A stretch of 64,000 nucleotides of DNA from Acidobacteriota bacterium. GTDB taxonomy: Bacteria; Acidobacteriota; Terriglobia; Bryobacterales; UBA6623. Under the pieces are notes generated by a model. It was not told the origin of the DNA. It made no database searches and saw only the letters and a list, made by a program, of their open reading frames with translations. Of the stretch, positions 1-64,000 are shown in pieces (position 1 is the stretch's first letter; each line of letters starts with the position of its first letter). A program made the position numbers and the translations under genes. Location: the NCBI GenBank assembly GCA_016125275.1, contig WGMB01000017.1:1-64000 (forward strand), written 5' to 3'.

Positions 1-756
<756 letters not shown>

Positions 757-784
757 TCACTCCTTCGGGCTCGCCCGAAAGCGG

Positions 785-814
785 AAAGGCCGGCTCGCCA
801 GAGCCGGCCTTTTT
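785..814 (+). terminator. Rho-independent terminator of groEL
   Basis: A perfect 12-bp stem (AAAGGCCGGCTC, loop GCCA, GAGCCGGCCTTT) runs into a T run. A smaller hairpin (TTCGGGCTCGCCCGAA) lies at about 764-779 between the stop codon and this stem. Confidence 0.92.
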
Positions 815-1182
815 GCGTGTGTGCGAGCATGTTCGGCGACTTGGCGGTGAAAGACCCCTGGACAAGAAGTCCTCGATGGCACGGCAGGCTCGGGTGGTTG
901 CAGCAGGCGTCCCGCGCCACGGCGGGCGGCTCCCCTAGAGGGCGACGACGATCTTGTCGCCAGCCTGGAGAGGGCCGAAGAACATTCGCTGCGACCGGGA
1001 CGCCTTCGAGCCGAACACCAAACGCTCGCGGAGCGCTAGTTTGAGCGGCAAGGAAGCTGTCCCCATCGGCTCGTCGGGTCGAACAGGTCTTGCTGGCGTT
1101 GCCGTTCGCGGCGTATCCCCATCGCCATGGCAAGTCTACCCCACAACACCATGGGCAGGGCTAGGTTCTTAGCCACGGGTTG
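815..1182. other. Intergenic region without a convincing gene
   Basis: This is the spacer between the groEL terminator and the 3' end of the Gabija operon. The only thing of note is a short minus-strand frame at 935-1066 (43 codons, ATG start, ending LQAGDKIVVAL). Its end vaguely resembles the tail of a secreted Acidobacteria protein, but there is no ribosome-binding site and the length is within chance. No RNA gene or repeat was recognised. This is one edge of the AT-richer island to the right. Confidence 0.5.
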
Positions 1183-2949
1183 CTAGCGTGTAGCCACTTC
1201 GAAACCCCAGTCCACCCACGCCTGTCGATGCTTGTCGAAGTGACTCTGCGGCAACGCGACCACGAGGAGGTGCCGAGCGCGCGTCATTGCCACATACGCC
1301 AGCCGTCGATCTTCAGTGTTTTCGCCACTCCGTACCGCCGCCATCACCGAGTTCCAGAATTTCGCACTGCCAATGACAAGCACGGCGTCGATGCTCTCGC
1401 CCTTCACCTGGTGAATCGTATCCTGGCGCACAGCCGGGAACGGGTCGACTGACTCGAACAGCGGCAACTCCTTCTGCTCAGGGGAAAGCCCCGTTGCTTT
1501 GATGTGGTGTCCGAGTTTTACTGCGGACTGCACGCCGATCTCATCGATCAGCTTTCCCAATTGGGCTCGCATGGACATGATCCATGCATTGCCGACACCT
1601 TGAGATACTCGGACGAGGCGGTCCGGGTCCTTGACGAACTTCCAGATTGCCAACTCCACAGCCCTGCTCTCGGGCGATTTCGGGTCGGCATCAATGCGTT
1701 CCCACAGTGGGTCGTCACCAGTGATATCGCGCACAATCCCCTCAATACTCCGGCATGCCCCACGGTAGTCATACCGATAATCACGAAGAAATGCAGCTGT
1801 CGCCAACTCCTTCGTCTTACCCTTGAGGTTGGTGTAATTCACCCTCCCCCGCAGAGATTCAAGCTGTCCGTGCGCTCGGCACACGACAGCAGCGGAGTTC
1901 ATGTCCACTCTGGCCCTATCGACGAGATCTTTCAGAGCAGCTACGCCATCGGAGTACGTCTTGGATGTCTCGCTGACAACAAAAGCCCGCCGCCATTCGT
2001 TTCCTCCACTGCCCGCCCCCGTGAAGAAGGTGTTGCCGACTACGTTGCGAACGGCAGCGGCGATATGGTTATTGCAACGGAAAGACTGACTCAGGGGCTT
2101 CTCTGGAATTGACCACTTCTCCCTGAGGTTTGGCAATGAAGTCGCATCCGCCATGCTGAATTCGTAGATGCATTGGTCCGGATCACCTACAAGCGTTATC
2201 CGTGCGCCCCTGTCTCGCAGGAGGTTCAAGAGGACAAGCAACCACGCATTCGAGTCCTGTGCTTCATCGACGATGATCTCGGGAAACCGCTTGGCGAGCA
2301 GTTCTGCGATGTGAGGTCTCTTGAATAAGAGCTGGCATGCCCAGAACACGCGCTGCGCATGTGTGTAGAAGCCCAGCGATAGGAGTTCGTGGATAGGACG
2401 ATAGGCGTCGACGAGGGGCCGACTTCCGAAAGCGTGTGAGGTCTTGAAGCAGAGCGCGCTGCCTTGCAGATAAGGAACGACTTCCCATGCCGGGATGCGG
2501 ATCTTCCGGTTGCCGTTGCCGTCCATCCACACCTGCAGATTCTTATTATTCCGATCGCCAGGGCGAGGACCTGGGAACAACCCAGGCCGTCTATTTGTCC
2601 CGACGACCAAATGGCCGAACGGGCCAAGAATGTATCGTTCGACAAAGGAGTCGAACGTACCAACGTGGTTGGGATCGGAGAGGAGGTCCCTACGCTCTAC
2701 GTCAATCGTGGCGGCCTTGAACTCGCGGATGGCAGCGTTTGTAAACGACAGGAGGGCCAATCCGCCCACAGGATAGTGCCAGTTGGCCGCTCTCCAGATG
2801 AAGCGTCGACACGACGTCCAGGTCTTTCCACTTCCTGGAGCCGCGCGCAACAGGAACTCCTGTTCCTCGGCAAAAATGGCATCTTTTTGCTGTTCTGTCG
2901 GATTCTGCGCGAGAATCAGGTCCCGGAGCTGATCAGTGGAGGTCGTCAC
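1183..2949 (-). CDS. gajB: UvrD/Rep-like helicase, Gabija subunit GajB
   Basis: A 588-residue superfamily 1A DNA helicase. In Gabija systems GajB works with GajA and is thought to be activated by DNA ends. Motifs in order: Walker A APGSGKT (37-43), motif Ia LLSFTNAA (66-73), Ib GTFDSF (97-102), Walker B IIVDEAQD (225-232), motif III GDPDQCIY (255-262), IV SFRCN (289-293), V TIHQVKGES (511-519) and VI AYVAMTRAR (551-559). All ATPase motifs are intact. The frame is open to 3012, but a GTG at 2949 preceded by GAGGAG is preferred. That start overlaps the gajA stop by 17 bp, which suggests translational coupling. It is shorter than housekeeping UvrD or PcrA (over 700 residues), which fits GajB. 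Its base composition is AT-richer than the neighbours, consistent with transfer. Confidence 0.88.
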   Translation of the reverse strand: MTTSTDQLRDLILAQNPTEQQKDAIFAEEQEFLLRAAPGSGKTWTSCRRFIWRAANWHYPVGGLALLSFTNAAIREFKAATIDVERRDLLSDPNHVGTFDSFVERYILGPFGHLVVGTNRRPGLFPGPRPGDRNNKNLQVWMDGNGNRKIRIPAWEVVPYLQGSALCFKTSHAFGSRPLVDAYRPIHELLSLGFYTHAQRVFWACQLLFKRPHIAELLAKRFPEIIVDEAQDSNAWLLVLLNLLRDRGARITLVGDPDQCIYEFSMADATSLPNLREKWSIPEKPLSQSFRCNNHIAAAVRNVVGNTFFTGAGSGGNEWRRAFVVSETSKTYSDGVAALKDLVDRARVDMNSAAVVCRAHGQLESLRGRVNYTNLKGKTKELATAAFLRDYRYDYRGACRSIEGIVRDITGDDPLWERIDADPKSPESRAVELAIWKFVKDPDRLVRVSQGVGNAWIMSMRAQLGKLIDEIGVQSAVKLGHHIKATGLSPEQKELPLFESVDPFPAVRQDTIHQVKGESIDAVLVIGSAKFWNSVMAAVRSGENTEDRRLAYVAMTRARHLLVVALPQSHFDKHRQAWVDWGFEVATR

Positions 2950-4642
2950 ACAACTCCTCGCTGATGACGCCCAGGCGCATAAGTGCCCTGCGGATGTAAG
3001 CTGGGACCGCACCCGCGCCTAGGTCGCATTCCGCCAAGATACCAGCCAGTTCCTGCGCAAACCGGCCTTTTGATACCGATTTATCCACCAATACGTCTAA
3101 GAACTTCTTAGCCTTCTCCTCTACCGTCGTGATGGCCGCGAGGTCGGTTTCGAGAGTTGCTCCAATGAAAGGATGTAGTTCCCTTAATGCAGATACCATG
3201 TGCGGCAGCAGCACTTCTGACCGAGCGAGTTCATGCTCAAACGTGATTTCCGAAGTCTCGACATACAGATTCGGAATATGGGCTGCTTGCCCTCTCAAGC
3301 TTGACGCAGCGGCGGACATCTTTCCACCTATCTCCGTCGCATCACCGTCTGTAAGAATCACGACTGGCACACCAATCCCTTCCTTTCCGAACAACGGAAT
3401 GAACGCGTTGAAGTTAATCCCGTCGGTGTTCAGAACGGTTACGGCCGACTCCTTCAGGTTGCCACCCGCAATCTTGGCCAGCACAGGGAGCAGAAGCGCC
3501 TCCGCGGTCCCCTCCACCATTAAGATGCGACGGGCGAAAAACAACTCCCCGCGAGTCGCATCGAGGTACCGCTGGAGCTTCTTCTTGCTCTTGTCGTCAA
3601 TCGCGATGGAGCAGACCGAGACGGCACTGACCTTACCATGTAACTCATGGACGGATACGACCGAATCGATCGGGGCCTGACTCGCCAGGATAGGAGAGTG
3701 GCTACTGGCGATGACCTGCACCTCGTTGCCTTCGCGATCGCCAGTGACATTCGCTAGATGCCTGAGAAGGAGCATCTGCAACTGTGGATGCAGATGCGCT
3801 TCGGGCTCCTCCACAAGGATTGAACGAAATGAGAACTGTGCGCTCCGTCGGAGTGTCCCCAAAGTCGCAGCGGTAAAGATCAAGTTGTTGTAACCCAGTC
3901 CATTGAGGGCAAACGGAAGTCCTTCAATCTCGGGCTGCAGCCCTGCGATGATACGACGGAAAGTTGGGTCGGTAAAAATAAGTTCAGTCTTCTGGGTTAG
4001 CTCAGCACCGGCAATTGATTCCATCTGCTTATTGATGTCAACCCTCGCATCTTCAACTGGCTTCAGCACTCGGATCTTCTCATTTGCATCCTTGGCAATT
4101 GTTTCAAAATCTGCGCGCTGATCTTCCATTGTCAGGCAATCGATAAGGCGCGACACCTGGGAGTTCTGGCCAGGCTGCAGGCCGCGTTCGGGATCACGCA
4201 GCGGCTGCAAGTAGATCGTCGCAGTCCGGTCGTAGTGGTTTGAAGAAAGTGAGCCGCCTTCCGTCTCGCCACCCCACATCTTCACGTTGCAACGATTCGT
4301 CGTCTCGTTGAATTCGACGCGCGCATTGACCTGCATCTCAAACCTGCCATCGCCGATATCGACGAGGCACTCTTGGAAGTGAACTTCATCCTGATCATTA
4401 AGTCCGGTGAATCTACAAGACACCTCAATCGGGGCATGCCCGGTCCCAGCGCGGAAATCATCCTCAGTAAGCCGGAGAGAGTTGAAATCCCGACTTGAAA
4501 ACAACATGAGACGCAGTGCATCTATTATCGTCGTCTTGCCCGAATTGTTCTCGCCAACCATCACCGTCAGACCACGGGGGAAGTTCACTGTGAGGGCATC
4601 GATCTTTCGGAAGTTGCGGATCTGTAGTTCACGGAGCCACAT
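2933..4642 (-). CDS. gajA: OLD-family ATPase/TOPRIM nuclease, Gabija subunit GajA
   Basis: A 569-residue protein with an ABC/SMC-like ATPase followed by a TOPRIM nuclease domain. The first residues (MWLRELQIRNFRKI) are the usual OLD/RecF-type opening. Walker A is GENNSGKT (30-37). An OLD-type LNGLGYNNLIF segment lies at about 246-256, Walker B is ILVEEPEAHLHP (275-286), and the switch histidine is in SSHSP (~315). TOPRIM acidic residues are in VEGTAE (E377), LNTDG (D407) and LTDGDA (D432, D434). In characterised Gabija, GajA is a sequence-specific nickase inhibited by NTPs and released when phage deplete nucleotides. An in-frame ATG lies 6 bp upstream at 4648, but GGAGG is better spaced for 4642. 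Size, domain order and the downstream helicase gene together support Gabija rather than a stand-alone OLD protein. Confidence 0.9.
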   Translation of the reverse strand: MWLRELQIRNFRKIDALTVNFPRGLTVMVGENNSGKTTIIDALRLMLFSSRDFNSLRLTEDDFRAGTGHAPIEVSCRFTGLNDQDEVHFQECLVDIGDGRFEMQVNARVEFNETTNRCNVKMWGGETEGGSLSSNHYDRTATIYLQPLRDPERGLQPGQNSQVSRLIDCLTMEDQRADFETIAKDANEKIRVLKPVEDARVDINKQMESIAGAELTQKTELIFTDPTFRRIIAGLQPEIEGLPFALNGLGYNNLIFTAATLGTLRRSAQFSFRSILVEEPEAHLHPQLQMLLLRHLANVTGDREGNEVQVIASSHSPILASQAPIDSVVSVHELHGKVSAVSVCSIAIDDKSKKKLQRYLDATRGELFFARRILMVEGTAEALLLPVLAKIAGGNLKESAVTVLNTDGINFNAFIPLFGKEGIGVPVVILTDGDATEIGGKMSAAASSLRGQAAHIPNLYVETSEITFEHELARSEVLLPHMVSALRELHPFIGATLETDLAAITTVEEKAKKFLDVLVDKSVSKGRFAQELAGILAECDLGAGAVPAYIRRALMRLGVISEELCDDLH

Positions 4643-4661
4643 TTGCATGACCTCCGGTTCT

Positions 4662-4691
4662 AGTGTAACGGACGAAGGGGACAGTTCCCAA
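4662..4691 (-). promoter_or_regulatory. Possible sigma-70 promoter of the gajAB operon
   Basis: On the minus strand TTGGGA (4691-4686) and TACACT (4667-4662) are separated by 18 bp and lie just upstream of the gajA ribosome-binding site GGAGG. Each hexamer matches the sigma-70 consensus at four of six positions. This is a prediction from spacing and sequence only. Confidence 0.35.
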
Positions 4692-5186
4692 CAGGCCGTC
4701 GGGACAGCCCCCGAGGTTCGCCCCGGAAAGGCCAGGCGAGGCCAAGGGTCCGCTCGGCTCCCGTTTGCCGGTCAGATTTGGAAGCCGGGAGTATCCTGGA
4801 ACGAGGTGCAACCGACCTACCCGCCGCTCCGGATGTCATGAAAAACAACGAAAAACCTGACAGAATCGGACATTCCAGCTTCGAGCCCCTATAGGCTGGG
4901 CTTGCGGCCTCCCGCGGCTTCCTGAAGTCGCCCGGGAGCCTACGGACTGGGCACACTTTCCCACGGATTCCCCTACGGTTCTCGTCGGCAGCGCCTCTTT
5001 CGCCTTCAGCTTGACTGCTGGCAATCGGCAACCGCCCGGCGCGCGCCTGCAGGTCTCCTTCACCGCGACCAGGGAAGCGAAAGCGAGCCGTAGGTCCCTC
5101 CACCGCTCCGAGCCCTCGCCCCCAAGCCGCCTCAGACGCACCTCATCAGATCGATCGCAGGCTGGTCCGGCTCGCTACTTGAGCGG
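4692..5186. other. Intergenic region upstream of gajA
   Basis: About 500 bp lie between the gajA promoter region and the stop of the thioredoxin-like gene, both on the minus strand. I see no convincing gene: the open frames here are Arg/Ser/Pro-rich and look like composition artefacts. It contains one copy of a short dispersed motif (4851-4871) that recurs at 48750-48771. Confidence 0.5.
4851..4871 (-). repeat. Dispersed intergenic motif, copy 1
   Basis: The minus strand reads GTCCGATTCTGTCAGGTTTTT. The same string with one substitution occurs on the plus strand at 48750-48770, also in a non-coding gap. Both copies run into T-rich sequence. Confidence 0.5.
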
Positions 5187-5768
5187 CTACCCCGAGTACG
5201 CCGGCTCGTTGCCGGGGCGCCACTTGATGTTGCAGCCGATCGAGGCCGTCTGCTGGTCGGAGATCGGCTTGCCCGCGATCAGGGCGTCCAGGGCGGCGCG
5301 GAGGTCCTTGCCGGTCACCGGCACATCGTTCCCCGGGCGGCTCGAATCGAACTGTCCGCGGTAGACCAGCTTCTTGTTCGCGTCGAACAGGTAGAGGTCC
5401 GGCGTGCAGGCGGCCCTGTAAGCCTTGGCGACCTCCTGGGTCTCATCCACCAAGTAGGGGAACGTGAAGCCTTGCTCGGCGACTTGCTTGCGCAGGTTCT
5501 CCGGAGCGTCCTTGGGGTGGCTGACGGGATCATTCGAGCAGATCGCCACGATGCCGACCGGCTGGTTGGCATAGTCTCGGCCCAACTGGCCCAGCGCCGC
5601 GTTGATATGTACGACGAAGGGGCAGTGGCTGCAAATGAACATCACCAGCACGCCCTTTTCGCGGGTCGCCTCGCTCAGCGAAACCGTCTTGCCGCTGGTC
5701 ACATCGGGGAGCGCGAAGTCCGGCGCGGGGGCTCCCAGCTCGAGCATGGTGGATTCTGTGAGTGCCAT
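5187..5768 (-). CDS. Thioredoxin-family (AhpC/TSA-like) redox protein
   Basis: A 193-residue soluble thioredoxin-fold protein. The redox motif is CSHCP (C46, C49) after the beta strand VLVMFI. A cis-proline-type CTPD lies at 121-124, and the end reads SIGCNIKWRPG, a tail common to one clade of AhpC/TSA-like proteins that often sits near exported or redox genes. It has no signal peptide, so it is probably cytoplasmic; it may be a peroxiredoxin or thiol reductase. The ATG at 5768 with AGAGGG just upstream is chosen, because longer readings would run into the DUF1501 gene. It follows that gene by 44 bp on the same strand and may be its third operon member. Substrate is unknown. Confidence 0.85.
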   Translation of the reverse strand: MALTESTMLELGAPAPDFALPDVTSGKTVSLSEATREKGVLVMFICSHCPFVVHINAALGQLGRDYANQPVGIVAICSNDPVSHPKDAPENLRKQVAEQGFTFPYLVDETQEVAKAYRAACTPDLYLFDANKKLVYRGQFDSSRPGNDVPVTGKDLRAALDALIAGKPISDQQTASIGCNIKWRPGNEPAYSG

Positions 5769-5812
5769 GCCCTCTAGGCTAACGGGTCCGGCCCGCTTGG
5801 TGGCGAGCCCGG

Positions 5813-7231
5813 TCAGGCCAGAATGTCGTCGATCACCCGGCCGTGGACGTCGGTCAAGCGCCGATCGATGCCGTTGTGGCGGTAGGTCAGCCGCTGGTGG
5901 TCGATGCCCAGCAGGTGCAGCACGGTGGCGTGCACGTCGTAGCCGAACGTCTCGTTCTCGGCCACCTTGTAGGACCACTCGTCGCTGGAACCGTAGCTCA
6001 CTCCGCCGCGCACGCCGCCGCCCGCCAGCCAAGAGGTAAAGGCGAACGGGTTGTGGTCGCGGCCCAGGCTGCCCTGGCTGCAGGGCATGCGGCCGAACTC
6101 GGTGGTCCAGTAGACGATCGTGTCATCCAGCAGCCCGGTTGCGGCCAGGTCCTGGATCAGCGCCGCCGCGGGCCTGTCCATTTCGCCGGCCATCTGGGCG
6201 TGGTCCTTGGCGATGTTCTCGTGGCTGTCCCAATTGCGCCGGGGAAAGCCGTTGTCCGCGCCGCTCCACACCTGCACGAAGCGCACGCCCCGCTCCAACA
6301 ACCGACGAGCCACCAGGCAGCGCGTGCCGAAGTCCTGCGTCAGCGGCTCGTCCACGCCGTAGAGCTTGCGCACGGCCGGAGATTCCGAGGCGATGTCGAG
6401 CGCCTCGGGCGCGCTGAGCTGGAGCTTTGCCGCCATCTCGTAGGACTGGATGCGCGCTTCGAGCTGGGAATCCTCGCCCCGGGCCTCCAGGTGGGCGCGA
6501 TTCATCTCCTCCAGCGCCGCGAGCGTGGCCTTTTCCGACGACGGTGTGACGAACCCGGCCCCCTGTGGCGGAAACAAATCGTGGATCGGCTGCGGCCGGC
6601 CCACGCGGATCATCGTGCCCTGGTGCTGCGCCGGCAGAAAGCCCGCCGACCAGTTGCCGGGCCCGTTCGGAGGGAAGCCGCGCAGATCCGGCAGGGCCAC
6701 GAACGTCGGCAAGTTGTCGTTCATCGAGCCCAGCCCGTAGGACAACCAGGCGCCCATGCTGGGGTAGCCCGGCAGCACGAAGCCCGTGCTTTGCAGGAAC
6801 GTCGCCGGCCCGTGGACGTTGGACTTGGACACCATCGCGTGCAGGAACGCGATGCGGTCGGCCTGCGAGCCGATGTGCGGCACGAGGTCGGAAATCATCT
6901 TGCCGCACTGCCCGTACGGCTTCCAGTCCCACGGGCTGGCCATGATCGGGCCGGGGTCGCTCTGGAACAGCTCCACCTTGCCGCCCGGATCGAACTTCTG
7001 GCCGTTGCGGCGCGCCACCTCGGGCTTGTAGTCGAAGGTGTCGACCTGGCTGGCGGCGCCCGACATGAAGAGCTGCACCACCCGCTTGGCCTTAGGTGCC
7101 GGTCCGTTCGTCGACGCCGCGTACAGGCCCTCGCGGCCCAGCATCTGCGCCAGGGCAACGCCTCCCAAACCGCCGCCCCAACTCCACAGGAGCTCGCGGC
7201 GGGAAAGACTCTGATGGATTGGTTTGCGCAT
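5813..7231 (-). CDS. DUF1501 family protein, Tat-exported
   Basis: A 472-residue member of the DUF1501 family, which lies in the alkaline-phosphatase/sulfatase-like superfamily and is abundant in Planctomycetes and Acidobacteria. The N-terminus carries a twin-arginine signal (SRRELLWSWGGGLGG). Typical family features include VVQLFMSGAASQVDTFDYKP near residue 50, GNWSAGFLPAQHQGT, RCLVARRLLERGVRFVQVW, TIVYWTTEFGRMP and GRDHNPFAFTSWLAGGG. Its start codon overlaps the stop of the preceding cytochrome/DUF1549/DUF1553 gene by one base (TGATG), so the two are translationally coupled, the usual arrangement for this pair. The reaction is not established; the pair is generally associated with breakdown of complex substrates outside the cytoplasm. 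The family call is secure, the function is not. Confidence 0.93.
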   Translation of the reverse strand: MRKPIHQSLSRRELLWSWGGGLGGVALAQMLGREGLYAASTNGPAPKAKRVVQLFMSGAASQVDTFDYKPEVARRNGQKFDPGGKVELFQSDPGPIMASPWDWKPYGQCGKMISDLVPHIGSQADRIAFLHAMVSKSNVHGPATFLQSTGFVLPGYPSMGAWLSYGLGSMNDNLPTFVALPDLRGFPPNGPGNWSAGFLPAQHQGTMIRVGRPQPIHDLFPPQGAGFVTPSSEKATLAALEEMNRAHLEARGEDSQLEARIQSYEMAAKLQLSAPEALDIASESPAVRKLYGVDEPLTQDFGTRCLVARRLLERGVRFVQVWSGADNGFPRRNWDSHENIAKDHAQMAGEMDRPAAALIQDLAATGLLDDTIVYWTTEFGRMPCSQGSLGRDHNPFAFTSWLAGGGVRGGVSYGSSDEWSYKVAENETFGYDVHATVLHLLGIDHQRLTYRHNGIDRRLTDVHGRVIDDILA

Positions 7232-9717
7232 CAGTCGACGAACAAGAACTCGTTGGAATTGAACAGCAGGCGGGCCAGGTTCTCGAGGCCCTGCTCATCC
7301 GCGAACCGTTCGAGGGTTTTCGCCTCCGCCGGCTGGGGTTCGCGAGAGAGGGTGAGCTCCACGGCGCGGCGGACCTGGGCGTCGAGCCCTTCACCCTCGG
7401 CCCGCAGGCGCTTGGCAAGATTCCGAGACTCCTCGATCAGCAACGGATCGTTGAGCATGGCCAAGGCCTGCACGGCCGTCAGCGTGACGTTGCGCTGCGG
7501 CGTGAGGATGGAGGGGTCCGGGCAATCCAGGCTTTCCATGAAGGGGTCCGGAACCGAGCGCACCAGGAAGCGATAGATGCTGCGGCGCTGCGTGGGCTGG
7601 GCGTCGATGTCGAAACGGGCGTAGTCATAGACCGGCGAATGGTCGTTGATGAAGAAGAAGTGCTCGTCCGACGGCCCGTACATGGTCAGATCGAGCCGTC
7701 CGGCGGCCTGCAGCACGCTGTCGCGCACGGATTCGGCGTCGAGCCGGCGGCGGTTTTGCCTCCACAGGAACTGGTTGCCGGCGTCGATCTTGGCAAAGTC
7801 CTGCCGCGAAGCCGACTGCTGGCGGTACGTTTGGCTCAGCAGAATGCGGCGGTGCAGGGACTTGAGCGAACCGCCGCTGTCGCGCAGCCCGGCGGCCAGC
7901 CAGTCGAGCAGCTCCGGGTGCGTCGGCTTCTCGCCCATTCGCCCGAAGTCGCTCGGGCTGCCGACCAGCCCCCGGCCAAAGTGCGTTTGCCAAATCCGGT
8001 TGGCGATCGAGCGCCAGGTCAGGGGATTGCGCTCATCCACCAGCCAGTTGGCCAGGGCCAGGCGGCGCTCGCCTTCCGGAGCGCCGTCGGGAACCTCGAA
8101 ACGGGCCGGCAGAACCTTCACGGCGGTGAGAGCTCCGGGCACGGCGGGTTCCAGCGGGCTGTCCACGTCGCCGCGCGCCAGAACGGAGACCGTTCGCGGC
8201 TCGATCGCAGGCTCAAACTTGCCGAAGCTGTCGAAGTACGAAGCGGCGGCGTAGACGGACTCCGGTTCGGGCAGAGTCTTCTGCCGCGCAATCAGCTCCT
8301 TGCGCTCTTGCTCCAGCCGCTCCAACTCGGCGCGGTCGGCCGCCGGCAGCAGGCCGCGCATGAGGCTGTTGCGCTCTTCGTCCAACTTCTTGGCCTCGGC
8401 GGCCATGCGCTCGATCTCACCATCCAGACGCTGGTTCTCGGCCTTCTGCTCGGGCGTCTCGCCGGCCGTCTTGGCGTGGAAGAGCAGCGTCCGCGCCTTG
8501 CGGATCTCCTCGGCCTCGGCGGCCAAGGCCTCCACGCCCTCGTTTGTCTGAGCGGCCAGCGCCTCCTGCAACGGACGCAGGGCCAGCTCGTTCTGAGCCA
8601 GTCGCGCCCGGACCTCCCGACGAAGCCGGAACGTCGCCGGATCGCGATCGAACGGCCGATCGGCGCGGTCCACGCCGGCAAACACGGCCTGCACGGCGTA
8701 GTAGTCCGACTGCAGGATCGGGTCGAACTTGTGGTTGTGGCAGCGCGCGCAGTGCACCGTCATGCTCGAAAACGTCGACATGACGGTCATCACCATGTCG
8801 TCCCGGTCGAGCAACCGAGCGATCCGCTTGTCGCGGGTGCCTTCGCGCAGCTCGGCGTGCCCCACGAAGTCCCAAGGCCCGGCGGCCAGAAAGCCGGTCG
8901 CGATCAACGCGTCCGGGTCGTCGGGCCGCAAGGCGTCGCCGGCGATCTGCTCGCGCACGAAGTCGCGGTAGGGCTTGTCGTCGTTGAAGGCGCGAATCAC
9001 CCAGTCGCGATAGGGCCAGGCGTTGCGGCGGGGCTTGTCCTTGTCGTAGCCGTGGGTCTCGCCGTAATGCGCCACGTCCAACCACCAGCGCGCCTGGCGT
9101 TCGCCGTAGCGCGGCGAAGCCAGCAGCCGATCCACCAGTTGCTCATAGGCCTCGGGAGATTCGTCGGCCACGAACGACCGGACCTCTTCGGGCGTCGGCT
9201 GTAGGCCGTGCAGATCATAGTAGAGGCGTCGGATCAGCGTCCGGCGGTCCGCTTCGGGCGACGCAGCCAAACCCTTCTCGGCCAGCGTGGCTTGAATGAA
9301 GGCGTCAATCGGATTGCCGCCGGCCGAGGGTGGCGCGGGCCGCTCGATCGGCCGCAGGGACCACCACGTCTGCTCGCCGCCGGCCGCTTCCCCGCCCTGG
9401 GCGCCGGCATCGATCCACGCCGCCAACAGCGCTCGCTGCTCGGCCGTCAGCGGCTCGCCGACAGGGGGCATTGCGGGCTTGTCGCCGGCCGTCTTGGCCA
9501 GCAGCAGGCTCGCCGACGCATCGCCCGGCACGATCGCAGGACCGCCCTTGCCGCCCTTCAGCAGCGACGCGCGGCTGGTGAGAGCCAAGCCGGCCTGGGG
9601 GTTGGAATCGTTGTGGCAAACCTGGCAGCGCTGCTCGAACAGCGGCAGCACGTCGGCTTCGAACGACGGGGCCGCGAACAGCGACGGAACGGCCAGGAAA
9701 GCGACGAGGAGGCGCAT
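7231..9717 (-). CDS. Cytochrome c/DUF1549/DUF1553 domain protein (PSCyt1-PSCyt2-PSD1)
   Basis: An 828-residue secreted protein. A signal peptide (MRLLVAFLAVPSLFA) is followed by a planctomycete-type cytochrome c domain with haem motif CQVCH (31-35) and the family phrase GPAIVPGDASASLL. Then come the DUF1549 region (ASPRYGERQARWWLDVAHYG), a second CARCH motif in CARCHNHKFDPI, a central Glu/Lys/Ala-rich probable coiled coil, and the DUF1553 region (FGRGLVGSPSDFGRMGEKPT; LLSQTYRQQSAS). It is the first gene of the pair with DUF1501. In these families the haem domain is thought to provide an electron route for the partner enzyme; that role is an inference. Length and domain order are standard for the family. 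Confidence 0.93.
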   Translation of the reverse strand: MRLLVAFLAVPSLFAAPSFEADVLPLFEQRCQVCHNDSNPQAGLALTSRASLLKGGKGGPAIVPGDASASLLLAKTAGDKPAMPPVGEPLTAEQRALLAAWIDAGAQGGEAAGGEQTWWSLRPIERPAPPSAGGNPIDAFIQATLAEKGLAASPEADRRTLIRRLYYDLHGLQPTPEEVRSFVADESPEAYEQLVDRLLASPRYGERQARWWLDVAHYGETHGYDKDKPRRNAWPYRDWVIRAFNDDKPYRDFVREQIAGDALRPDDPDALIATGFLAAGPWDFVGHAELREGTRDKRIARLLDRDDMVMTVMSTFSSMTVHCARCHNHKFDPILQSDYYAVQAVFAGVDRADRPFDRDPATFRLRREVRARLAQNELALRPLQEALAAQTNEGVEALAAEAEEIRKARTLLFHAKTAGETPEQKAENQRLDGEIERMAAEAKKLDEERNSLMRGLLPAADRAELERLEQERKELIARQKTLPEPESVYAAASYFDSFGKFEPAIEPRTVSVLARGDVDSPLEPAVPGALTAVKVLPARFEVPDGAPEGERRLALANWLVDERNPLTWRSIANRIWQTHFGRGLVGSPSDFGRMGEKPTHPELLDWLAAGLRDSGGSLKSLHRRILLSQTYRQQSASRQDFAKIDAGNQFLWRQNRRRLDAESVRDSVLQAAGRLDLTMYGPSDEHFFFINDHSPVYDYARFDIDAQPTQRRSIYRFLVRSVPDPFMESLDCPDPSILTPQRNVTLTAVQALAMLNDPLLIEESRNLAKRLRAEGEGLDAQVRRAVELTLSREPQPAEAKTLERFADEQGLENLARLLFNSNEFLFVD

Positions 9718-9783
9718 GGCTCCGGTCGCTCATGATATCGCAGCGAAGCCCGGCCGGCCCGAGCCCCGCGCAGGCGGCGCTCC

Positions 9784-11253
9784 CTACTTGGCGGCGCCGG
9801 CCTCCATGTCCTCCAGCCACATGGGCGGGGCGGGGACCATCGCACGATATTGTCTTTGCAGGTACTGGCCTGTCGGAGATCCCATGTGGGCCAGGAACAA
9901 CGGCCCCTCCACCGCGTTCACGCTCATCCAATAGGAGCCCCAAAAGATCAGGTCGTCGATCCAGATCACGCTGACCGAAGCCCAGCCCTTGCAAAACTGC
10001 AGGGTAAAGCGGTCTCCAAAGTCCCGGAGCAGGCCCGCCAATTGCGTCTTGTTGTAGTCGATCATGCGAGCCACATACTCTCGGTCGCCCAGGATCGCCG
10101 TGCCCCGCAAGGCTACGAACTCGTCGTCCCGGTCCCACAAAGCGATGTCGACTGCGCATCCTTTCTCGAGAGCGGTCCTCAAAGCCGGAAGATATACATC
10201 GAGTGTCGGCCAGGCCGTGATGCACACAGCCACCCGAGACGCGGGGCGTAGAATCCGATCGGTAATCTCGCCCACCGGCCAAGTCTTGAATGTCGCCAGA
10301 ATGTCGCTGTGGCGATCTCGTGAGGCCAATAGGTCCGGATCGTTTAGGGAAATCTCTCGAGAAAATTCATCGGTTTGGAGTCGGCGGAACAGCCGCATGA
10401 ACTCCTTGACCAGAACGTCATTCTCCGAGAAAAACACCGCCGTCTCATCCGCGCGGTCGCCTGGTCCCTGCCGGCCGTACCCAAAGTAAACGATGCGCCT
10501 CGTCTTTTGACTGCCTTTGGGCGGGAAATGGACGATCAGAAAGTTCATCAGAGGCGCGGTAAAGTGAAGGCGCCGAAAGGTAGCCTGTCCCGGACGGTCC
10601 CTGTACGCTTTCCACAACGCATTTGTGTGCGCTTCATCCACAATGGGCCCCGTGACGGACCGAAAGACCAACTTCGGGTTGGCCTGTAAGCTCTTGGTCA
10701 GGTCAGCCAAAGCGTCTTCGTCATAGAGGGACCGGCCCAAGATCCATCGCACGCCGGTGTCTTCGATTGCCTCCGCCGCCGGGATCATGTTCAGCAGATG
10801 CCGCAGGGCGGCGTTGTTGTCCCCTAGGTATCGAAAGTCCTGGGAGCCATCCACGGGAATCTCCCGAGGCGGGCCGGATGCAATCTCGGGCTCGTAGGCG
10901 TCTTTTCTACCCAAGGGGATGCTGATAGAGGCCTTGGTCGCCAGATGATCCCGGTAGTACTCCTCCAGAGCCCCACGCAGGCTTCCAATCTCTTGTCGGG
11001 CCCGCCCCTCGACGTCTTCGGCCCCATGGGGCTTGTCTTCCCCGTTTTCGCCCGCCCGCTCACAGTAGTACTCGAACATGATCTGTTTGCCGGTATGACG
11101 CTTGGCCTTCCACCGCCCCTCGTACTTCTTACGAACGAGGAAACGCAGAACGGCCTCCTGCTCTTCACTGAGGAAATCGGCCAACTCGTCGAGATGGGCT
11201 TGAAGGGAGGCAGGAATGTTGGAAGGTTCCGGATCAGACTTCAAGGAGGACAT
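9784..11253 (-). CDS. Uncharacterised protein, possible degenerate PLD-like fold
   Basis: About 489 residues, not recognised as a named family. The N-terminal ~130 residues are charged and helical (LSEEQEAVLRFLVRKKYEGR). Two later segments look like successive halves of a phospholipase-D-like fold. The first runs roughly 170-330 and ends in SENDVLVKEFMRLFRRLQ; the second ends in VIWIDDLIFWGSYWMSVNAV. Neither half contains an HxKxxxxD motif, so if the fold is right it is probably non-catalytic. There is no signal peptide or membrane segment. The frame continues to a TTG at 11319, but the ATG at 11253 is preferred; neither has a clear ribosome-binding site. It is a single gene, not tightly linked to neighbours, and slightly AT-richer than the flanks. 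A sensor or conflict role is speculation. Confidence 0.7.
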   Translation of the reverse strand: MSSLKSDPEPSNIPASLQAHLDELADFLSEEQEAVLRFLVRKKYEGRWKAKRHTGKQIMFEYYCERAGENGEDKPHGAEDVEGRARQEIGSLRGALEEYYRDHLATKASISIPLGRKDAYEPEIASGPPREIPVDGSQDFRYLGDNNAALRHLLNMIPAAEAIEDTGVRWILGRSLYDEDALADLTKSLQANPKLVFRSVTGPIVDEAHTNALWKAYRDRPGQATFRRLHFTAPLMNFLIVHFPPKGSQKTRRIVYFGYGRQGPGDRADETAVFFSENDVLVKEFMRLFRRLQTDEFSREISLNDPDLLASRDRHSDILATFKTWPVGEITDRILRPASRVAVCITAWPTLDVYLPALRTALEKGCAVDIALWDRDDEFVALRGTAILGDREYVARMIDYNKTQLAGLLRDFGDRFTLQFCKGWASVSVIWIDDLIFWGSYWMSVNAVEGPLFLAHMGSPTGQYLQRQYRAMVPAPPMWLEDMEAGAAK

Positions 11254-11577
11254 GGGCGCAAATCGAGTCACACACGGTGAGAGACCGTGATTGTAGTTGC
11301 GGCTTGATTTCAGGGTCAACCTACTGAATCCGGCGCCCCTTCGTCGTCTGGCCTTGGTCCCGATCTTCCTGAAAACAGGGAGCTATCGAGAAACACCCAC
11401 CTTTCGGAGGGTGCCTAGCTGGAGCGTCTCCTCCAACCTGTGACCTCTTCTGTGCACTCACGACGATGACGGTCAGTCTCTATTTTTCGACGGCCGGATG
11501 CGCTGGACTCTTGGAGTCGGGTTGTTGGAGCGCCCGTTCCCGCTCCACCGCAGATCGAATGGAGGAAAGCAGCGTCC
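11254..11577. other. Divergent intergenic region
   Basis: This is the space between the divergent genes at 9784-11253 and 11578-12300. The only structure noticed is a hairpin, CACCCACCTTTCGGAGGGTG, near 11395-11414, without a T run. No gene is supported. It should hold both promoters, but no clear -35/-10 pair stands out. Confidence 0.45.
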
Positions 11578-12300
11578 ATGAACACAGTGGTTCCCGCCCA
11601 TGCCGCCCTCTCACGGAATGCAGCGGCATCCTACCCACGCACCGCCCTTCGCGGCGGCCTCGACCTGTTACAGCGCTTGGCGCTGACAATGGTCGTAATC
11701 CTGATCATCGCCTCCTTGGCGCAGGCGCAAAACGGACAGATTCTCGAACACTACAACGCCGCGGATAGCGACCTGGCGCGCATCCCTGCCGGAGCCGTGC
11801 TGGAAGTATGCCTGGCCCAGCCCATCGCGACCCAGAGTCTAGAAAACTACGAACCGGTCATCTTCAACCTGTGTCTGAACGTTCGCCGCCGTGAATGCGA
11901 CGCGATTGCGCTTGCCGCTCGGTCGACGGACATCGAAGGCCGCCTTCGCATCATTGGCCGCGACCACGACCGCTTCATCATCCTCTTCGAGCGGATTACG
12001 CAGATTGGCAGGGCCCCCACGGACCGATTGGTCGACCCGATGGGACGCCCGTTCCGCAACCCCGTGAACCTCACGCCCAAGTCCATCACGGCTCCCGGCA
12101 AGGGGACTAAGCCGATCGTCGGAGGCGTATTCAAGCGCCGAGGCCGATGGTTGATCTTTGCGCTGCTCGATTGGATCGACGTTCGCTCCAGGCACCAGTA
12201 CCTGCTCGCTGAGACGCGGCTGACCTTGCTGGTCGAAGACGACTTCTGGGTCGTCGCGGACCCGTGCCCCCTCGAAGTCCGCGCGGAGGTGGCGGAATGA
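11578..12300 (+). CDS. Secreted or membrane-anchored protein of unknown function, partner of the caspase-like gene
   Basis: 240 residues, no family recognised. A hydrophobic stretch (LALTMVVILIIASLAQA, about 34-50) ending in an AQA-type site suggests a signal peptide or membrane anchor preceded by a long N-terminal region. The mature part has a beta-rich look, with charged segments such as IEGRLRIIGRDHDRFIILFE and four cysteines. The stop overlaps the start of the caspase-like gene (ATGA), so the two are translationally coupled and their products probably act together, for example as anchor, inhibitor or substrate; that is inference. An internal start further in (for example near the hydrophobic stretch) is possible, as the first 27 residues are unremarkable. 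Confidence 0.75.
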   Translation: MNTVVPAHAALSRNAAASYPRTALRGGLDLLQRLALTMVVILIIASLAQAQNGQILEHYNAADSDLARIPAGAVLEVCLAQPIATQSLENYEPVIFNLCLNVRRRECDAIALAARSTDIEGRLRIIGRDHDRFIILFERITQIGRAPTDRLVDPMGRPFRNPVNLTPKSITAPGKGTKPIVGGVFKRRGRWLIFALLDWIDVRSRHQYLLAETRLTLLVEDDFWVVADPCPLEVRAEVAE

Positions 12301-13178
12301 CGCGCCGGGGATTGCTTCTCGGTTCCGTCGCCGCGTTGGCCGCCGACGGCGCGCAGCCCCGCCGGCGGGCCTTGCTGATCGGCAATTCCGTCTACCGGCA
12401 CGCAGCCAGCTTGAAGAATCCGCGCAACGACGTCGCCGCCCTCGAGACCTGGCTGAGCGGGCAGTCCTTCACCGTCACCACCGCCCTGGACCTCGACAAG
12501 GAGTCCATGGAAACAGCCTTCGATCGCTTTGCGGACTCGATCTCCGCAGGGGAGGCCGTCTTCATTCTCTACGGCGGCCACGGTTTCTCCGAGAATGGGC
12601 GCAACTTCCTGGCCCCCACGGACCTCCACCCCTGCAGCCCGATCGAAGCCGCCTTCGATTCGGCGCGTCTGTGGACCGACCCGCGGATGCAGCAGGGCGC
12701 GACGGTGGTCTTTCTCGACGCCTGCCGGAACTCCCTGCCGGATGGCGTGTGCGCTTCATCGCGGGCTTTCGGAGTCACCCGCGACCTGCAGTTCGTCGCG
12801 GCCGGCGGCCCCCCGGCGACCTACATCGCGTTCGCCGCAGGCCCCGGCCAACTCTCCTACGACAACCCCACGGGCGACAACAGCCTGTTCATGAAGCACG
12901 TGCTCGAAGGATTGGAGGCTCAGCCCTACGCCGAGATCGACGAGCTCATTCGCCGGGTACGCCGCGGGGTGCTCGAAGAGTCCAACGGGATTCAGAGCCC
13001 TTGGACGAGCAGCACGCTCGTCGACCCGTTCCACCTCGGCGCCTACGCGCGGGCCTTTTCATCTGAGTCCGATGCGCCTCCAGTCCGGCTCGTCTCCAAG
13101 AGGCCTGTTCGAAGGGCTGAATCTCGCAGCATCGGACCGGCTCAGCCGTACGCCGTCATCAACGTGCCGCGGCCGTAG
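12297..13178 (+). CDS. Caspase-like (peptidase C14 / metacaspase-type) protease with export signal
   Basis: A 293-residue protein with an N-terminal caspase fold. RRRALLIGNSVYR (22-34) is the first strand, the catalytic histidine is in LYGGHGFS (H95) and the catalytic cysteine in VFLDACRN (C143), so the dyad is intact. A further family phrase is the FAAGPGQLSYD segment, followed by GDNSLFMKHVLEGL. The start MTRRGLLLGSVAALAADGA looks like a twin-arginine or Sec signal, implying action outside the cytoplasm. The ATG at 12297 overlaps the preceding stop and has GGAGG upstream; longer readings lie inside the partner gene. The C-terminal 60 residues are basic and probably disordered. The target is unknown; cleavage after Arg/Lys, as in metacaspases, is a family-based guess. 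Confidence 0.87.
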   Translation: MTRRGLLLGSVAALAADGAQPRRRALLIGNSVYRHAASLKNPRNDVAALETWLSGQSFTVTTALDLDKESMETAFDRFADSISAGEAVFILYGGHGFSENGRNFLAPTDLHPCSPIEAAFDSARLWTDPRMQQGATVVFLDACRNSLPDGVCASSRAFGVTRDLQFVAAGGPPATYIAFAAGPGQLSYDNPTGDNSLFMKHVLEGLEAQPYAEIDELIRRVRRGVLEESNGIQSPWTSSTLVDPFHLGAYARAFSSESDAPPVRLVSKRPVRRAESRSIGPAQPYAVINVPRP

Positions 13179-13283
13179 GAACTGGGGCGCCGCCGGCGGC
13201 TGAACGGCGCGCCCTCTCCACCCGGGCGGGATCGGTGTAACAAAGCGGCGTCCGGCGCGCCCGTACTCCGACGGTTCTCGACG

Positions 13284-14066
13284 ATGCCCGACCAGCCCCT
13301 GCTCTGCCCGCTGTGCGAGGCTTCCTCGACCGGCGCCGTGTCCGTGAAGCTCCGCATCCACGGTTGCGCCGCCTGCGGATTGCGCTTTCGGCATCCGCAG
13401 CCGAGCGACGCGGAACTTCAGCGCATCTATGACGCCGCCTACGCCGACGAGCGCGTGGCCGAAGGTTCCGAAGACATGGCGGGCACCACGGACGACATCG
13501 CGCGGCAGTATGTGGCGCAGCTCTTGCGCTTCGAGCCGGTCGTCGGCCGCCGGGTCGTCGACTTCGGCGCGGGACTGGGCTCGATGTCGCGGGCCCTGGC
13601 CGCCGCCGGCGCCGAGGTTTTTGCGGTGGACGCCTTTTCAGCCGATCATCTCGCGCAGCAAGGCCTTCGGGCGTTTCGCTCGCCGGAAGAGCTCGCGGGC
13701 TTGGCGCCGTTCGACGGTTGCGTGGCGATGGAAGTCATCGAGCACCTGCGCCACCCTTGGGCATTGCTGGAGCAGTTGCGGGCATTGACCAAGCCGGGGG
13801 GCTTTCTCTTCGTGACGACGCCCAATGCAGAAGGGCTCAAGCCGCGGCTGGCGTTGGACGGCTGGTCGGAGGCGCTGGATGAGGCGCACCTGTTTCTGTT
13901 CTCGCCGCGCTCACTCGAGACCGCCTTGCGCCGCTCAGGGAACCAGAAACTGCAGAGGCTTCGGACAGCCGTGCGCTATTCCCAGAATCCGCTCGTCAAC
14001 GCAGCCCGGGCGGGCCTGCAGGTGAGCGGTTTGGACGGCCAGCTCCGCTACCTCGCCTGGAGCTGA
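13284..14066 (+). CDS. Class I SAM-dependent methyltransferase with N-terminal zinc-ribbon-like motif
   Basis: 260 residues. Two CxxC pairs at the start (CPLC 8-11, CAAC 28-31) form a probable zinc ribbon, followed by the Methyltransf_11/23 fold: motif I VVDFGAGLGSMSRAL (91-105), the acidic end of strand 2 at FAVDAF, and CVAMEVIEHLRHPWALLEQL. This layout is typical of methyltransferases that act on sugars or small metabolites near glycan genes. It stands alone between a caspase-like gene and a convergent TonB-dependent receptor, so context does not reveal the substrate. The ATG lacks a strong ribosome-binding site, but the zinc motif begins at residue 8, which supports this start. Confidence 0.88.
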   Translation: MPDQPLLCPLCEASSTGAVSVKLRIHGCAACGLRFRHPQPSDAELQRIYDAAYADERVAEGSEDMAGTTDDIARQYVAQLLRFEPVVGRRVVDFGAGLGSMSRALAAAGAEVFAVDAFSADHLAQQGLRAFRSPEELAGLAPFDGCVAMEVIEHLRHPWALLEQLRALTKPGGFLFVTTPNAEGLKPRLALDGWSEALDEAHLFLFSPRSLETALRRSGNQKLQRLRTAVRYSQNPLVNAARAGLQVSGLDGQLRYLAWS

Positions 14067-14071
14067 GAAAC

Positions 14072-14101
14072 GGCCGGGGCGACGAATGCAGCGCCCCGGC
14101 C
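14072..14101. terminator. Hairpin between convergent genes
   Basis: Perfect 10-bp arms GGCCGGGGCG and CGCCCCGGCC surround a 10-nt loop. It sits in the 44-bp gap between the convergent methyltransferase and TonB-dependent receptor. There is no long T run on either side, so the terminator role is likely but unproven. Confidence 0.55.
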
Positions 14102-14110
14102 CTTGACGGC

Positions 14111-17100
14111 CTACCAATACAGCTTCAACCCGAACTGCATGATGCGGCGCCCGCTGGCACTTTGCACCAAGCCGAGGTTGCTCGCGCCGACATCCTGGCC
14201 CGGCAGCCCGAACTGCGGCGTATTGCTGAAGTTGAACATTTCCCAACGGAACTGCGCCCGCCAGCGGTCCGCCCAACGGAAGTTCTTTGCCAGCATCGTG
14301 TCGAAGCTGACGATGCCGGGTCCGTAGACGCCGGGCAAGGTGCGCGACGCATTGCCGTGGGTGTACTGCGCCGGCAGGGCAAAGGCGGCAGGGTTGAGCC
14401 AGGCCAGCCCGAAGTTGCCGTCCGTGAGGGCTTGGCCCTTGTCCGTCGCGTAGAGCTGGCTCGAGACCAGATCGGGCCGCAGCACCTTCCCGTCGGCCGA
14501 GTCGCCCAGAATGTCCCGGGCGCCGTTGAGCACGGTCACGCCGAAGGGCGCGCCGGACTGCAGCGTCCCGATGGTGGAGACTTGCCAGCCGCCCGCCACG
14601 GCGTTCAGGACCGGGTGCCAGTTGCTGCCGAACCTGCGGCCCTTGCCGAACGGCAGGTCGTACATCGGCGCGATGACCACCCGATGCGGAATCCGGTTGG
14701 TGGAGCCGGAGCGCTCCGCCCGCAGGTTGTAGATGTTCTGCACCTGGTCGTTATCGCCGAAGGAATTGCCCTGCGAGACGAGGTTGTCGATCCACTGCGT
14801 GTGGGTGTAGACCATCGTGAGACCGAAGCCGTTGTCGAGCCGCCGCTCTACCTTGAATGTTCCCAGCCAAGCGTTCGACAGGCCCCAGTTCGGTGCGATG
14901 ATCTGGATCTGCGGCTGGTCGCTTGTGAGGGTCTGCCACGGCCGCAGCTCATACGGGGTAAAGCCCTGGCCCAGCTTCGGCAAGTCCTCCGGGCGAATAT
15001 GGTTGAGGTTGATGTTACCGAACGATACGTGCCGCCCCAAATTCGCCAGACCGCCGATCTCGAACAGCCAGCCGTGCGTCTGGTACTGGATAGTCAGGTT
15101 GATGTTCTCGCTGTAAGGGAAGACGCGATTCTCGTCGAGGAACTGAACGCTGGAGAGCTCGAAGCGCGTGCCCCGAGCGCCAAAGTTCGGGGTCAGCTCC
15201 GATTCGGGAATGCCGTCAAGAGCCCCCTGCGGGATACCTTCCGCCAAGGTGAACGGCACCGGGTTGCGAGCCTGGTACAGGTTGTTGAACCCGGCGGCGG
15301 CAATCTGGATCGTGTTGCGGGAAGCTTGGTTGCCGTAGTAGAGTCCGACGCCGCCGCGAATCACTAAGTTGTCCGTACCTAGTGCGCGCCAGGCAAACCC
15401 AAAGCGCGGAGCGATGTTGTTCTTGTCCCATTGCCACAGGTACTTGCCGTAGCCGTTGCGGTTGGGGAAGGTCAGCGTTCCGATGGCGCCTTCCGGAATG
15501 CCGTTCTGGCCGGCAAGCGGGCTGGGGCAATACTGGCAAAAGCCGTTCATGCGCCCGGTCTTCTCGTGCACCGGGGACTCGATCTCGTAGCGCAAGCCCA
15601 GGTTCAAGGTGAGGTTGTTGTTCACCTTCCAGTCGTCCTGCACGTAGCCGGCGTAGTAGAGAATGCTGCGCGAGATGGGATCGCCCACCTCCACGTCCAC
15701 CGTATTTAGCCGCCCCAGGATGAAGTCAGCCAGCCGGATGCCGGTCTGGTTGTTGCGCCCGCCGTTGTTGTTCCAGGCCTGCGTCCAACGGCCGTCGAAG
15801 CCGTAGACGCCACTGGGTTGCGGCCGGCTCAGCTCCCCGCCCTGGAACCGCGTAAACGCCGTGCCGAACTTGATCGTGTGGCCATTCCAGGTCTTGGTGA
15901 AGTTCGCCATGAAATCCCAGTTGGTGAATTCCGCCTGGCGGTTCCCATTGCCCACCGCGCCGATCTGGTTGACCGGCACCAGACCGCCCTGAAAGTTCAA
16001 GCGCGGGAACACCTCGCCGCCCGCCTCAGAGACCACGGGCAGCCCAAACTGCTGCGCGTAGTTGGTGTCGCAGCAATCACCCGACTTGCGGTCAACCGTT
16101 ACGCGGTTGAACCCGATGTTGCCGTCCACCAAAAAGGTCGGGCTGAACACGTGCGTCGTATTCACGGCCAGATTCGTGCGGCGGTTCAAGATCGACAGCC
16201 CGTCCTGGTCCGCAACGCCGTAGCCTTGCGAATAGCCGGTCAGGTCCTCATCCGGCTGCGTGCGAATGTAGCGCACGTAGGAGCGGGTCGAGTCCGTCCA
16301 GGAGTGGTCGATCTTCATCGTGTGGTAGTCCCGGTTGAGGGAGTTGCCCACGTTCTCCTGCCAGTTGCTCGAGTTGTTCTGGATATTGTTGGCGGGGCGG
16401 TTGGGCGCCGGGATATAGTGGCCGGCCAGGATCTTCGCGGCCACGGCGTCGAAGCGCGTGGACGGGATGATGTTGTTGGCAAACTGGGTCGTGCCCCTGG
16501 GCGCATCAAACGTGCCCGTGCCGCTGAGGGGGTCGTGGATCGGCACGACCTTCACGCTGCCGCCCAGCAGAGCCGTGGCGTTGGAGAAGTCGCCGCTCTG
16601 GAACTCCGGTAGGCCCACGCTGCGCGTCCGTACGCTCTGCGTCCGCTCGCGCTGGAAGTCCCCGTTGTAGAAGAAGAAGGTCTTGTTCTTGATGATCGGT
16701 CCGCCGACGGTGAGTCCGAAGTTGTTGCGGCGCAGGGTCGGCTTCTCGTCGTTGTTCCAGCCGGCGGCGTCGAGCTTGTCGTTGCGGAAAAACTCGTAGA
16801 AGCTGCCATGGAACTCGTTCGTGCCGCTCTTGGTGACGGCGCTCACGACGCCGTCAGCGGTGCGGCCCACCGCGGCGCTCATGTTGTTGGTCTCGACCTT
16901 GAACTCCTGCATGGAGTCGATCGGCGGCGTCATCTCGATGTCCTGGCCGCCGAGGCCGCCGCGGGTGTTGTTGATGCCGTCGATGTAATACCCCGCCGCC
17001 TGCGTGCGGCCGCCGCCGAGCCCGATGTCGCCGCCGTTGTAGTAGGAGCCCGGCACCAGGTTCACCAGTGTGAAGACGTTCCGGTTGGGCATGGGCAACT

Positions 17101-17542
17101 CCAGGATCTGCTCGACCTGCACGGTGGAACCGACCGTCGAGTTGGTGGTTTCCACCATCAGGGCGTTGCCGGCCACCTCCACGGTTTCGGTCACGGCGCC
17201 AATCTCGAGGTTGAAGCTCTGGGTGAGGCTCGAGCCGGCGTTCACGCGCAATCCCGTGATCTCGACGCGCTTGAAGCCGTCGGCTTCCGCCGCCACTTCG
17301 TAGTCGCCCGGCTGCACCTCCGGAATACGGTAGTTGCCTTCCGGACCGGTTTCGGCAGACAAGGCGATGCCGGTCCGCATATTGGTGGCGGTGACGCGCG
17401 CTCCCGGAATCACGGCTCCGGTCGCGTCGAGAACGAGGCCGACAATGACCCCACGAGAGCTCTGCGCCTGGATCGACGCGAGCGAGAAGATCAATACCGA
17501 GCAAGCGAGCAGGCCCGCTCTGAGCGTTTGTGAAATGAACAT
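14111..17542 (-). CDS. TonB-dependent receptor with carboxypeptidase-regulatory-like domain (Oar-like)
   Basis: A 1143-residue outer-membrane protein. A signal peptide ends at about SIQAQS, followed by a carboxypeptidase-regulatory-like beta-sandwich (GVIVGLVLDATGAVIPGARV), a plug region (about 120-260) and a long beta-barrel closing in the aromatic residue of FGLKLYW. Such proteins are very common in Solibacter-type Acidobacteria and resemble Oar of Myxococcus; they are presumed to import large substrates using TonB energy. The ATG at 17542 is chosen because the signal peptide follows directly and AGGGGG lies upstream; the frame is open further but non-coding in character. No SusD-like or TonB gene is adjacent, so the substrate cannot be guessed. 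Confidence 0.92.
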   Translation of the reverse strand: MFISQTLRAGLLACSVLIFSLASIQAQSSRGVIVGLVLDATGAVIPGARVTATNMRTGIALSAETGPEGNYRIPEVQPGDYEVAAEADGFKRVEITGLRVNAGSSLTQSFNLEIGAVTETVEVAGNALMVETTNSTVGSTVQVEQILELPMPNRNVFTLVNLVPGSYYNGGDIGLGGGRTQAAGYYIDGINNTRGGLGGQDIEMTPPIDSMQEFKVETNNMSAAVGRTADGVVSAVTKSGTNEFHGSFYEFFRNDKLDAAGWNNDEKPTLRRNNFGLTVGGPIIKNKTFFFYNGDFQRERTQSVRTRSVGLPEFQSGDFSNATALLGGSVKVVPIHDPLSGTGTFDAPRGTTQFANNIIPSTRFDAVAAKILAGHYIPAPNRPANNIQNNSSNWQENVGNSLNRDYHTMKIDHSWTDSTRSYVRYIRTQPDEDLTGYSQGYGVADQDGLSILNRRTNLAVNTTHVFSPTFLVDGNIGFNRVTVDRKSGDCCDTNYAQQFGLPVVSEAGGEVFPRLNFQGGLVPVNQIGAVGNGNRQAEFTNWDFMANFTKTWNGHTIKFGTAFTRFQGGELSRPQPSGVYGFDGRWTQAWNNNGGRNNQTGIRLADFILGRLNTVDVEVGDPISRSILYYAGYVQDDWKVNNNLTLNLGLRYEIESPVHEKTGRMNGFCQYCPSPLAGQNGIPEGAIGTLTFPNRNGYGKYLWQWDKNNIAPRFGFAWRALGTDNLVIRGGVGLYYGNQASRNTIQIAAAGFNNLYQARNPVPFTLAEGIPQGALDGIPESELTPNFGARGTRFELSSVQFLDENRVFPYSENINLTIQYQTHGWLFEIGGLANLGRHVSFGNINLNHIRPEDLPKLGQGFTPYELRPWQTLTSDQPQIQIIAPNWGLSNAWLGTFKVERRLDNGFGLTMVYTHTQWIDNLVSQGNSFGDNDQVQNIYNLRAERSGSTNRIPHRVVIAPMYDLPFGKGRRFGSNWHPVLNAVAGGWQVSTIGTLQSGAPFGVTVLNGARDILGDSADGKVLRPDLVSSQLYATDKGQALTDGNFGLAWLNPAAFALPAQYTHGNASRTLPGVYGPGIVSFDTMLAKNFRWADRWRAQFRWEMFNFSNTPQFGLPGQDVGASNLGLVQSASGRRIMQFGLKLYW

Positions 17543-17986
17543 TCGACAGAACCCCCTGAAGTTCCCCGCGCCAACGAGTTCGTTGGGCGGCTCGGACTTT
17601 TCCACAACATTGGTAGGTCGCGCCACGCGCCGGGATGCCCCTCCGACGCGCGCCGCTGCTGGGTCCGATTGCAAAGACCGCCACGCCAGCCTATCAATGG
17701 CGGCGAAAGGTTAGCAGATTCATCGAATCCCAGAAATCAATGTGTAACCTGCCCTGTGGCGAGGGCTCTTTTGTTGTGCGCGTGGTCTGCAAGCCCCACA
17801 GGGCTGTAAACGTATACAGAGCTGCGTTCCGTTGAGGCTGGAACGCTCTGCAGCTCCGCGCGGGCGCGCTGAATTGATTCTTTCTATCCCCACTTTTCGT
17901 GCTGTTTCTTCATGCGAATGCGGGGACAATGAAGTGGCCGTACCGTGATCGAACTGATACGCGAGAGGAGCTCCCGCGTTCGTCAA
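17543..17986. other. Intergenic region between two TonB-dependent receptor genes
   Basis: 444 bp without a supported gene, upstream of the receptor at 14111-17542 and downstream of the one at 17987-20353. It carries palindromic sequence at 17804-17850 and is AT-richer around 17710-17760, where the promoter of the downstream receptor may lie. No hexamer pair is convincing. Confidence 0.45.
17804..17850. promoter_or_regulatory. Two adjacent palindromic elements
   Basis: CTGTA-N6-TACAG (17804-17819) is followed at once by a hairpin with 7-bp arms GCGTTCC and GGAACGC (17824-17846). The short spaced palindrome resembles an operator; the hairpin could end the upstream receptor transcript, although it lacks a T run. 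The function is uncertain. Confidence 0.35.
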
Positions 17987-20353
17987 TCAGAAACGCCAAT
18001 CCAACCCGATCAAGGGGAACACCTTCAGGGCCTCTTCGAAGCGCGCCGTATTTTCGCGGCGGTCCCAACTCAGTCCCGCGAAGTTCGAACGGTTGGTCGC
18101 ATTCTGCAGGCCCGCAAAGACCAGCAAGGGCTTGTCATTGACGAGGAATGTCCGATCGACGCGCAAATCCAAGCGAAAGTAGTCCTTCGATCGGGCTCCG
18201 TTCACCCGGGAGAGGTCAAAGATGCCGCGGCGCTGCTCCTGCGACAGCTCGAGGTTGAATGGCGTGTAGGGCCGGCCCCGCAAATAGGAAGCCCGCACCC
18301 CGAGCTCCCATTTGCGGGCCAGGCGGTAGCCGCCCACGGCATTGGCGATGGCCGGATAGTCAAACGCGCCGGGCCGGTAGACTTCGTCGAGTCCCGCGTG
18401 CCTCGTCCTGGAGAACGCGAGGTTGGCTTGCCCAAACCATTTTCGGGTGAACTTCTTCTCGACGAACAGTTCCACCCCGCGCACTCTGCCCCGCCCCGCG
18501 CTGGCCATCGGGAACAGGATGTCGCGCACGTCAAACGTGTCGCCCACATTGGCGAGAGACAAGGATGGAAAGTCGGTTGAGCCCGGGTAGTCCTTGTACT
18601 GCTTGCGGTAGACCTCCGCTGTGAAACGGAGGGAAGAACTGGCGACATAGGAAAAGCCGGCGACGACATGCTCCGAGCGGATCGGGATGAGCCCGCGGTT
18701 CTGCGGGAAAGCCGCCAGAAACAGGAACAGCGGCTGCTGATAGTAGCGGCCGTAGCTGCCGCGCCAGGAGAGCTTGTCCGTCAATCGGTAGCTTGCGCCG
18801 ACGCGAGGGCTGAACCGCGTTTTGTTCAAGATCTCGTACTGGTCCAAGCGCCCGCCCCAAGTCACGTTCAGCCGCTGCGTGAGGTTTGCGGAGGACTGCA
18901 GGTAGGCCCCGCTCTGGTAGGCCGTGAAACTCTGCCGCAGGTCAATCGGATTGACGTCGGGCGTCGTCGTGAACGGCCCGTCGTAGCCCAACGGCGATCG
19001 TGTGTCGTAGTCGATGTTGAAGACCTTGAAGCTTCCGCCCGCTTGAACCTTGCCCAAGGCCGTGCCGAACACCGTCAGGTCGTACTTGAGCGTGGATTCG
19101 CCCTCGCGCGAATCTTCCTGAAAGGTGATGGGCCCCGCGGCGATCACTTCGTCGACCGGCAGACCTGGGTCCGGAATCCCGTTCTTCAGCAGATCCTTGA
19201 CGGTCGAATCCACCCGCGCCTCCGAGTGAGAGACGCCCAGCAGCCCCACGCCGCGGCTCCCAAACAGCCGCTGCCAGTTGAGCCCGGAAGCGCTTCGCCA
19301 ACCCTGATAGCGGATGTCGAGCGCACTGATCTCTTCGCTCAGGTCGCTGCCCTCCGTCAGCCCCAGTCGGATGCTGTCCACCCCGGTGATGTTTACGGCC
19401 CATACCCGATCGCGAGGGCTAAAGTCATACAGGGCCTTGCTCGAGAACGTGTAGACCTTGGGGACTCCGCCGAAGCCTACGTCGTTGGTGAAGAGGTCCA
19501 GAAAGCTGCGGCGCGCCGACACGATCCACGAACCCTTCCGCTTCTTGATCGGCCCTTCCAGGACCACCCCGGCGCCGGCGAACCCCACCGTCGCTCGTCC
19601 TCCAAAGTGTTCGCGGTCGCCTTCCTTTTGAGCGATCTGGAGCACGCTGGACAGCCGGTTGATGAACGGCGCCGGGTAACCGCCGGTCAAGAAAGTCACG
19701 TCCTGGATGAGGTTTGCGTCGAGAATGCTGGTGATTCCGCCGGCGGAGGCGAAGTTGGCGAAAGTGTTGATGTTGGGGATCTCCACGTTGTCGACGATGA
19801 AGAGATTCTCCAAGGGGCTCCCGCCGCGCACGATGATGTCGTTGCGAAAGTCGTTCGATCCTACCGCCACCCCGGGCAGTGAACGCACGTAGCGAGAGAC
19901 GTCCTGCAGCGCGCCGGCCGCCCGGAAGATCTCGCTGCCCTGGATCAAGACGCCGGACGTCTTGACCTCGGCCGGGGCGACATAGACCGATTCCGACACG
20001 GTGATGGCCTGCTCGACCGCATCGATCAGCGGCAACACGACATCGATGCGGTCGTCCAGACCGGCGCGCACGGCCACGGCATCGGTCGCGAAGGCAGGGC
20101 GGCCGGGGGCGACGATCTCGAGCTGATAGCTGCCCGTGCGCAGGTTGTCCATCGAGAAGGAGCCGTGGTCCCCCGTCTCGGCGCAGCGCTCCGTACCGAC
20201 GAGACAGACGCGCACTCCGGAAGCGGGCGCTCCGGAAGCATCGGCCACGCTGCCCCTGATGCCGCCCACAGCGGCTGTATCTTGGGCATGGGAGGGAACG
20301 AACAGGGCGCAAAGCGACAGCAGCGCGGCTAGAAGGAGTCGTGGCGTTCGCAT
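17987..20353 (-). CDS. TonB-dependent receptor with carboxypeptidase-regulatory-like domain
   Basis: 788 residues: a signal peptide (LLLAALLSLCALFVPSHAQ), a carboxypeptidase-regulatory-like domain (GIRGSVADASGAPASGVRV) with a CxxxxxC pair, then a plug domain with IIVRGGSPLENLFIVDNVEI, a classic plug motif, and a 22-strand-type barrel ending in LIGLDWRF. It is shorter than its downstream neighbour and closer to ordinary siderophore or sugar receptors. The second ATG (20353) is preferred over the one at 20368 because GAGGA lies at the right distance. It is divergent from cysE with 86 bp between them, which must contain both promoters. The substrate is unknown. Confidence 0.92.
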   Translation of the reverse strand: MRTPRLLLAALLSLCALFVPSHAQDTAAVGGIRGSVADASGAPASGVRVCLVGTERCAETGDHGSFSMDNLRTGSYQLEIVAPGRPAFATDAVAVRAGLDDRIDVVLPLIDAVEQAITVSESVYVAPAEVKTSGVLIQGSEIFRAAGALQDVSRYVRSLPGVAVGSNDFRNDIIVRGGSPLENLFIVDNVEIPNINTFANFASAGGITSILDANLIQDVTFLTGGYPAPFINRLSSVLQIAQKEGDREHFGGRATVGFAGAGVVLEGPIKKRKGSWIVSARRSFLDLFTNDVGFGGVPKVYTFSSKALYDFSPRDRVWAVNITGVDSIRLGLTEGSDLSEEISALDIRYQGWRSASGLNWQRLFGSRGVGLLGVSHSEARVDSTVKDLLKNGIPDPGLPVDEVIAAGPITFQEDSREGESTLKYDLTVFGTALGKVQAGGSFKVFNIDYDTRSPLGYDGPFTTTPDVNPIDLRQSFTAYQSGAYLQSSANLTQRLNVTWGGRLDQYEILNKTRFSPRVGASYRLTDKLSWRGSYGRYYQQPLFLFLAAFPQNRGLIPIRSEHVVAGFSYVASSSLRFTAEVYRKQYKDYPGSTDFPSLSLANVGDTFDVRDILFPMASAGRGRVRGVELFVEKKFTRKWFGQANLAFSRTRHAGLDEVYRPGAFDYPAIANAVGGYRLARKWELGVRASYLRGRPYTPFNLELSQEQRRGIFDLSRVNGARSKDYFRLDLRVDRTFLVNDKPLLVFAGLQNATNRSNFAGLSWDRRENTARFEEALKVFPLIGLDWRF

Positions 20354-20439
20354 GTGGAGATTCCTCATGCAAGCAAACGTCGGGCTGTTGTCTCGGAAAA
20401 GCGCATCCCTCCGGGCTCTGCTAGCATCGAAACGAACGT

Positions 20440-21129
20440 ATGTTCCGATCCATCGGCGAGCAGATCGAGACCGTGTTCCGCCACGATCCAGCCGCCAAGA
20501 GCGGCCTGGAGGTGCTGTTGTGCTACCCGGGCGTCCACGCGATCCTGCTGCACAGGCTTTCCCACGCGGTCTGCGGCAAGGGATTTCACCTCTTGGCCCG
20601 GCTCATCTCCCACTTCGCCCGCTGGCTGACGGGCATCGAGATCCACCCCGGCGCTCAGATCGGCCGGCGCTTCTTCATCGACCACGGCATGGGCGTGGTG
20701 ATCGGCGAGACGGCCGTTGTCGGAGACGATGTGGTGCTCTACCAGGGCGTGACGCTCGGCGGCACCGGCCATGACAAGGGCAAGCGGCACCCGACGATCG
20801 GCGACCACGTCGTGATCGGTTCGGGCGCCAAGGTACTCGGCAACATCAAGATCGGCGACTGGGTGAAAGTGGGGGCCGGCTCGGTGGTCGTGAGGCCCGT
20901 CCCGGAGCACTCCACCGTCGTCGGGGTGCCGGGCCGCGTGGTGGCCGTCAAGGGCGTGCGTGTGGAGCACCCCGAGTGGGAGATGCTCGAACACGGCGAG
21001 CTGCCCGATCCGGTTGGCCAGACCCTGGCGAGCCTGAACGAACGCGTGGCGCTGCTGGAAGCCGAGATCCACAGCCGCGCGCGAGACGAAGAGCCTCGGG
21101 ATTCGCTGCAGACGATGACGGGCGGGTAG
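20440..21129 (+). CDS. cysE: Serine O-acetyltransferase
   Basis: A 229-residue CysE-type enzyme that transfers acetyl from acetyl-CoA to L-serine, the first committed step of cysteine synthesis, in the cytoplasm. It has the N-terminal helical part ([16 protein letters not shown]) and the left-handed beta-helix of hexapeptide repeats ([20 protein letters not shown]), with catalytic H82 in [10 protein letters not shown] and CoA/serine-site residues in [11 protein letters not shown]. It matches the short bacterial form that lacks the long N-terminal extension of E. coli CysE. The C-terminal tail is long and charged and could be the region that binds cysteine synthase. No cysK is adjacent. The next structure is a long hairpin that begins at the stop codon. 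Confidence 0.94.
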
Positions 21130-21187
21130 AGCCTCTGGTGGCGACGGACATTCCTGTCCGTCGCTTCCTGCCACCAGCGGAGGCTCT
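21128..21187. repeat. Long imperfect hairpin between convergent cysE and osmC-type genes
   Basis: Three nested arm pairs stack on one axis: AGAGCCTC/GAGGCTCT (21128-21135, 21180-21187), CTGGTGGC/GCCACCAG (21135-21142, 21170-21177) and CGACGGACA/TGTCCGTCG (21142-21150, 21155-21163), with a 4-nt loop. It starts inside the cysE stop codon. It may act as a bidirectional terminator or be a REP-like element. Confidence 0.6.
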
Positions 21188-21192
21188 CCGGT

Positions 21193-21603
21193 TCAAACGT
21201 CCATGATCCGCGGCGTCCCCAGCAGGGTCCGCCGCACCGGGCATTTGCCGGCGATCTCCTTCAGCCGCGCCCGCTGCTCGTCGTCGAGCTCGCCTTCGAA
21301 CGCCAACTTCACGCGGATGCGCTCGATGTAGCCTTCGGTCTCCTCGCACTCGTTGCAATCGCTGGCGTGGATGCGCTCGTGCACCAGCTCCGCGCGCATG
21401 CTCTGCAAATCCCAGCCCTTCTTGCGGGCGTACATCTGGACCGTCATGGTCGTGCAGGCGCCCAGCGCGGAGAGCAGCAGCTCATACGGATCGGGCCCCA
21501 GGCCGTCGCCGATCTCCTCGGGTTCATCGGCGAGGATCGCGTGGTCCTCGGTGTTCAGCAGAACCTGGTACTTCTCCAGACTGCGGGCGTAGACTTTGGC
21601 CAT
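21193..21603 (-). CDS. OsmC family protein
   Basis: A 136-residue protein of the OsmC/Ohr superfamily, which reduces organic hydroperoxides using two cysteines. The pair is visible: C50 in LLLSALGACTTMTVQMYA and C121 in EIAGKCPVRRTL. An additional CxxC (CNEC, 83-86) lies in the middle. The fold phrase PDPYELLLSALGAC is typical of the YhfA-like branch. It has no signal peptide and is cytoplasmic. Its 3' end faces cysE across a long hairpin, and 22 bp separate its start from the end of the PQQ dehydrogenase gene on the same strand, so the two may be cotranscribed. Confidence 0.93.
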   Translation of the reverse strand: MAKVYARSLEKYQVLLNTEDHAILADEPEEIGDGLGPDPYELLLSALGACTTMTVQMYARKKGWDLQSMRAELVHERIHASDCNECEETEGYIERIRVKLAFEGELDDEQRARLKEIAGKCPVRRTLLGTPRIMDV

Positions 21604-21625
21604 GGCTTGATTCTGGCACTGTCCG

Positions 21626-23602
21626 CTATTGCAGCGCGAAGGCCCAGAAGCCCATCCCGGAGGCGATCGCCACGAACTGCCGCCCGCCGACCATGTACGT
21701 CATCGGCGACGCCTTCCAATCCTGGTTGGCTTGAAAGTGCCAGAGCGGCTCTCCCGAGCGAGCATCGAGCGCCGCGAACGCTCCGCTGTCTTCGCCGAAG
21801 AACACCAAGCCGCCCGCGGTCGACAGCACCCCGGAGTACGTCTTCGTCTCGCCGGTCTGGGCGTACTCCCAAACCTTTCGGCCGGTCTGGATGTCCAGCG
21901 CCCGGATGAACTTCTGGTTCACCGGGCCGGCCGGACGGAAGCTGCCGCTCAACCAGCCCTTGCCTCGCTCCCAGTCCGGGCTTGTCTTGGTGTAGACGTT
22001 GCAGGAGTCATGCACCAGCAGGTAGAAGAGCTTGGTCCCTGGGTTGTAGGCCGTGGACATCCAGTTCGTGGCGCCGCGAATCGCCGGGCAGGTGAACGAA
22101 CCCTCTTCCGTGGGGTCCGACTCTTCCGCCAGCACCGGCCGGCCGTTCTCGTCGATCCGCTCAGCCCAATTCTGGTTGGAGAACGACTCGCCCAGCAGGA
22201 ACTCCCCGGTCACTCGGTCCAGCACGTACAGGAAGCCGTTTCGGTTGCCTTGCACCAACAGCTTACGGGGCTTGCCGTCGAACTCTTCGTCCACCAGCAC
22301 CAGGGGCTCCTGGGCGTCCCAGTCATGCGTGTCGTGCGGCGTGAACTGGAAGTGCCAAACCAGCTCGCCGGTCTTGGGCCGCAGAGCGATCACCGAATCC
22401 GTGTAGAGGTTGTCGCCCGGCCGGCGGTCGCCGTTGAGGTCCGGGCAGGGATTGCCAACCGGCCAATACAGCAGGTCCAGCTCGGCGTCGTAGCTGCCGG
22501 TCAGCCACGTGGCGCCGCAGCCTTTTTTCAAGATTTCCGGGTCGCCCCACGTCTCCGAAAGGGGTTCGCCCGGCGCGGGGATCGTCCAAAAGCGCCAAGC
22601 CCTCTCGCCGGTCTCGACGTGATAGGCGTCCAGAAAACCCCGCAGGCCGGTGTCGCCGCCGGAAACTCCGACGATCGCCAGCTCGCCCACGATCAGCGGC
22701 GCGGCGATGGCGCCATAGTGGTCGCGGTAGTCGGCCATGGTCGCATCCCACAGCTTCTCGCCCGTCCAGCGATCCAGCGCCACGACGTGGGCGTGGTCGG
22801 TGACGGTGAACAGCCGATCGCCGTCGACCGCCACGCCGCGGTTGAGCCCGATGGCGGCGTCGCCGATCAGCCCCTGCGTGCGCGACTCGGTCCAGCGCCA
22901 GATCTCGCGGCCCGTCTCGGCGTCGAGCGCGTAGACCTGATTCACGGCCGTCACGTACATGACACCGCTGAGCACGACCGGCGTCCCCTCGATCATCCGC
23001 AGGCCCGGCAAGGGAAAGAACCACTGCGGGGCGAGGCGGGCGACGGTTTCCTTGTTGATCTGGTCGAGCGGGCTGTGCCGATTGGCCTGGTCGTTGCCGT
23101 GGTAGCTGGGCCAGTCGACGCTCGGGTCGGCTTTGGCGGGACGAAAAGCGTCCCCTTCGCGGCGCAGCAGGTGGAGCTTGCCGTCGGGCGTCCGCACCTG
23201 GGCGTCGAAGCCGCTCTCGTTGAGGATGAGGCCGCGGATCTCTCCGCCGCCGGCCAACGGCAGAGCGCCCTCGCGCGGCTGCGGCCCGGCGGTCTCCGTC
23301 TTCGCGCCCTCCGGACGCAGCGACATCACGTGCCCCACCAAGGCTTCCAGCTCCTCGGCCGGCAGGTCGAAGGCTGGCATTCCTTTGCCGACAATGCCCT
23401 TGGTGATCACCCCGGCCAGCTTCTCCGGCGTGCCGGCGGCCAGAAACGGCAGGATCGACGGGGCCCGGTCGCTGCCCGAGCCGTCGCCGCCGTGGCAGAG
23501 CACGCAGCGCGATTCGTAGGCGACCTGTCCGGCGGTCGGGCCCGCCCAAGCGGGTGCGGACAGCAGCGCCGCCAACGCGGCAAACCAGAGGCTTCGGGGC
23601 AT
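21626..23602 (-). CDS. PQQ-dependent dehydrogenase with N-terminal cytochrome c domain
   Basis: 658 residues, secreted. The signal peptide is MPRSLWFAALAALLSAPAWA. A cytochrome c domain follows with CVLCH (33-37) and the distal Met region GKGMPAFDLPAEELEALVGH. Next is a short linker domain and an eight-bladed quinoprotein propeller of the alcohol/sugar dehydrogenase type, marked by WPSYHGNDQANRHSPL, WHFQFTPHDTHDWDA and CPAIRGATNWMSTAYNP. Electrons would pass from PQQH2 to the attached haem and on to the respiratory chain. In most alcohol dehydrogenases of this class the haem domain is C-terminal; here it is N-terminal, as in many Acidobacteria and Planctomycetes proteins. The ATG at 23602 is chosen because the signal peptide starts there. 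The substrate is unknown. Confidence 0.92.
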   Translation of the reverse strand: MPRSLWFAALAALLSAPAWAGPTAGQVAYESRCVLCHGGDGSGSDRAPSILPFLAAGTPEKLAGVITKGIVGKGMPAFDLPAEELEALVGHVMSLRPEGAKTETAGPQPREGALPLAGGGEIRGLILNESGFDAQVRTPDGKLHLLRREGDAFRPAKADPSVDWPSYHGNDQANRHSPLDQINKETVARLAPQWFFPLPGLRMIEGTPVVLSGVMYVTAVNQVYALDAETGREIWRWTESRTQGLIGDAAIGLNRGVAVDGDRLFTVTDHAHVVALDRWTGEKLWDATMADYRDHYGAIAAPLIVGELAIVGVSGGDTGLRGFLDAYHVETGERAWRFWTIPAPGEPLSETWGDPEILKKGCGATWLTGSYDAELDLLYWPVGNPCPDLNGDRRPGDNLYTDSVIALRPKTGELVWHFQFTPHDTHDWDAQEPLVLVDEEFDGKPRKLLVQGNRNGFLYVLDRVTGEFLLGESFSNQNWAERIDENGRPVLAEESDPTEEGSFTCPAIRGATNWMSTAYNPGTKLFYLLVHDSCNVYTKTSPDWERGKGWLSGSFRPAGPVNQKFIRALDIQTGRKVWEYAQTGETKTYSGVLSTAGGLVFFGEDSGAFAALDARSGEPLWHFQANQDWKASPMTYMVGGRQFVAIASGMGFWAFALQ

Positions 23603-23657
23603 CTTCGTTAGGATACCGGGAGTCTGCGATACTCTTGGGGCGCTGGAGGACCTGCTG

Positions 23658-24794
23658 ATGGAAAACATGCTGGGAGCCTACGGAGAGTGGGCGGCGGGAC
23701 TGGTTGACGATCCGCCGCGGCTGTCCTACCGCCGTCCGGAGTTCCGGCGCCTGGGCGACTGGCAGCCTCGGGCGCGGACGCGCTACCAGGACGCATTGCT
23801 CAGCCCGGACGCCGGCCCCACGCCCGTGGTGGAGGTCCAGCACGCCTTCGAGTTCGACGGCCTGGCCGTGGAAACCCTGCGCTGGCAACTGCCCTATGGT
23901 CCGGCCACGGAGGCTTACCTGCTCAAGCCGGCCGGCGCTCGCGGTCCCCTGCCCGCCGTGCTCGGGCTACACGACCACGGCGGCAACAAGTACTTCGGCA
24001 AGCGCAAGATCACCCGCATCACCGCCAACCCGCCCCCCCGGATGATCGAGCACCAGGAGAAGTACTACGGCGGCGCGGCCTGGGCCAACGAGCTGGCCAA
24101 GCGCGGCTACGTCGTCCTCGTGCCCGACACATTCTCCTTCGCCAGCCGCCGCTTCCGCGCCGGGGACCTGCCGGAACGCATCAAGCGCGATCTGGTGGAG
24201 AAGAAGCCGGAGTCGCCGGAAGAGATCGACGCCTACAACTCCTTCGCCGGCAACCACGAGCACCTGATCGCCAAGAGCCTGTTCTGCGGGGGAACGACCT
24301 GGCCCGGCGTCTTCGTGGCCGACGACCGGGCGGCCCTGGACGTGCTCTGCGCGCGGCCGGATGTGGACGCGGAACGGGTGGGCTGCTGCGGGCTTTCCGG
24401 CGGAGGCCTCCGCACGGTCTACCTGACCGGCGCCGACGAGCGGATTCGGTGCTCGGTCCCGGTGGGGATGATGACTACCTGGCGCGACTACCTGCTCTAC
24501 AAGTGCTTCACGCACACCTGGATGATCTATATCCCCGGGTTGCCGCGCGACCTGGACTACCCGGAGATCCTTGGTCTCAACGCGCCCCGGCCGACGCTCG
24601 TGCTGAGCAACAACCAGGACCAACTGTTCACCCTCAGCGAGATGCACCGCGCCGACGAGATCCTGAAGGCGGTCTACGCCAAGGCCGAGGCCGCCGACCG
24701 CTACCGCACCAGCTTCTACGACGGACCGCACAAGTTCGACCGGGCCATGCAGGCCGAGGCGTTCGAGTGGTTCGATCGCTGGCTGAAGGCTTGA
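23658..24794 (+). CDS. Alpha/beta hydrolase (dienelactone-hydrolase/acetyl-xylan-esterase-like)
   Basis: 378 residues without a signal peptide. The oxyanion region is LGLHDHGGNKYFG (102-114), the nucleophile S247 lies in GCCGLSGGGLRT, a likely acid is D321 (SNNQDQLFT) and the histidine is H358 (DGPHKF). The fold matches the large esterases often called abhydrolase_7/acetyl xylan esterase-like. It is divergent from the PQQ dehydrogenase with 55 bp between starts. Its stop is 2 bp before the next start, so it forms an operon with the FAD-dependent lipoprotein. This arrangement is common in saccharide-degradation loci of Bryobacterales, which suggests an ester of a sugar or aromatic as substrate. 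That is inference. Confidence 0.88.
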   Translation: MENMLGAYGEWAAGLVDDPPRLSYRRPEFRRLGDWQPRARTRYQDALLSPDAGPTPVVEVQHAFEFDGLAVETLRWQLPYGPATEAYLLKPAGARGPLPAVLGLHDHGGNKYFGKRKITRITANPPPRMIEHQEKYYGGAAWANELAKRGYVVLVPDTFSFASRRFRAGDLPERIKRDLVEKKPESPEEIDAYNSFAGNHEHLIAKSLFCGGTTWPGVFVADDRAALDVLCARPDVDAERVGCCGLSGGGLRTVYLTGADERIRCSVPVGMMTTWRDYLLYKCFTHTWMIYIPGLPRDLDYPEILGLNAPRPTLVLSNNQDQLFTLSEMHRADEILKAVYAKAEAADRYRTSFYDGPHKFDRAMQAEAFEWFDRWLKA

Positions 24795-24796
24795 CC

Positions 24797-26428
24797 ATGC
24801 AACGACGCACGTTCTTGACGATTCCCCTGGCCTTGGCCGCCTGCTCTGCGGAACCGGAGCCGGACTACGACGTGGTGATCTACGGCGGAACGTCCGCGGG
24901 CGTCGCTGCCGCGGTGCAGGCCTCCCGCATGGGCAAGTCCGTGGTGATCGTCGCGCCGGAGACGCATCTGGGCGGGCTGACCGCCGGCGGGTTGGGCTGG
25001 ACCGACTCCGGCCGCAAGGAAGTCATCGGCGGGCTGGCGCGCGAGTTCTACCACCGCGTGTGGCAGCACTACGAGCAACCCGGAGCCTGGCGCTGGCAGA
25101 CCCGCGAGGAATATGGCAACAAGGGCCAGGGGACGCCGGCCATCGACGGCGACAACCGCACGATGTGGATCTTCGAGCCGCACGTGGCCGAGGCGGTCTT
25201 CGAGGAGTGGATCGCCGAAGCGGAGATCCCCGTACACCGGGACGAGTGGCTGGACCGCGACAACGGCGTGGAGATGGCCGAGGGCCGCATCCGTGCGATC
25301 TCCACCCTCGGCGGAAAGCGCTACAGCGGGCGGATGTTCGTGGACGCAACGTACGAGGGCGATCTGATGGCCGCCGCCGGGGCGAGCTTTCACGTCGGCC
25401 GCGAGGACAATTCGGTCTATGGGGAGCGTCACAACGGCGTCCAGAAGGATGTTCGCCACCACGGCCACTTCTTTCCAGAGGGTGTGAGCCCGTACGTCAT
25501 CCCCGGAGACCCCTCCAGCGGCTTGCTGCCCCGCGTGCACGCCGGCAACCCCGGCGTCAACGGCGAGGGCGACAACCGCATCCAGGCCTACTGCTACCGA
25601 CTCTGTCTGACGCAAGTGGAGGAGAATCGCGTCCCCTTCGAGAAGCCCGAGGGCTACGACGCGAACCAGTATGAGTTGCTGGCGCGCGCCTTCCAGGCTG
25701 GTTGGAATGAGGTGTTTCGCAAGTTCGACCCGATCCCCAACGGCAAGACCGACGAGAACAACCACGGTCCGTTCTCCACCGATAACATCGGGATGAACTA
25801 CGACTACCCCGAAGCCGGCTATGAGCGCCGCCGCGAGATCCTGGCCGAACACATCCAGTACCAGAAGGGCTGGCTGTACTATCTCGCCAACGACGAGAAG
25901 GTTCCGGCGGACATCCGCGCCGAGATGTCGAAGTGGGGGCTGGCGAAGGACGAGTTCGTGGAGACCGGACACTGGCCGCACCAGATCTACGTGCGCGAGT
26001 CCCGCCGCCTGATCGGCCCGTACGTGATGACGGAGCTCGACTGCACCGGCGAGCGCGATACGCCGGACTCGGTGGGAATGGGCTCCTACACGGCCGATTC
26101 GCACAACGTGCAGCGCTACGTCACTGACGAAGGCTTCGTACAGAACGAAGGCGACGTCGGCGTGAAGCTCCCCGGCCCGTACCGTATCTCCTACGGGTCG
26201 CTGACGCCCAAGAAGGAGGAGGTCGAGAACCTGCTCGTCCCGGTGTGCGTGTCGGCGAGCCACATCGCCTACGGCTCCGTGCGCATGGAGCCCGTGTTCA
26301 TGATTCTGGGGCAGTCGGCGGCCACGGCGGCCGTCTTGGCGATGGACAGTGGCTTGGCAGTGCAGGACTTGCCGTACCAACAGCTCAGAGAGCGGCTATT
26401 GTCCGACGCGCAGGTCCTCGAATCCTGA
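24797..26428 (+). CDS. FAD-dependent oxidoreductase, probable Tat-exported lipoprotein
   Basis: 543 residues of the FAD_oxidored family. The N-terminus MQRRTFLTIPLALAAC combines a twin-arginine-like start with a lipobox (LAAC, C16). The dinucleotide-binding motif is VVIYGGTSAGVAAAVQASRM (26-45), followed by ETHLGGLTAGGLGWTD, a signature of this family. The C-terminal FAD-binding end is LLVPVCVSASHIAYGSVRME. Members of this family are found with glycoside-degradation genes and are thought to oxidise sugars or polyols, but no reaction is firmly assigned. It starts 2 bp after the hydrolase stop, so the pair is cotranscribed. Longer in-frame readings upstream overlap the hydrolase and are rejected. 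Confidence 0.92.
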   Translation: MQRRTFLTIPLALAACSAEPEPDYDVVIYGGTSAGVAAAVQASRMGKSVVIVAPETHLGGLTAGGLGWTDSGRKEVIGGLAREFYHRVWQHYEQPGAWRWQTREEYGNKGQGTPAIDGDNRTMWIFEPHVAEAVFEEWIAEAEIPVHRDEWLDRDNGVEMAEGRIRAISTLGGKRYSGRMFVDATYEGDLMAAAGASFHVGREDNSVYGERHNGVQKDVRHHGHFFPEGVSPYVIPGDPSSGLLPRVHAGNPGVNGEGDNRIQAYCYRLCLTQVEENRVPFEKPEGYDANQYELLARAFQAGWNEVFRKFDPIPNGKTDENNHGPFSTDNIGMNYDYPEAGYERRREILAEHIQYQKGWLYYLANDEKVPADIRAEMSKWGLAKDEFVETGHWPHQIYVRESRRLIGPYVMTELDCTGERDTPDSVGMGSYTADSHNVQRYVTDEGFVQNEGDVGVKLPGPYRISYGSLTPKKEEVENLLVPVCVSASHIAYGSVRMEPVFMILGQSAATAAVLAMDSGLAVQDLPYQQLRERLLSDAQVLES

Positions 26429-26530
26429 GTGTGTCTTTCGATACCCTTGTTCCCTGTTCCCCGACCGGGATAGCCTCCTGTTTCGGGGTGCTCGACAGAG
26501 GGGGTCAGCAGCAGCCCAAGGAAGGGACTC

Positions 26531-27526
26531 ATGCTGATCTTTGCAGGTGTCGACGGCACCGGCGCCACGCCTCTCGCCCGATTTGACGCCGGCTATACGC
26601 CGGTCTACCAGAACAGTCACGTCAGCAAGCTCAGCCGTTACGCCTGCTGGGCTGACAAGACGCAGTACGATCGGGGCCCCGGTCTGCTTGGAATCGAAAC
26701 CGGCGGACTGGCGCATAGCGCCGTCAACCACGTCGTCCGCTACTGGGACAGCTCGGTTTCGAAGGTCTTTCTCGCCGGATTCAGTCGCGGCGCCGCCGCC
26801 GTCATCGAGTCGGCAAAGATCCTCAAGGGCTACGGAATTCCGGTGGAATGCCTGATCCTGTTCGATCCGGTGGACCGCAGCTATGTGGGCGGCGTGGGAG
26901 GCTGGTCCCTCCTTTCCGGCTCGGATACGCCCATCGTCAGCACGGTCAAGCACTGCATCAAGGTGCTCCGGCATCCGGCTTCGGCCTCCCGCGAAAGCTT
27001 CGGCAACTGTGGCAGCCGTTTCGAGAGCCCGAACACCAAGATCTACCCCCTACTCGTCCCTGCCACGCATGGCGGCGTGGGAGGCACGCCCTGGCCGGAG
27101 TCGTTTGTGCCGCCCGGCTCCATCTACATTGACGAGGGCATGGTCAAGAACAACCCGCTCGGCATCGACATCGGGTACGAGCCGCACGAGATCGACGGGA
27201 TGACCCGAGTGACGCCGGCCCAGGACCGGGCGGGGTCCGCCGCGAGTTGGAGCTTCGTCACCGGCATCCTGAGCCCCATCATCGACCAGGCGATGCTGGA
27301 CGCCGGCGATGCGACCGCTCCCAGGCGCTCGGAAAACATGGTTCCGGGCCGCACCGAGGCTCGCGCCCTCCACATCGTCAAGCCGGGAGAGTCGCTGTCG
27401 CTGATCGCCCTGAAATACTACGGCAGCTTCAACCGTTGGGGAGACATCTACCAGGCGAACCTGTCCACCATCGGCAGCAACCCGAACTTGATCCAGCCCA
27501 ATATGGAGTTGGTGATTCCGGTCTGA
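26531..27526 (+). CDS. GFSRGA-type alpha/beta hydrolase with C-terminal LysM domain
   Basis: 331 residues. The first two thirds resemble the DUF2235/Tle1-like lipase fold: a first strand LIFAGVDGTG, the nucleophile elbow VFLAGFSRGAAA (S85), an acidic strand end LILFDPVDRS (D115) and a histidine region PATHGGVGGTPW. GFSRGA is the characteristic elbow of Tle1 phospholipases. Residues from about 282 form a LysM module (HIVKPGESLSLIALKYYG, then NPNLIQPNMELVIPV), which binds peptidoglycan or chitin. No signal peptide is visible. A lipase or esterase tied to cell-wall binding recalls contact-dependent effectors, but no type VI secretion gene, VgrG or immunity gene is adjacent. The closest neighbour is a convergent toxin-antitoxin pair. 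Confidence 0.82.
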   Translation: MLIFAGVDGTGATPLARFDAGYTPVYQNSHVSKLSRYACWADKTQYDRGPGLLGIETGGLAHSAVNHVVRYWDSSVSKVFLAGFSRGAAAVIESAKILKGYGIPVECLILFDPVDRSYVGGVGGWSLLSGSDTPIVSTVKHCIKVLRHPASASRESFGNCGSRFESPNTKIYPLLVPATHGGVGGTPWPESFVPPGSIYIDEGMVKNNPLGIDIGYEPHEIDGMTRVTPAQDRAGSAASWSFVTGILSPIIDQAMLDAGDATAPRRSENMVPGRTEARALHIVKPGESLSLIALKYYGSFNRWGDIYQANLSTIGSNPNLIQPNMELVIPV

Positions 27527-27548
27527 CGATCCAGAGGCGTCTGCAGGC

Positions 27549-27797
27549 CTATCTGTAAGCGTCCTTGCGGTCCGCTACGCGGTGAACCTGAATGGAGGTT
27601 TCCGTTTCGTCGAACAAGAGGCGATAGTTGCCCACGCGAAGCCGGAGCAAACCCTTGAGATCGCCGGTGAGCGCCTTCACGTTCCCTTCGCCCATCTCGC
27701 CGTAACGGTGGAGGGCCCTCAGGATTGCGAGAGCGTCCTCCCGAGGAATCGCCCGAATCTCCGCCGGGACCCCGGGGCCGAATCGAATCTGCTTCAC
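27549..27797 (-). CDS. RelE/ParE-family toxin
   Basis: 82 residues, the usual size for the family. The pattern fits RelE/ParE: a first strand VKQIRFG, helices with IPREDALAILRALHRYG, a strand pair around LKGLLRLRVGNYRLLFDE and a C-terminal VHRVADRKDAYR, where the basic/aromatic residues that act on ribosome-bound mRNA (RelE) or gyrase (ParE) normally lie. The GTG at 27797, 4 bp after the antitoxin stop, is chosen; no ATG is suitable and longer readings overlap the antitoxin. Antitoxin first, toxin second is the common order. Whether it is a RelE or a ParE cannot be told from sequence alone. Confidence 0.85.
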   Translation of the reverse strand: MKQIRFGPGVPAEIRAIPREDALAILRALHRYGEMGEGNVKALTGDLKGLLRLRVGNYRLLFDETETSIQVHRVADRKDAYR

Positions 27798-27801
27798 CGC
27801 G

Positions 27802-28059
27802 TTAGCGCTCGCCGCCCCGGACTTCCTCCATGGTGAAGCCGAGTTCCTGAGCTGTCTCTTCGAAGGGGACGCCGCCGTCCGGGTGGAGGCTAAAATGCTC
27901 GCGGGAGGTCGCAACAGCCTGCCGATCAACGTCCGTGAGAGTCTCGGGCTCAGACCGAACCAGCAATTCGAGCAGTTGAATGACCGCTTCTAACTGGCCC
28001 GGATCGAGCTGATCCACGAGCTGGTGGGCGATTCGCTTGGTTTCGAGAGTTGCCGCCAT
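27802..28059 (-). CDS. Antitoxin of a RelE/ParE-type module
   Basis: 85 residues, acidic and mostly helical (LVDQLDPGQLEAVIQLLELL), with a flexible C-terminal half ending MEEVRGGER that would wrap the toxin. The N-terminal part may dimerise and bind DNA, but no clear ribbon-helix-helix or HTH is visible, so the antitoxin family is not assigned. It is encoded directly upstream of the toxin, separated by 4 bp. In such modules the antitoxin, alone and with toxin, represses its own promoter; the 87 bp between it and the aldolase gene upstream would hold that operator. Confidence 0.8.
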   Translation of the reverse strand: MAATLETKRIAHQLVDQLDPGQLEAVIQLLELLVRSEPETLTDVDRQAVATSREHFSLHPDGGVPFEETAQELGFTMEEVRGGER

Positions 28060-28146
28060 CTTCCGTCTCCAGCCTCATGCTAGCGGAGTCTCCGACGGCC
28101 TCGCGGTCGGAGGAGGAACGAGTCCCTCCCCCGACACGTCCGAGCC

Positions 28147-28989
28147 CTACATCAAGGCCGTCGGCCGCTTGGTCCAGGTCTTGCCCTTCTCGGCGGCGAT
28201 CTTCTCCATGTCCTGCACGTAGGCGGTGGCCTGCGTCAGCACGTGGTGCAGATCGTTGCCGATCGAGATGAACGTAAAGCCCTTGTCCAAGAACTCCCCG
28301 ACGCGCGCCGTCCCGAACAGGAACAGGCCCAGGATCTTGCCGTTCGCCTTCGCGGCCGCAATCAGCGCGTCGGTCGCCGCGCCCAGCTCCGGCGAGGTGT
28401 ACATGTGCGGGAACTCGTACTTCTCATACAAGCCCATCGACATGCACAGGTCGTTCTGCCCTAAGAAGAGCAGGTCCACGCCGGGAACAGCGGCAATCTC
28501 GGCGATGTTCTCGATGCACGAAGCCGTCTCCACCTGCAGCGCGACGGTGATGTTCTTGTTGGCGTTGCCCACGTAGCCGAGCAGACCGGCCTTGTTGGTG
28601 GAGCGCTGCGGGAAGTAGACCGAGCGGGTGCCGGCGGTCGGATAGAGGCAGCAGCTCACGGCTTCGCGCGCTTCGTCGGCCGTGTTGATGTACGGCACCA
28701 GGACGCCGTCCGCCCCCATGTCCAGCGCCTGCTGGATGCCCGAGCGGTCGTGAACTCCACCGACGCGGACCATCGACTTCGCGCCGCCGCTGGTGATGGC
28801 GGCGAGCATGCCGGAGAGGCGCTCGTTGTCCATGGGGCCGTGCTGCGTATCGATGAGCAGCCAATCGTAGCCGGAGTGCGCAAGCTGCTCGGTGAGCGTG
28901 GTGCTGTGGGAGTTGACGAAGAGGCCGAATTTCGGCTGGCCGGAGCGAAGCTGCTCCTTGAACTGTGCGCCAGTAAGGACGTCAGACAT
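28147..28989 (-). CDS. HpcH/HpaI-family aldolase
   Basis: A 280-residue class II pyruvate-type aldolase of the HpcH/HpaI family, cleaving 2-keto-4-hydroxy acids to pyruvate and an aldehyde. The active-site phrase is DWLLIDTQHGPMD (D47, H50). The barrel continues with MVRVGG, DMGADGVLVPYI (Gly-Ala-Asp-Gly family motif), a glutamate in ALQVETASCIENI and D/N ligands in LLFLGQNDLCMSM. The ATG at 28989 has AAGGAG about ten bases upstream. It is divergent from the Gfo/Idh gene, 110 bp apart, suggesting common control of a sugar-acid or aromatic-acid pathway. The exact substrate cannot be inferred. Confidence 0.93.
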   Translation of the reverse strand: MSDVLTGAQFKEQLRSGQPKFGLFVNSHSTTLTEQLAHSGYDWLLIDTQHGPMDNERLSGMLAAITSGGAKSMVRVGGVHDRSGIQQALDMGADGVLVPYINTADEAREAVSCCLYPTAGTRSVYFPQRSTNKAGLLGYVGNANKNITVALQVETASCIENIAEIAAVPGVDLLFLGQNDLCMSMGLYEKYEFPHMYTSPELGAATDALIAAAKANGKILGLFLFGTARVGEFLDKGFTFISIGNDLHHVLTQATAYVQDMEKIAAEKGKTWTKRPTALM

Positions 28990-29099
28990 GGGCGTAGGGG
29001 TCTCCTTGTAGCTAGATGCGGAAAGCGGTCGCCAAAGACGAAGGCCCAGTGTACCCGATGGGCGGGCGCTGGTGAGCGGGGCCTTGCTAAGATGCCCCA

Positions 29100-30359
29100 A
29101 TGCAGCGCCGCACCTTCTTGTCCGCCTCCGCCGCCGCTCTCGGGTCGGCCGCTCTCGCCTCCGCTCAGAAGCCTGATATGGTGCGCATCGCCATCATCGG
29201 CATGGGCGGCCGCGGCACGCAGCACATGAAGTTCTTCTCGAAGGTCCCCGGCCTCGAGATCGCAGCCGTCGTCGACCCCGACGGCAACCGCACCGAGGAG
29301 GCCGCCGGCTGGATCAAGCAGAACAACGGCAACAGCCCCCGGGCGCTGGCGGACATGCGCGAGGCGTTCGACATGCCGGAGATCGACGGCGTCGTCATCG
29401 CCACCACCAACCACTGGCACACCCTTACGGCGATCTGGGCGATGCAGGCCGGCAAGCATGTCTACTGCGAAAAGCCCGTCTCGCATGACATCTTTGAAGG
29501 TCATCAGCTCGTGGCCGCCGCCCGCAAGTACGACCGCATCGTGCAGGGCGGCACGCAGCGCCGCTCCGACGGCCACTTCCGCCGCGCGATGCAGTTGCTG
29601 CATGAGGGCAAGATCGGCGACCTGTACCTGGCCAAGTGGTTCTTCCCCGGCCGGCGCGACTCGATCGGCTTCAAGCCCGAGGAGCCGCCGCCGAACTGGC
29701 TCAACTGGGATCTCTGGCTGGGGCCCGCTCCCAAGCAGCCCTATCACGCCAATCTGGTGCACTACAACTGGCACTGGTTCTGGGACTTCGGCAACGGCGA
29801 GCTCGGCAACAACGGCATCCACCTGGTGGACATCTCCCGCTGGGGCATGCAGAAGGAGCTGCCGACGCGCATCAGCTCCTGGGGCGGCCGGTTCGGATAC
29901 AAGGATCAGGCGCAAACGCCCAACACCCAGAACGTCACCTGGGAGTATCCCGACGGCACGGCCATTGTCGGCGAGATTCGCGGCCTCTACACCGCCGAGC
30001 CGATGAGCTGGGATTTCTTCGGCAGCAAGGGACACCTGCACATCGCCGCCAACGGAGACTTCCAGATCACCCTGGGCCGCAACAAGGAGCCGGAAGCTCC
30101 GATCGATCCGCTGCCGGACGTGGACCACTACGCCAACTGGATCGAAGCCATTCGCTCGAACGACCGTGGCCTGCTCAACGCCGAGATTCGCGAGACCCGT
30201 TTGTCCACGGCCTATTGCCACTTGGGCAACATCGCCTACCGAGTGGGCCACGAAGTCACCTTCGACCCAAAAGCCGAGAAGTTCGTCGATTGCCCCGAAG
30301 CCGACGCTCTTCTGAAGCGCTCGGGCCGCGCGCCCTACATCATCCCGGACGAGGTCTAG
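29100..30359 (+). CDS. Gfo/Idh/MocA family oxidoreductase, Tat-exported
   Basis: 419 residues. A twin-arginine-like leader (MQRRTFLSASAAALGSAALA) precedes the Rossmann domain: RIAIIGMGGRGTQH (G34-G39 region) and the family motif EKPVSHD (124-130), where the lysine and proline are part of the active site. The C-terminal half carries the LHIAANGDFQITLG-type beta sheet. Tat-exported members occur widely in Planctomycetes and Acidobacteria, where a tightly bound NAD(P) travels with the folded enzyme. It starts a three-gene run with a symporter and a small membrane protein, so the substrate is presumably a sugar or polyol taken up by that symporter. That link is inferred from position. Confidence 0.94.
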   Translation: MQRRTFLSASAAALGSAALASAQKPDMVRIAIIGMGGRGTQHMKFFSKVPGLEIAAVVDPDGNRTEEAAGWIKQNNGNSPRALADMREAFDMPEIDGVVIATTNHWHTLTAIWAMQAGKHVYCEKPVSHDIFEGHQLVAAARKYDRIVQGGTQRRSDGHFRRAMQLLHEGKIGDLYLAKWFFPGRRDSIGFKPEEPPPNWLNWDLWLGPAPKQPYHANLVHYNWHWFWDFGNGELGNNGIHLVDISRWGMQKELPTRISSWGGRFGYKDQAQTPNTQNVTWEYPDGTAIVGEIRGLYTAEPMSWDFFGSKGHLHIAANGDFQITLGRNKEPEAPIDPLPDVDHYANWIEAIRSNDRGLLNAEIRETRLSTAYCHLGNIAYRVGHEVTFDPKAEKFVDCPEADALLKRSGRAPYIIPDEV

Positions 30360-30368
30360 GCCTCCGCA

Positions 30369-31748
30369 ATGCAGTGGCTCGATTGGGCCGTCGTCGCGCT
30401 GTACATCGGCGCGCTGGTCCTCATCACCGTCAAGGCGCGCCGCACGCGCCTGCTTGAAGATTTCACGGTCGGCTCGCGCGACATTCCGCGGGCGATCGTC
30501 TTCGCCACCTTGGCCGCCACCTATATCGGCCCGGCCTACACACTGGGGATCGCGGGCAACGCCGCCCAACACGGCTATGTCTGGTACCTGATCTCGGTGA
30601 TGGTGCCTCTGCAGACCATCCTGATGGGCAAGTTCGTGGCTCCGAAGCTGCGCGGCTTCTCCAACTGCCACAGCGTGGGGCACGTGATGGGCGAGATCTA
30701 CGGACCCACGGCGCGCCTGTTCACCGGCGCCTTGTCGTTCCTGTTCATGTCGTTCGTGGTGGGGCTGATCGCTCGCGGCTTCGGCGAGGTGGTGCACGCC
30801 TTCACCGACATTCCGGCCGATACCGTCATCATCTTCGGAACGCTGCCGGTGATCCTGTACGCGGCCTGGGGCGGCGTGAAGACGATTATCTTGACCGACG
30901 CCATCCAGTTCACGGCCCTGGCGGCGACGGTTCCGCTCATCATCTTCTTTTCCGGCTACGCCTGGGACTTCTCGGCGCTGGCGGCGAGCCTTCCGGCCGA
31001 GCGGCTGTCTTGGCGCGGCGAGTACTCCGACATCGAGCTCGCCGGCCTGATCATCACGTTCTTCTTCGGCGAGATGCTCCTGCCCCCGTATGTCGTACGG
31101 GCCCTTTCGGCGCGGGATGCCGAGCACGCAGGCAGCGGCTTCGTCTCCGCAGGCCTTTTTGGGATTCCGTGGATGTTCGTGGTGGTCAGCGTAGGCGTGA
31201 TCGGGGGCGTGGCGCTGCCCGGGCTCAGCGGCGACACGGTCTTTCTGAAGACCATGGAGCTCTACCTGCCGCCCGGCATTCTGGGGCTGGCCCTGGCCGG
31301 CATCTTCGGCATCATCATGAGCTCGCAGGACAGTTGCCTGCACAGCGCCTCGGTGGCGTTCTCCATCGACATCTACCAGCACTTCCGCCCGAAGGCCAGC
31401 ACCCAGACGCTGCTCAACTACAGCCAGTGGATCGTCGTGGTCATCGGCGTGGTGGCGATCATCTTCGCGCTGCGCGTACCGAACCTGGTGGAGGCCCTGA
31501 CCCTGGTCTACACGCTGTGGGCGCCGACCATCGTGCCGCCGCTCATCGTGGGCTTGCTCTGGCGGGCGGCCCCGCAGGTCTGCGGCGTGGCGGGCATCCT
31601 GGGCGGCGTCATTGGAACCGGCGTGTGGGAGTGGGGTCTGGGCAACCCTTACGGCGTACCGTCGCTGGTCTTCGGAATGGCGATGAACTTGGCCGCCTAC
31701 GGCGCCGCCGCGCTGTGGGCGCGCGGCCGGCAAGGAGCCACACGATGA
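30369..31748 (+). CDS. Sodium:solute symporter family transporter
   Basis: 459 residues with about 12-13 membrane segments, a member of the SSS family that imports sugars, polyols, amino acids or pantothenate with Na+. Family signs include the first helix followed by FTVGSRDIPRAIVFATLAAT, the YIGPAYTLGIAGNAAQHG helix, GFSNCHSVGHVMGEIYGPTA, and the core sodium-site helix LALAGIFGIIMSSQDSCLHS, equivalent to the conserved AALMSTADS region. It lies 9 bp after the Gfo/Idh gene in one operon, and its stop overlaps the start of a 36-residue membrane protein. The specificity is unknown; the neighbours point to a carbohydrate or its acid. Confidence 0.94.
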   Translation: MQWLDWAVVALYIGALVLITVKARRTRLLEDFTVGSRDIPRAIVFATLAATYIGPAYTLGIAGNAAQHGYVWYLISVMVPLQTILMGKFVAPKLRGFSNCHSVGHVMGEIYGPTARLFTGALSFLFMSFVVGLIARGFGEVVHAFTDIPADTVIIFGTLPVILYAAWGGVKTIILTDAIQFTALAATVPLIIFFSGYAWDFSALAASLPAERLSWRGEYSDIELAGLIITFFFGEMLLPPYVVRALSARDAEHAGSGFVSAGLFGIPWMFVVVSVGVIGGVALPGLSGDTVFLKTMELYLPPGILGLALAGIFGIIMSSQDSCLHSASVAFSIDIYQHFRPKASTQTLLNYSQWIVVVIGVVAIIFALRVPNLVEALTLVYTLWAPTIVPPLIVGLLWRAAPQVCGVAGILGGVIGTGVWEWGLGNPYGVPSLVFGMAMNLAAYGAAALWARGRQGATR

Positions 31749-31855
31749 TGACGATTCTGCTGGTAGGCGCTTGCGTCGCCTGCATCGCGGCCGGACTGTA
31801 CGTGGCGGTTGTGCTGGTGCGCGACTTCGCGCAACTGCGTAACAAGGAGCTGTAG
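31745..31855 (+). CDS. 36-residue single-span membrane protein, probable symporter accessory subunit
   Basis: MMTILLVGACVACIAAGLYV and a short charged tail (RDFAQLRNKEL) form one hydrophobic helix with a cytoplasmic end. The start codon overlaps the symporter stop (ATGA), so translation is coupled and the stoichiometry with the transporter is likely fixed. Small single-span partners of SSS and similar symporters are known in other bacteria, although they are often missed in annotation because of their size. I see no paralogue in this window. An accessory or stabilising role is inferred from coupling and topology. Confidence 0.72.
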   Translation: MMTILLVGACVACIAAGLYVAVVLVRDFAQLRNKEL

Positions 31856-31905
31856 CCGATCCCAGCGGCCCGCGATGCTCTCGAGCGGGACCCCTCCGCT
31901 CCGCC

Positions 31906-34707
31906 CTACTTGGTCGTCACCCAGATCGGCGACGACCAGGCGATGTTGTCGTCCTCCTGGATCACCCGCACGTAATAGAAGTCCTCGCCGGGCTTCTTGT
32001 CGTTGTCCACGAACTCCATCTCCAGCTCCTGCGGCTGCTTTTGCCGGTTGAACAGGAACTGCTGGTTCTTGATCACGTCGACCTGCCGAATCGGCGTCGT
32101 CCCGATCACCTTCACCTTCAGCCGGAACCCGCCGGCGACCGTCACGATGTCCCCTTGCAGAAACTCCTGGCCGGCGTCGGTTTCGAGCCGGTAGTCGAGA
32201 ATGATGTTGTCGGTGGCGCCATAGCTGTGACGAGCCTTCATGGCGTCCATCATCGACTCGCGGGTGAAGTCCTCGGCGATCGTGCAAGCGTAGGAGAGGT
32301 GCGTGGACAGGTGGTCCGACGCCGCCTGCACGCCCAACTTGTAGCCCTTGGCCCAGGCGTTCCAAACGTAGCCCTGCGGCCGAAATCCGCCCGGCGCCGA
32401 GCCGGGGTTCTCGCTGTTGGCCGCCCAATGCGCTCCCTCGTATTCCGACGAGATCCGGTCGCCCTGGAAGATCTCCACCAGCGGCTCGACCTCGGGGTCG
32501 TTGTCGCGCCAATCCGTCCCCATGTTCGTTGAAGACGTGTGCGAAATGGCGATGCCGTCGCGCTCCTTGAGGTAGGCGTAGAGCCGGCCCGCGCCCTGTT
32601 CGTGCTGCCGCTCGGCCGGCAGGATCTCGAGCGTCGGGTTGCCGCGCTTGGCGAACAGGATGTTGCGATGGCCGTCCGGGTAGGTGATCGACCGCTCGTA
32701 GCCGTAAAACGGCTGGAAGCTCCCCGAGACGGCGTGCACGTCCACGAACTGCTGCAGCAGCCAGTTGATGTACTCCTCGTCCGGCCCGGCGCTGGAGTTG
32801 TGCTCGCTGATCATCAAGTAGTCCAGCGAGGCGGCGTCAATGGCGTAGCGATAGGTTTGGAAGTGCGACCCATCGTTATTGCCATCCATCGAGAACTCCG
32901 TGTGGCGGTGAGTATCGCCGCGGTAAATCTTGTAGCGCTTGCCCCCGGAGTCGATCGTGTAGTCGTGGATGCGGGCGAGATCGGTCTTCTCCGTCGGCGC
33001 CACATCGAAGAAGAACAACTCGGGATCGGTGCGCGGGATCAGTTGCGGCGCCGCCGTCTTGCGCTCGAGCTTCGGCAGCCGGGCCGCGTAGACGTCGGCA
33101 TGCGTGAACAGCCACTCGTCGAAGTCTCGGTTGTCCATCGACCAGGCCGCGAAGAGGTTGCCCGAACCGTCCGAGGCCAGGCCCCAGCGGACATCCTGGC
33201 GGCCCTGGCTGAAGGGGACATGGAGAGGTTCGGACCAGCGCCCGCCGTCGAGCGTGGAGCCCCAGATCTCCCAGGCGGCGCGGTGCAGCGGCGTCTCCGA
33301 CTGGGTGTCTCGGCGGCGCTGGATGCGTTGCCGCGCGAAGACCCACACCCTCCCCTCGGAGTCCTTGGCGAGCTGCGGAAAGTCGTCGTAGCGGGGCTCG
33401 TAGTCCTCCGGGAGCTGCTTGTTGATGTCGCCCGCGGGGACCTTCCAATTCACGCCGTCACGCACGGCCACGCGCAGCAAGCGGTACTCATACAGGCGCG
33501 TGCCGCCCTCGTTGAGCACGAAGCCTGTGTCCTTGCCCCAGTTCATGCCGCTCTCGTTCCAAGCCGCCCACAGGCGGTTCTGGTCGTCGTAGAGCAACGA
33601 CACGTGGGCCTCGTACAAGGCCGTCTCGGCGACCGGCGCCACGGGCTGCCACTCGCCCCCGGAGAAGGTCCGCATGCGGATGTCGTAGTTGCCCTTATCG
33701 TAGGTATCCCAAGCGACGGTCACGCCGCCCTTCGAGTCCGCCGCCAGCACGGGCTCCCAGTCGTTGGCCGGCGAGTCGGAAACCTTGTAGGGCTCGCTCC
33801 AGGAGTCGCCGTCATAGCGGCGCGCGAAGATGTCGGACTTGCCGTCGCGGAACCCCTGCCAGACCACCCACAGGAACCCCTGCGAGTCGGTCACGACATT
33901 GTGGAAGACGTCCGGCTGCGGCGCCTCGGTCAGCCGCTCCACCTCGCCCCAGCCGCCGCCGTTGAAAGGCCGCGCGTAGAGGTCGAAGTTGCCGTCGACC
34001 TGATTGGCCCAAACCGCCCAGGGGCGGCCCTTGATGTCGCGGCCGAGCTTGACCAGGAAGATGTCCTGCTTGTCGTCGGTGACCTGCTGCGCCGGCTCCC
34101 ACTTCGCGCCGTTGAAGCGCCGCGCCAGAATCGCGTTGCCGCCGTCCCGGTAGGCCACCCACGCCGTCCAGACTTCCCCGCCCTTGCCCGACAACATCGT
34201 CACGAAGTCGTCCTGGCGCTCGGCGTCAGAGAGCTTCTCGGCGGGCGGCACGCGATCGACCAGCGCCCGTCCGCCCAGGAAGGGCTTGCTGCGGCCCACC
34301 TCGATCTCGTTGACATTGAAGGCGAAACGGCCCTGCTCGGTGCGTACGTTGAGCCGCGTGCCGGCCCGGGCCTTCACGTCCACGATCACGCCGCGCACCC
34401 ACCAGTACGGCTGCACGCCGGTATTCGGAGGATGCTCGTAGGCCCTGTACGGGAAGTTCTCCATCTTGTGGGTCGTCAAGCGCCATTCGTTGCGACCCAT
34501 CTCGTCCTCCCGGCGGGGATGCCAGTTGCGGACCTCGAGCAGTTCGCCGCCGGAAACGGTCACGGCGCCGTCCCACTTCTCTTCGGAAGTCGCCCCCACG
34601 CCAAGCTGGATGCGGAACGACATGACGTCGTCGGCGGTCAGGGGAGTTTGCGCCGGCAGCGGCAGGGCCGCGGCGGCGAGCAGGGCAAGCGTCGAGAGTC
34701 GGGTCAT
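31906..34707 (-). CDS. Secreted DUF3604/PHP-like protein with N-terminal beta-propeller
   Basis: 933 residues. Signal peptide MTRLSTLALLAAAALPLPAQ. Residues ~150-570 hold recurring blades of the type IWVVWQGFRDGKSDIFARRY, with W-A-W-N/D phrases, consistent with a six- or seven-bladed propeller. The C-terminal part, from about 590, is a PHP-like metal-dependent domain: GDTHRHTEFSMDG carries the first His pair, ISEHNS the next, GIAISHTSST and VQAASDHLSTHLSY the later metal ligands. DUF3604 proteins occur in sulfatase- and phosphatase-rich loci, but the reaction is unknown; a metallo-phosphoesterase or related hydrolase outside the cytoplasm is a reasonable guess. It is convergent with the symporter operon, only 50 bp away. 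Confidence 0.88.
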   Translation of the reverse strand: MTRLSTLALLAAAALPLPAQTPLTADDVMSFRIQLGVGATSEEKWDGAVTVSGGELLEVRNWHPRREDEMGRNEWRLTTHKMENFPYRAYEHPPNTGVQPYWWVRGVIVDVKARAGTRLNVRTEQGRFAFNVNEIEVGRSKPFLGGRALVDRVPPAEKLSDAERQDDFVTMLSGKGGEVWTAWVAYRDGGNAILARRFNGAKWEPAQQVTDDKQDIFLVKLGRDIKGRPWAVWANQVDGNFDLYARPFNGGGWGEVERLTEAPQPDVFHNVVTDSQGFLWVVWQGFRDGKSDIFARRYDGDSWSEPYKVSDSPANDWEPVLAADSKGGVTVAWDTYDKGNYDIRMRTFSGGEWQPVAPVAETALYEAHVSLLYDDQNRLWAAWNESGMNWGKDTGFVLNEGGTRLYEYRLLRVAVRDGVNWKVPAGDINKQLPEDYEPRYDDFPQLAKDSEGRVWVFARQRIQRRRDTQSETPLHRAAWEIWGSTLDGGRWSEPLHVPFSQGRQDVRWGLASDGSGNLFAAWSMDNRDFDEWLFTHADVYAARLPKLERKTAAPQLIPRTDPELFFFDVAPTEKTDLARIHDYTIDSGGKRYKIYRGDTHRHTEFSMDGNNDGSHFQTYRYAIDAASLDYLMISEHNSSAGPDEEYINWLLQQFVDVHAVSGSFQPFYGYERSITYPDGHRNILFAKRGNPTLEILPAERQHEQGAGRLYAYLKERDGIAISHTSSTNMGTDWRDNDPEVEPLVEIFQGDRISSEYEGAHWAANSENPGSAPGGFRPQGYVWNAWAKGYKLGVQAASDHLSTHLSYACTIAEDFTRESMMDAMKARHSYGATDNIILDYRLETDAGQEFLQGDIVTVAGGFRLKVKVIGTTPIRQVDVIKNQQFLFNRQKQPQELEMEFVDNDKKPGEDFYYVRVIQEDDNIAWSSPIWVTTK

Positions 34708-34752
34708 CGTGGTCTCCGGCGGCCACGATTGTAACCCTTTTCCTCGGCGGGA

Positions 34753-36474
34753 TCAGTCGATCGGGACCTGCATCGAGCGCGAGGCCTGGAACGCCCCGGA
34801 GCCGTGCGCCAGAGCGGGCGAGGAGAACTCCGCGCTCGACTGTACGGTGACGCCGAGCTCCGCAAAGCCGTCCGTCGATGCGGGCAACTGCGCCAGGACC
34901 TCTTTCGGAATGGTCACCTGACCCGCCGAGCCCGCCGCGTAACAGAAAGTCCCTTCCGGACGGGGCAGTTCTCCCGGCGCCGGGCCGTTCACCATCACCG
35001 CCACGCGGACCAAGACGTCTTCAGCGAACCCCTGCCCGTCCCAAGACACCTGCAGATCCTCGCCCCGTCGGATGCGTTCGGGCGGCGTGACTACAGGGAT
35101 CGGCGGAACCTGGATCGTCCCTTCGAAGGCCTCGATGTCCTCCCCGCCCGGCGCCAGCAAGGTCCACGGACCGGGCGTGAAGGCTCCCGGCTCCAGAGCG
35201 TCCTCCGAGCCATAGGTTTGCGCGGGTGCGTACGGGCCTCCTTCCGCCTGCAGCGGCATGGACAAGCGTTGGCCGTCCGGGCCCAACAGCTCCAGGGCCG
35301 AGCCGGCGTCGGCGAACTCCCGCGACGGCTGATCGGGGGGTGGGGGTTGCGGCAACGGTTCATAGGGCCCGCCGATGATGCCCCCGATGGCGGCAAAGAA
35401 TCCCCCGCAGGCGACGTACCGGGACGCAGGAATGATGTTATTGGGGAAGACAGGGGTGATCGAGCTGTAGCTTCCCCCGGCAGCGTCGGCCGTGACCAGT
35501 TCCGTCTGGGCCAGCGCGAGGACCCGCGGCTCAGCGCCGCCGGAGCTCGCGCTCGGGAACTCCGTGTCGACGAGGGACAGCGACGCGACGCGGACCTGAC
35601 CGCCCTCGTCCAGGTTCCGCAACTGGCTCTCGCTGAGTCCCCAAGGGTGTACGCACGGCCCATCCCCGGAAGCGATCGCAATCGTGGTCGAGCCCAATCC
35701 GGCGTTGTCAACTGACAACGACACGTCGACGAAGCAGCCTTCCGGCAAGCCTTCGGTCGGCAGGGTCACGTTGACCTGATCGACGCCGGGCAGCCCGGGC
35801 GCCGGCCCGGCGTAGAACGGCGTGAGCTCCAGAAACGCAAAGCCCGTCGTGTCGAACCAGCGGCTGACGGAAGGCTGTCCGCTGCGGCCGGTCAGGGCGA
35901 CACGCACCTTTCGCGCTCCGTCCGCGTTGTTCAGGCCCGTGGCCCACAAGATGATCGTCTGCCCGGGCCGCGCGGGACGGGTGAACTGGTTGAGCGGCGT
36001 CGACTCCGGCGACTCCCAGTTCTGAGCCACGGCGCGGCCGCTGCCCTGCTGGCTCAGCGAGAACACCGCGCCGGCCGACTCGGCGACCATCACGGCCTCC
36101 GGCTCGCTTCGGCGTCCCTGGTAGATCGCCGTCACCTGCCCCGGACCGGGAGGGAAATCGAGCGGGACGATTCCGCCGAGCTGAAACATCCAGGCGTGCA
36201 GCAGCGGAACCGAAAAGACCTCGCCGCTCACGTCCGAGCGCAGCTCGAGTTGCGACCCCGCCAGCTCCGTGGGGTACGGAGCGTCCGCCGTGACCAGCTC
36301 ATTCGGCCCCAGGTAGGCCCCCTTGACGACAAAGATCCCCCCGGGGGCCAGCCGCCCGGGAAAAGAAGCGGCCCCGTGTTGCACGCCAAACGGCGCGATC
36401 ACGGGCGCCCGTGGCTCCCCCTCTTGGGCGGCCAAGCCGGATACACACGCAATAACAAGAAAAAGCGTCCTCAT
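34753..36474 (-). CDS. TIGR03437-type secreted protein (Solibacter family)
   Basis: 573 residues. Signal peptide MRTLFLVIACVSGLAAQ, then a long domain of the TIGR03437 type: GGIFVVKGAYLGP, FQLGGIVPLDFPPGPGQVTA, NQFTRPARPGQTIILWATGL and GLPGVDQVNVTLPTEGLPEG with a Cys pair, followed by additional beta domains. This family is largely confined to Solibacter-like Acidobacteria, which is one of the better clues to the source. Its role is unknown; the immunoglobulin-like domains suggest a surface-adhesive or scaffolding part. It is divergent from the sigma factor gene. Confidence 0.9.
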   Translation of the reverse strand: MRTLFLVIACVSGLAAQEGEPRAPVIAPFGVQHGAASFPGRLAPGGIFVVKGAYLGPNELVTADAPYPTELAGSQLELRSDVSGEVFSVPLLHAWMFQLGGIVPLDFPPGPGQVTAIYQGRRSEPEAVMVAESAGAVFSLSQQGSGRAVAQNWESPESTPLNQFTRPARPGQTIILWATGLNNADGARKVRVALTGRSGQPSVSRWFDTTGFAFLELTPFYAGPAPGLPGVDQVNVTLPTEGLPEGCFVDVSLSVDNAGLGSTTIAIASGDGPCVHPWGLSESQLRNLDEGGQVRVASLSLVDTEFPSASSGGAEPRVLALAQTELVTADAAGGSYSSITPVFPNNIIPASRYVACGGFFAAIGGIIGGPYEPLPQPPPPDQPSREFADAGSALELLGPDGQRLSMPLQAEGGPYAPAQTYGSEDALEPGAFTPGPWTLLAPGGEDIEAFEGTIQVPPIPVVTPPERIRRGEDLQVSWDGQGFAEDVLVRVAVMVNGPAPGELPRPEGTFCYAAGSAGQVTIPKEVLAQLPASTDGFAELGVTVQSSAEFSSPALAHGSGAFQASRSMQVPID

Positions 36475-36831
36475 GACCGCTCCCGATCATCCCCCTTTTC
36501 CCCTTCGCCCGCAAGCTACGAACCGACGGGGAAGGCGGCGACTGTGTTCGCTGAGACACATCCATCAAAAGATTCGAGAAAGATTGCAAAATATTGCGCT
36601 ACAAAATCGCCTGTCGTGTCGTCACTAGATTAGACGCCGACCAGGTGTAACGGATGAGACGCGGGTACGGTCAAGCGTTCAGAAGAAAATGCCGATCGAT
36701 CTGAGAGAGACCACCGAGGGACCGTGGGACGCGGTCGATGAGATCATCACGCACCTGTCTTGTATCAGAAGGGTTGCAACCTTTAGGGCGTCAATCACAT
36801 CTATCTCCTTAGCGGAGGAGGTGGAGGAACT
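36475..36831. other. Divergent region upstream of the sigma factor
   Basis: 357 bp without a supported gene. It is AT-rich near 36550-36620 (AAAGATTGCAAAATATTGCG). This must contain promoters for the TIGR03437 gene and the sigma factor. No well-spaced -35/-10 pair is convincing; a long 5' leader for the sigma factor is possible. Confidence 0.4.
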
Positions 36832-38313
36832 ATGGCCTTGCAGATGAGAGAAGCGGAAGACATCCGCATCAACAGCCTCGACGACGCCTCCACGTTGGAT
36901 TCGAAGGAGTCCGAGGACACGCCTGAAGTTTGGGACGCCGCCAACGACAGCGACGACTCCGACGATGGGGACTACGTGGAGCAGACGGAGTACGAAGAGG
37001 CTTCGGCTCCGGAAGACAGCGTCCGCCTGTATTTAAGCGAGATGGGAGCGGTCCCGCTGCTCACCAAGCAGGGTGAGATCAAGCTCGCCAAGCGAATGGA
37101 GCGCGGCGAGAAGAAGATGCGCCGGAATTTGGCGCGGACTCCCTGGTTGTGGATCAAGCTGGCGGAGATCGCCGAAGCGCTCGAGCAGGAGCCCGAGCAC
37201 GTACGGCCGTATCTGGAAGCCGGCGTGGAAGCCGTGCAAGCGACGCGCCTGAGCAAGGTGCTTCGCAAGCGCCTGACGGAGATTTCGAACCGCGTGGCGG
37301 CCTACGAGAAGGCGGCCGGGGCGTCCCTGCCCAAGCGCGCCTCGCAGAAGAAGCAGCGTGAGCGTCACTGGAGCCTCGGGCGTCAGGTGATCGCGATCGA
37401 GCACGCCATCCTCGACCTGCCCTTCCGGCAGGACCAGTGGAAGGAGTGGGCTGACGAGTTGGTGCAGAGCAAGCCCCGGCTGCTGGCCCGCGCCGGCAAA
37501 CTGGATTCGGAAGCGGGCGCGATGACGATCGACGAGATCGAGCATTACGCGGCTCGCATCTGGGTGGCGAAGGCGTTTGCCGATCGCGCCAAGAGCGAGC
37601 TCGTGGAAGCGAACCTGCGGCTGGTGGTGTCGGTCGCCAAGAAGTACGTCAAGCGCGGGTTGCACTTGCTGGACCTCATCCAGGAAGGCAACATCGGGCT
37701 GGCGCGGGCGGCCGAGAAGTTCGACTACCACCGCGGCTTCAAGTTCTCGACCTACGCCACTTGGTGGATTCGGCAGGCCATCACCCGCGCGCTGGCGGAC
37801 CAGTCGCGGACGGTGCGCATCCCGGTCCACATGAACGAGCAGCTCAACAAGTTCTTGCGGGCCCTACGCGGTCTCGAGAAGGAAATGGGCCGCCCGCCGA
37901 CGAACGAAGAGATCGCCGACCGCATGGAGACGACCGTGGGCAAAGTCGAAACCCTGCGCTCGATTTCTCGCGCGCCAGTCTCGCTCGAAACGCGAGTCGG
38001 CCGCGACCAGGAATCGGCTCTGGAGGATCTGCTGGAAGACCCGAACGCGGGTTCGCCGGTGGAAACCCTGATCGACGCCGACTTGAAGACCAAGACCGCC
38101 GATCTGCTCGGCTCGCTGTCTCCCAGCGAAGAGCGGGTCTTGCGGATGCGGTTCGGGATCGGGTTCGAGCGCGAGCACACCCTGCAGGAGATCGGCAAGG
38201 AGTTCGAGCTGACCCGCGAACGGATTCGCCAGATCGAAGCCAAGGCCCTGGCGCAGTTGCGCGAGCCCAAGAGGGCCCAGTTGCTGCGGCAGTTGCTGGC
38301 CTCACGCAGCTAG
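36832..38313 (+). CDS. rpoD: RNA polymerase primary-type sigma-70 factor
   Basis: A 493-residue sigma factor that directs RNA polymerase to promoters. Residues 20-60 are highly acidic, reminiscent of a short region 1.1. Region 1.2 is [20 protein letters not shown] (62-81). Region 2 runs about 254-340 with [20 protein letters not shown], the -10-recognising [19 protein letters not shown] and RTVRIPVHM. Region 3 follows, and region 4 is about 430-490 with the -35-binding [23 protein letters not shown]. All landmarks match RpoD rather than a stress sigma. The non-conserved region between 1.2 and 2 is about 150 residues. The start has a very strong site, GGAGG four bases before ATG. A near-loopless hairpin terminator follows. 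If the genome has a longer rpoD elsewhere, this would be a paralogue. Confidence 0.9.
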
Positions 38314-38332
38314 CCGAGTCCGGCTCGAAACA

Positions 38333-38367
38333 AAGAAGCCCCGACGGGTCCCGTCGGGGCTTCTTTG
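38333..38367. terminator. Bidirectional terminator between rpoD and pepF
   Basis: A perfect 17-bp inverted repeat, AAAGAAGCCCCGACGGG / CCCGTCGGGGCTTCTTT, has a single central T, with A and T runs at the two ends. It serves the convergent sigma factor and oligoendopeptidase genes. Confidence 0.93.
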
Positions 38368-38391
38368 TATTTCCGAGCGCTGCCCGCTGCG

Positions 38392-40230
38392 CTACTTCCG
38401 CTTGTCGAGAATCTTCTCGATCTCGTCCATCACCCGGTTGGCCCGAGCCACCAGAGCCTCGTAGGGGGCCGGCGTGGTCATGTCGATGCCGGCCTTCTTC
38501 AGCAGGTTGATCGGGTAGTCCGAGCCGCCGGACTTGAGCAGGTCCAGGTAGGCTTGTTTCGCCCCCGGTTTCCCGCTCAAGATGGCGTCGGAAAACTGCG
38601 CTGCGGCGGCCTGCGACGTGGCGTATTGGTAGACGTAAAAGTTGTAGTAGAAGTGTGGAATGGCTGACCATTCCACCGCAAACAAGTCGTCGATCTTCAG
38701 CACGCCTTGGTCATGGCCGTGGTAACGGCGCAACAGGTCGCCGTAGATCTCCGTCATGCGCGCGCCGGTGAGCGCTTCGCCCTGATCGACCAGGTCGTGG
38801 ACCCGCACCTCGAACTCGGCAAACATCGTCTGCCGGAAGAACGATCCGCGGATGCCCTCCAACTCATGCCCCAGGAAGAACAGCCGCTCTTCGTCATCGG
38901 CGGCGTTCTTCATCATGTGGTCCATCAGCAGGTTCTCATTGGTCTGCGAGGCGATCTCCGCCACGAAGATCGAGTACCGCGCCGTGGGATAGGGCTGCGT
39001 GCCGTTGGCCATGAAGCTGTGGACGGCGTGGCCGTACTCGTGCGCCAGCGTCGACACCGAATCGTACGCGCCGGAGTAGTTCAGCAGCAGGTAGGGGTGG
39101 ACGTCCACCACCGAGCCGTTCATGTAGGCGCCGCTGCGCTTCCCCGGCCGCGGGAACCAGTCGATCCAGCGCTCGGCGAAGCCCCTCTGCATCACGTCGA
39201 CGTACTCGTCGCCCAGGATCTGACCGGCGGCCAAGGCCAGCTTGACGCCTTCTTCCTTGGAGTACTCCTTGCCGGTCTCCACCAGGGGCGGGTAGATGTC
39301 GTAGTAGCGCAGGTCGTCGATGCCCAGGATGCGGCCTCGGATCTTGAAGTAGCGGTGCAGCGTGGAGAGGTTCTCGTTGGTGACCCTTACCAGCGTGCGG
39401 TAGACGCTTTCCGGGATGTTGTCGTCGCTCAACGCTGAGGCCAGCGAGCTGGGATAGTTGCGCAGGTCGGCGTAGAGCTTGTCGCGCTTGAGCTGCGAGT
39501 ACAGGGCCACGCCGTAGGTGCGCTCGTACTCCTTGTACTTGGACCAGTACTCCTGAAAGACCAGCTTGCGGTCGCCGCGGTCGGGCGCCTGGCGGCCCTG
39601 GTTGTAACCGGCGGGATCCAGTCGAATCTCCTTGCCGGTCGAAAGAGCCACCGAAGGCCAGGGCATGTCGGCGTTGGCGAGGGTCCGCCGCACATCCTCG
39701 GGCGAGTCCGCCAACGGGCCGATCTGGGCGATCACCTTCTCGATCTCTTCGGAGCGCACGTGCTCGGCCGAGCGCAGAATGTCGTCCAGCGGAAAGGCGT
39801 ACTTCGCCAGGCCGGGCTCGGCGGCGACGAAACCCTCGATCTTCGCGCGGCCGGCTGCGATGATGGCCGGCGCGATGAAGCTGGTCTTCTGCGAGAAATC
39901 CGCGCCCAGCAACTGCGCTTCGGAGCGCATCTGAGCGGCCTCGTTCACCCGGGTGTCTTCGTCGGACAGCATCGACGCGTAGCTGCCGATCCGCGCCACG
40001 CCCTTGCGCAGCTCATAGAGCAGATCCAGGCACTGGCGGAGACGAGCGGCCGAGGAGGCCATGTCTCCGTTGCAGGCGGTGATCTCGTCGAGCCGGCCCG
40101 CCAAGTCGTCCTTGGCCACGGCCCAAGCCTTCTGGTCCGGGTAGATGTCGCCGAGATTCCAACGGTCGGCGTCTTGCGCCGGCAGCGCAGGGGTGAGCAA
40201 TAGGACCGCGAGCAGGAGGATTCGCTTCAC
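38392..40230 (-). CDS. pepF: Oligoendopeptidase F (M3 family), exported form
   Basis: 612 residues. A zinc metallopeptidase that trims short peptides. The zinc site HEYGH (H397, E398, H401) lies in LAHEYGHAVHSFMANG, with the third ligand glutamate in FVAEIASQTNE (E425). Upstream signatures include YDIYPPLV and SGAYMNGSVVDVHPYLLLNY, and downstream IPHFYYNFYVYQYATS, all standard for PepF. Unlike most PepF proteins, it begins with a clear signal peptide (MKRILLLAVLLLTPALPAQ), so it is likely periplasmic and may recycle imported peptides. The GTG at 40230 is used because the signal peptide follows directly; the open frame extends far upstream but overlaps the radical SAM gene on the other strand and is rejected. 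Confidence 0.93.
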   Translation of the reverse strand: MKRILLLAVLLLTPALPAQDADRWNLGDIYPDQKAWAVAKDDLAGRLDEITACNGDMASSAARLRQCLDLLYELRKGVARIGSYASMLSDEDTRVNEAAQMRSEAQLLGADFSQKTSFIAPAIIAAGRAKIEGFVAAEPGLAKYAFPLDDILRSAEHVRSEEIEKVIAQIGPLADSPEDVRRTLANADMPWPSVALSTGKEIRLDPAGYNQGRQAPDRGDRKLVFQEYWSKYKEYERTYGVALYSQLKRDKLYADLRNYPSSLASALSDDNIPESVYRTLVRVTNENLSTLHRYFKIRGRILGIDDLRYYDIYPPLVETGKEYSKEEGVKLALAAGQILGDEYVDVMQRGFAERWIDWFPRPGKRSGAYMNGSVVDVHPYLLLNYSGAYDSVSTLAHEYGHAVHSFMANGTQPYPTARYSIFVAEIASQTNENLLMDHMMKNAADDEERLFFLGHELEGIRGSFFRQTMFAEFEVRVHDLVDQGEALTGARMTEIYGDLLRRYHGHDQGVLKIDDLFAVEWSAIPHFYYNFYVYQYATSQAAAAQFSDAILSGKPGAKQAYLDLLKSGGSDYPINLLKKAGIDMTTPAPYEALVARANRVMDEIEKILDKRK

Positions 40231-40389
40231 CCTAGGCAGATTAGCAGAGGGAGCGCCCGACCCCGACAGCTCCGAGACCTCGAAATGGTGTACAGTGGGT
40301 CGGCGCTCAGGATTCGCCCCTCCGCCCAGGGGAGCCAGTTTTGGACGTTGACCGCTCCGAGTCGATCCAGCGGTTCCCAAGCTGACTCC

Positions 40390-41934
40390 ATGAACATCCT
40401 GCTCTACAACCCCGACAACGGAATCACGCGCAATTTCATGCCCCACCTCTGGATGTTTCTGCTCCAGAGGCTGACCCCGCCGGGGCACAAAGTGTTTCTC
40501 ATCGACGGAAACGCCCGTCCGATGACGGACAGCGAGCTCTGCGACTACATCCGCGAGAACGACATCCGGCTGGTCGGCATCGGTGCGATGACGCGGATGA
40601 TCGCCCGCGCCTACAAGGTCGCCGAAGCCGTCCGCGCCATCGGCGTCCCGGTGGTGATGGGCGGCCCGCACGTTACCGAGGTTCCCGACGAGCCGCTGGG
40701 GCGCGACGGCGGCAAGCGCTACGCCGACGCCATCGCCGTGGGTGAGGCCGACAACACCTGGCCGCAGATCGTGGAAGACGCCGCCAATGGTTGCCTCAAG
40801 GAGCTCTACGAGCCGGTCAACGCCGAGGGCGTGGAGGTCAAACCGAGCCTCGAGGATTATCCCGACATCGGCTGGACGGAGCTCGACCTCGACCAGTTCA
40901 ACATGGTCCCGAAGTTCCTCCGCTCGCGGCTCAGCAAGCTCGACTCCGGCTGGGGGTCGTTTCGCGTGATCCCGATCGAGTCGGGCCGCGGCTGCCCGTA
41001 CGGCTGCGAGTTCTGCACCGTCACCGGCTTCTTCGGAGACTCGTTGCGCTTCCGCTCCAACGAGAGCGTGGTCAACGAGATGTTGCGGCTGAAGCGCCGC
41101 GCCCGAGAAGACCGCGGCCAGGTCGCGATCTTCTTCGTGGACGACAACTTCGCCATCAACAAGAAGCGCACCAAGTCGCTGCTGCGGGCCATCATCGCGG
41201 CCGACGCGCAGTTGCCGTGGGTGGCCCAAATCAGCGCCAATCTACTGACGGACACCGAGCTCGTGGATCTGATCGAGCAGGCCGGCGGCAAGTGGATCTT
41301 CATCGGCATGGAGTCGATTGACGACGCCAACCTCAAGGACGTCAACAAGAGCTTCAACAAGCCCGATACCTACCAGGCCGTGCTCGAGAACTTGGCTCGG
41401 CGCAACATCTACGCCATCACGTCGTTCATCTTCGGCATGGACAACGACACGACGGGCGTGGCGGAAAGGACGCTCGACAAGATCCGCTCCTGGCCGCCGG
41501 GGCTGCCGGTCTTCGGGCAACTGACGCCCTTCCCCGCGACGCCTCTCTACGACCGATTGTTGGCCGCCGGACGGCTGGAGCGGCCCAAGCACTGGATGGA
41601 CTTTGCTCCGTTCGTGATGTGCCACAAGCCGCTGAAGATGTCGATCGCCGAGGCCCGCCATGAAGTAGGCGTCGCCTGGACCGAGTCCTACAGCCCGGAA
41701 CGCAACCGCTACGCGGCCGACTACCTCGCCGACAAGCCGGTGGGCCACCGAATCATGCATGTGCTGGCGCGCATCGCCTTCCGAGGGATCTACTTCCCGC
41801 AGGTCAGCCGCTTCCAATGGTTCAAGGCATTCGGGCAGAACTGGCGACTGCTGTGGGAACTGGCCGTGCAATTGCGAAAGAGGCCCAAGCGCTCGACGCC
41901 GGCCGAGATCGCCGCGGCCGAAGCCGGCTCTTAG
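40390..41934 (+). CDS. B12-binding-domain radical SAM protein
   Basis: 514 residues. The N-terminal ~150 residues have a cobalamin-binding Rossmann-like fold (LLYNPDNG, VGIGAMTRM, VPVVMGGPHVTEVPDE). The radical SAM cluster is CPYGCEFC (C202, C206, C209) in ESGRGCPYGCEFCTVTGFFG. Downstream are FFVDDNFAINKKR, GKWIFIGMESIDD and the C-terminal extension about 385-514 with LTPFPATPLYDRL. This layout is close to the BchE/methyltransferase-type group; the reaction could be a methylation or a ring or lipid modification. Neighbours do not reveal the substrate. The ATG at 40390 is placed because the B12 fold begins at residue 2; earlier starts are not supported. It is divergent from pepF. Confidence 0.92.
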   Translation: MNILLYNPDNGITRNFMPHLWMFLLQRLTPPGHKVFLIDGNARPMTDSELCDYIRENDIRLVGIGAMTRMIARAYKVAEAVRAIGVPVVMGGPHVTEVPDEPLGRDGGKRYADAIAVGEADNTWPQIVEDAANGCLKELYEPVNAEGVEVKPSLEDYPDIGWTELDLDQFNMVPKFLRSRLSKLDSGWGSFRVIPIESGRGCPYGCEFCTVTGFFGDSLRFRSNESVVNEMLRLKRRAREDRGQVAIFFVDDNFAINKKRTKSLLRAIIAADAQLPWVAQISANLLTDTELVDLIEQAGGKWIFIGMESIDDANLKDVNKSFNKPDTYQAVLENLARRNIYAITSFIFGMDNDTTGVAERTLDKIRSWPPGLPVFGQLTPFPATPLYDRLLAAGRLERPKHWMDFAPFVMCHKPLKMSIAEARHEVGVAWTESYSPERNRYAADYLADKPVGHRIMHVLARIAFRGIYFPQVSRFQWFKAFGQNWRLLWELAVQLRKRPKRSTPAEIAAAEAGS

Positions 41935-42014
41935 CGTCCGCCGCTCCCGCAAAGCTCCACCTTGTGGCCCCGCCCGAGCTGCACTATGCTCGTTGGGCAC
42001 GTGAGGAGGAAGTC

Positions 42015-42701
42015 ATGGCCGGATTTCCCAGCATTGCGCCGCGAAGCCTCGACATCATCGTCGGCTCCCAGGCTCTGACCCCGTACCAGTGGGCGGCCAA
42101 ACTGGCGCCGCCCGACCAGTTGATCCCCTACAAGAACGCCATGCTATGGCTCGAGGGAGAGGTCTTCGGGTCGCAGGAAGAGTTCCTCGGCCAGGTCGAG
42201 CGAATCCTGCAGTTCCAGCAGGCCGTAAACCACCGTCCAACCGCCACCATCGCCCCTCCCACAGGCATCGGCCCTGAGCCGGACCCGGAGCCGCAGTCGG
42301 GGGGAGGTTGGTCCGCGGTCAAGACCAAACCCAAAGCGCCGAGAAAGCCCAAGGTGCGCCTGAATAAGCAGCAACTGGCCGCCGCCATCGTTGACGGCTG
42401 CATCGACGAGTTGCACCGCGTATACCAGTTCGCCGGCCCCTCGCTGCGCATCTCCGACGTCTACGCCGACTTCAACAGCAAGGAGTTCACCTACCCGGCC
42501 CTGATCGGCGCAATCCGTACCGAGATCCAGAAGCTGCGCACGCCGTCCCAGTGCGGCTTCAACACCAAGACATCGGCGCGGTTCTGGGCCGAGTCGAGCG
42601 CGGGCAAGGCGAACAACTTCAACTTCAAAGTGCAGGTTCCGGACAAGTCCAAGCCCAACGGCTGGTCCGCTCAGGCTCAGATCCATGTGCTTTGGCAATA
42701 G
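42015..42701 (+). CDS. Two-part protein of unknown function
   Basis: 228 residues, not recognised. The N-terminal ~85 residues contain TPYQWAAKLAPPDQLIPYK and a helix EEFLGQVERILQFQQAV. A Pro/Glu/Lys-rich linker (about 86-115, PEPDPEPQSGGGWSAVKTKP) connects to a C-terminal ~110-residue part, IVDGCIDELHRVYQFAGPSL, RISDVYADFNSKEFTYPALI, ending QAQIHVLWQ. There is no signal peptide or membrane segment. A strong ribosome-binding site, GAGGAGG, precedes the ATG at 42015; longer readings overlap the radical SAM gene. It lies 19 bp before the pyruvyl-transferase-like gene, so the two may be cotranscribed. Function unknown. Confidence 0.75.
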   Translation: MAGFPSIAPRSLDIIVGSQALTPYQWAAKLAPPDQLIPYKNAMLWLEGEVFGSQEEFLGQVERILQFQQAVNHRPTATIAPPTGIGPEPDPEPQSGGGWSAVKTKPKAPRKPKVRLNKQQLAAAIVDGCIDELHRVYQFAGPSLRISDVYADFNSKEFTYPALIGAIRTEIQKLRTPSQCGFNTKTSARFWAESSAGKANNFNFKVQVPDKSKPNGWSAQAQIHVLWQ

Positions 42702-42720
42702 CCGTCGGTAGACTAGCGTC

Positions 42721-43968
42721 ATGAACAGGCGAGGGTTCCTGGCCGCCGCGCTGGCGACGGCGTCGTGTGGGACGAGCCGGCGGCGTCCGGTCATTCTGCT
42801 GCGTTCCGGCTGGCAGACCGAGAACATCGGCGATATCGCCCACACTCCGGGCGTGCTGCATCTGCTGGAAGAGCATCTGCCCGAAGCGCAGGTCATCCTG
42901 TGGTCGAATGCGCTCGAGAACGGCGTCGGCGAGATGCTGCGCGCCCGGTTCCCCGCGGTGGAGATCGTCAGCGGCGAGCCGGAGGACTTGGGCCCGGTCT
43001 TCGAGCGCGCCGACTTCCTGCTGCACGGCTCCGGCCCCAGCGTCGTGGCGCGCTCGCACGTCGCCGCTTGGAAAGAGCGGACCGGCAAGCCGTACGGCAT
43101 CTTCGGCGTGACCATCTCGATCGAAGGCGAGGCGGCCAGCGCAGCCCTCAGCCCGGACTACCGCGCCGTATTGGGAGGCGCCCGCTTCGTCTTCACCCGC
43201 GAGACCCGCTCGCTCGAGAACTTGAGACAGGCGGGTATTCAGGGCCCCGAGCTCGACTTCGTGCCGGATGGGACCTTCTCCGTGGATGTGCGCAACGAAC
43301 CTGCGGCCCTGGAGTACCGAACAAAGAACGGCCTCGAGTCGGGCCAGTTTCTCTGCGTGATCCCCCGACTGCGCTACACGCCGTATCACGAGTTCAAGAA
43401 GGTCGATTGGAGCGAGGAGAAGATCCGGCAGCGCACCGCCGCGAACGAGGCCCATGCCGAGGCCGATCACGCCAAGTTCCGGGAAACGATCATCGCCTGG
43501 GTTCGGCAAACCGGAGGCCGGATCCTGCTCTGCCCGGAGATGACCTACGAAACGGGCATCATGGACCCCTTGCTCTACGATCCGTTGCCCGAGGATGTGA
43601 AGTCTTCGGTCCTTCGCCGGAAGCAATACTGGCTGACCGACGTGGCGGCGTCAGTGTACGCCGAGGCGGCGGCCGTGTTGAGCTTCGAATGCCACTCGCC
43701 CATCATCGCGGCCTCGATGGGAACGCCCTGCTTCTATGTGCATCAGCCGGAGGACGGCATCAAGGGGACGATGTGGAAGGACGTCGGCCTGCGCTCCTTC
43801 GAAGTGGAGGAGACGACCGGCGCTGAGCTGGCCGAGGCCGTCCTGGCGGTCCACGCCAACCCGGAACAGGCTCGCAAGAAGGTGGCGGACGCCGTCGCCT
43901 TCGCCCGCGACCGGCAGCGCTTTGGGATGGAGCGGCTGAAGGCCAACCTGAGCGGCCAGGCGGCTTGA
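42721..43968 (+). CDS. Polysaccharide pyruvyl transferase family protein with export signal
   Basis: 415 residues. The fold is that of the PF04230 family: the opening VILLRSGWQTENIGDIAHTP, FLLHGSGPSVVAR, RETRSLENLRQAGI, LDFVPDGTFSVDV, a central GGRILLCPEMTYE strand and VLSFECHSPIIAASMGTPCF. These enzymes add pyruvate from PEP to sugars of exopolysaccharides. The unusual part is the N-terminus MNRRGFLAAALATASCGTS, a twin-arginine-like leader with a possible lipobox (ATASC), which would export the protein even though PEP is cytosolic. It might therefore be a lipid-anchored protein with another function. The call to family is firm, the activity is not. Confidence 0.88.
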   Translation: MNRRGFLAAALATASCGTSRRRPVILLRSGWQTENIGDIAHTPGVLHLLEEHLPEAQVILWSNALENGVGEMLRARFPAVEIVSGEPEDLGPVFERADFLLHGSGPSVVARSHVAAWKERTGKPYGIFGVTISIEGEAASAALSPDYRAVLGGARFVFTRETRSLENLRQAGIQGPELDFVPDGTFSVDVRNEPAALEYRTKNGLESGQFLCVIPRLRYTPYHEFKKVDWSEEKIRQRTAANEAHAEADHAKFRETIIAWVRQTGGRILLCPEMTYETGIMDPLLYDPLPEDVKSSVLRRKQYWLTDVAASVYAEAAAVLSFECHSPIIAASMGTPCFYVHQPEDGIKGTMWKDVGLRSFEVEETTGAELAEAVLAVHANPEQARKKVADAVAFARDRQRFGMERLKANLSGQAA

Positions 43969-43972
43969 CTCA

Positions 43973-45169
43973 CTACGGCGCCGGCGGTGGAATCGGCAAC
44001 AACTGGCCGACCGTTACCGGATCTTCGCGTGAGGCGCTCCACGGCAGAGTCTGCACGATGTTGCCGGAGGGTATGCTGAGGAACTCCAGCGACGGGAAAT
44101 CGTTGAGGCCCGTGGCGGGATCGCTGACGATGTGGTCGACCACCAGATAGGCGCCGTCCGGACTGACCGCCATGGTCATGGTGCTGAGGTCGGCGATCGG
44201 CGTGTGCGCGATCCGAGTGGAGGTCGCAATATCGTAGACGCCCACGCCGGATGACTGCCCACTCCGCACCGGCGCCATGAATAGGTACGTCCCGGTCGGG
44301 TCGACGGCAATGTGCGCGGGTCCGCCGAACACGTTGAAGCCCTCGTCCGAAATGATGTGGCTCACCGATCGGGTCAATGTGTCGATCACCGCCACGCCCT
44401 CATAGGCGGTCAGGAACACCCGTCCGCCGTCCGCGGTCGCCACAGTTTCGGGCCGCGGCTGCGAGCCGAGGAAACGGAAAGTCTCGACCAGCGTCCGGGA
44501 GGTCAGATCGATCAGGTGGCAGTCCACACCCACCGGGTCGGTGAAAGTCTGCCCCCGCAGCGGCGCGGCGATGTAGAGGCTTTCGCCGTCGGGCGTCACC
44601 GCCAGCGAGAACGGAATCGACGTAGTCGGCAGAGCAATCGAACCGGCCTCCTGGAACGTCGACAGGTCGATGATGCGCAGCGAGGGAGCGAAACCGCCCG
44701 TCCCCGATTGCGCCCCGGTCGACAAAAGGTAGAGGAAGCTGTTGCCCGGCGCGGCGACTCCGTCCTTGAGGTTTTGCCCTGTCGACAACGATCGGACGGC
44801 CTTCGGGGGGTCCACGCTCATGTCGAACTGCCGCAGAATGCCGGTCAGTGTAAAGCCGAATAGGGTCGTATCGGGGGCGATCGCGGCACCGTTGGTCTGA
44901 GACGCTCCGCGAGGGGCCGTGGCGGCCGCCTGCGCGGCCGCGGCCAGGGAACGCACCATGGTCTCCTCATACAGCCGCCGCTCCTCCCGTCTCGCCTGCT
45001 CCCTGGCAAAGACTCGCTGGAAGACCTTGGTTTCCTCGCTCGATGTGGCGCTCGTTCGCCAGAACAGAGGCACGAAGAAGTACAGCTCGGGAGTCAGGTA
45101 CTTCTCGCACCCCAGTTGGGACGCCGCCAGCACGGCGGCCAACAGCGCCGTCAGTCGCCTGTTTCTCAT
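43973..45169 (-). CDS. Lipoprotein with beta-propeller (YVTN-like) repeats
   Basis: 398 residues. MRNRRLTALLAAVLAASQLGC carries a lipobox with C21. An Arg/Glu/Ala-rich probable coiled coil runs 45-90 (EQARREERRLYEETMVRSLA). The rest is a propeller with repeated phrases such as IPFSLAVTPDGESLYIAAPL, GGPAHIAVDPTGTYLFMAP and TMTMAVSPDGAYLVVDH, typical of YVTN/lactonase-like blades. Its start overlaps the stop of the upstream TIGR03437 gene (ATGA), so it is translationally coupled to it, and the two products are probably parts of one surface structure. The longer open frame upstream of the ATG is out of phase with any sense and lies inside that gene. Confidence 0.87.
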   Translation of the reverse strand: MRNRRLTALLAAVLAASQLGCEKYLTPELYFFVPLFWRTSATSSEETKVFQRVFAREQARREERRLYEETMVRSLAAAAQAAATAPRGASQTNGAAIAPDTTLFGFTLTGILRQFDMSVDPPKAVRSLSTGQNLKDGVAAPGNSFLYLLSTGAQSGTGGFAPSLRIIDLSTFQEAGSIALPTTSIPFSLAVTPDGESLYIAAPLRGQTFTDPVGVDCHLIDLTSRTLVETFRFLGSQPRPETVATADGGRVFLTAYEGVAVIDTLTRSVSHIISDEGFNVFGGPAHIAVDPTGTYLFMAPVRSGQSSGVGVYDIATSTRIAHTPIADLSTMTMAVSPDGAYLVVDHIVSDPATGLNDFPSLEFLSIPSGNIVQTLPWSASREDPVTVGQLLPIPPPAP

Positions 45170-46026
45170 CGGATCACCGCCGTCTTGCTGGACCAGTTGC
45201 TCACGCCTAGGTACGACCGGTCGTAGCCGGGCAGCGTCGCGGCGCTTGTCAGCGGGACGTCCCCCAAGGAGATCCGCGCCACCCGGTAGGCTTCCCCGTC
45301 GGACGCCGGGAGAGCCATGAGCACATAGGACGGAACACTGAAGGTCGTCGCGCCCGGCGGGGCCACGCAGACGAAGCCGCTGGAGCCGTTGTGGCTGACG
45401 AGCTCGCTGGTTCCGACGATCACTACGCCCCGGTTCGCGCCCTGGACGGCCGTCCAAGTCAGCGCGAGATCCTTGGCGCGGTCGATCTGGTTCACCTGGT
45501 CGCGGTTGGTCCAAGTGATCGCCGCAGCGCTTTCGAGCATGACTCGGAAGCCCGAGCCGATCAGCGTGAACGGTCCGGTGTTGAGCAGCGAAGGGGTCGG
45601 CGCGAGACCCGGCGAGCCCTGCGAGCCGAGCAGCGCGTAGAACGTCCCCGGGAAGCCGTCGTTGGCGGGGGCGGGAGCCGTGGCGTTGCCGACCTGCACG
45701 CTCAGGGGGCCCGCATCGATCTGCGCGCCCGGTGGCCCGAACGCTGAGCCGCTGCTGAAGAAGCCGCTCGTCCGCGCGCTGTAGACCATGCAGGTCCCCG
45801 GTGGCGGGGGCGCCGTCAGGGCGCTGAAGTAGAAATCGCTGGGGCCGGACTCGCGAAAAGCCGCCAGCAGATGATCCAGCACCACGTTGTAGGCCTGATC
45901 CACCCGAACGTCCACGTGGAGAGTCTCACGGGCGAGCTGCGCCATCGCCGTTCGGCCGCCGGTGCGACTCTGCTCCAGCGGGTTTTGCGGGTCGCTGCAC
46001 GCCTCGCCGGTGGGATGAATGGCCAT
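45166..46026 (-). CDS. TIGR03437-type protein, 3' part after an apparent frameshift
   Basis: 286 residues counted from the first in-frame ATG (MAIHPTGEACSDPQNPLEQS). This is the natural continuation of the upstream 5' part in a different frame. TIGR03437 proteins typically run from a SNTVTMAI-like strand into a CSDPxNPL motif, and just before the ATG this frame reads SNTVT, which completes that strand. The rest (AQLARETLHVDVRVDQAYNV, then beta-rich sequence) shows no signal peptide of its own. So it is unlikely to be an independent gene. Its stop is coupled to the propeller lipoprotein. The frameshift could be genuine decay, a sequencing error or, less likely, programmed. Confidence 0.72.
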   Translation of the reverse strand: MAIHPTGEACSDPQNPLEQSRTGGRTAMAQLARETLHVDVRVDQAYNVVLDHLLAAFRESGPSDFYFSALTAPPPPGTCMVYSARTSGFFSSGSAFGPPGAQIDAGPLSVQVGNATAPAPANDGFPGTFYALLGSQGSPGLAPTPSLLNTGPFTLIGSGFRVMLESAAAITWTNRDQVNQIDRAKDLALTWTAVQGANRGVVIVGTSELVSHNGSSGFVCVAPPGATTFSVPSYVLMALPASDGEAYRVARISLGDVPLTSAATLPGYDRSYLGVSNWSSKTAVIR

Positions 46027-46792
46027 CGTGACGGTGTTCGATAACCGTTGCGCCGCCGCTGCGGACCACTACGGGGACGTAACACCCGGCCGGAGCGTCC
46101 CCCGGCACGGTGAAGACAATCTGGTCGATGGCGGCGCAGCACGGCGTGCGGCCGGCATAGGCGATGGCGGCCTTCTTGCCGCCGATGTACAGCTCGATGG
46201 AGCCGTCGAGCGTTTGCGGCATGGGCGCGACCGAATCGGGGAATGGCGCTGCGCCGATCCCCGTGCCCCATAAGATGGAGACCTGGCCCGGCCGGGCCGT
46301 TTGGCTGAAGGAGTTGATGGGCTGGCTCGCCGGGGAGACGTAGTTCTGGACGATGCCGGGCCCGAAGCCGCCGCCGTTCACCGAAAACAGCCCGACGGAC
46401 GCCGCGGTCACTTCGACTGGAATGGGGTTGCTGACCTGGCCGTTGTACGTCACCCGCAGCGAAGCGAGCCCCAGCGGGGCGTTCGACGGCAGGATGACGT
46501 TGAGCTGCCCGGCGGAGACATACACCGGAAGCGCTCGGACTTTCGCCGCGCCTTGGGAGAGCTCCACGGAGACGCCGGCGAAGGTCTCCTGCAAGGGAAA
46601 TGCCGAGACCTGTTGCGGCGCCGCGGGGCCCAGATCCCGGCCGAAGATGGAGAACATGCTTCCGCGGGCGAGTGCGGCGTTGGGAAGGCCCGGCGGAAGG
46701 AACGAAGCCGCGTTGACGGCCCCGCGGTAGTAGACGAACGGTTGCCCAAAAGCCCCGCCCGCCAGCAGGAGGAACGCCATGAAGCGAACCAT
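45926..46792 (-). CDS. TIGR03437-type secreted protein, 5' part before an apparent frameshift
   Basis: 288 residues, signal peptide MVRFMAFLLLAGGAFGQ, then the family domain: GSMFSIFGRDLGPAAPQQVS, VYVSAGQLNVILPSNAPLG, NSFSQTARPGQVSILWGTGI and GDAPAGCYVPVVVRSGGAT. After that the reading turns into HRHDGHSSHRRGVQRPAKPA, a low-complexity Arg/His-rich tail with no family match, and stops at 45926. The expected strand (SNTVTMAI) lies in the next frame. The break is near 46040-46046, where the sequence can be read through if one base is removed. The last ~35 residues of this entry are thus probably artefact. Full protein without the shift would be about 540 residues. Confidence 0.75.
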   Translation of the reverse strand: MVRFMAFLLLAGGAFGQPFVYYRGAVNAASFLPPGLPNAALARGSMFSIFGRDLGPAAPQQVSAFPLQETFAGVSVELSQGAAKVRALPVYVSAGQLNVILPSNAPLGLASLRVTYNGQVSNPIPVEVTAASVGLFSVNGGGFGPGIVQNYVSPASQPINSFSQTARPGQVSILWGTGIGAAPFPDSVAPMPQTLDGSIELYIGGKKAAIAYAGRTPCCAAIDQIVFTVPGDAPAGCYVPVVVRSGGATVIEHRHDGHSSHRRGVQRPAKPAGAESHRRPNGDGAARP

Positions 46793-46903
46793 ATAGGCTG
46801 CATTCTATGAGAGCCGAGGCTCGCCGCCAATGGGGCCCGCGGGCGATTTTGTGTGCCGCATCGGAGGGAGCCTCGGTTACTCTGTGCCCGGAGGTCCGAT
46901 TCC

Positions 46904-47293
46904 ATGCTGAACAAGGAACGCTCGGTCAAATTCTTCGAGAGGGTCTGGAACGAACGCGATGAGAACGCCCTCTCCGGGTTCTTGCATCCCGATGTGACCG
47001 CCTATTTCGAGGGCGGCGTCATCTGCAAGGGCATGGAGGAGGTCCGCGCCTGGATGCATGACGTGCTGAAGGCTATGCCCGACCTGCACTTCGACGTGAT
47101 CGATGTGATCGAGGAAGACCCCAAGGTCGTGGTGCGGTGGCGCGCGACGGCCACCGTCGGCGGGCAGACCGAGATGGTGCAGGGGATGACCTGGTTCCTG
47201 CACCGGGGAGACGCCATTGTGGAAGGCGGCGACTGCTGGAACAAGGGCGCTCTGGACGCCAAGCTGGAGCGGGCGGCGGCGACGGCAGCCTAG
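46904..47293 (+). CDS. NTF2-like (SnoaL/ester-cyclase-type) protein
   Basis: 129 residues. The cone-shaped NTF2-like fold is recognisable by a first helix VKFFERVWNERDENALSGFL, HPDVTAYFEGG, a middle strand-helix region (MEEVRAWMHDVLKAMPDLHF) and the strands VVVRWRATATVGGQTEMVQG and MTWFLHRGDAIVEGGD. Members are polyketide cyclases, isomerases or simple ligand binders; the substrate is not evident. It is cytoplasmic. The ATG at 46904 has GGAGG nine bases upstream and is preferred over an in-frame ATG at 46853. It is convergent with the VWA gene (9 bp apart). Confidence 0.87.
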   Translation: MLNKERSVKFFERVWNERDENALSGFLHPDVTAYFEGGVICKGMEEVRAWMHDVLKAMPDLHFDVIDVIEEDPKVVVRWRATATVGGQTEMVQGMTWFLHRGDAIVEGGDCWNKGALDAKLERAAATAA

Positions 47294-47302
47294 TCCGGCG
47301 GC

Positions 47303-48571
47303 TTAGTGCACCATCTTGCTCTTGTTGTTCATGTAGTCGAGCAACAGGTGCTGGCCGAGGTTGTAGGGGCTGGTGAAGTAGGCCTTACCGCGGCAGATCT
47401 GCGCGACCTTTTGGATGAACTGCACCAAAGCGTAGTCCTGCGCCAGCATGAAGGTGTTGATCATCACCCCTTGACGTTTGCACTTGTGGACCTCTTCGAG
47501 CGTCCGGCTGATGACCAGGGGGTCGAGGCCGAAGGGGTTCTTGTAGATGCGGCCGTCCTCCAAGGTGAGGGCCGACGGCTTACCGTCGGTGATCATGATG
47601 ATCTGGCGCATCTCCTTGCGCTGCCGCCGCAAGATGCGCTGGGCGACGATCAGGCCTTCGCGGGTGTTGGTATGGAACGGCCCGACCTTCACCCGGGCCA
47701 GCTTGCTCAGCGGCAGCTCTTCGGCGGAGTCGTGGAACAGGACGACGTGCAGGGAGTCGCCGGGGTATTGGGTGCGAATGAGATGCGCCAGCGCCAGCGC
47801 GACCTGCTTGGCTGGCGTGAAGCGGTCCTCGCCGTACAGGATCATCGAGTGGCTGCAGTCGAGCATCAGCACGGTGGCGCAGGAGCTTTGATACTCCGAC
47901 TGGCGCACCATCAGGTCGGGATACTCGAGCTCGAAGCTGCCTTCCGGCCCCAGGGCGGCCATCCCCTGGCGCTGCATGGCGTTGGCGAGCGTTCCGGGCA
48001 CGTCGAGGTTCAGGGTGTCGCCGAACTGGTAGGGCTTGGACGAGCCGCTGGTCTCGACGCCGGTCGCCATCTCACGGGTGTCGTGGCTGCCCAGGCTGGA
48101 CTTGCCTAGTGAGCCGAGCAGGTCCTTGAAGGTCTTGTAGCCCAGAAAGTCGAGGCTCTTGTCCGAGAGCTCGAAGCGCACCTCGGCGGGCTCGCCGCTG
48201 CCGGCGCCGCCGCCCTCGTTCATCTCCACGCGGCGCTCGCCGGACTCGCCCGGCTGGCCGATGGTCACGTAGCCGTCGTCGGCGAGCTTCTGCGTCAGGC
48301 GGTCGACGAGCCGTTGGTACTGCTCGGGGTCCATGCCGGCGAGCTGGTCAAACATCTCCTCGAGCCGGTCCTCGCTGAACAGGTCGCCGCTTTCTAGGGC
48401 TTCGCGGATTGCCTGCTGGAGCTCTTCGAGGCCGCGCCCGTCCATCTCCTGGAAGCGAAACTGCTGCTCGTAGCCGCTGCGGAGGAAGAACTCCGAGAGC
48501 GCCCGCATGAGGTCTTCGGAGGAGATGCCGAGGTCGTCGCCGAGGTACTTGGTGAACGTGACGAACTTCAT
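47303..48571 (-). CDS. VWA domain-containing protein
   Basis: 422 residues. The N-terminal part is helical and acidic ([20 protein letters not shown]). The C-terminal half is a von Willebrand A domain with the metal-ion-dependent adhesion site DCSHSM, in [20 protein letters not shown], a Thr in the FHTNTREGL loop and an Asp in [13 protein letters not shown]. Cytoplasmic VWA proteins of this type (CoxE/RavA-linked) usually sit beside a MoxR AAA+ ATPase and form a chaperone-like complex. None is adjacent here, so the partner must be elsewhere. It has no signal peptide. The upstream gap holds two repeat elements. Confidence 0.88.
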
Positions 48572-48641
48572 GGCCTGCGCCTGGACTCAGTCTAGTGGAT
48601 GGCCGGAAGCATCGCCCCAGGCGACAGGAACCTGACAGGAA

Positions 48642-48717
48642 CGGCCCCAAAACAGGGGCAGAACTGACATTTTTCGAGGCGAATCGGGCCCAAATGTCAG
48701 TCGCGGCGCTGGGGCCG
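48642..48717. repeat. Nested inverted repeat
   Basis: Outer arms CGGCCCCA (48642-48649) and TGGGGCCG (48710-48717) enclose inner arms ACTGACATTT (48663-48672) and AAATGTCAGT (48692-48701) around a 19-nt centre. Both arm pairs are perfect. It is consistent with a REP/MITE-like element or a regulatory RNA structure; nothing in it codes for protein. Confidence 0.55.
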
Positions 48718-48749
48718 CCCTAGTGCTATCAACGAGATACAGCGCAAAA

Positions 48750-48771
48750 GTCCGATTTTGTCAGGTTTTTT
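48750..48771 (+). repeat. Dispersed intergenic motif, copy 2
   Basis: GTCCGATTTTGTCAGGTTTTT on the plus strand, matching the minus strand at 4851-4871 with one substitution. It lies just after the nested inverted repeat. Confidence 0.5.
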
Positions 48772-48877
48772 GCGTTTTGCCCGCCCGGGACGGCCCGCGG
48801 AGGCGGCGTGACCGCCCCTTCCGCAGCACACCCTCAGGGTACTCCGGGCGTCAAGCCCCACGGGCGTGGGCGATGGC

Positions 48878-51800
48878 CTAGTCGGAGCTTTCGGGGCCCT
48901 CCGACGGAGGATCGCCTCCCGGCATCTGATCGATCAGCGCCTGGGTCCAGCGGGCCATCTCCATTCGGCCTAGGGTCACAAACCCGTCCCGGGATCGGGC
49001 GAGGATACCAACGCCCTCTTGCACACTGCCGAAGGCGCACAGCAATTGACCGACGTCCAGCCCCACCATACAGATGCCGTCGAGCCGCCCCAATTCCAGA
49101 TTGATCCGATAGGCCGTGACCAGCTTCGGAAAGGCCGCCTCATACTGCCGCCGACGCAGGTCGATCCGGGCCATGGACCACATCGTATTGGCGATGCCGT
49201 CCTTGTCCCCCAGCCCTTCGAAGATCTCCAGCCTCTCCTGGTGCAGCTCCAGGGCCGCCTCCACCTCCCCCTTGTCCCCTCGCATTTGCGCGATGTCTCC
49301 CAGCGTCACCGCCCGCTCCCGCTTGTCCCCCAGCCCTTCGAAGATCCCCAGCCTCTCCTGGTGCAGTTCCAGGGCCGCCTCCACCTCCCCCTTGTCCGCT
49401 CGGATTCGCGCGATGTCTCCCAGCGTTACCGCCCGCGACCGCTTGTCCCCCAGCCCTTCGTAAACCTTCAACTCCTCCTGGTGCAGTTCCAGGGCCGCCT
49501 CCACCTCCCCCTTCCCCGCTCGGATTCGCGCGATGTCTCCCAGCGTCACCGCCCGCGACCGCTTGTCCCCCAGCCCTTCGTAAACCTTCAACTCCTCCTG
49601 GTGCAGCTCCAGGGCCCCCTCCACCTCCCCCTTCTCCGCTCGGATTCGCGCGATGTCTCCCAGCACGATCGCTTGCTCGCGACCAGGGGGCAGGAGCGCT
49701 TGGGCCCGCTCGAGGAACGGCAGGGCCTCGTCGGGCCGTCCCCTCGCGACCAGCGCGCGGGCATGGACGATCAAGGTCGCGGCGTGACCGGCGGCGTCTC
49801 CCTGGTTCGCCGGGTCGGCCAGCATCTCCAAAGCGCGGCTCATCCATCCGTCGGCCTCGACTGTGTCGCCCACTTGCTCGCAGCGCTCCGCGGCTGTCCG
49901 CAGGAGATCGACGGACGCGGGCGCGCCGGCCTCATCCAGCAGGGCCAGGGACTGCTTGGCCCATTCGGCGGCCTGCCGGTACTCGAAGCGCCGTGCCAAG
50001 TCGCGCAGGGCGTCGGCTGTCGTCCGCGCCGCCACGTAAGCGTTCTTTCCGCAAAGAGCCAGCCGAGTCAGCTCGTTGTCCTGCGCATAGCTCCGGTCCC
50101 GGTTGCCGGCCTCGCCGCCCCAACTCTCGAACAGTGCACCCGTGACGCGCTGGGCCAACTCTCGACGCTCTTGGTCCGTCAGCTCCCCGCTCAACGGCTG
50201 AGCGAGGGCGTTCCCAGCGAGCTCGGGCTCTTGGCCCCGGCTGGGACTCTCATAGAGCTCGATCAGCCCGAGCGACGAAAGCCGCTCGATACGGCGATCC
50301 GCCGCTTCGGCGAGGCCGTCCGCGCTCAATAGCCGAACCACCGCGCGCGGTACGGGGATCTGAAACAGTTGTGTCTTGCGCAGGAGGTCCCGTTCCTCGG
50401 GAGCAAGCAGATCGAGCAGACTCTGGAGCGCCAGGCTGAGGAAGAAGTCTCGAACCTTCTGCTCGGACGGCAACGAGCCGTTGCGCAGAAAGTCGTCCAT
50501 CTGATCCAGGCAAAGTGCGCCGGCTTCCTCATCCGCCAAGCAGCGCGAGACCAGAATGTCCTGCAGACCGGGATTGCCCTGAGCCGCCGCAATGGCCCGG
50601 TACCAGAGCCCAGGAGCCGGCTCCGAAACGACGGTTCTGGGCGTGCTCAGCTCGACGCGGAGCTTGGCGAAAGCCTGTTTCTGCGCCTCATGCGAATCCA
50701 TCGCCGGCAAGGGCAAGTCGTAGAGCTGGGTCGCGAGGTCGGCGCCGCCGGAGGCGGGCAGCGTGAACAGAAAGCGGCTGGTGAACAACAGGCGCGAATC
50801 CGTGTCAGCACTGGCGAAAGCTTCGACCACGGCGCGGATGGACTCGACGTACTCGGGCGCGAGGACGTGCAGCCCAGTCTCCCGAGCCTGGAGGGCGCGC
50901 TCGAGGTCGTCGACCACCAGCAGCACCGGCCGTGAAGCGACCCGGCCGTCAGCGTCCTTCCTGACTTGCGCGCAAGGGCCTTCGAGCAGCTCGGTCAGCG
51001 CGGGCAGTAGATGGGCGGGGCGGTCCCGAACGTCATCGGCATAGCGTTCGATGATCGCCATGACCTCCGGCGTGGCGATGCGCTCGCGGAAGGCAGCGAG
51101 AATCGCCGGGGCGTCGTAGCGGTCGTAGATCACCACGGTCTCATGCGTGGGTTCGAGCCGGTGCGCCACCCTGGCGGCGACGCTCGACTTGCCCTGACGG
51201 CCCATGCCACGAATCAGCGCCCCGGCCCGGCGGACGGACCGCGAGGCCCGGAACTCCCGCAGGATGGCCTGCATGGACCGGCGGCGGCCGACGAACTCGA
51301 GCTCGCCGGCGACGGGCACTCGCTTTCCCTTGCGGTCCAGAAACGCTTTGACGCCCGCGCCTCGGTTGACGAGCTTGCGGGGGCCGGAGGCCGTCGCCAA
51401 GGCGCCGCCGCCCATGGGGTTCAGATAGAGCCGGGCCAAGTGCCAGTCGCGCGCGTTCGAGACGCCGGCGGCGTCGGGCTCCAGCTCTTGGGAGCCGGCG
51501 AGGTCGAGCCGAGCGTAGGCCAGGGCGTGCGCGAGATCCTCCCCCGCCGCCAAACGGTGGTGCAGATAAGCCGCGAAGAGAGCCGCCTCGCGGTCGCGAA
51601 CCGACGCAGCCCAGCCAAGAACCGCCGGGGCCCCGGATCGGACCAGCGAGCGGGCGAGAGAGTCCAGCTCGGGGTCGGCTTGGCCGGTTTGGCAGGCCGA
51701 CAGGAACAGCAGGCGGGGATGGTGCGCAGCCAGGCGGCGCACGAGGTCGCGGGCTTTGGTATAGGCAGGGTCGCCGACCTCATCCTCCAGCAGCAAACCG

Positions 51801-52444
51801 GGCTCGGGCTCGAGCGCGCCGTGGCAGGAGATCTGCACGACGTCCGGGCGCTCCCGGGCGACGACGGCGGCGAGCTGTTCCAACTCGCCGCTTTCTTCAA
51901 CGACCAGATCCAGACCGAGGCTGCGGGTGGCCCCCAGGATGGAGGCCTCCTCGGCTTCGTAGTCGAGGTTGTCAGCCCCTCGCGGCGCCGCCGCCATGAA
52001 GACGACGCTGAGCCGGTTGGGCGAGGGCGCCGGCGGCGATGCGGCCTTGCCGATGCGGCGCACGGGGCTGTAGGCGAGCTCGCCGAGCGCCCAGTGCCGG
52101 CCGTCTTGGGCGAGTAGCTCCCAAGGAGCGTCCAGGAAGGTCCGGGCCCGGGGATTGTCGGACCGGCCGACGGCGAACTCCACCAGGAGGGGCGGCGTGG
52201 CGACGTCGAGGATGCGGTCGAGAAACCGATCAGCCCCGTTCAGCCATGCAAACAGCTCTTGCCCCAGGGCAAGCAGGCCCGCGGCCGGTGCGACGGCGGA
52301 GGCGAGGTCGCGGTAGCGGGCCGTCCAAGCCGCGAGCTGCTCGAGGTCGGCGTCGCCGACGGGCCGGTCCTCGCGAACCTCCGCGGCGGCGCAGCGCAGT
52401 TCGAGACCGTGATGGGCGAGGGTAACGGTTGCGGCGGGCGGCAT
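48878..52444 (-). CDS. CHAT protease / STAND-like NTPase / TPR protein
   Basis: 1188 residues in three parts. Residues ~90-345 form a CHAT protease (caspase-like) with catalytic H208 in ISCHGALEP and C251 in LLFLSACQTGQAD, followed by LARSLVRSGAPAVLGWAASV, a hallmark of CHAT. Residues ~385-700 are an NTPase of STAND type: a FVGRRRSMQAIL lead-in, a P-loop GMGRQGKSS (413-421) and a Walker B VLLVVDDLE (507-515). From about 800 are TPR repeats, of which four (about 922-1081) are nearly identical 40-residue units. There is no signal peptide. Sensor TPR, NTPase switch and protease effector is the layout of prokaryotic immune or cell-death receptors; that role is inferred. AGGA lies ten bases before the ATG. 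It follows htrA by 66 bp and may share its transcript. Confidence 0.9.
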   Translation of the reverse strand: MPPAATVTLAHHGLELRCAAAEVREDRPVGDADLEQLAAWTARYRDLASAVAPAAGLLALGQELFAWLNGADRFLDRILDVATPPLLVEFAVGRSDNPRARTFLDAPWELLAQDGRHWALGELAYSPVRRIGKAASPPAPSPNRLSVVFMAAAPRGADNLDYEAEEASILGATRSLGLDLVVEESGELEQLAAVVARERPDVVQISCHGALEPEPGLLLEDEVGDPAYTKARDLVRRLAAHHPRLLFLSACQTGQADPELDSLARSLVRSGAPAVLGWAASVRDREAALFAAYLHHRLAAGEDLAHALAYARLDLAGSQELEPDAAGVSNARDWHLARLYLNPMGGGALATASGPRKLVNRGAGVKAFLDRKGKRVPVAGELEFVGRRRSMQAILREFRASRSVRRAGALIRGMGRQGKSSVAARVAHRLEPTHETVVIYDRYDAPAILAAFRERIATPEVMAIIERYADDVRDRPAHLLPALTELLEGPCAQVRKDADGRVASRPVLLVVDDLERALQARETGLHVLAPEYVESIRAVVEAFASADTDSRLLFTSRFLFTLPASGGADLATQLYDLPLPAMDSHEAQKQAFAKLRVELSTPRTVVSEPAPGLWYRAIAAAQGNPGLQDILVSRCLADEEAGALCLDQMDDFLRNGSLPSEQKVRDFFLSLALQSLLDLLAPEERDLLRKTQLFQIPVPRAVVRLLSADGLAEAADRRIERLSSLGLIELYESPSRGQEPELAGNALAQPLSGELTDQERRELAQRVTGALFESWGGEAGNRDRSYAQDNELTRLALCGKNAYVAARTTADALRDLARRFEYRQAAEWAKQSLALLDEAGAPASVDLLRTAAERCEQVGDTVEADGWMSRALEMLADPANQGDAAGHAATLIVHARALVARGRPDEALPFLERAQALLPPGREQAIVLGDIARIRAEKGEVEGALELHQEELKVYEGLGDKRSRAVTLGDIARIRAGKGEVEAALELHQEELKVYEGLGDKRSRAVTLGDIARIRADKGEVEAALELHQERLGIFEGLGDKRERAVTLGDIAQMRGDKGEVEAALELHQERLEIFEGLGDKDGIANTMWSMARIDLRRRQYEAAFPKLVTAYRINLELGRLDGICMVGLDVGQLLCAFGSVQEGVGILARSRDGFVTLGRMEMARWTQALIDQMPGGDPPSEGPESSD
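49201..49680. repeat. Four tandem 120-bp repeats encoding TPR units
   Basis: Four units of exactly 120 bp (49201, 49321, 49441, 49561) lie inside the CHAT gene. Each encodes a 40-residue unit of the type LGDIARIRAxKGEVEAALEL. They fall in two pairs: the first two read IFEGLGDK, the last two VYEGLGDK. The DNA is nearly identical between units, including at synonymous positions, which indicates recent duplication or conversion. Confidence 0.92.
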
Positions 52445-52510
52445 TCGGATATGATCCTACCCGAATCCTCGCCGCCGTTTGGGGCGATCCCGAGGGGGAG
52501 TTTGGGCGCC

Positions 52511-53980
52511 CTACTCCGCCTCGAAGGCCTCGTAGAGGAAGGAGCCGTGGCGCTCGACGAGCAAGGCTACGGCGTCGCCGCGCTGGAAGGCTTCGAGCTT
52601 CTGCTCGAGGGACTGGACCGAGAGCACGATGGAGCCGTTGATCTCGTGGATCACGTCACCGACGCGCAGGCCGGACGCCGAGCCCTCGTCGGCGTCGAGG
52701 CGACCGGCTACGTAGACGCCCGAGGCGTTGCGGAGCTCCGGCAGGAGCTTGGCGACGCGTTTGTCGACCTCCACGGCCACGATGCCGAGGCGAGGGATCT
52801 GTCCGTGGGCCGGGTCGACGAGGTCAGAGATGGTTTCGGCGTGCAGGCCGTCGGCTTCACGCGGCGTCACGGAGACGGACATGGCGCGTCCCTCGCGCAG
52901 GATCTCGAGCTTCAAGGGCTGGTCGGTCGGGCTCTGCAGCATGGTCATGGCGAACATGGGGACGTTGTGGATGGGGCGTCCGTCGATGGCCAGGACCAAG
53001 TCGTTGAGCTTGAGGCCGGCCATGTCGGCGGGTCCCTTGGCGGTGATGTCGGAGATGATCACGCCGGAGCTGCGGGGGATGCGGAGGGCTTCCGCCAGGA
53101 TGGGGGTGAGGGCCTGCACGCCGATGCCGATGACGGGGCGATGCAGGTGGCCGTACTGGCGCAGTTGCGTGGCGGCGTACTCGATCAGCGCGCTGGGGAT
53201 CGCGAAGCCCAGGCCTTCGCTGCCGCCCGAATTGCTGAGGATGAAGGTGTTGATGCCGACGACTTCGCCGGCGGTGTTGACCAAGGGGCCGCCGCTGTCG
53301 CCCGGATTGATGGCGGCGTCCGTCTGGATGAACAGGAACGGGCTGTCGGGTTCGGGCTGGCGGGCGATCGAGCTGACCACGCCCATGCTGACCGAGTGGT
53401 CGAGGCCGCCGCGGCTGCCGAAGGCGAAGACCAGTTGGCCTTGGCGCAGGTTGCGGTAGTCGGCGAACTCGAGCACCGGCAGGTCCTTGCCGCTGATCTT
53501 GATCAGGGCGATGTCGAACTCTTCGAGCACCCCAACGACGGTGGCTTCCTTGGGCTCGGCCGTCGCTTGGGCCAGGGTGCGGGTCAGGACCGAGTCGGAG
53601 GCGCCGTCTTCGGCCTGGGGCCTGTCGAGCATGGTGACGCGAATCCGCTGGGCTCCCTCCACGACGTGCGCGTTGGTGACGATGTAGCCGTCGGGGTGAA
53701 CGATCAGCCCGGAGCCGATCGCTTGCTGGCGTCCGATGACGGTGGCGTTGGTTCCGTAGCCGTCGGAGCGTTCGGGGCCATAGCTCGTGACGCGGATCTG
53801 CACCACGCTCGGGGCGACCGCGGCGGTGATTTCCTGGACGGCCGCGCTGAGTCCCTCCAAAGAGGTCAGGGCGCCGGGTTTGCTCTTGACCGGGACTTGT
53901 CCGAACGTCGGCTGGGGGGCCAGGGCCAGCCAGAGGCATGCTTGCAGTGCGGCCCCCGCCATCGTTTGCAACTTCGTCAT
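52511..53980 (-). CDS. HtrA/DegP-family serine protease with two PDZ domains
   Basis: 489 residues. A signal peptide (ALQACLWLALAPQPTFGQ) precedes a trypsin-like domain with intact catalytic triad: H105 in VTNAHVV, D156 in EFDIALIKI, S229 in NPGDSGGPLV. Residues ~284-375 form PDZ1 (IGIGVQALTPILAEALRIPR, then GPADMAGLKLNDLVLAIDGR) and ~395-485 PDZ2 (GVYVAGRLDADEGSASGLRV). It is a periplasmic quality-control protease. A long inserted loop near 118-148, rich in Asp, Thr and Ala, corresponds to the LA loop. The ATG at 53980 is chosen because the signal peptide follows. The CHAT gene begins 66 bp downstream on the same strand. Confidence 0.93.
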   Translation of the reverse strand: MTKLQTMAGAALQACLWLALAPQPTFGQVPVKSKPGALTSLEGLSAAVQEITAAVAPSVVQIRVTSYGPERSDGYGTNATVIGRQQAIGSGLIVHPDGYIVTNAHVVEGAQRIRVTMLDRPQAEDGASDSVLTRTLAQATAEPKEATVVGVLEEFDIALIKISGKDLPVLEFADYRNLRQGQLVFAFGSRGGLDHSVSMGVVSSIARQPEPDSPFLFIQTDAAINPGDSGGPLVNTAGEVVGINTFILSNSGGSEGLGFAIPSALIEYAATQLRQYGHLHRPVIGIGVQALTPILAEALRIPRSSGVIISDITAKGPADMAGLKLNDLVLAIDGRPIHNVPMFAMTMLQSPTDQPLKLEILREGRAMSVSVTPREADGLHAETISDLVDPAHGQIPRLGIVAVEVDKRVAKLLPELRNASGVYVAGRLDADEGSASGLRVGDVIHEINGSIVLSVQSLEQKLEAFQRGDAVALLVERHGSFLYEAFEAE

Positions 53981-54297
53981 TGGGGTAAAGCTCGAAATCC
54001 GTCGCCCGCGGCGCGCCTGCTTCGGTTTTCGCGGGCGCAGCTTGTTTTGATCATAGACGCCGCCCGGCTGAACCGTGCGGCATTCCGCACGAAGCCCGCC
54101 AGAGCGCCGCACACGCGCTGAAACCTTTTCATCGACCAGCTTGCTATGCTTCGAGGCGACAACTGTCGCCGCACACCGCCGGACCGGGGGACGGCGCGAC
54201 GTTCCGAGCCGAACGCTTCGTTCCCAAAGAGTCCCGCAGATGGGCGGCGCCGGCAGCGGCGGCTTGCACAAGGCTGGCGCCGCGAGGGTTCTGCACC
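53981..54297. other. Divergent intergenic region between htrA and a PQQ-propeller gene
   Basis: 317 bp without a supported gene. On the minus strand TATGAT at 54050-54055 could be a -10 for the htrA gene, but no good -35 lies 16-18 bp upstream. A small palindrome, CGTGCG-N6-CGCACG, lies near 54076-54093. No other structure is seen. Confidence 0.4.
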
Positions 54298-55719
54298 ATG
54301 ACTCGGAGATCCGCCCTTTCGCTTCTCTCCCCCCTGCTGGCGGGCAGGGCTTTCGCCGGGGATTGGCCTCAGCTCCGCGGCCCGGACGGATCGGGCCTGT
54401 GCCCTTCGTGCTCGCATCTGCCCACCGAGTTCGGCCCCGGCAAGAACGTTCTGTGGAAGACGGATCTGCCGCCGGGCAAATCGTCGCCGGTGTTGGTGGG
54501 AGATCGCATCTTTCTGACGGCGTCCGACGGCGAGGAGCTGGTGACGCTGTGCCTGGACCGGCCGACCGGCGCGGTGCGCTGGCGGAGCTCGGTGCGCGCC
54601 GCTCGCCACGAGCCGATGAACGACCTGAATGACCGGGCCGCCCCGACGGCGGTGGTCGGCGACGATCGGGTTTTCGTGTTCTTCTCCGAGCTGGGGCTGG
54701 TGGCCTACGATTTCGACGGCAAGGAGCTGTGGCAGACCCCGCTCGGCCCGTTCAACAGCCAGCACGGGGTGGTCGCTTCGCCGGTATACGCCGACGGCAG
54801 GGTAGTGCTGGTGTGCGACCAGGACACCGACGCCTACATCATCGCGCTCGACGCCGAGACGGGCGAAGTGGCGTGGAAGGTTCCGCGCAACGTCATCAAC
54901 GGCTACGCGACGCCGATCATCCATCGGCCGGAGAGCGGCCCGACGCAGGTGATCGCGCCCGGCTCGTACCAGCTCACGGCGTACTCGATCGTCGACGGCG
55001 AGCCGATCTGGTTCGTTCGGGGCTTGACGTGTCAGCCCAAGTCCGCGCCGGTCATCGTGGGCGACACGCTCTACTTCAACGGCTGGACGTCGGGCAACGA
55101 CCCCGGGCAGCAGGTGGAACTGCCGGAATTTCCGGAAGTTGTGGCGAAGGCGGACGCCGATCACAACGGCAAGCTGTCGCAGCCGGAGCTGCCCAAGCCC
55201 TGGCAGCCCACCGGGAGCTGGCGGGCGATCGATCTCGATCGCGACGGCTTTTTGAACGAGCGGGAGTGGACGTTCTTCCGCACGCGCCGGGCGGCCCGCA
55301 ACGGCCTGCTGGCGGTGAAGCTGGGCGGCAGCGGCGACGTGACCGAGACGAACGTGCTGTGGCGTTTCGAGAAGGGGCTGCCCGACGTGCCCACGCCCTT
55401 GGTCTACGACGATGTGCTGTACCTGTTCAAGAACGGCGGCATCGCCACCTCGCTCGACGCCAGGACCGGCAAAGTACTCAAGCAGGGTCGGCTGACCGGC
55501 GCCCTCGACAACTACTACGCCTCTCCGGTGGGCGTGGACGGCAAGATCTACGTTGCCAGCGAACAGGGCAAGGTGGTGGTGCTGCGTGCGGCCGCCCAGT
55601 GGGAGATTCTGGCCGTGAACGAGATGGATGCGCCGATCTACGCCACGCCGGCGATCACCGACGACATCATCTACCTGCGGACGCAGAAGGCGCTCTACGC
55701 CTTCGCGCAGCCGAAGTGA
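54298..55719 (+). CDS. Secreted PQQ-like beta-propeller protein with two EF-hand loops
   Basis: 473 residues. Signal-like start MTRRSALSLLSPLLAGRAFA (twin arginine), then DWPQLRGPDGSG, the opening of PQQ-like propeller proteins of Planctomycetes and Acidobacteria. Blades with the tryptophan-docking pattern include ALDAETGEVAWKVP and SLDARTGKVLKQGRL. Two EF-hand calcium loops interrupt the propeller: DADHNGKLSQPE (286-297) and DLDRDGFLNERE (312-323), each with acidic residues at positions 1, 3, 5 and 12 or close equivalents. There is no haem motif, and the catalytic Asp/Asn set of PQQ enzymes is not clear, so enzymatic PQQ binding is uncertain; a scaffold role is possible. It converges with a glycosyltransferase gene, 3 bp apart. 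Confidence 0.88.
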   Translation: MTRRSALSLLSPLLAGRAFAGDWPQLRGPDGSGLCPSCSHLPTEFGPGKNVLWKTDLPPGKSSPVLVGDRIFLTASDGEELVTLCLDRPTGAVRWRSSVRAARHEPMNDLNDRAAPTAVVGDDRVFVFFSELGLVAYDFDGKELWQTPLGPFNSQHGVVASPVYADGRVVLVCDQDTDAYIIALDAETGEVAWKVPRNVINGYATPIIHRPESGPTQVIAPGSYQLTAYSIVDGEPIWFVRGLTCQPKSAPVIVGDTLYFNGWTSGNDPGQQVELPEFPEVVAKADADHNGKLSQPELPKPWQPTGSWRAIDLDRDGFLNEREWTFFRTRRAARNGLLAVKLGGSGDVTETNVLWRFEKGLPDVPTPLVYDDVLYLFKNGGIATSLDARTGKVLKQGRLTGALDNYYASPVGVDGKIYVASEQGKVVVLRAAAQWEILAVNEMDAPIYATPAITDDIIYLRTQKALYAFAQPK

Positions 55720-55722
55720 GGG

Positions 55723-56382
55723 CTACTGCCAGACGGCCCGGTGCTTTTGCCGGACCTTGTCGGCGAGGGCGTCCTGCTCCTCGCGGCGGCAGACCGAGAT
55801 GCTGCCGGGGTGGACTCGGTAGCGGGCCAGCACCTGGTCGGTGACCAGCGGCTCCCAGCGCAGCCCCAGGCGAATCCAGTAGTCGTAGTCGCAGACGTGG
55901 CCGACGGATTCGTCCATGGGGCCCACGGCCTCGAGGGCGGACCGCGTCCAGAACACGGCCGGCTGCATGCAGATGTTGCGTTTGGCCATGCCGGCCAGGC
56001 TCCAGGGCTCTCCGCCCTTGATTCCGATGACTTGGTCGTCGGCGTCGATGAGCCAGGTCTTGCCGGTAAGCCAGCGGCGGTCGCCCAGGTTGGCGGCGAT
56101 CCACTCCAGGGCCCCGGGCTCCATCAGGTCGTCGTCGCAGGCGTAGTGCAGCACGTCTCCGGTGGAGGCCGCGAGGCCCTGGTTGAGGGCGTGCGGCACG
56201 CCGCGGTCGTCGGTTTCGAGGATCTGGAGGCGCGGGTCGTCCGGCAGGTCTTCCAGTCCCGCGCTCCCTTTGGAACAGACGATGACCTCCACGTCGCGGT
56301 GACTCTGGTCCAGCGCGGCCCGCACCGACCGGCGGATGTGCTCCGGGCGGTTCAGAGTCGGGATCACCACGCTGAATCGCAT
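55723..56382 (-). CDS. Family 2 glycosyltransferase
   Basis: 219 residues, GT-A fold. The nucleotide-binding start is RFSVVIPTLNRPEHIRRSVR, followed by the donor site ILETDDRGVPHALNQGLAAS and the DxD-type motif YACDDDLMEPG. A later aspartate set (VCDYDYWIRLGLRW) carries the acceptor-site acidic residue. It is cytoplasmic. The ATG at 56382 overlaps the end of the upstream gene by 19 bp, so the two glycosyltransferases are coupled and probably act on the same glycan. The sugar is not predictable. Confidence 0.92.
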   Translation of the reverse strand: MRFSVVIPTLNRPEHIRRSVRAALDQSHRDVEVIVCSKGSAGLEDLPDDPRLQILETDDRGVPHALNQGLAASTGDVLHYACDDDLMEPGALEWIAANLGDRRWLTGKTWLIDADDQVIGIKGGEPWSLAGMAKRNICMQPAVFWTRSALEAVGPMDESVGHVCDYDYWIRLGLRWEPLVTDQVLARYRVHPGSISVCRREEQDALADKVRQKHRAVWQ

Positions 56383-57416
56383 GCGTCCTCGCCCGTCTCG
56401 CCCCACACGCCCCACAGCGCACGGGTCCCGTCCGCCTCAGTCCCTCGAACCTCGGCGCTCCAGCGACCAGCGCCGTCCGCGAGAACGTCCGAAACCTCCA
56501 TCACAGCGCCGTCGCGCAAGAAGGGCTTGGCCTGCCGAATCGCGTCCTGGACCGCACGCCGCGCCGGATTCGCCACTCCGCTCAAGGCGGGAATGGCGCA
56601 GACGCGTTCCGTGAAAGCCTCAAAGCGCTTGTCGTGTGAGATCCAGCCGGACTCGGCGGACCATTCGTAGCTCCCATTGCCCTTGCCGGCGTACCAGCCC
56701 GAGCCGGTTCGCTGGTGGCTCAAGTGCAGCCAGCCCTCGTCGGTGCGGATCGTCTGCAGGTCCTCGTCCATGAGGCGGGTCAGCAGGATCTCGTCTTCCT
56801 TACCGTAGGACCAGCGGTCGACGGGGTCCCAGAAGCCCGGGTTCGTCCCCAAGCCGGCGGAGCGGACGTCATCCACGGCGAAAGCCGCCAGGCCGCACCA
56901 GTCTCGGCGAATCTGCCCCGTGAGATCGTGCCGAATGAGTGGGCAGTAGACGGTCCGCGAGGGCCGCACGAAGCGCGCGATCCGCGAGAAGACCCTCGCC
57001 GGCCAGCGCACGTGCAGGTCGCTCACGAAGACGATCTCACCCGCCGGCGCGGCCGCCACGCCGTGCTCGATCGCCTCCACCCGCGAAAACGGCTGGGGCC
57101 GCCGGACGACTTCGAAGTCGAGACCGGAGGCGGCGAGGGTCGCCGCCACGTCGAGCTCGGTGCTGGCGAAGTCCACGGCGATCACACGCAGCGGCGGAGC
57201 GCCGCTGCGCGCCTCGCACGCGATGCGTTCCACCAGCGTCCGAAAGGCTTCGGCGTACTGGAAGACCGGCAGGACTATATTGATCCGAGGGCCGTCCGCG
57301 TCGATTCGGACGGCTTCGCGGACCTGGAACCCGACAGATCGTTTGGGCTTCCCGGACGGCTTGCTGGAGTTTCGGGCGGACTCCAGGGCGGCGCCGGGCG
57401 CTTCATAGGACTGCAT
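56364..57416 (-). CDS. GT-A glycosyltransferase-like protein
   Basis: 350 residues. The first ~45 are a variable, charged N-terminal part. INIVLPVFQYAEAFRTLVER resembles the entry of CHGN/galactosyltransferase-type GT-A enzymes, with LRVIAVDFASTELD and EIVFVSDLHVRW (a DLH in the place of DxD), and YGKEDEILLTRLMDEDL carrying the acidic residues that bind the acceptor. The last ~80 residues are of a different composition and unassigned. It precedes the family 2 enzyme with an overlap of 19 bp. Acceptor and donor are unknown. GT-A fold is likely; the CHGN-type label is less sure. Confidence 0.78.
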   Translation of the reverse strand: MQSYEAPGAALESARNSSKPSGKPKRSVGFQVREAVRIDADGPRINIVLPVFQYAEAFRTLVERIACEARSGAPPLRVIAVDFASTELDVAATLAASGLDFEVVRRPQPFSRVEAIEHGVAAAPAGEIVFVSDLHVRWPARVFSRIARFVRPSRTVYCPLIRHDLTGQIRRDWCGLAAFAVDDVRSAGLGTNPGFWDPVDRWSYGKEDEILLTRLMDEDLQTIRTDEGWLHLSHQRTGSGWYAGKGNGSYEWSAESGWISHDKRFEAFTERVCAIPALSGVANPARRAVQDAIRQAKPFLRDGAVMEVSDVLADGAGRWSAEVRGTEADGTRALWGVWGETGEDACDSAW

Positions 57417-57497
57417 GAGCGTTTCACGATGTTACCTAGAAACGCTGTAAGCCGGCCAACAGAAAAGGACTTACGTCCAAGATTACCGGCGCCCCCG

Positions 57498-60080
57498 TTA
57501 GAAGACGAACCCGAGCGCCGCCTGATAAGACCTGGGCTGGACGAAGTGGGTCCCGCTGAAGGTCGAAAGGAAGTTGTAGAAGCGGTTCGTATTGGTCAAG
57601 TTCGTCACCGCGAACTTGAGCGTGGTGCGGTAGCGGTCGGCGTGGAACAGGTTGTCGGTCCCAACGCCGATGTCGAGCACGTGCCGCGGGGCGACGCGCG
57701 GGGGATTGTGGTCGTCGCCCGGATTGTCGGGGATCGATAGGCGACTCACCTGGAAGTTCGCGGCCGTGCACTGGTCGGCCGTCAGTGGAACGCCGACCGA
57801 AGGAGTGGCCGCGCCGCAGGACATGCCGATCGCCGCCTGCTGGGCGCCGGTCAGGCCGAGGGCGTCGTCCAGGCCGGTCACCTCGCCGGCCACCAAGCCG
57901 CTGTCATAACGCCACGTGAAAGCCACCCAGGGACCGGTGCGGCCCTGCTGATAACGCAGTTGCGTAGTCTGCTGGAAAGCCTGGTCGTGGTCGATGCGGA
58001 AGACCTCGTCGCCGCCCACATCGTTGTTGAAGACCAGCCCGCCGATCTGCGGTCCGAAGTAGCGCGAGCGGGTGTGGCCGAACGTCGTCTGCCACTGGAA
58101 GCCGTGCAGCACCGGCGTGCCGATCCGCGCGGCCAGGCCGTCGAGCTTGGACTTGCGCAGCGAGATCGGGAAGGCCAGGGGTGTATTGAGGACCGTGCCG
58201 AAGTCGAAGGCGTTCGTCGTGTACTTCCAGAAATAGTCCGCGCTAACGACCAGAAAGTTGCCGATGGCCTGCTCCAACCCCGCGTTGAACTGGTTGCGCC
58301 GGCCCGGGTGCAGCGGCACGCTGTCGCTGCCAAGCGCGTTGGCCGTGAGGCCGCCCACGCCGCTGGCGCTCGAGAACACCAGATTCTCGTTGTACGGCGT
58401 CTCAAAGGTCCGCGTGTAGGAGGCTCGCAGCACCGTGCCGGTTTGGGGGATCAGGTAGGAGAAGCCGATGCGCGGCTGGGGGGCCGAGTCGTTGACGATG
58501 CCGCGGTAGACGTCCATCCGCAGGCCCGCCTGGACTTGCAGGTTGCCGAACTTGATCGAGTCCTGGGCGAACAGGGCCAACTGGTTGACGTTGCGGCTGC
58601 CGGCGAACTGCAGCATCGAACCGCCTCGGGTCAGGTCATAGGCCGGCAAACCCGGCAGCAAGCCGGGATTGGGCTGGAAGCCGGCGGCGGCGCAACCGTC
58701 CGGGTTGGTGACCGAAGGCAACGCTTGCGGATCGCCGGAGGCGTCCACGCAGACGGGATTGTAGAACGGGTCGGTAATGCCGAACGAGAACTGCTCGCCG
58801 AGCCGGGTCTGCATCGCCTGCATGCCGACCTTCAAGTTGTGACGACCGCTGAAATACGCCCAGTCCGCCTTGCCGCCCCAATTCATCAAGGTGCGGTGTT
58901 GCGAGAACGTCAGCGGCGTGTCGTCGAAACCGTTGCGGCTGGGGTAGTAGTTCACCCAGTCCTTGCGGGCGAAAGCGTTCACGGTCAGCAAGGCCTTGCT
59001 GCCGAAGATTCGCTGGTAGCCCGGCGCGACATTGAAGCTCTGCACCTTCTGGCGCTGGTCCTGGTTGGGCTGATCGTAGGTGTTCGGCACTTGGAACCAG
59101 TTGCGGGCCGCGAAGATGTTGAGGTGCAGCGCGTCCTTTTCGGAAAGGCTGTAGTCGAAGCGGTCGAACAGGGTGCCGTTGTTGCCGATGGCGTGCACCG
59201 GCGAGAACTCCGGCGTATCGAGGAAGCGTCCGGAGCGGAGCATGTTGAAAGCCAGGAAGTTGCCGACCTTCTCGTTGCCCAGGCCGTAGGTCCCTTCCTC
59301 GGAGTACGTTCCGAACGAGCCGACCTGCCCCACGAGGCTACCGGTGGGCTTGCGTCCCAAGCCCGAGCGCATAACGGCGTTAACCACCAGGCTGGTCTTG
59401 TCGCCGTACTCGGCCTGCTGAGCGCCGGTGATGAGCTCAGTGGACTGGATGGCGTTGAGCGGGATCTGCGTCGAGAACGCCTTGCTCTGCTGATCGGAGA
59501 TCGGCTGGCCGTCCACGGAGAAGCTGGTCTGGGCGTGATCGCCCAAGGGGTGGAAGAAGCCGTTGGAGTCAGCCGCCACGGCGCCGCTGCTCAGCGTGAT
59601 GGCGTCGCTGAGGTTGCTGCCGGGCGAGCTGACCGGCAGCTTGGAGAGGCCCTGCATGTCGATGTCGTTGTGGGCGTAGGGCACGTTCTCGAGTAGGTGG
59701 GCGCCAGCCGCTTCGACGGTGACCTCCTGCTTCACGCCGGCCACCTCGAGCTCGATGGAGCCCAAGTCCACGGGAACGGCGCTGCGTACTTCCAGGTCCT
59801 GCTCCTTGGTCGCGAACTCCGGCGCGCTGATCTCCATGTGGTAGGAGTTGGGCGGAACGTTGGTGAACCGGAAGGCGCCTTCGTCGTCGGTCGTCTCGGC
59901 GTGCCGGTAGCTGGTCAGACGGTTCAGAATCGTCACCGAGGCGTTCGCCAGGGGGCGCCCCGTGGCGTCGGTGACCGTACCCGCAACGGTGCCCGCGGCG
60001 CCGAGGGACTGTGCTCTTCCCTGGTTGGTCAGCAGTAATCCGACGAGAAATAGCGCCCCTGCGCACGAAAATCGCTTCAT
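57498..60080 (-). CDS. TonB-dependent receptor with carboxypeptidase-regulatory-like domain
   Basis: 860 residues. Signal peptide (FSCAGALFLVGLLLTNQGRA), N-terminal carboxypeptidase-regulatory-like domain (VAGTVTDATGRPLANASVTI), plug (LSDAITLSSGAVAADSNGFF; TSFSVDGQPISDQQS, a plug region common to this Acidobacteria clade) and a barrel ending RSYQAALGFVF. It resembles the other two receptors only in domain order. The ATG at 60080 is chosen because the signal peptide begins there; a further 18 codons upstream look non-coding. The glycosyltransferase pair ends the cluster just downstream. Substrate unknown. Confidence 0.92.
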   Translation of the reverse strand: MKRFSCAGALFLVGLLLTNQGRAQSLGAAGTVAGTVTDATGRPLANASVTILNRLTSYRHAETTDDEGAFRFTNVPPNSYHMEISAPEFATKEQDLEVRSAVPVDLGSIELEVAGVKQEVTVEAAGAHLLENVPYAHNDIDMQGLSKLPVSSPGSNLSDAITLSSGAVAADSNGFFHPLGDHAQTSFSVDGQPISDQQSKAFSTQIPLNAIQSTELITGAQQAEYGDKTSLVVNAVMRSGLGRKPTGSLVGQVGSFGTYSEEGTYGLGNEKVGNFLAFNMLRSGRFLDTPEFSPVHAIGNNGTLFDRFDYSLSEKDALHLNIFAARNWFQVPNTYDQPNQDQRQKVQSFNVAPGYQRIFGSKALLTVNAFARKDWVNYYPSRNGFDDTPLTFSQHRTLMNWGGKADWAYFSGRHNLKVGMQAMQTRLGEQFSFGITDPFYNPVCVDASGDPQALPSVTNPDGCAAAGFQPNPGLLPGLPAYDLTRGGSMLQFAGSRNVNQLALFAQDSIKFGNLQVQAGLRMDVYRGIVNDSAPQPRIGFSYLIPQTGTVLRASYTRTFETPYNENLVFSSASGVGGLTANALGSDSVPLHPGRRNQFNAGLEQAIGNFLVVSADYFWKYTTNAFDFGTVLNTPLAFPISLRKSKLDGLAARIGTPVLHGFQWQTTFGHTRSRYFGPQIGGLVFNNDVGGDEVFRIDHDQAFQQTTQLRYQQGRTGPWVAFTWRYDSGLVAGEVTGLDDALGLTGAQQAAIGMSCGAATPSVGVPLTADQCTAANFQVSRLSIPDNPGDDHNPPRVAPRHVLDIGVGTDNLFHADRYRTTLKFAVTNLTNTNRFYNFLSTFSGTHFVQPRSYQAALGFVF

Positions 60081-60191
60081 GAGTGCTAGTATCCGCAACC
60101 CCAACAGCAATCCAACGCCCTCTCGGCCCGCCATTTTACGAGCGGGCGGATGACGCCGGTGAGCGGGACATGATGCGTAAGAAACCGCCCG

Positions 60192-62135
60192 CTATCTCCG
60201 CGCGACCAGGGGAAGATCCGATTCAAACAGGACCTGAGGGTTCGCGGGCGGCTCGTCCCAGCGTCCCTTTTCGAGGCTGGATTCGATGGACAGGAAGCGG
60301 ACTCTCGTCGCCTGCGCGAGTTTGGGGTCCAACTCGATCATCTTGTTCCACAGGAGGGTGAAGCGGGTTCGGCGGGCCTCCGGGTCGCTGATCTCCAGCG
60401 TCCGGAGCAGCAGGATGTTCCAACGGTTGCCGAACGTCTCTCGGTAGGCGTCCGGGACGACCTCCCGCTCGCCGTCCGCGTCCCACACCACGAGCCGGAG
60501 GCTGCGGTAGACGCTGGTCGAGATGCCGTCGAAGAGCGGATAGCAGGCGACGGGCCAGCCGTTCATGTCGCGCCGGGCGCCCAAGTACAGGTTGCCCGTC
60601 AGCAGCAGGGCGGCCGTCAGAACGGCGGCGCGGGGGAGCGGCGCGGGCAAGGGCAAGGCGGCGGCCGGAGCCCAGCGGCCCGAAGCGGCCCCGGAGGGGA
60701 ACCCTACGCCGAGCCAAGCCAACGGGATCAGCGGCCACAACAGCGGCAGCCGCCGGGCGACGAGCAGGAACGCTTCGCTGCCCTGCGCGAGGCCGCCCGC
60801 GCGGTCCACCTCGAGGCCGGGCGTGGGAAGAGGCCGCCCGTCCTGCCAGGCGACCGCGCCGAAAACGTCCAGGGTGCGGACCGCGCCGAGCGCCGTGGCT
60901 TCCCACCGCGACGCGGGCGTCCAGCGGCAAACCAGGGGCTCGCCGTAGAGCTTGCCTCCGAACCAGCGGAACAGGCGGCCCCATTCGATGAAGATCACGT
61001 AGCAGCCCATCAGGCTCTCGAAGCCGTAGCGCCCGGTGAGCTGTCCGCCAAGATGGAACGACAGCCCGCCCGCCGCCGCCAGCATCCTGGTGCGGCGGTT
61101 GAACATCAACGGCAGAAAAGCCATCTCGAGCAGCATCACACCCAGCGAGCCCCATTGCAGTAGCCAGGGCTGCCGGTCGATAGCCGACATCGGCTCGCCG
61201 CCCATCATGCGCCACTTGCCGTACAGCGTGTACAGCGGACTGTCACTGAAGGCCCAGTCCAGCCCTGAGCGCCAGAACTTCCAGAACCCCGGGAAGAAGT
61301 ACGCCACGCCCAAAAGGACCATGGCCAAGGCGATCGGAGCGCCGTAGGCCCGACCCGGCGGCGGGGGCGCCGTAATTCCCTTCCCCGCTCTGCGCCAGGC
61401 CTGGAGGAGGCTGTCGATCGAGAGGGCGTCGCCGCAACGGGAGGTCGCCAGCAGCAGCGCGAACCAGACGAGGTGGTGGTGATGGTCCACCTTGCCGTAC
61501 CACTGGATCGAGCCCCACCCCAGCACCAGCAGCACGGCCGCGAGCGCCGCCGACAGGCGCGAGAACAGCCCCGCCAGCCCAAACCAGCAGACCACGCCGA
61601 GCGCGTCCATCATCCAGCGCACCCACTCCGGCGGAATCCGGTAGGCGGGCCAGTAGGCCAGCGCGCCGAGCCAGCCGATGTCCGGGACGCCGGTCGCCAG
61701 GGGATACTGCAAGCCCTCCGGCAGCGCCGCCACGGGCACGATCAGCTCGGTCCAGAGGATGTTGGAGATCTGATAGAAGACGGCGATGCGGAAGATCGCC
61801 AGGCTGAGGGGATAGACTTCCATCCGCGCGAACGCCTGGAGGATGTCCGCTACCTGCCGGCGGCGCTCGTAGATCCAAAGCGCCAAGCAGACCACGGTCC
61901 ACAGGAAGAGCAGCCGCGAGACGCGAATCCGCAGCTCCAGGGCCGGATCGCCCTGGTACGGGACCGACCCCAGCCAAGCGGACACCCCCAGCCACCAGCC
62001 GGGCGCGGCTTGCACGGCTTCGGGAGAGCGGTACAGGCTCCACAGCCAGATCAGGCCCGCCGTACCGGCCAGCCAGAGCAACAACAGCCCGGCCGGGGAC
62101 TGCAGATCCGTCCGACGTTCGCCTGTGCCGTTCAT
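60192..62135 (-). CDS. Multi-pass membrane protein, HTTM-like (gamma-carboxylase-related)
   Basis: About 647 residues with roughly ten or more hydrophobic segments in the first 500, then a ~130-residue soluble C-terminal part (RNWNILLLRTLEI-type helical region near DPEARRTRFTLLWNKMIELD). The membrane part shows RMEVYPLSLAIFRIAVFYQI, YGKVDHHHHLVWFALLL, YFFPGFWKFWRSGLDWAFSD and LSFHLGGQLTGRYGFESLMG, a pattern seen in HTTM proteins related to vitamin K-dependent gamma-carboxylase. Their substrate in bacteria is mostly unknown. A TTG lies 12 bp upstream (62147), but the ATG at 62135 is preferred; neither has a clear ribosome-binding site. It lies between a TonB-dependent receptor and a beta-helix protein on the same strand. 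Confidence 0.75.
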   Translation of the reverse strand: MNGTGERRTDLQSPAGLLLLWLAGTAGLIWLWSLYRSPEAVQAAPGWWLGVSAWLGSVPYQGDPALELRIRVSRLLFLWTVVCLALWIYERRRQVADILQAFARMEVYPLSLAIFRIAVFYQISNILWTELIVPVAALPEGLQYPLATGVPDIGWLGALAYWPAYRIPPEWVRWMMDALGVVCWFGLAGLFSRLSAALAAVLLVLGWGSIQWYGKVDHHHHLVWFALLLATSRCGDALSIDSLLQAWRRAGKGITAPPPPGRAYGAPIALAMVLLGVAYFFPGFWKFWRSGLDWAFSDSPLYTLYGKWRMMGGEPMSAIDRQPWLLQWGSLGVMLLEMAFLPLMFNRRTRMLAAAGGLSFHLGGQLTGRYGFESLMGCYVIFIEWGRLFRWFGGKLYGEPLVCRWTPASRWEATALGAVRTLDVFGAVAWQDGRPLPTPGLEVDRAGGLAQGSEAFLLVARRLPLLWPLIPLAWLGVGFPSGAASGRWAPAAALPLPAPLPRAAVLTAALLLTGNLYLGARRDMNGWPVACYPLFDGISTSVYRSLRLVVWDADGEREVVPDAYRETFGNRWNILLLRTLEISDPEARRTRFTLLWNKMIELDPKLAQATRVRFLSIESSLEKGRWDEPPANPQVLFESDLPLVARR

Positions 62136-62206
62136 CCGTGGGGACAATTTTCCGAGCCGTCCCGCCGAACCACGGTCTCACGCCTCGCCGCGGCCGGGCA
62201 AGCGGC

Positions 62207-64000
62207 CTACCGGTAGAACGGCTTCCAGGTGATCCAGCGCGGGCCGTAGTGGGGTTCCGGGTGCCCCACTTCCAAGGCGCCGAGGTCCGGGCCCTTGCCG
62301 GTGAAGCCGTCGTTGACGGTCGGCAGGACCTGCCCGGCGTCCACGGCCTTCGAGCCCGGCCTGAGTTGGAAATTGAGATCCATCGAGTGGTAGACCTTGT
62401 AGCGATTGGAGGGGTCCGGTGGGGCCAGATCCTGGAAAATGTCGAAGTCGAGCTCGACGCCGTGCTCCTCCTGGCCGGTGGCCTTCCGGAACTCCGCCAG
62501 CGTGGCGAAGCTCTTCCAGTCCGACCGGGCCGGTTCGTAGGCCGTCTTGCCCGGGGCCGGGGCCAGCCAGCGGTACTGGTCCTTGACTCCGGGGTTGGGG
62601 CGGAAGCCGTTGTAGTCGGTGCTGTAATTCTCCGTGGCGTTGCCCCAGGTCATCACGCCGCGGCCAGGCGCGTTGCGGCTGAGGAACAGATTGTTGCGGA
62701 AGTGCGCGTTGGAGTAAGGGCCGCCGGTGGTCTGCTCGCTGATCATCGTGTTGTGGTAGGCGATGATTCCCGCCGGGATCGAGCTGAACTTGAACGGGCT
62801 ACCGCCGGGCACGTTGTAGAGCAGGTTGCGGTAGAAGTAGACCGGCCCGCCGAACATCGGCTGGGCGCTGTAGCCGTTCATTGCCGCGTTGACGCCGCGG
62901 TTCTCGAAGATGCGGATGTTGTGCGTGCCGCCGTCGGACTCGATGAAGTCATCGTTCGACAAGTGGATGTCGTTGCCGTAGATGTCGATCGACGACGACT
63001 GGCGCTCCAGGTCGTCTTCGGGCGGGCCGTAGGTGGAGATGCAGATGGCGTCGTGGAAGTAGGCGACGGCGTTGTGGGCGATCACGTGGCCGGGGCCGTA
63101 GACCTTGACGGCAAAGAAGCTCCGCAACTGGTGCGAGGGGTAGATGCCGGCAGCGCGCGAGCCGGCCTGGTTCCAGCCGATCAGACGCATCTGGTCCTCG
63201 CGGCCCAGGAAGAGATTGTCGGAGATGAGGAAGTCGTGCGAGCCGGAGTTCTCCGTCCACACGCCGACGCCGATGTCCTCGAAGCGGCAGTTGCGGACGG
63301 TGAGGGCGACGGCTCCCATTACGTCCTTCTCACCCGCGAACAGAGCCACTTCGGTGTTGCGGAACGTCAGGCCTTCGAAGATGTGGTGCTCGGTCGCCAT
63401 GACGTCGAAGATGCGGCTGTTGCCCGCGCCGTCGAAGATGGCCTCGCCGTCTCCGGCGCCCTTGATGGTGATGGGCTTCTCGGCGGTGCCTTTGAGGGAC
63501 AAAGAGATCGTCCCGGTGAACGGGCCGCTGAGGGGATCGACGTAGTTGAGCCGATCCGGGCGGTAGAGGCCGGCGTGGACGAGGATCGTGTCACCCGGCT
63601 GCGCCTTCATGGTGCGCACGGACGTCCAGTCACCACGGCCGGGGCCGTAGTAGGCGTGCTTGAGGCCGATGAAGCTGGGCTCCTCGCGAGGCCCTTCGTG
63701 GTCGGCCGGGTAGACGTGCAGCACGCGTCCGCCGGAGTACGATTTGGGCTCGGCGCGGGTAGCGACCTTCACCCGTTGTTGGGCTTCTCCGGTGACGCCG
63801 TCAGGGTCCTCCAGCGTGAACTCGCACTCGTATTCGGTGGCCGGCTCGAGGTTCAGGATGCTGCCTGCAAAGCCGTCCGGCACGACGTAGCGCATCTCGT
63901 ATTGCTCGCGGTAGACGCGTTCGCCGCCGATGCGCAGCAGCGGGAGGGCGTCGCGCCACTGTGCCGCGCCGACCTTGCGGAAGCGGACCTTCACGGTGGC
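62207..64000 (-). CDS. Right-handed parallel beta-helix protein (5' end outside window)
   Basis: At least 597 residues; the frame is open through the end of the window, so the gene's start is missing. The visible first ~90 residues are fibronectin-III-like (ILNLEPATEYECEFTLEDPD is the typical C-terminal part of such a domain). A long beta-helix follows with repeats such as ITIKGAGDGEAIFDGAGNSR, HIFEGLTFRNTEVALFAG and ALTVRNCRFEDIGVGVWTEN, as in pectate-lyase-like and polysaccharide-degrading enzymes. A C-terminal LGALEVGHPEPHYGPRW ends it. Probably a secreted polysaccharide-binding or -cleaving protein; the catalytic residues were not identified. Signal peptide, if any, is outside the window. 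Confidence 0.85.
   Translation of the reverse strand, partial: ATVKVRFRKVGAAQWRDALPLLRIGGERVYREQYEMRYVVPDGFAGSILNLEPATEYECEFTLEDPDGVTGEAQQRVKVATRAEPKSYSGGRVLHVYPADHEGPREEPSFIGLKHAYYGPGRGDWTSVRTMKAQPGDTILVHAGLYRPDRLNYVDPLSGPFTGTISLSLKGTAEKPITIKGAGDGEAIFDGAGNSRIFDVMATEHHIFEGLTFRNTEVALFAGEKDVMGAVALTVRNCRFEDIGVGVWTENSGSHDFLISDNLFLGREDQMRLIGWNQAGSRAAGIYPSHQLRSFFAVKVYGPGHVIAHNAVAYFHDAICISTYGPPEDDLERQSSSIDIYGNDIHLSNDDFIESDGGTHNIRIFENRGVNAAMNGYSAQPMFGGPVYFYRNLLYNVPGGSPFKFSSIPAGIIAYHNTMISEQTTGGPYSNAHFRNNLFLSRNAPGRGVMTWGNATENYSTDYNGFRPNPGVKDQYRWLAPAPGKTAYEPARSDWKSFATLAEFRKATGQEEHGVELDFDIFQDLAPPDPSNRYKVYHSMDLNFQLRPGSKAVDAGQVLPTVNDGFTGKGPDLGALEVGHPEPHYGPRWITWKPFYR

Follow-up and report, generated by a model that had tools for sequence, protein, structure and literature searches.

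A Gabija gene pair in an Acidobacteriota genome, very probably acquired by horizontal transfer and probably descended from a copy inside a type I restriction-modification operon

The Acidobacteriota contig WGMB01000017.1 (assembly GCA_016125275.1) harbors, within the 64,000 nucleotides analyzed here (positions 1 to 64,000, hereafter the window), two overlapping genes that very probably form a complete, intact class 2 OLD Gabija anti-phage system, horizontally acquired as a bare two-gene cassette. Judging from scars beside related copies, this cassette probably descends from a copy that sat in a type I restriction-modification (R-M) operon, flanked by hsdS and hsdR, a setting that it has lost. 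The features discussed below are:

757..1182, no strand: flank from the end of groEL to the gajB stop, 426 bp, without a likely gene
769-828: inverted repeat in the groEL-side flank, from a sequence repeat search
1183..2949, minus strand: gajB, 588 aa, GTG start, UvrD-like superfamily 1 helicase
2933..2949, minus strand: overlap of the gajA end and the gajB start, 17 nt
2933..4642, minus strand: gajA, 569 aa, OLD-type ABC ATPase plus TOPRIM nuclease (class 2 OLD)
4644..4665, minus strand: leader matching the hsdS-gajA junction of R-M-embedded relatives, 22 nt
4651..4655, minus strand: GGAGG Shine-Dalgarno sequence of gajA, 8 nt ahead of the ATG at 4642
5020..5093, minus strand: 74-nt piece of a repeat dispersed in this genome, upstream flank

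The ATG at 4642-4640 is the most likely start of gajA, in preference to the ATG at 4648, because it is kept in all relatives compared and is preceded at 8 nt by GGAGG (4655-4651), a motif found at this position in seven of nine distinct relatives. In the relatives gajB begins with an ATG and overlaps gajA by 14 nt. This codon is ACG in the window copy and an in-frame GTG lies directly upstream (2949-2947), so that gajB is placed at 2949-1183; the open reading frame 1183-3012 was rejected as gajB, since by the same comparison of starts it begins too early. The 17-nt overlap probably reflects translational coupling. Both frames are full length and free of internal stops.

In HMM searches the gajA product matches the PADLOC GajA family at 9e-151 and the gajB product the PADLOC GajB family at 5.3e-87. 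GajA combines the Pfam domains AAA_15 and OLD-like_TOPRIM, giving an N-terminal OLD/ABC ATPase and a C-terminal TOPRIM domain, and the adjacent, overlapping gajB encodes a UvrD/PcrA/Rep-like helicase with the domains UvrD-helicase and UvrD_C. A class 1 (single-gene) OLD protein is ruled out because gajB adjoins and overlaps gajA. Neither protein reaches the NCBIfam equivalog cut-offs for RecF, RecN, UvrD, PcrA or Rep. In GajA, the TOPRIM residues E377, E381, G408, D432, D434, T467, E469 and K525, the ABC lysine K36 and the EEPEAHLH motif are unchanged in all 11 homologues compared, and the core motif residues of GajB are invariant in nine of nine; residue roles in GajA follow portions of PMC10781630 and PMC6755086. 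Solved GajA aligns at E377 and D432/D434, and the spacing from E381 to the DxD motif equals that given for the Burkholderia pseudomallei OLD protein in a section of PMC6755086. T467/E469 were assigned via a T-x-E pattern, 16 residues nearer the E than in the B. pseudomallei protein, and K525 via KGRFAQ, which matches the Xanthomonas chain without reaching significance by itself. AlphaFold monomer models built from 9-row alignments were discarded for poor pLDDT (means of 44.6 for GajA and 43.7 for GajB). An earlier, sequence-only reading of this DNA had proposed an adjacent same-strand Gabija pair with coupled start and stop and all catalytic motifs intact, and the two overlapping minus-strand frames, the PADLOC assignments and the invariant residues bear it out. 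It had also named HMM placement among single-gene OLD proteins and housekeeping UvrD helicases as evidence to the contrary; the searches instead returned the GajA and GajB families.

The solved Gabija system (PDB 8j4t, 8sm3, 8u7i and others) is that of Bacillus cereus VD045. The window pair shares with it the gajA-gajB arrangement, the OLD ABC ATPase and TOPRIM domains with a UvrD-like partner, and the aligned E and DxD residues, but the sequences are distant (phmmer scores of 43 bits for GajA and 32 bits for GajB). The aligned core of window GajB is also preceded by roughly 65-70 extra residues (residue 192 of 588, vs. 122-128 in the solved chain), among them an N-terminal part aligning to PcrA; solved GajB is described, in an excerpt of PMC10681800, as being without N-terminal adenine-binding elements. 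The best-matching solved TOPRIM domains are those of the class 2 OLD proteins of Xanthomonas campestris and B. pseudomallei (6njv and 6nk8, 76 and 72 bits), structures that comprise C-terminal regions only. According to part of PMC6755086, class 2 OLD genes occur in tandem with a helicase gene, often in an overlapping frame, and a role in DNA repair or replication was once proposed for them, the speculation there being on repair and not on defence. With the similarity to UvrD and PcrA detectable in GajB, this would suit a housekeeping OLD nuclease and UvrD/PcrA helicase kept by descent for DNA repair. However, GajB scores 90.9 bits against the uvrD equivalog, whose cut-off is 1144, and the repair reading further conflicts with the composition, the distribution and the genetic surroundings of the pair.

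The cassette has a GC content of 0.558, and the two 1.5-kb bins within it are the lowest among the 42 bins listed; the 5 kb past gajA reach 0.675, and the 1.2 kb on the groEL side 0.668. GC3 is 0.63 in gajA and 0.67 in gajB vs. 0.87-0.93 in four neighboring genes. The flank beyond gajA contains no likely gene over about 540 bp (4643-5186). The inverted repeat at 769-828 is probably the groEL terminator, and is absent from the output of a terminator scan. Scanning 700-5400 for sigma-70-like sites gave no promoter upstream of gajA; the sole site lies within gajA, with 1.4 expected by chance. No Rfam family reaches its gathering score in 1-12000. Mobile-element or att-like border repeats were rejected, as the search of 700-5300 turned up, besides the probable groEL terminator, pairs that are short and for the most part far apart. 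A counterpart of the 74-nt dispersed-repeat fragment was sought in the opposite flank and not found, and the fragment is therefore not read as an insertion site. The loci of the thioredoxin-like gene from 24 relatives (up to ~1.5 kb on each side, contig permitting) contain no groEL, and no thioredoxin-like gene lies at groEL in 23 loci from 16 relatives or at the second groEL copy of the genome itself, so that this comparison yields no empty site or insertion point for the cassette.

Both genes have been under purifying selection in the past: against each of nine relatives, dN/dS is 0.095-0.137 for gajA and 0.131-0.179 for gajB, averages over the whole divergence with which a very recent loss of function would stay compatible (the tree and dN/dS sets comprise ten copies, L048 left out). 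The pair might instead be what is left of a defence island, decaying and non-functional, consistent with the missing upstream promoter-like site, the replacement of the conserved gajB ATG by ACG with GTG just upstream, and the absence from the window of R-M genes of the kind found around the relatives. This is improbable given the full-length, stop-free frames, the intact catalytic residues and a dN/dS of 0.095-0.18 in every comparison.

A close copy of the pair occurs in one of 60 relatives (G017, 84%). In a sample of the phylum, two of 395 other genomes match at E<=1e-60 (76% and 65%), the phylum and class searches scoring at most three GajA or two HsdM candidates per genome. At the DNA level, eight loci are 77-79% identical to the cassette, and the bins holding six of these carry the labels of three other phyla; the homology spans just the two genes and about 20 nt, with limits at 1189-1202 and 4655-4667. 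Seven full-length copies of GajA, drawn from bins with differing labels, are 79-87% alike. Such DNA identity, confined to the pair and found in bins of other phyla, shows transfer more directly, within a cross-phylum picture that rests on metagenome bins, where misplaced contigs are possible. By their bin names, many relatives may come from sponge symbionts, a point given no weight here. Among 50,697 phage records there are six matches, all below 60% identity and one covering at least 80% of the query, and one putatively viral contig, from a viral collection (L012), carries the pair with SIR2 and HerA defence-type genes beside it. A repair pair kept by descent is contradicted by this distribution, the close copy being missing in 59 of the 60 relatives, as well as by the GC3 contrast with the neighbors and by the location of close relatives of the pair among restriction genes; it is the least probable reading considered. 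The horizontal acquisition proposed from sequence alone, by contrast, agrees with the restricted other-phylum homology, the patchy distribution and the foreign GC3, and the pair is not, as the opposite case would have it, present in all relatives with matching codon use. The distinct base composition claimed in that reading also held when GC and GC3 were computed; its non-coding flanks of ~370 and ~500 bp exist, but are somewhat longer, and its plausible own promoter found no support.

In six of the eight homologous loci (L003, L004, L005, L006, L007 and L009) the pair directly follows hsdS of a type I R-M operon, and hsdR was seen downstream in five of these six, L005 having only a 5' piece before its contig ends. 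The full order in L006 is hsdM-hsdS-gajA-gajB-hsdR. Related operons either have nothing in the slot between hsdS and hsdR or have toxin-antitoxin genes or a DRT1 reverse transcriptase there. Rows were merged where they represent one genome (L005/L013/L051 and L047/L049) or one contig (L012/L058), L010 and L011 were dropped (33% and 46% over about 45 residues), and L048/L050, one genome whose contig stops ~0.24 kb past gajA, stands outside the count of embedded and solo copies. All three other solo copies with flanks (L008, L012 and L049) carry scars of an hsdS tail (0/500 shuffles each), and L008 additionally keeps a broken hsdR. Embedding therefore predates these three solo copies. The window pair has neither hsdM/hsdS upstream nor hsdR downstream: hsdM, the hsdS tail, hsdR and YgjP have no match in the window at 1e-5, and no hsdR remnant was found downstream of gajB, where 233 of 500 shuffles score as well. 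With the L003 HsdM as the query, the window genome gave no hit at E<=0.001 and was rejected as carrier of the donor operon; the query matched seven of eight other records, one being its own source. At most, the window copy retains the 22-nt leader (local alignment score of 36, equalled in 1 of 500 shuffles), which contains the ribosome-binding site and may have been kept for that function. The copy is thus probably an escapee from an R-M operon.

Alternatively, the solo form could be ancestral and its entry into the R-M slot confined to one lineage, with no embedded stage in the history of the window copy. Within 7 kb, none of six distant plasmid Gabija pairs (GajA identity of 34-39%), picked non-randomly from the top of a list of 161 records, has an annotated hsd gene (0/6), and the R-M trace in the window is only 22 nt long. 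The window GajB clusters with L012, a solo copy, and a comparison over the first 1200 nt of gajA leaves the place of the window copy unsettled. The gajA and gajB of the window have different nearest relatives. This history is rather unlikely, though still a serious competitor, because the hsdS tail is kept by the close-clade solo copies L008, L012 and L049 and a broken hsdR by L008; descent from an embedded copy is preferred. More tentatively, a composite R-M/Gabija operon may move between phyla and shed solo copies like that of the window, the gajA and gajB of which would have been reshuffled between lineages. Whole defence systems would then be exchanged at the slot, which would be empty or hold toxin-antitoxin genes, DRT1, GmrSD or Gabija.

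Comparable embedded settings are known. PrrC sits within the EcoprrI type I R-M operon (as described in part of PMC3874165), and in the RRDM island of E. coli DarTG2 lies between hsdS and hsdR, a site regarded in a portion of PMC12255303 as a potential recombination hotspot. The close relatives of the window pair have the same kind of setting, but their cargo is Gabija rather than an anticodon nuclease (PrrC) or a toxin-antitoxin pair (DarTG2), and the window copy itself lies outside such an operon. TOPRIM-linked OLD-ABC modules of the Gabija and PARIS kinds are presented in an excerpt of PMC12839542 as backup effectors located in, or next to, an operon for modification-based defence; there the host locus is BREX, whereas it is type I R-M for the relatives of the pair.

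The conservation of both genes suggests that the window Gabija works in defence. By analogy with steps reported for other Gabija members, GajA and GajB would assemble into one GajA4-GajB4 complex, in which the ABC domain of GajA would restrain the TOPRIM nuclease while nucleotides are plentiful and the helicase-like GajB would sense DNA ends and hydrolyze nucleotides. Phage replication would lead to nucleotide loss and thereby release GajA to nick and cut DNA, aborting the infection. In Streptococcus thermophilus, however, one Gabija homologue conferred little protection when assayed, according to part of PMC11514479.

The Gabija system itself is ordinary, one more member from a branch distant from the solved one, and the history of the slot is the interesting part. 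With the hsdS-hsdR slot and the scarred solo copies, the carriage of one defence system by another can be put to the test on a specific example; the natural arrangement also lends itself to asking whether Gabija serves as a backup once phages have blocked restriction.

The window starts at the end of contig C8 in a 7.55-Mb genome. Here, two overlapping minus-strand genes lie behind the 3′ part of groEL, which is named from the sequence-only reading and our own reading of the sequence.

34-756, plus strand, groEL 3′ part
4642-2933, minus strand, gajA (569 aa)
2949-1183, minus strand, gajB (588 aa)

The upstream gene matches PADLOC GajA (9e-151) and encodes AAA_15 and OLD-like TOPRIM domains (Pfam); the downstream gene matches PADLOC GajB (5.3e-87), with UvrD-helicase and UvrD_C domains. 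No NCBIfam family listed for the two proteins reached its curated cut-off. Comparison with relatives places the gajA start at ATG 4642, which is conserved throughout the comparison, while several relatives have a stop or non-start codon near the site of ATG 4648. The gajB start is placed at GTG 2949, since the relatives' ATG reads ACG in the window. The genes overlap by 17 nt. Adjacent same-strand genes of GajA and GajB type, as described from the sequence and proposed for a PADLOC check, are thus confirmed. The pair is a complete, foreign-looking and apparently intact Gabija and, as a system, a further example of an already known kind.

All 11 aligned GajA proteins share E377, E381, G408, D432, D434, T467, E469 and K525. 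E377 and the DxD motif align to the solved GajA, for which the accessible text names E379, D432, D434 and G409 (PMC10781630). The corresponding text on a B. pseudomallei protein names E400, E404, D455, D457, T506, E508 and a lysine; the spacing between E381 and DxD is the same as in that protein, whereas the window's T-x-E pair lies 16 residues closer, so the assignment of T467/E469 and of K525 is by motif (PMC6755086). The ABC residues GEN.GKTT and EEPEAHLH, as well as the SSH histidine, do not vary among the 11/11 GajA, apart from one position in GEN.GKTT. The nine GajB proteins compared likewise have invariant core residues in PGSGKT, DEAQD, GDPDQCI, HQ.KGES and RRLAYVAMTRAR, which we take to be helicase motifs, with a few variable positions between. 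The catalytic motifs are therefore intact, as claimed earlier. Nei-Gojobori dN/dS against nine relatives ranges over 0.095-0.137 in gajA and 0.131-0.179 in gajB; these values indicate purifying selection on both genes over that divergence and do not prove present-day activity.

At 0.558, the GC content of the cassette lies below that of both flanks (0.675 over 5 kb past gajA, 0.668 over 1.2 kb at the groEL end). GC3 is 0.63 (gajA) and 0.67 (gajB); in four neighbors, groEL and the thioredoxin-like gene among them, it is 0.87-0.93. The difference in base composition from the surrounding genes thus holds. Low GC by itself is not unique to the cassette, because further low-GC stretches occur in the window, such as an ORF at 9784-11319 (511 aa, GC 0.59, GC3 0.72), for which neither Pfam nor PADLOC gave a match at 0.001. 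Among the relatives and the window's own genome, 57/61 have some GajA match (E<=0.001), nearly all short and in the ATPase part. A close copy is found in 1 of 60 relatives, G017 of the same family (84% identity), followed at 32% by G012 (2e-40) and G022 (8e-34). Of 396 genomes sampled from the phylum, three match at E<=1e-60: the window's own and two others, at 76% and 65%. Of 369 sampled from the L003 genome's class, the L003 genome alone matches at E<=1e-100. A scan of a species-level genome collection gave nine loci, of which seven are full-length copies at 79-87% identity; a viral collection contributed one more, L012 (79%). The bin labels are Gammaproteobacteria (L003, L006), Candidatus Azophilus (Pseudomonadota; L004), Bryobacterales (Acidobacteriota; L005), Saccharibacteria (L007), Gemmatimonadetes (L008) and Silicimonas (Pseudomonadota; L009), labels of metagenome bins that may be wrong for single contigs. 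L005 and the copy in G017, which belongs to the window's family, are the same sequence, making Acidobacteriota the probable phylum of the window genome too. In blastn with the first 12 kb of the window, each of these eight loci matches only between 1189-1202 and 4655-4667 (77-79% identity). The moved unit is the two genes with at most ~20 nt of leader. The proposed horizontal acquisition is borne out by the patchy spread, the deviating GC and GC3, and homology limited to the pair.

Two other regions of the window carry repeats. A fragment of a ~400-bp dispersed repeat lies at 5020-5093; elsewhere the genome holds three longer copies (82% to the query copy) and two weak ones, and one copy adjoins a SIR2-like gene (L097). 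A CHAT-domain protein with AAA and TPR repeats is encoded at 48881-52444, where 120-bp tandem repeats (49202-49664), up to 94% alike, point to recent TPR duplication.

In six of eight loci (L003, L004, L005, L006, L007, L009) hsdS ends ~30 nt upstream of gajA (50 nt in L004), embedding the pair in a type I R-M operon. Upstream, hsdM is present in five of these six; the L004 contig begins inside hsdS. In L004, L006, L007 and L009, gajB is directly followed by hsdR, which in L004 is split over two frames and may be broken or misassembled. A GmrSD-type gene lies between gajB and hsdR in L003. In L005, a 5′ hsdR piece and then a GmrSD-type gene come after gajB, and the contig runs out before a complete hsdR is reached. 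Such a piece precedes the GmrSD gene in both loci (L003:11465-11542, L005:11473-11774). That of L003 duplicates the start of the full hsdR downstream, as if the insertion had copied it. The site before hsdM also varies, with GmrSD in L003, L005 and L007, Mrr in L006 and an AIPR/AbiU-like gene in L009. Pfam domains among sampled proteins of these loci include HsdM, HsdS, HsdR, GmrSD, Mrr and a YgjP-like protease.

Six related operons, taken as best HsdM matches (4 of 8 matches and 2 of 25 records), were compared at the hsdS-hsdR junction; the stretch of one, L126 (HsdM 60%), is too short to show this slot. In L124 (77%) and L125 (70%) hsdS overlaps hsdR and the slot is empty. In L123, whose HsdM is 88% identical to that of L003, a Drt1a (DRT1-type) reverse transcriptase follows hsdS (70-1860; PADLOC 1.4e-173), in Gabija's place in the relatives; the contig ends there, before any hsdR. 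In two cyanobacterial plasmids (HsdM 70% and 69%) the slot holds toxin-antitoxin-type genes, and one of the two plasmids additionally has a transposase within hsdS. Precedents for such a slot, in the text available, are PrrC embedded in EcoprrI (PMC3874165) and DarTG2 between hsdS and hsdR, a site called a potential recombination hotspot (PMC12255303). In BREX, OLD/TOPRIM modules are described, in the accessible part of the source, as backup effectors (PMC12839542). In the literature listings and passages searched, no paper states that Gabija lies within a type I operon.

The other solo copies of the close clade with flanks available (L008, L012, L049) keep pieces of the operon. The 160 nt upstream of gajA were aligned locally to the same region of embedded loci, with 500 mononucleotide shuffles. 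Scores were 72 over 85 nt (L008), 53 over 68 nt (L012) and 86 over 115 nt (L049), each reached by 0/500 shuffles. Downstream, 152 nt of L008 align to the hsdR start (score 166, 0/500), with a second hsdR piece after a deletion; L012 and L049 gave nothing significant there (shuffles as good in 273/500 and 396/500). In these three copies, the embedded arrangement therefore predates the solo one. The window matches the embedded loci over just 22 nt before gajA (score 36, 1/500), ribosome-binding site included, and no operon trace was found downstream of gajB (233/500). For this copy, the same order is suggested by its place in the tree. The solo pairs have varied neighbors. Upstream of the L008 pair lies a fusion of an AAA (kinase-like) and an adenylosuccinate-synthetase-like domain (L008:3955-5586). 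The L012 pair, on the viral-collection contig, adjoins SIR2 and HerA defence-type genes (L012:1711-4798), and the L049 pair has upstream genes of the methylase (N6_N4_Mtase) and type III-like restriction kinds (ResIII, RE_endonuc; L049:2553-8075).

The two genes group differently. The whole-gajA tree places the window with embedded copies (support 99.9/100 for DNA, 97.1/99 for protein), and grouping with L012 is weakly rejected (AU p 0.025 and 0.046). The first 1200 nt place it beside L012, unsupported (66.8/48); the grouping signal comes from the last third of the gene. In the GajB tree the window groups with L012 (100/100), and grouping with embedded copies is rejected (AU p 2e-88 for DNA, 0.0014 for protein). 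Identity along the pair switches near the gajA/gajB border, and the data point to no particular copy as the recombinant. Because dN between lineages is far higher in the last 169 GajA residues (0.14-0.36 vs. 0.06-0.09 in the rest), exchange within gajA is possible too. Slot history and mosaic, absent from the sequence-only reading, are worth following.

Cheng 2021 and 2023 are reportedly among the studies behind the Gabija mechanism as given here. In studied systems, per the accessible texts, GajA cuts DNA and forms a 4:4 complex with GajB, whose sensing of DNA ends, together with nucleotide hydrolysis and depletion, aborts the infection (PMC10781630, PMC10681800, PMC11514479). By analogy, the window's GajA would cut DNA with GajB as its partner in a 4:4 complex, and DNA-end sensing by GajB with nucleotide hydrolysis and depletion would lead to abortive infection. 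The helicase label needs care, since GajB is described as not unwinding DNA, alone or GajA-bound, in the available part of PMC10681800. One homologue is noted to give modest protection only (PMC11514479, accessible text). The introduction of PMC12255303 counts Gabija as one of the systems that the anti-restriction protein Ocr activates; if so, Gabija housed in a restriction operon would provide a natural fail-safe. This hypothetical role would apply to the embedded relatives and not to the window copy, which lacks such an operon.
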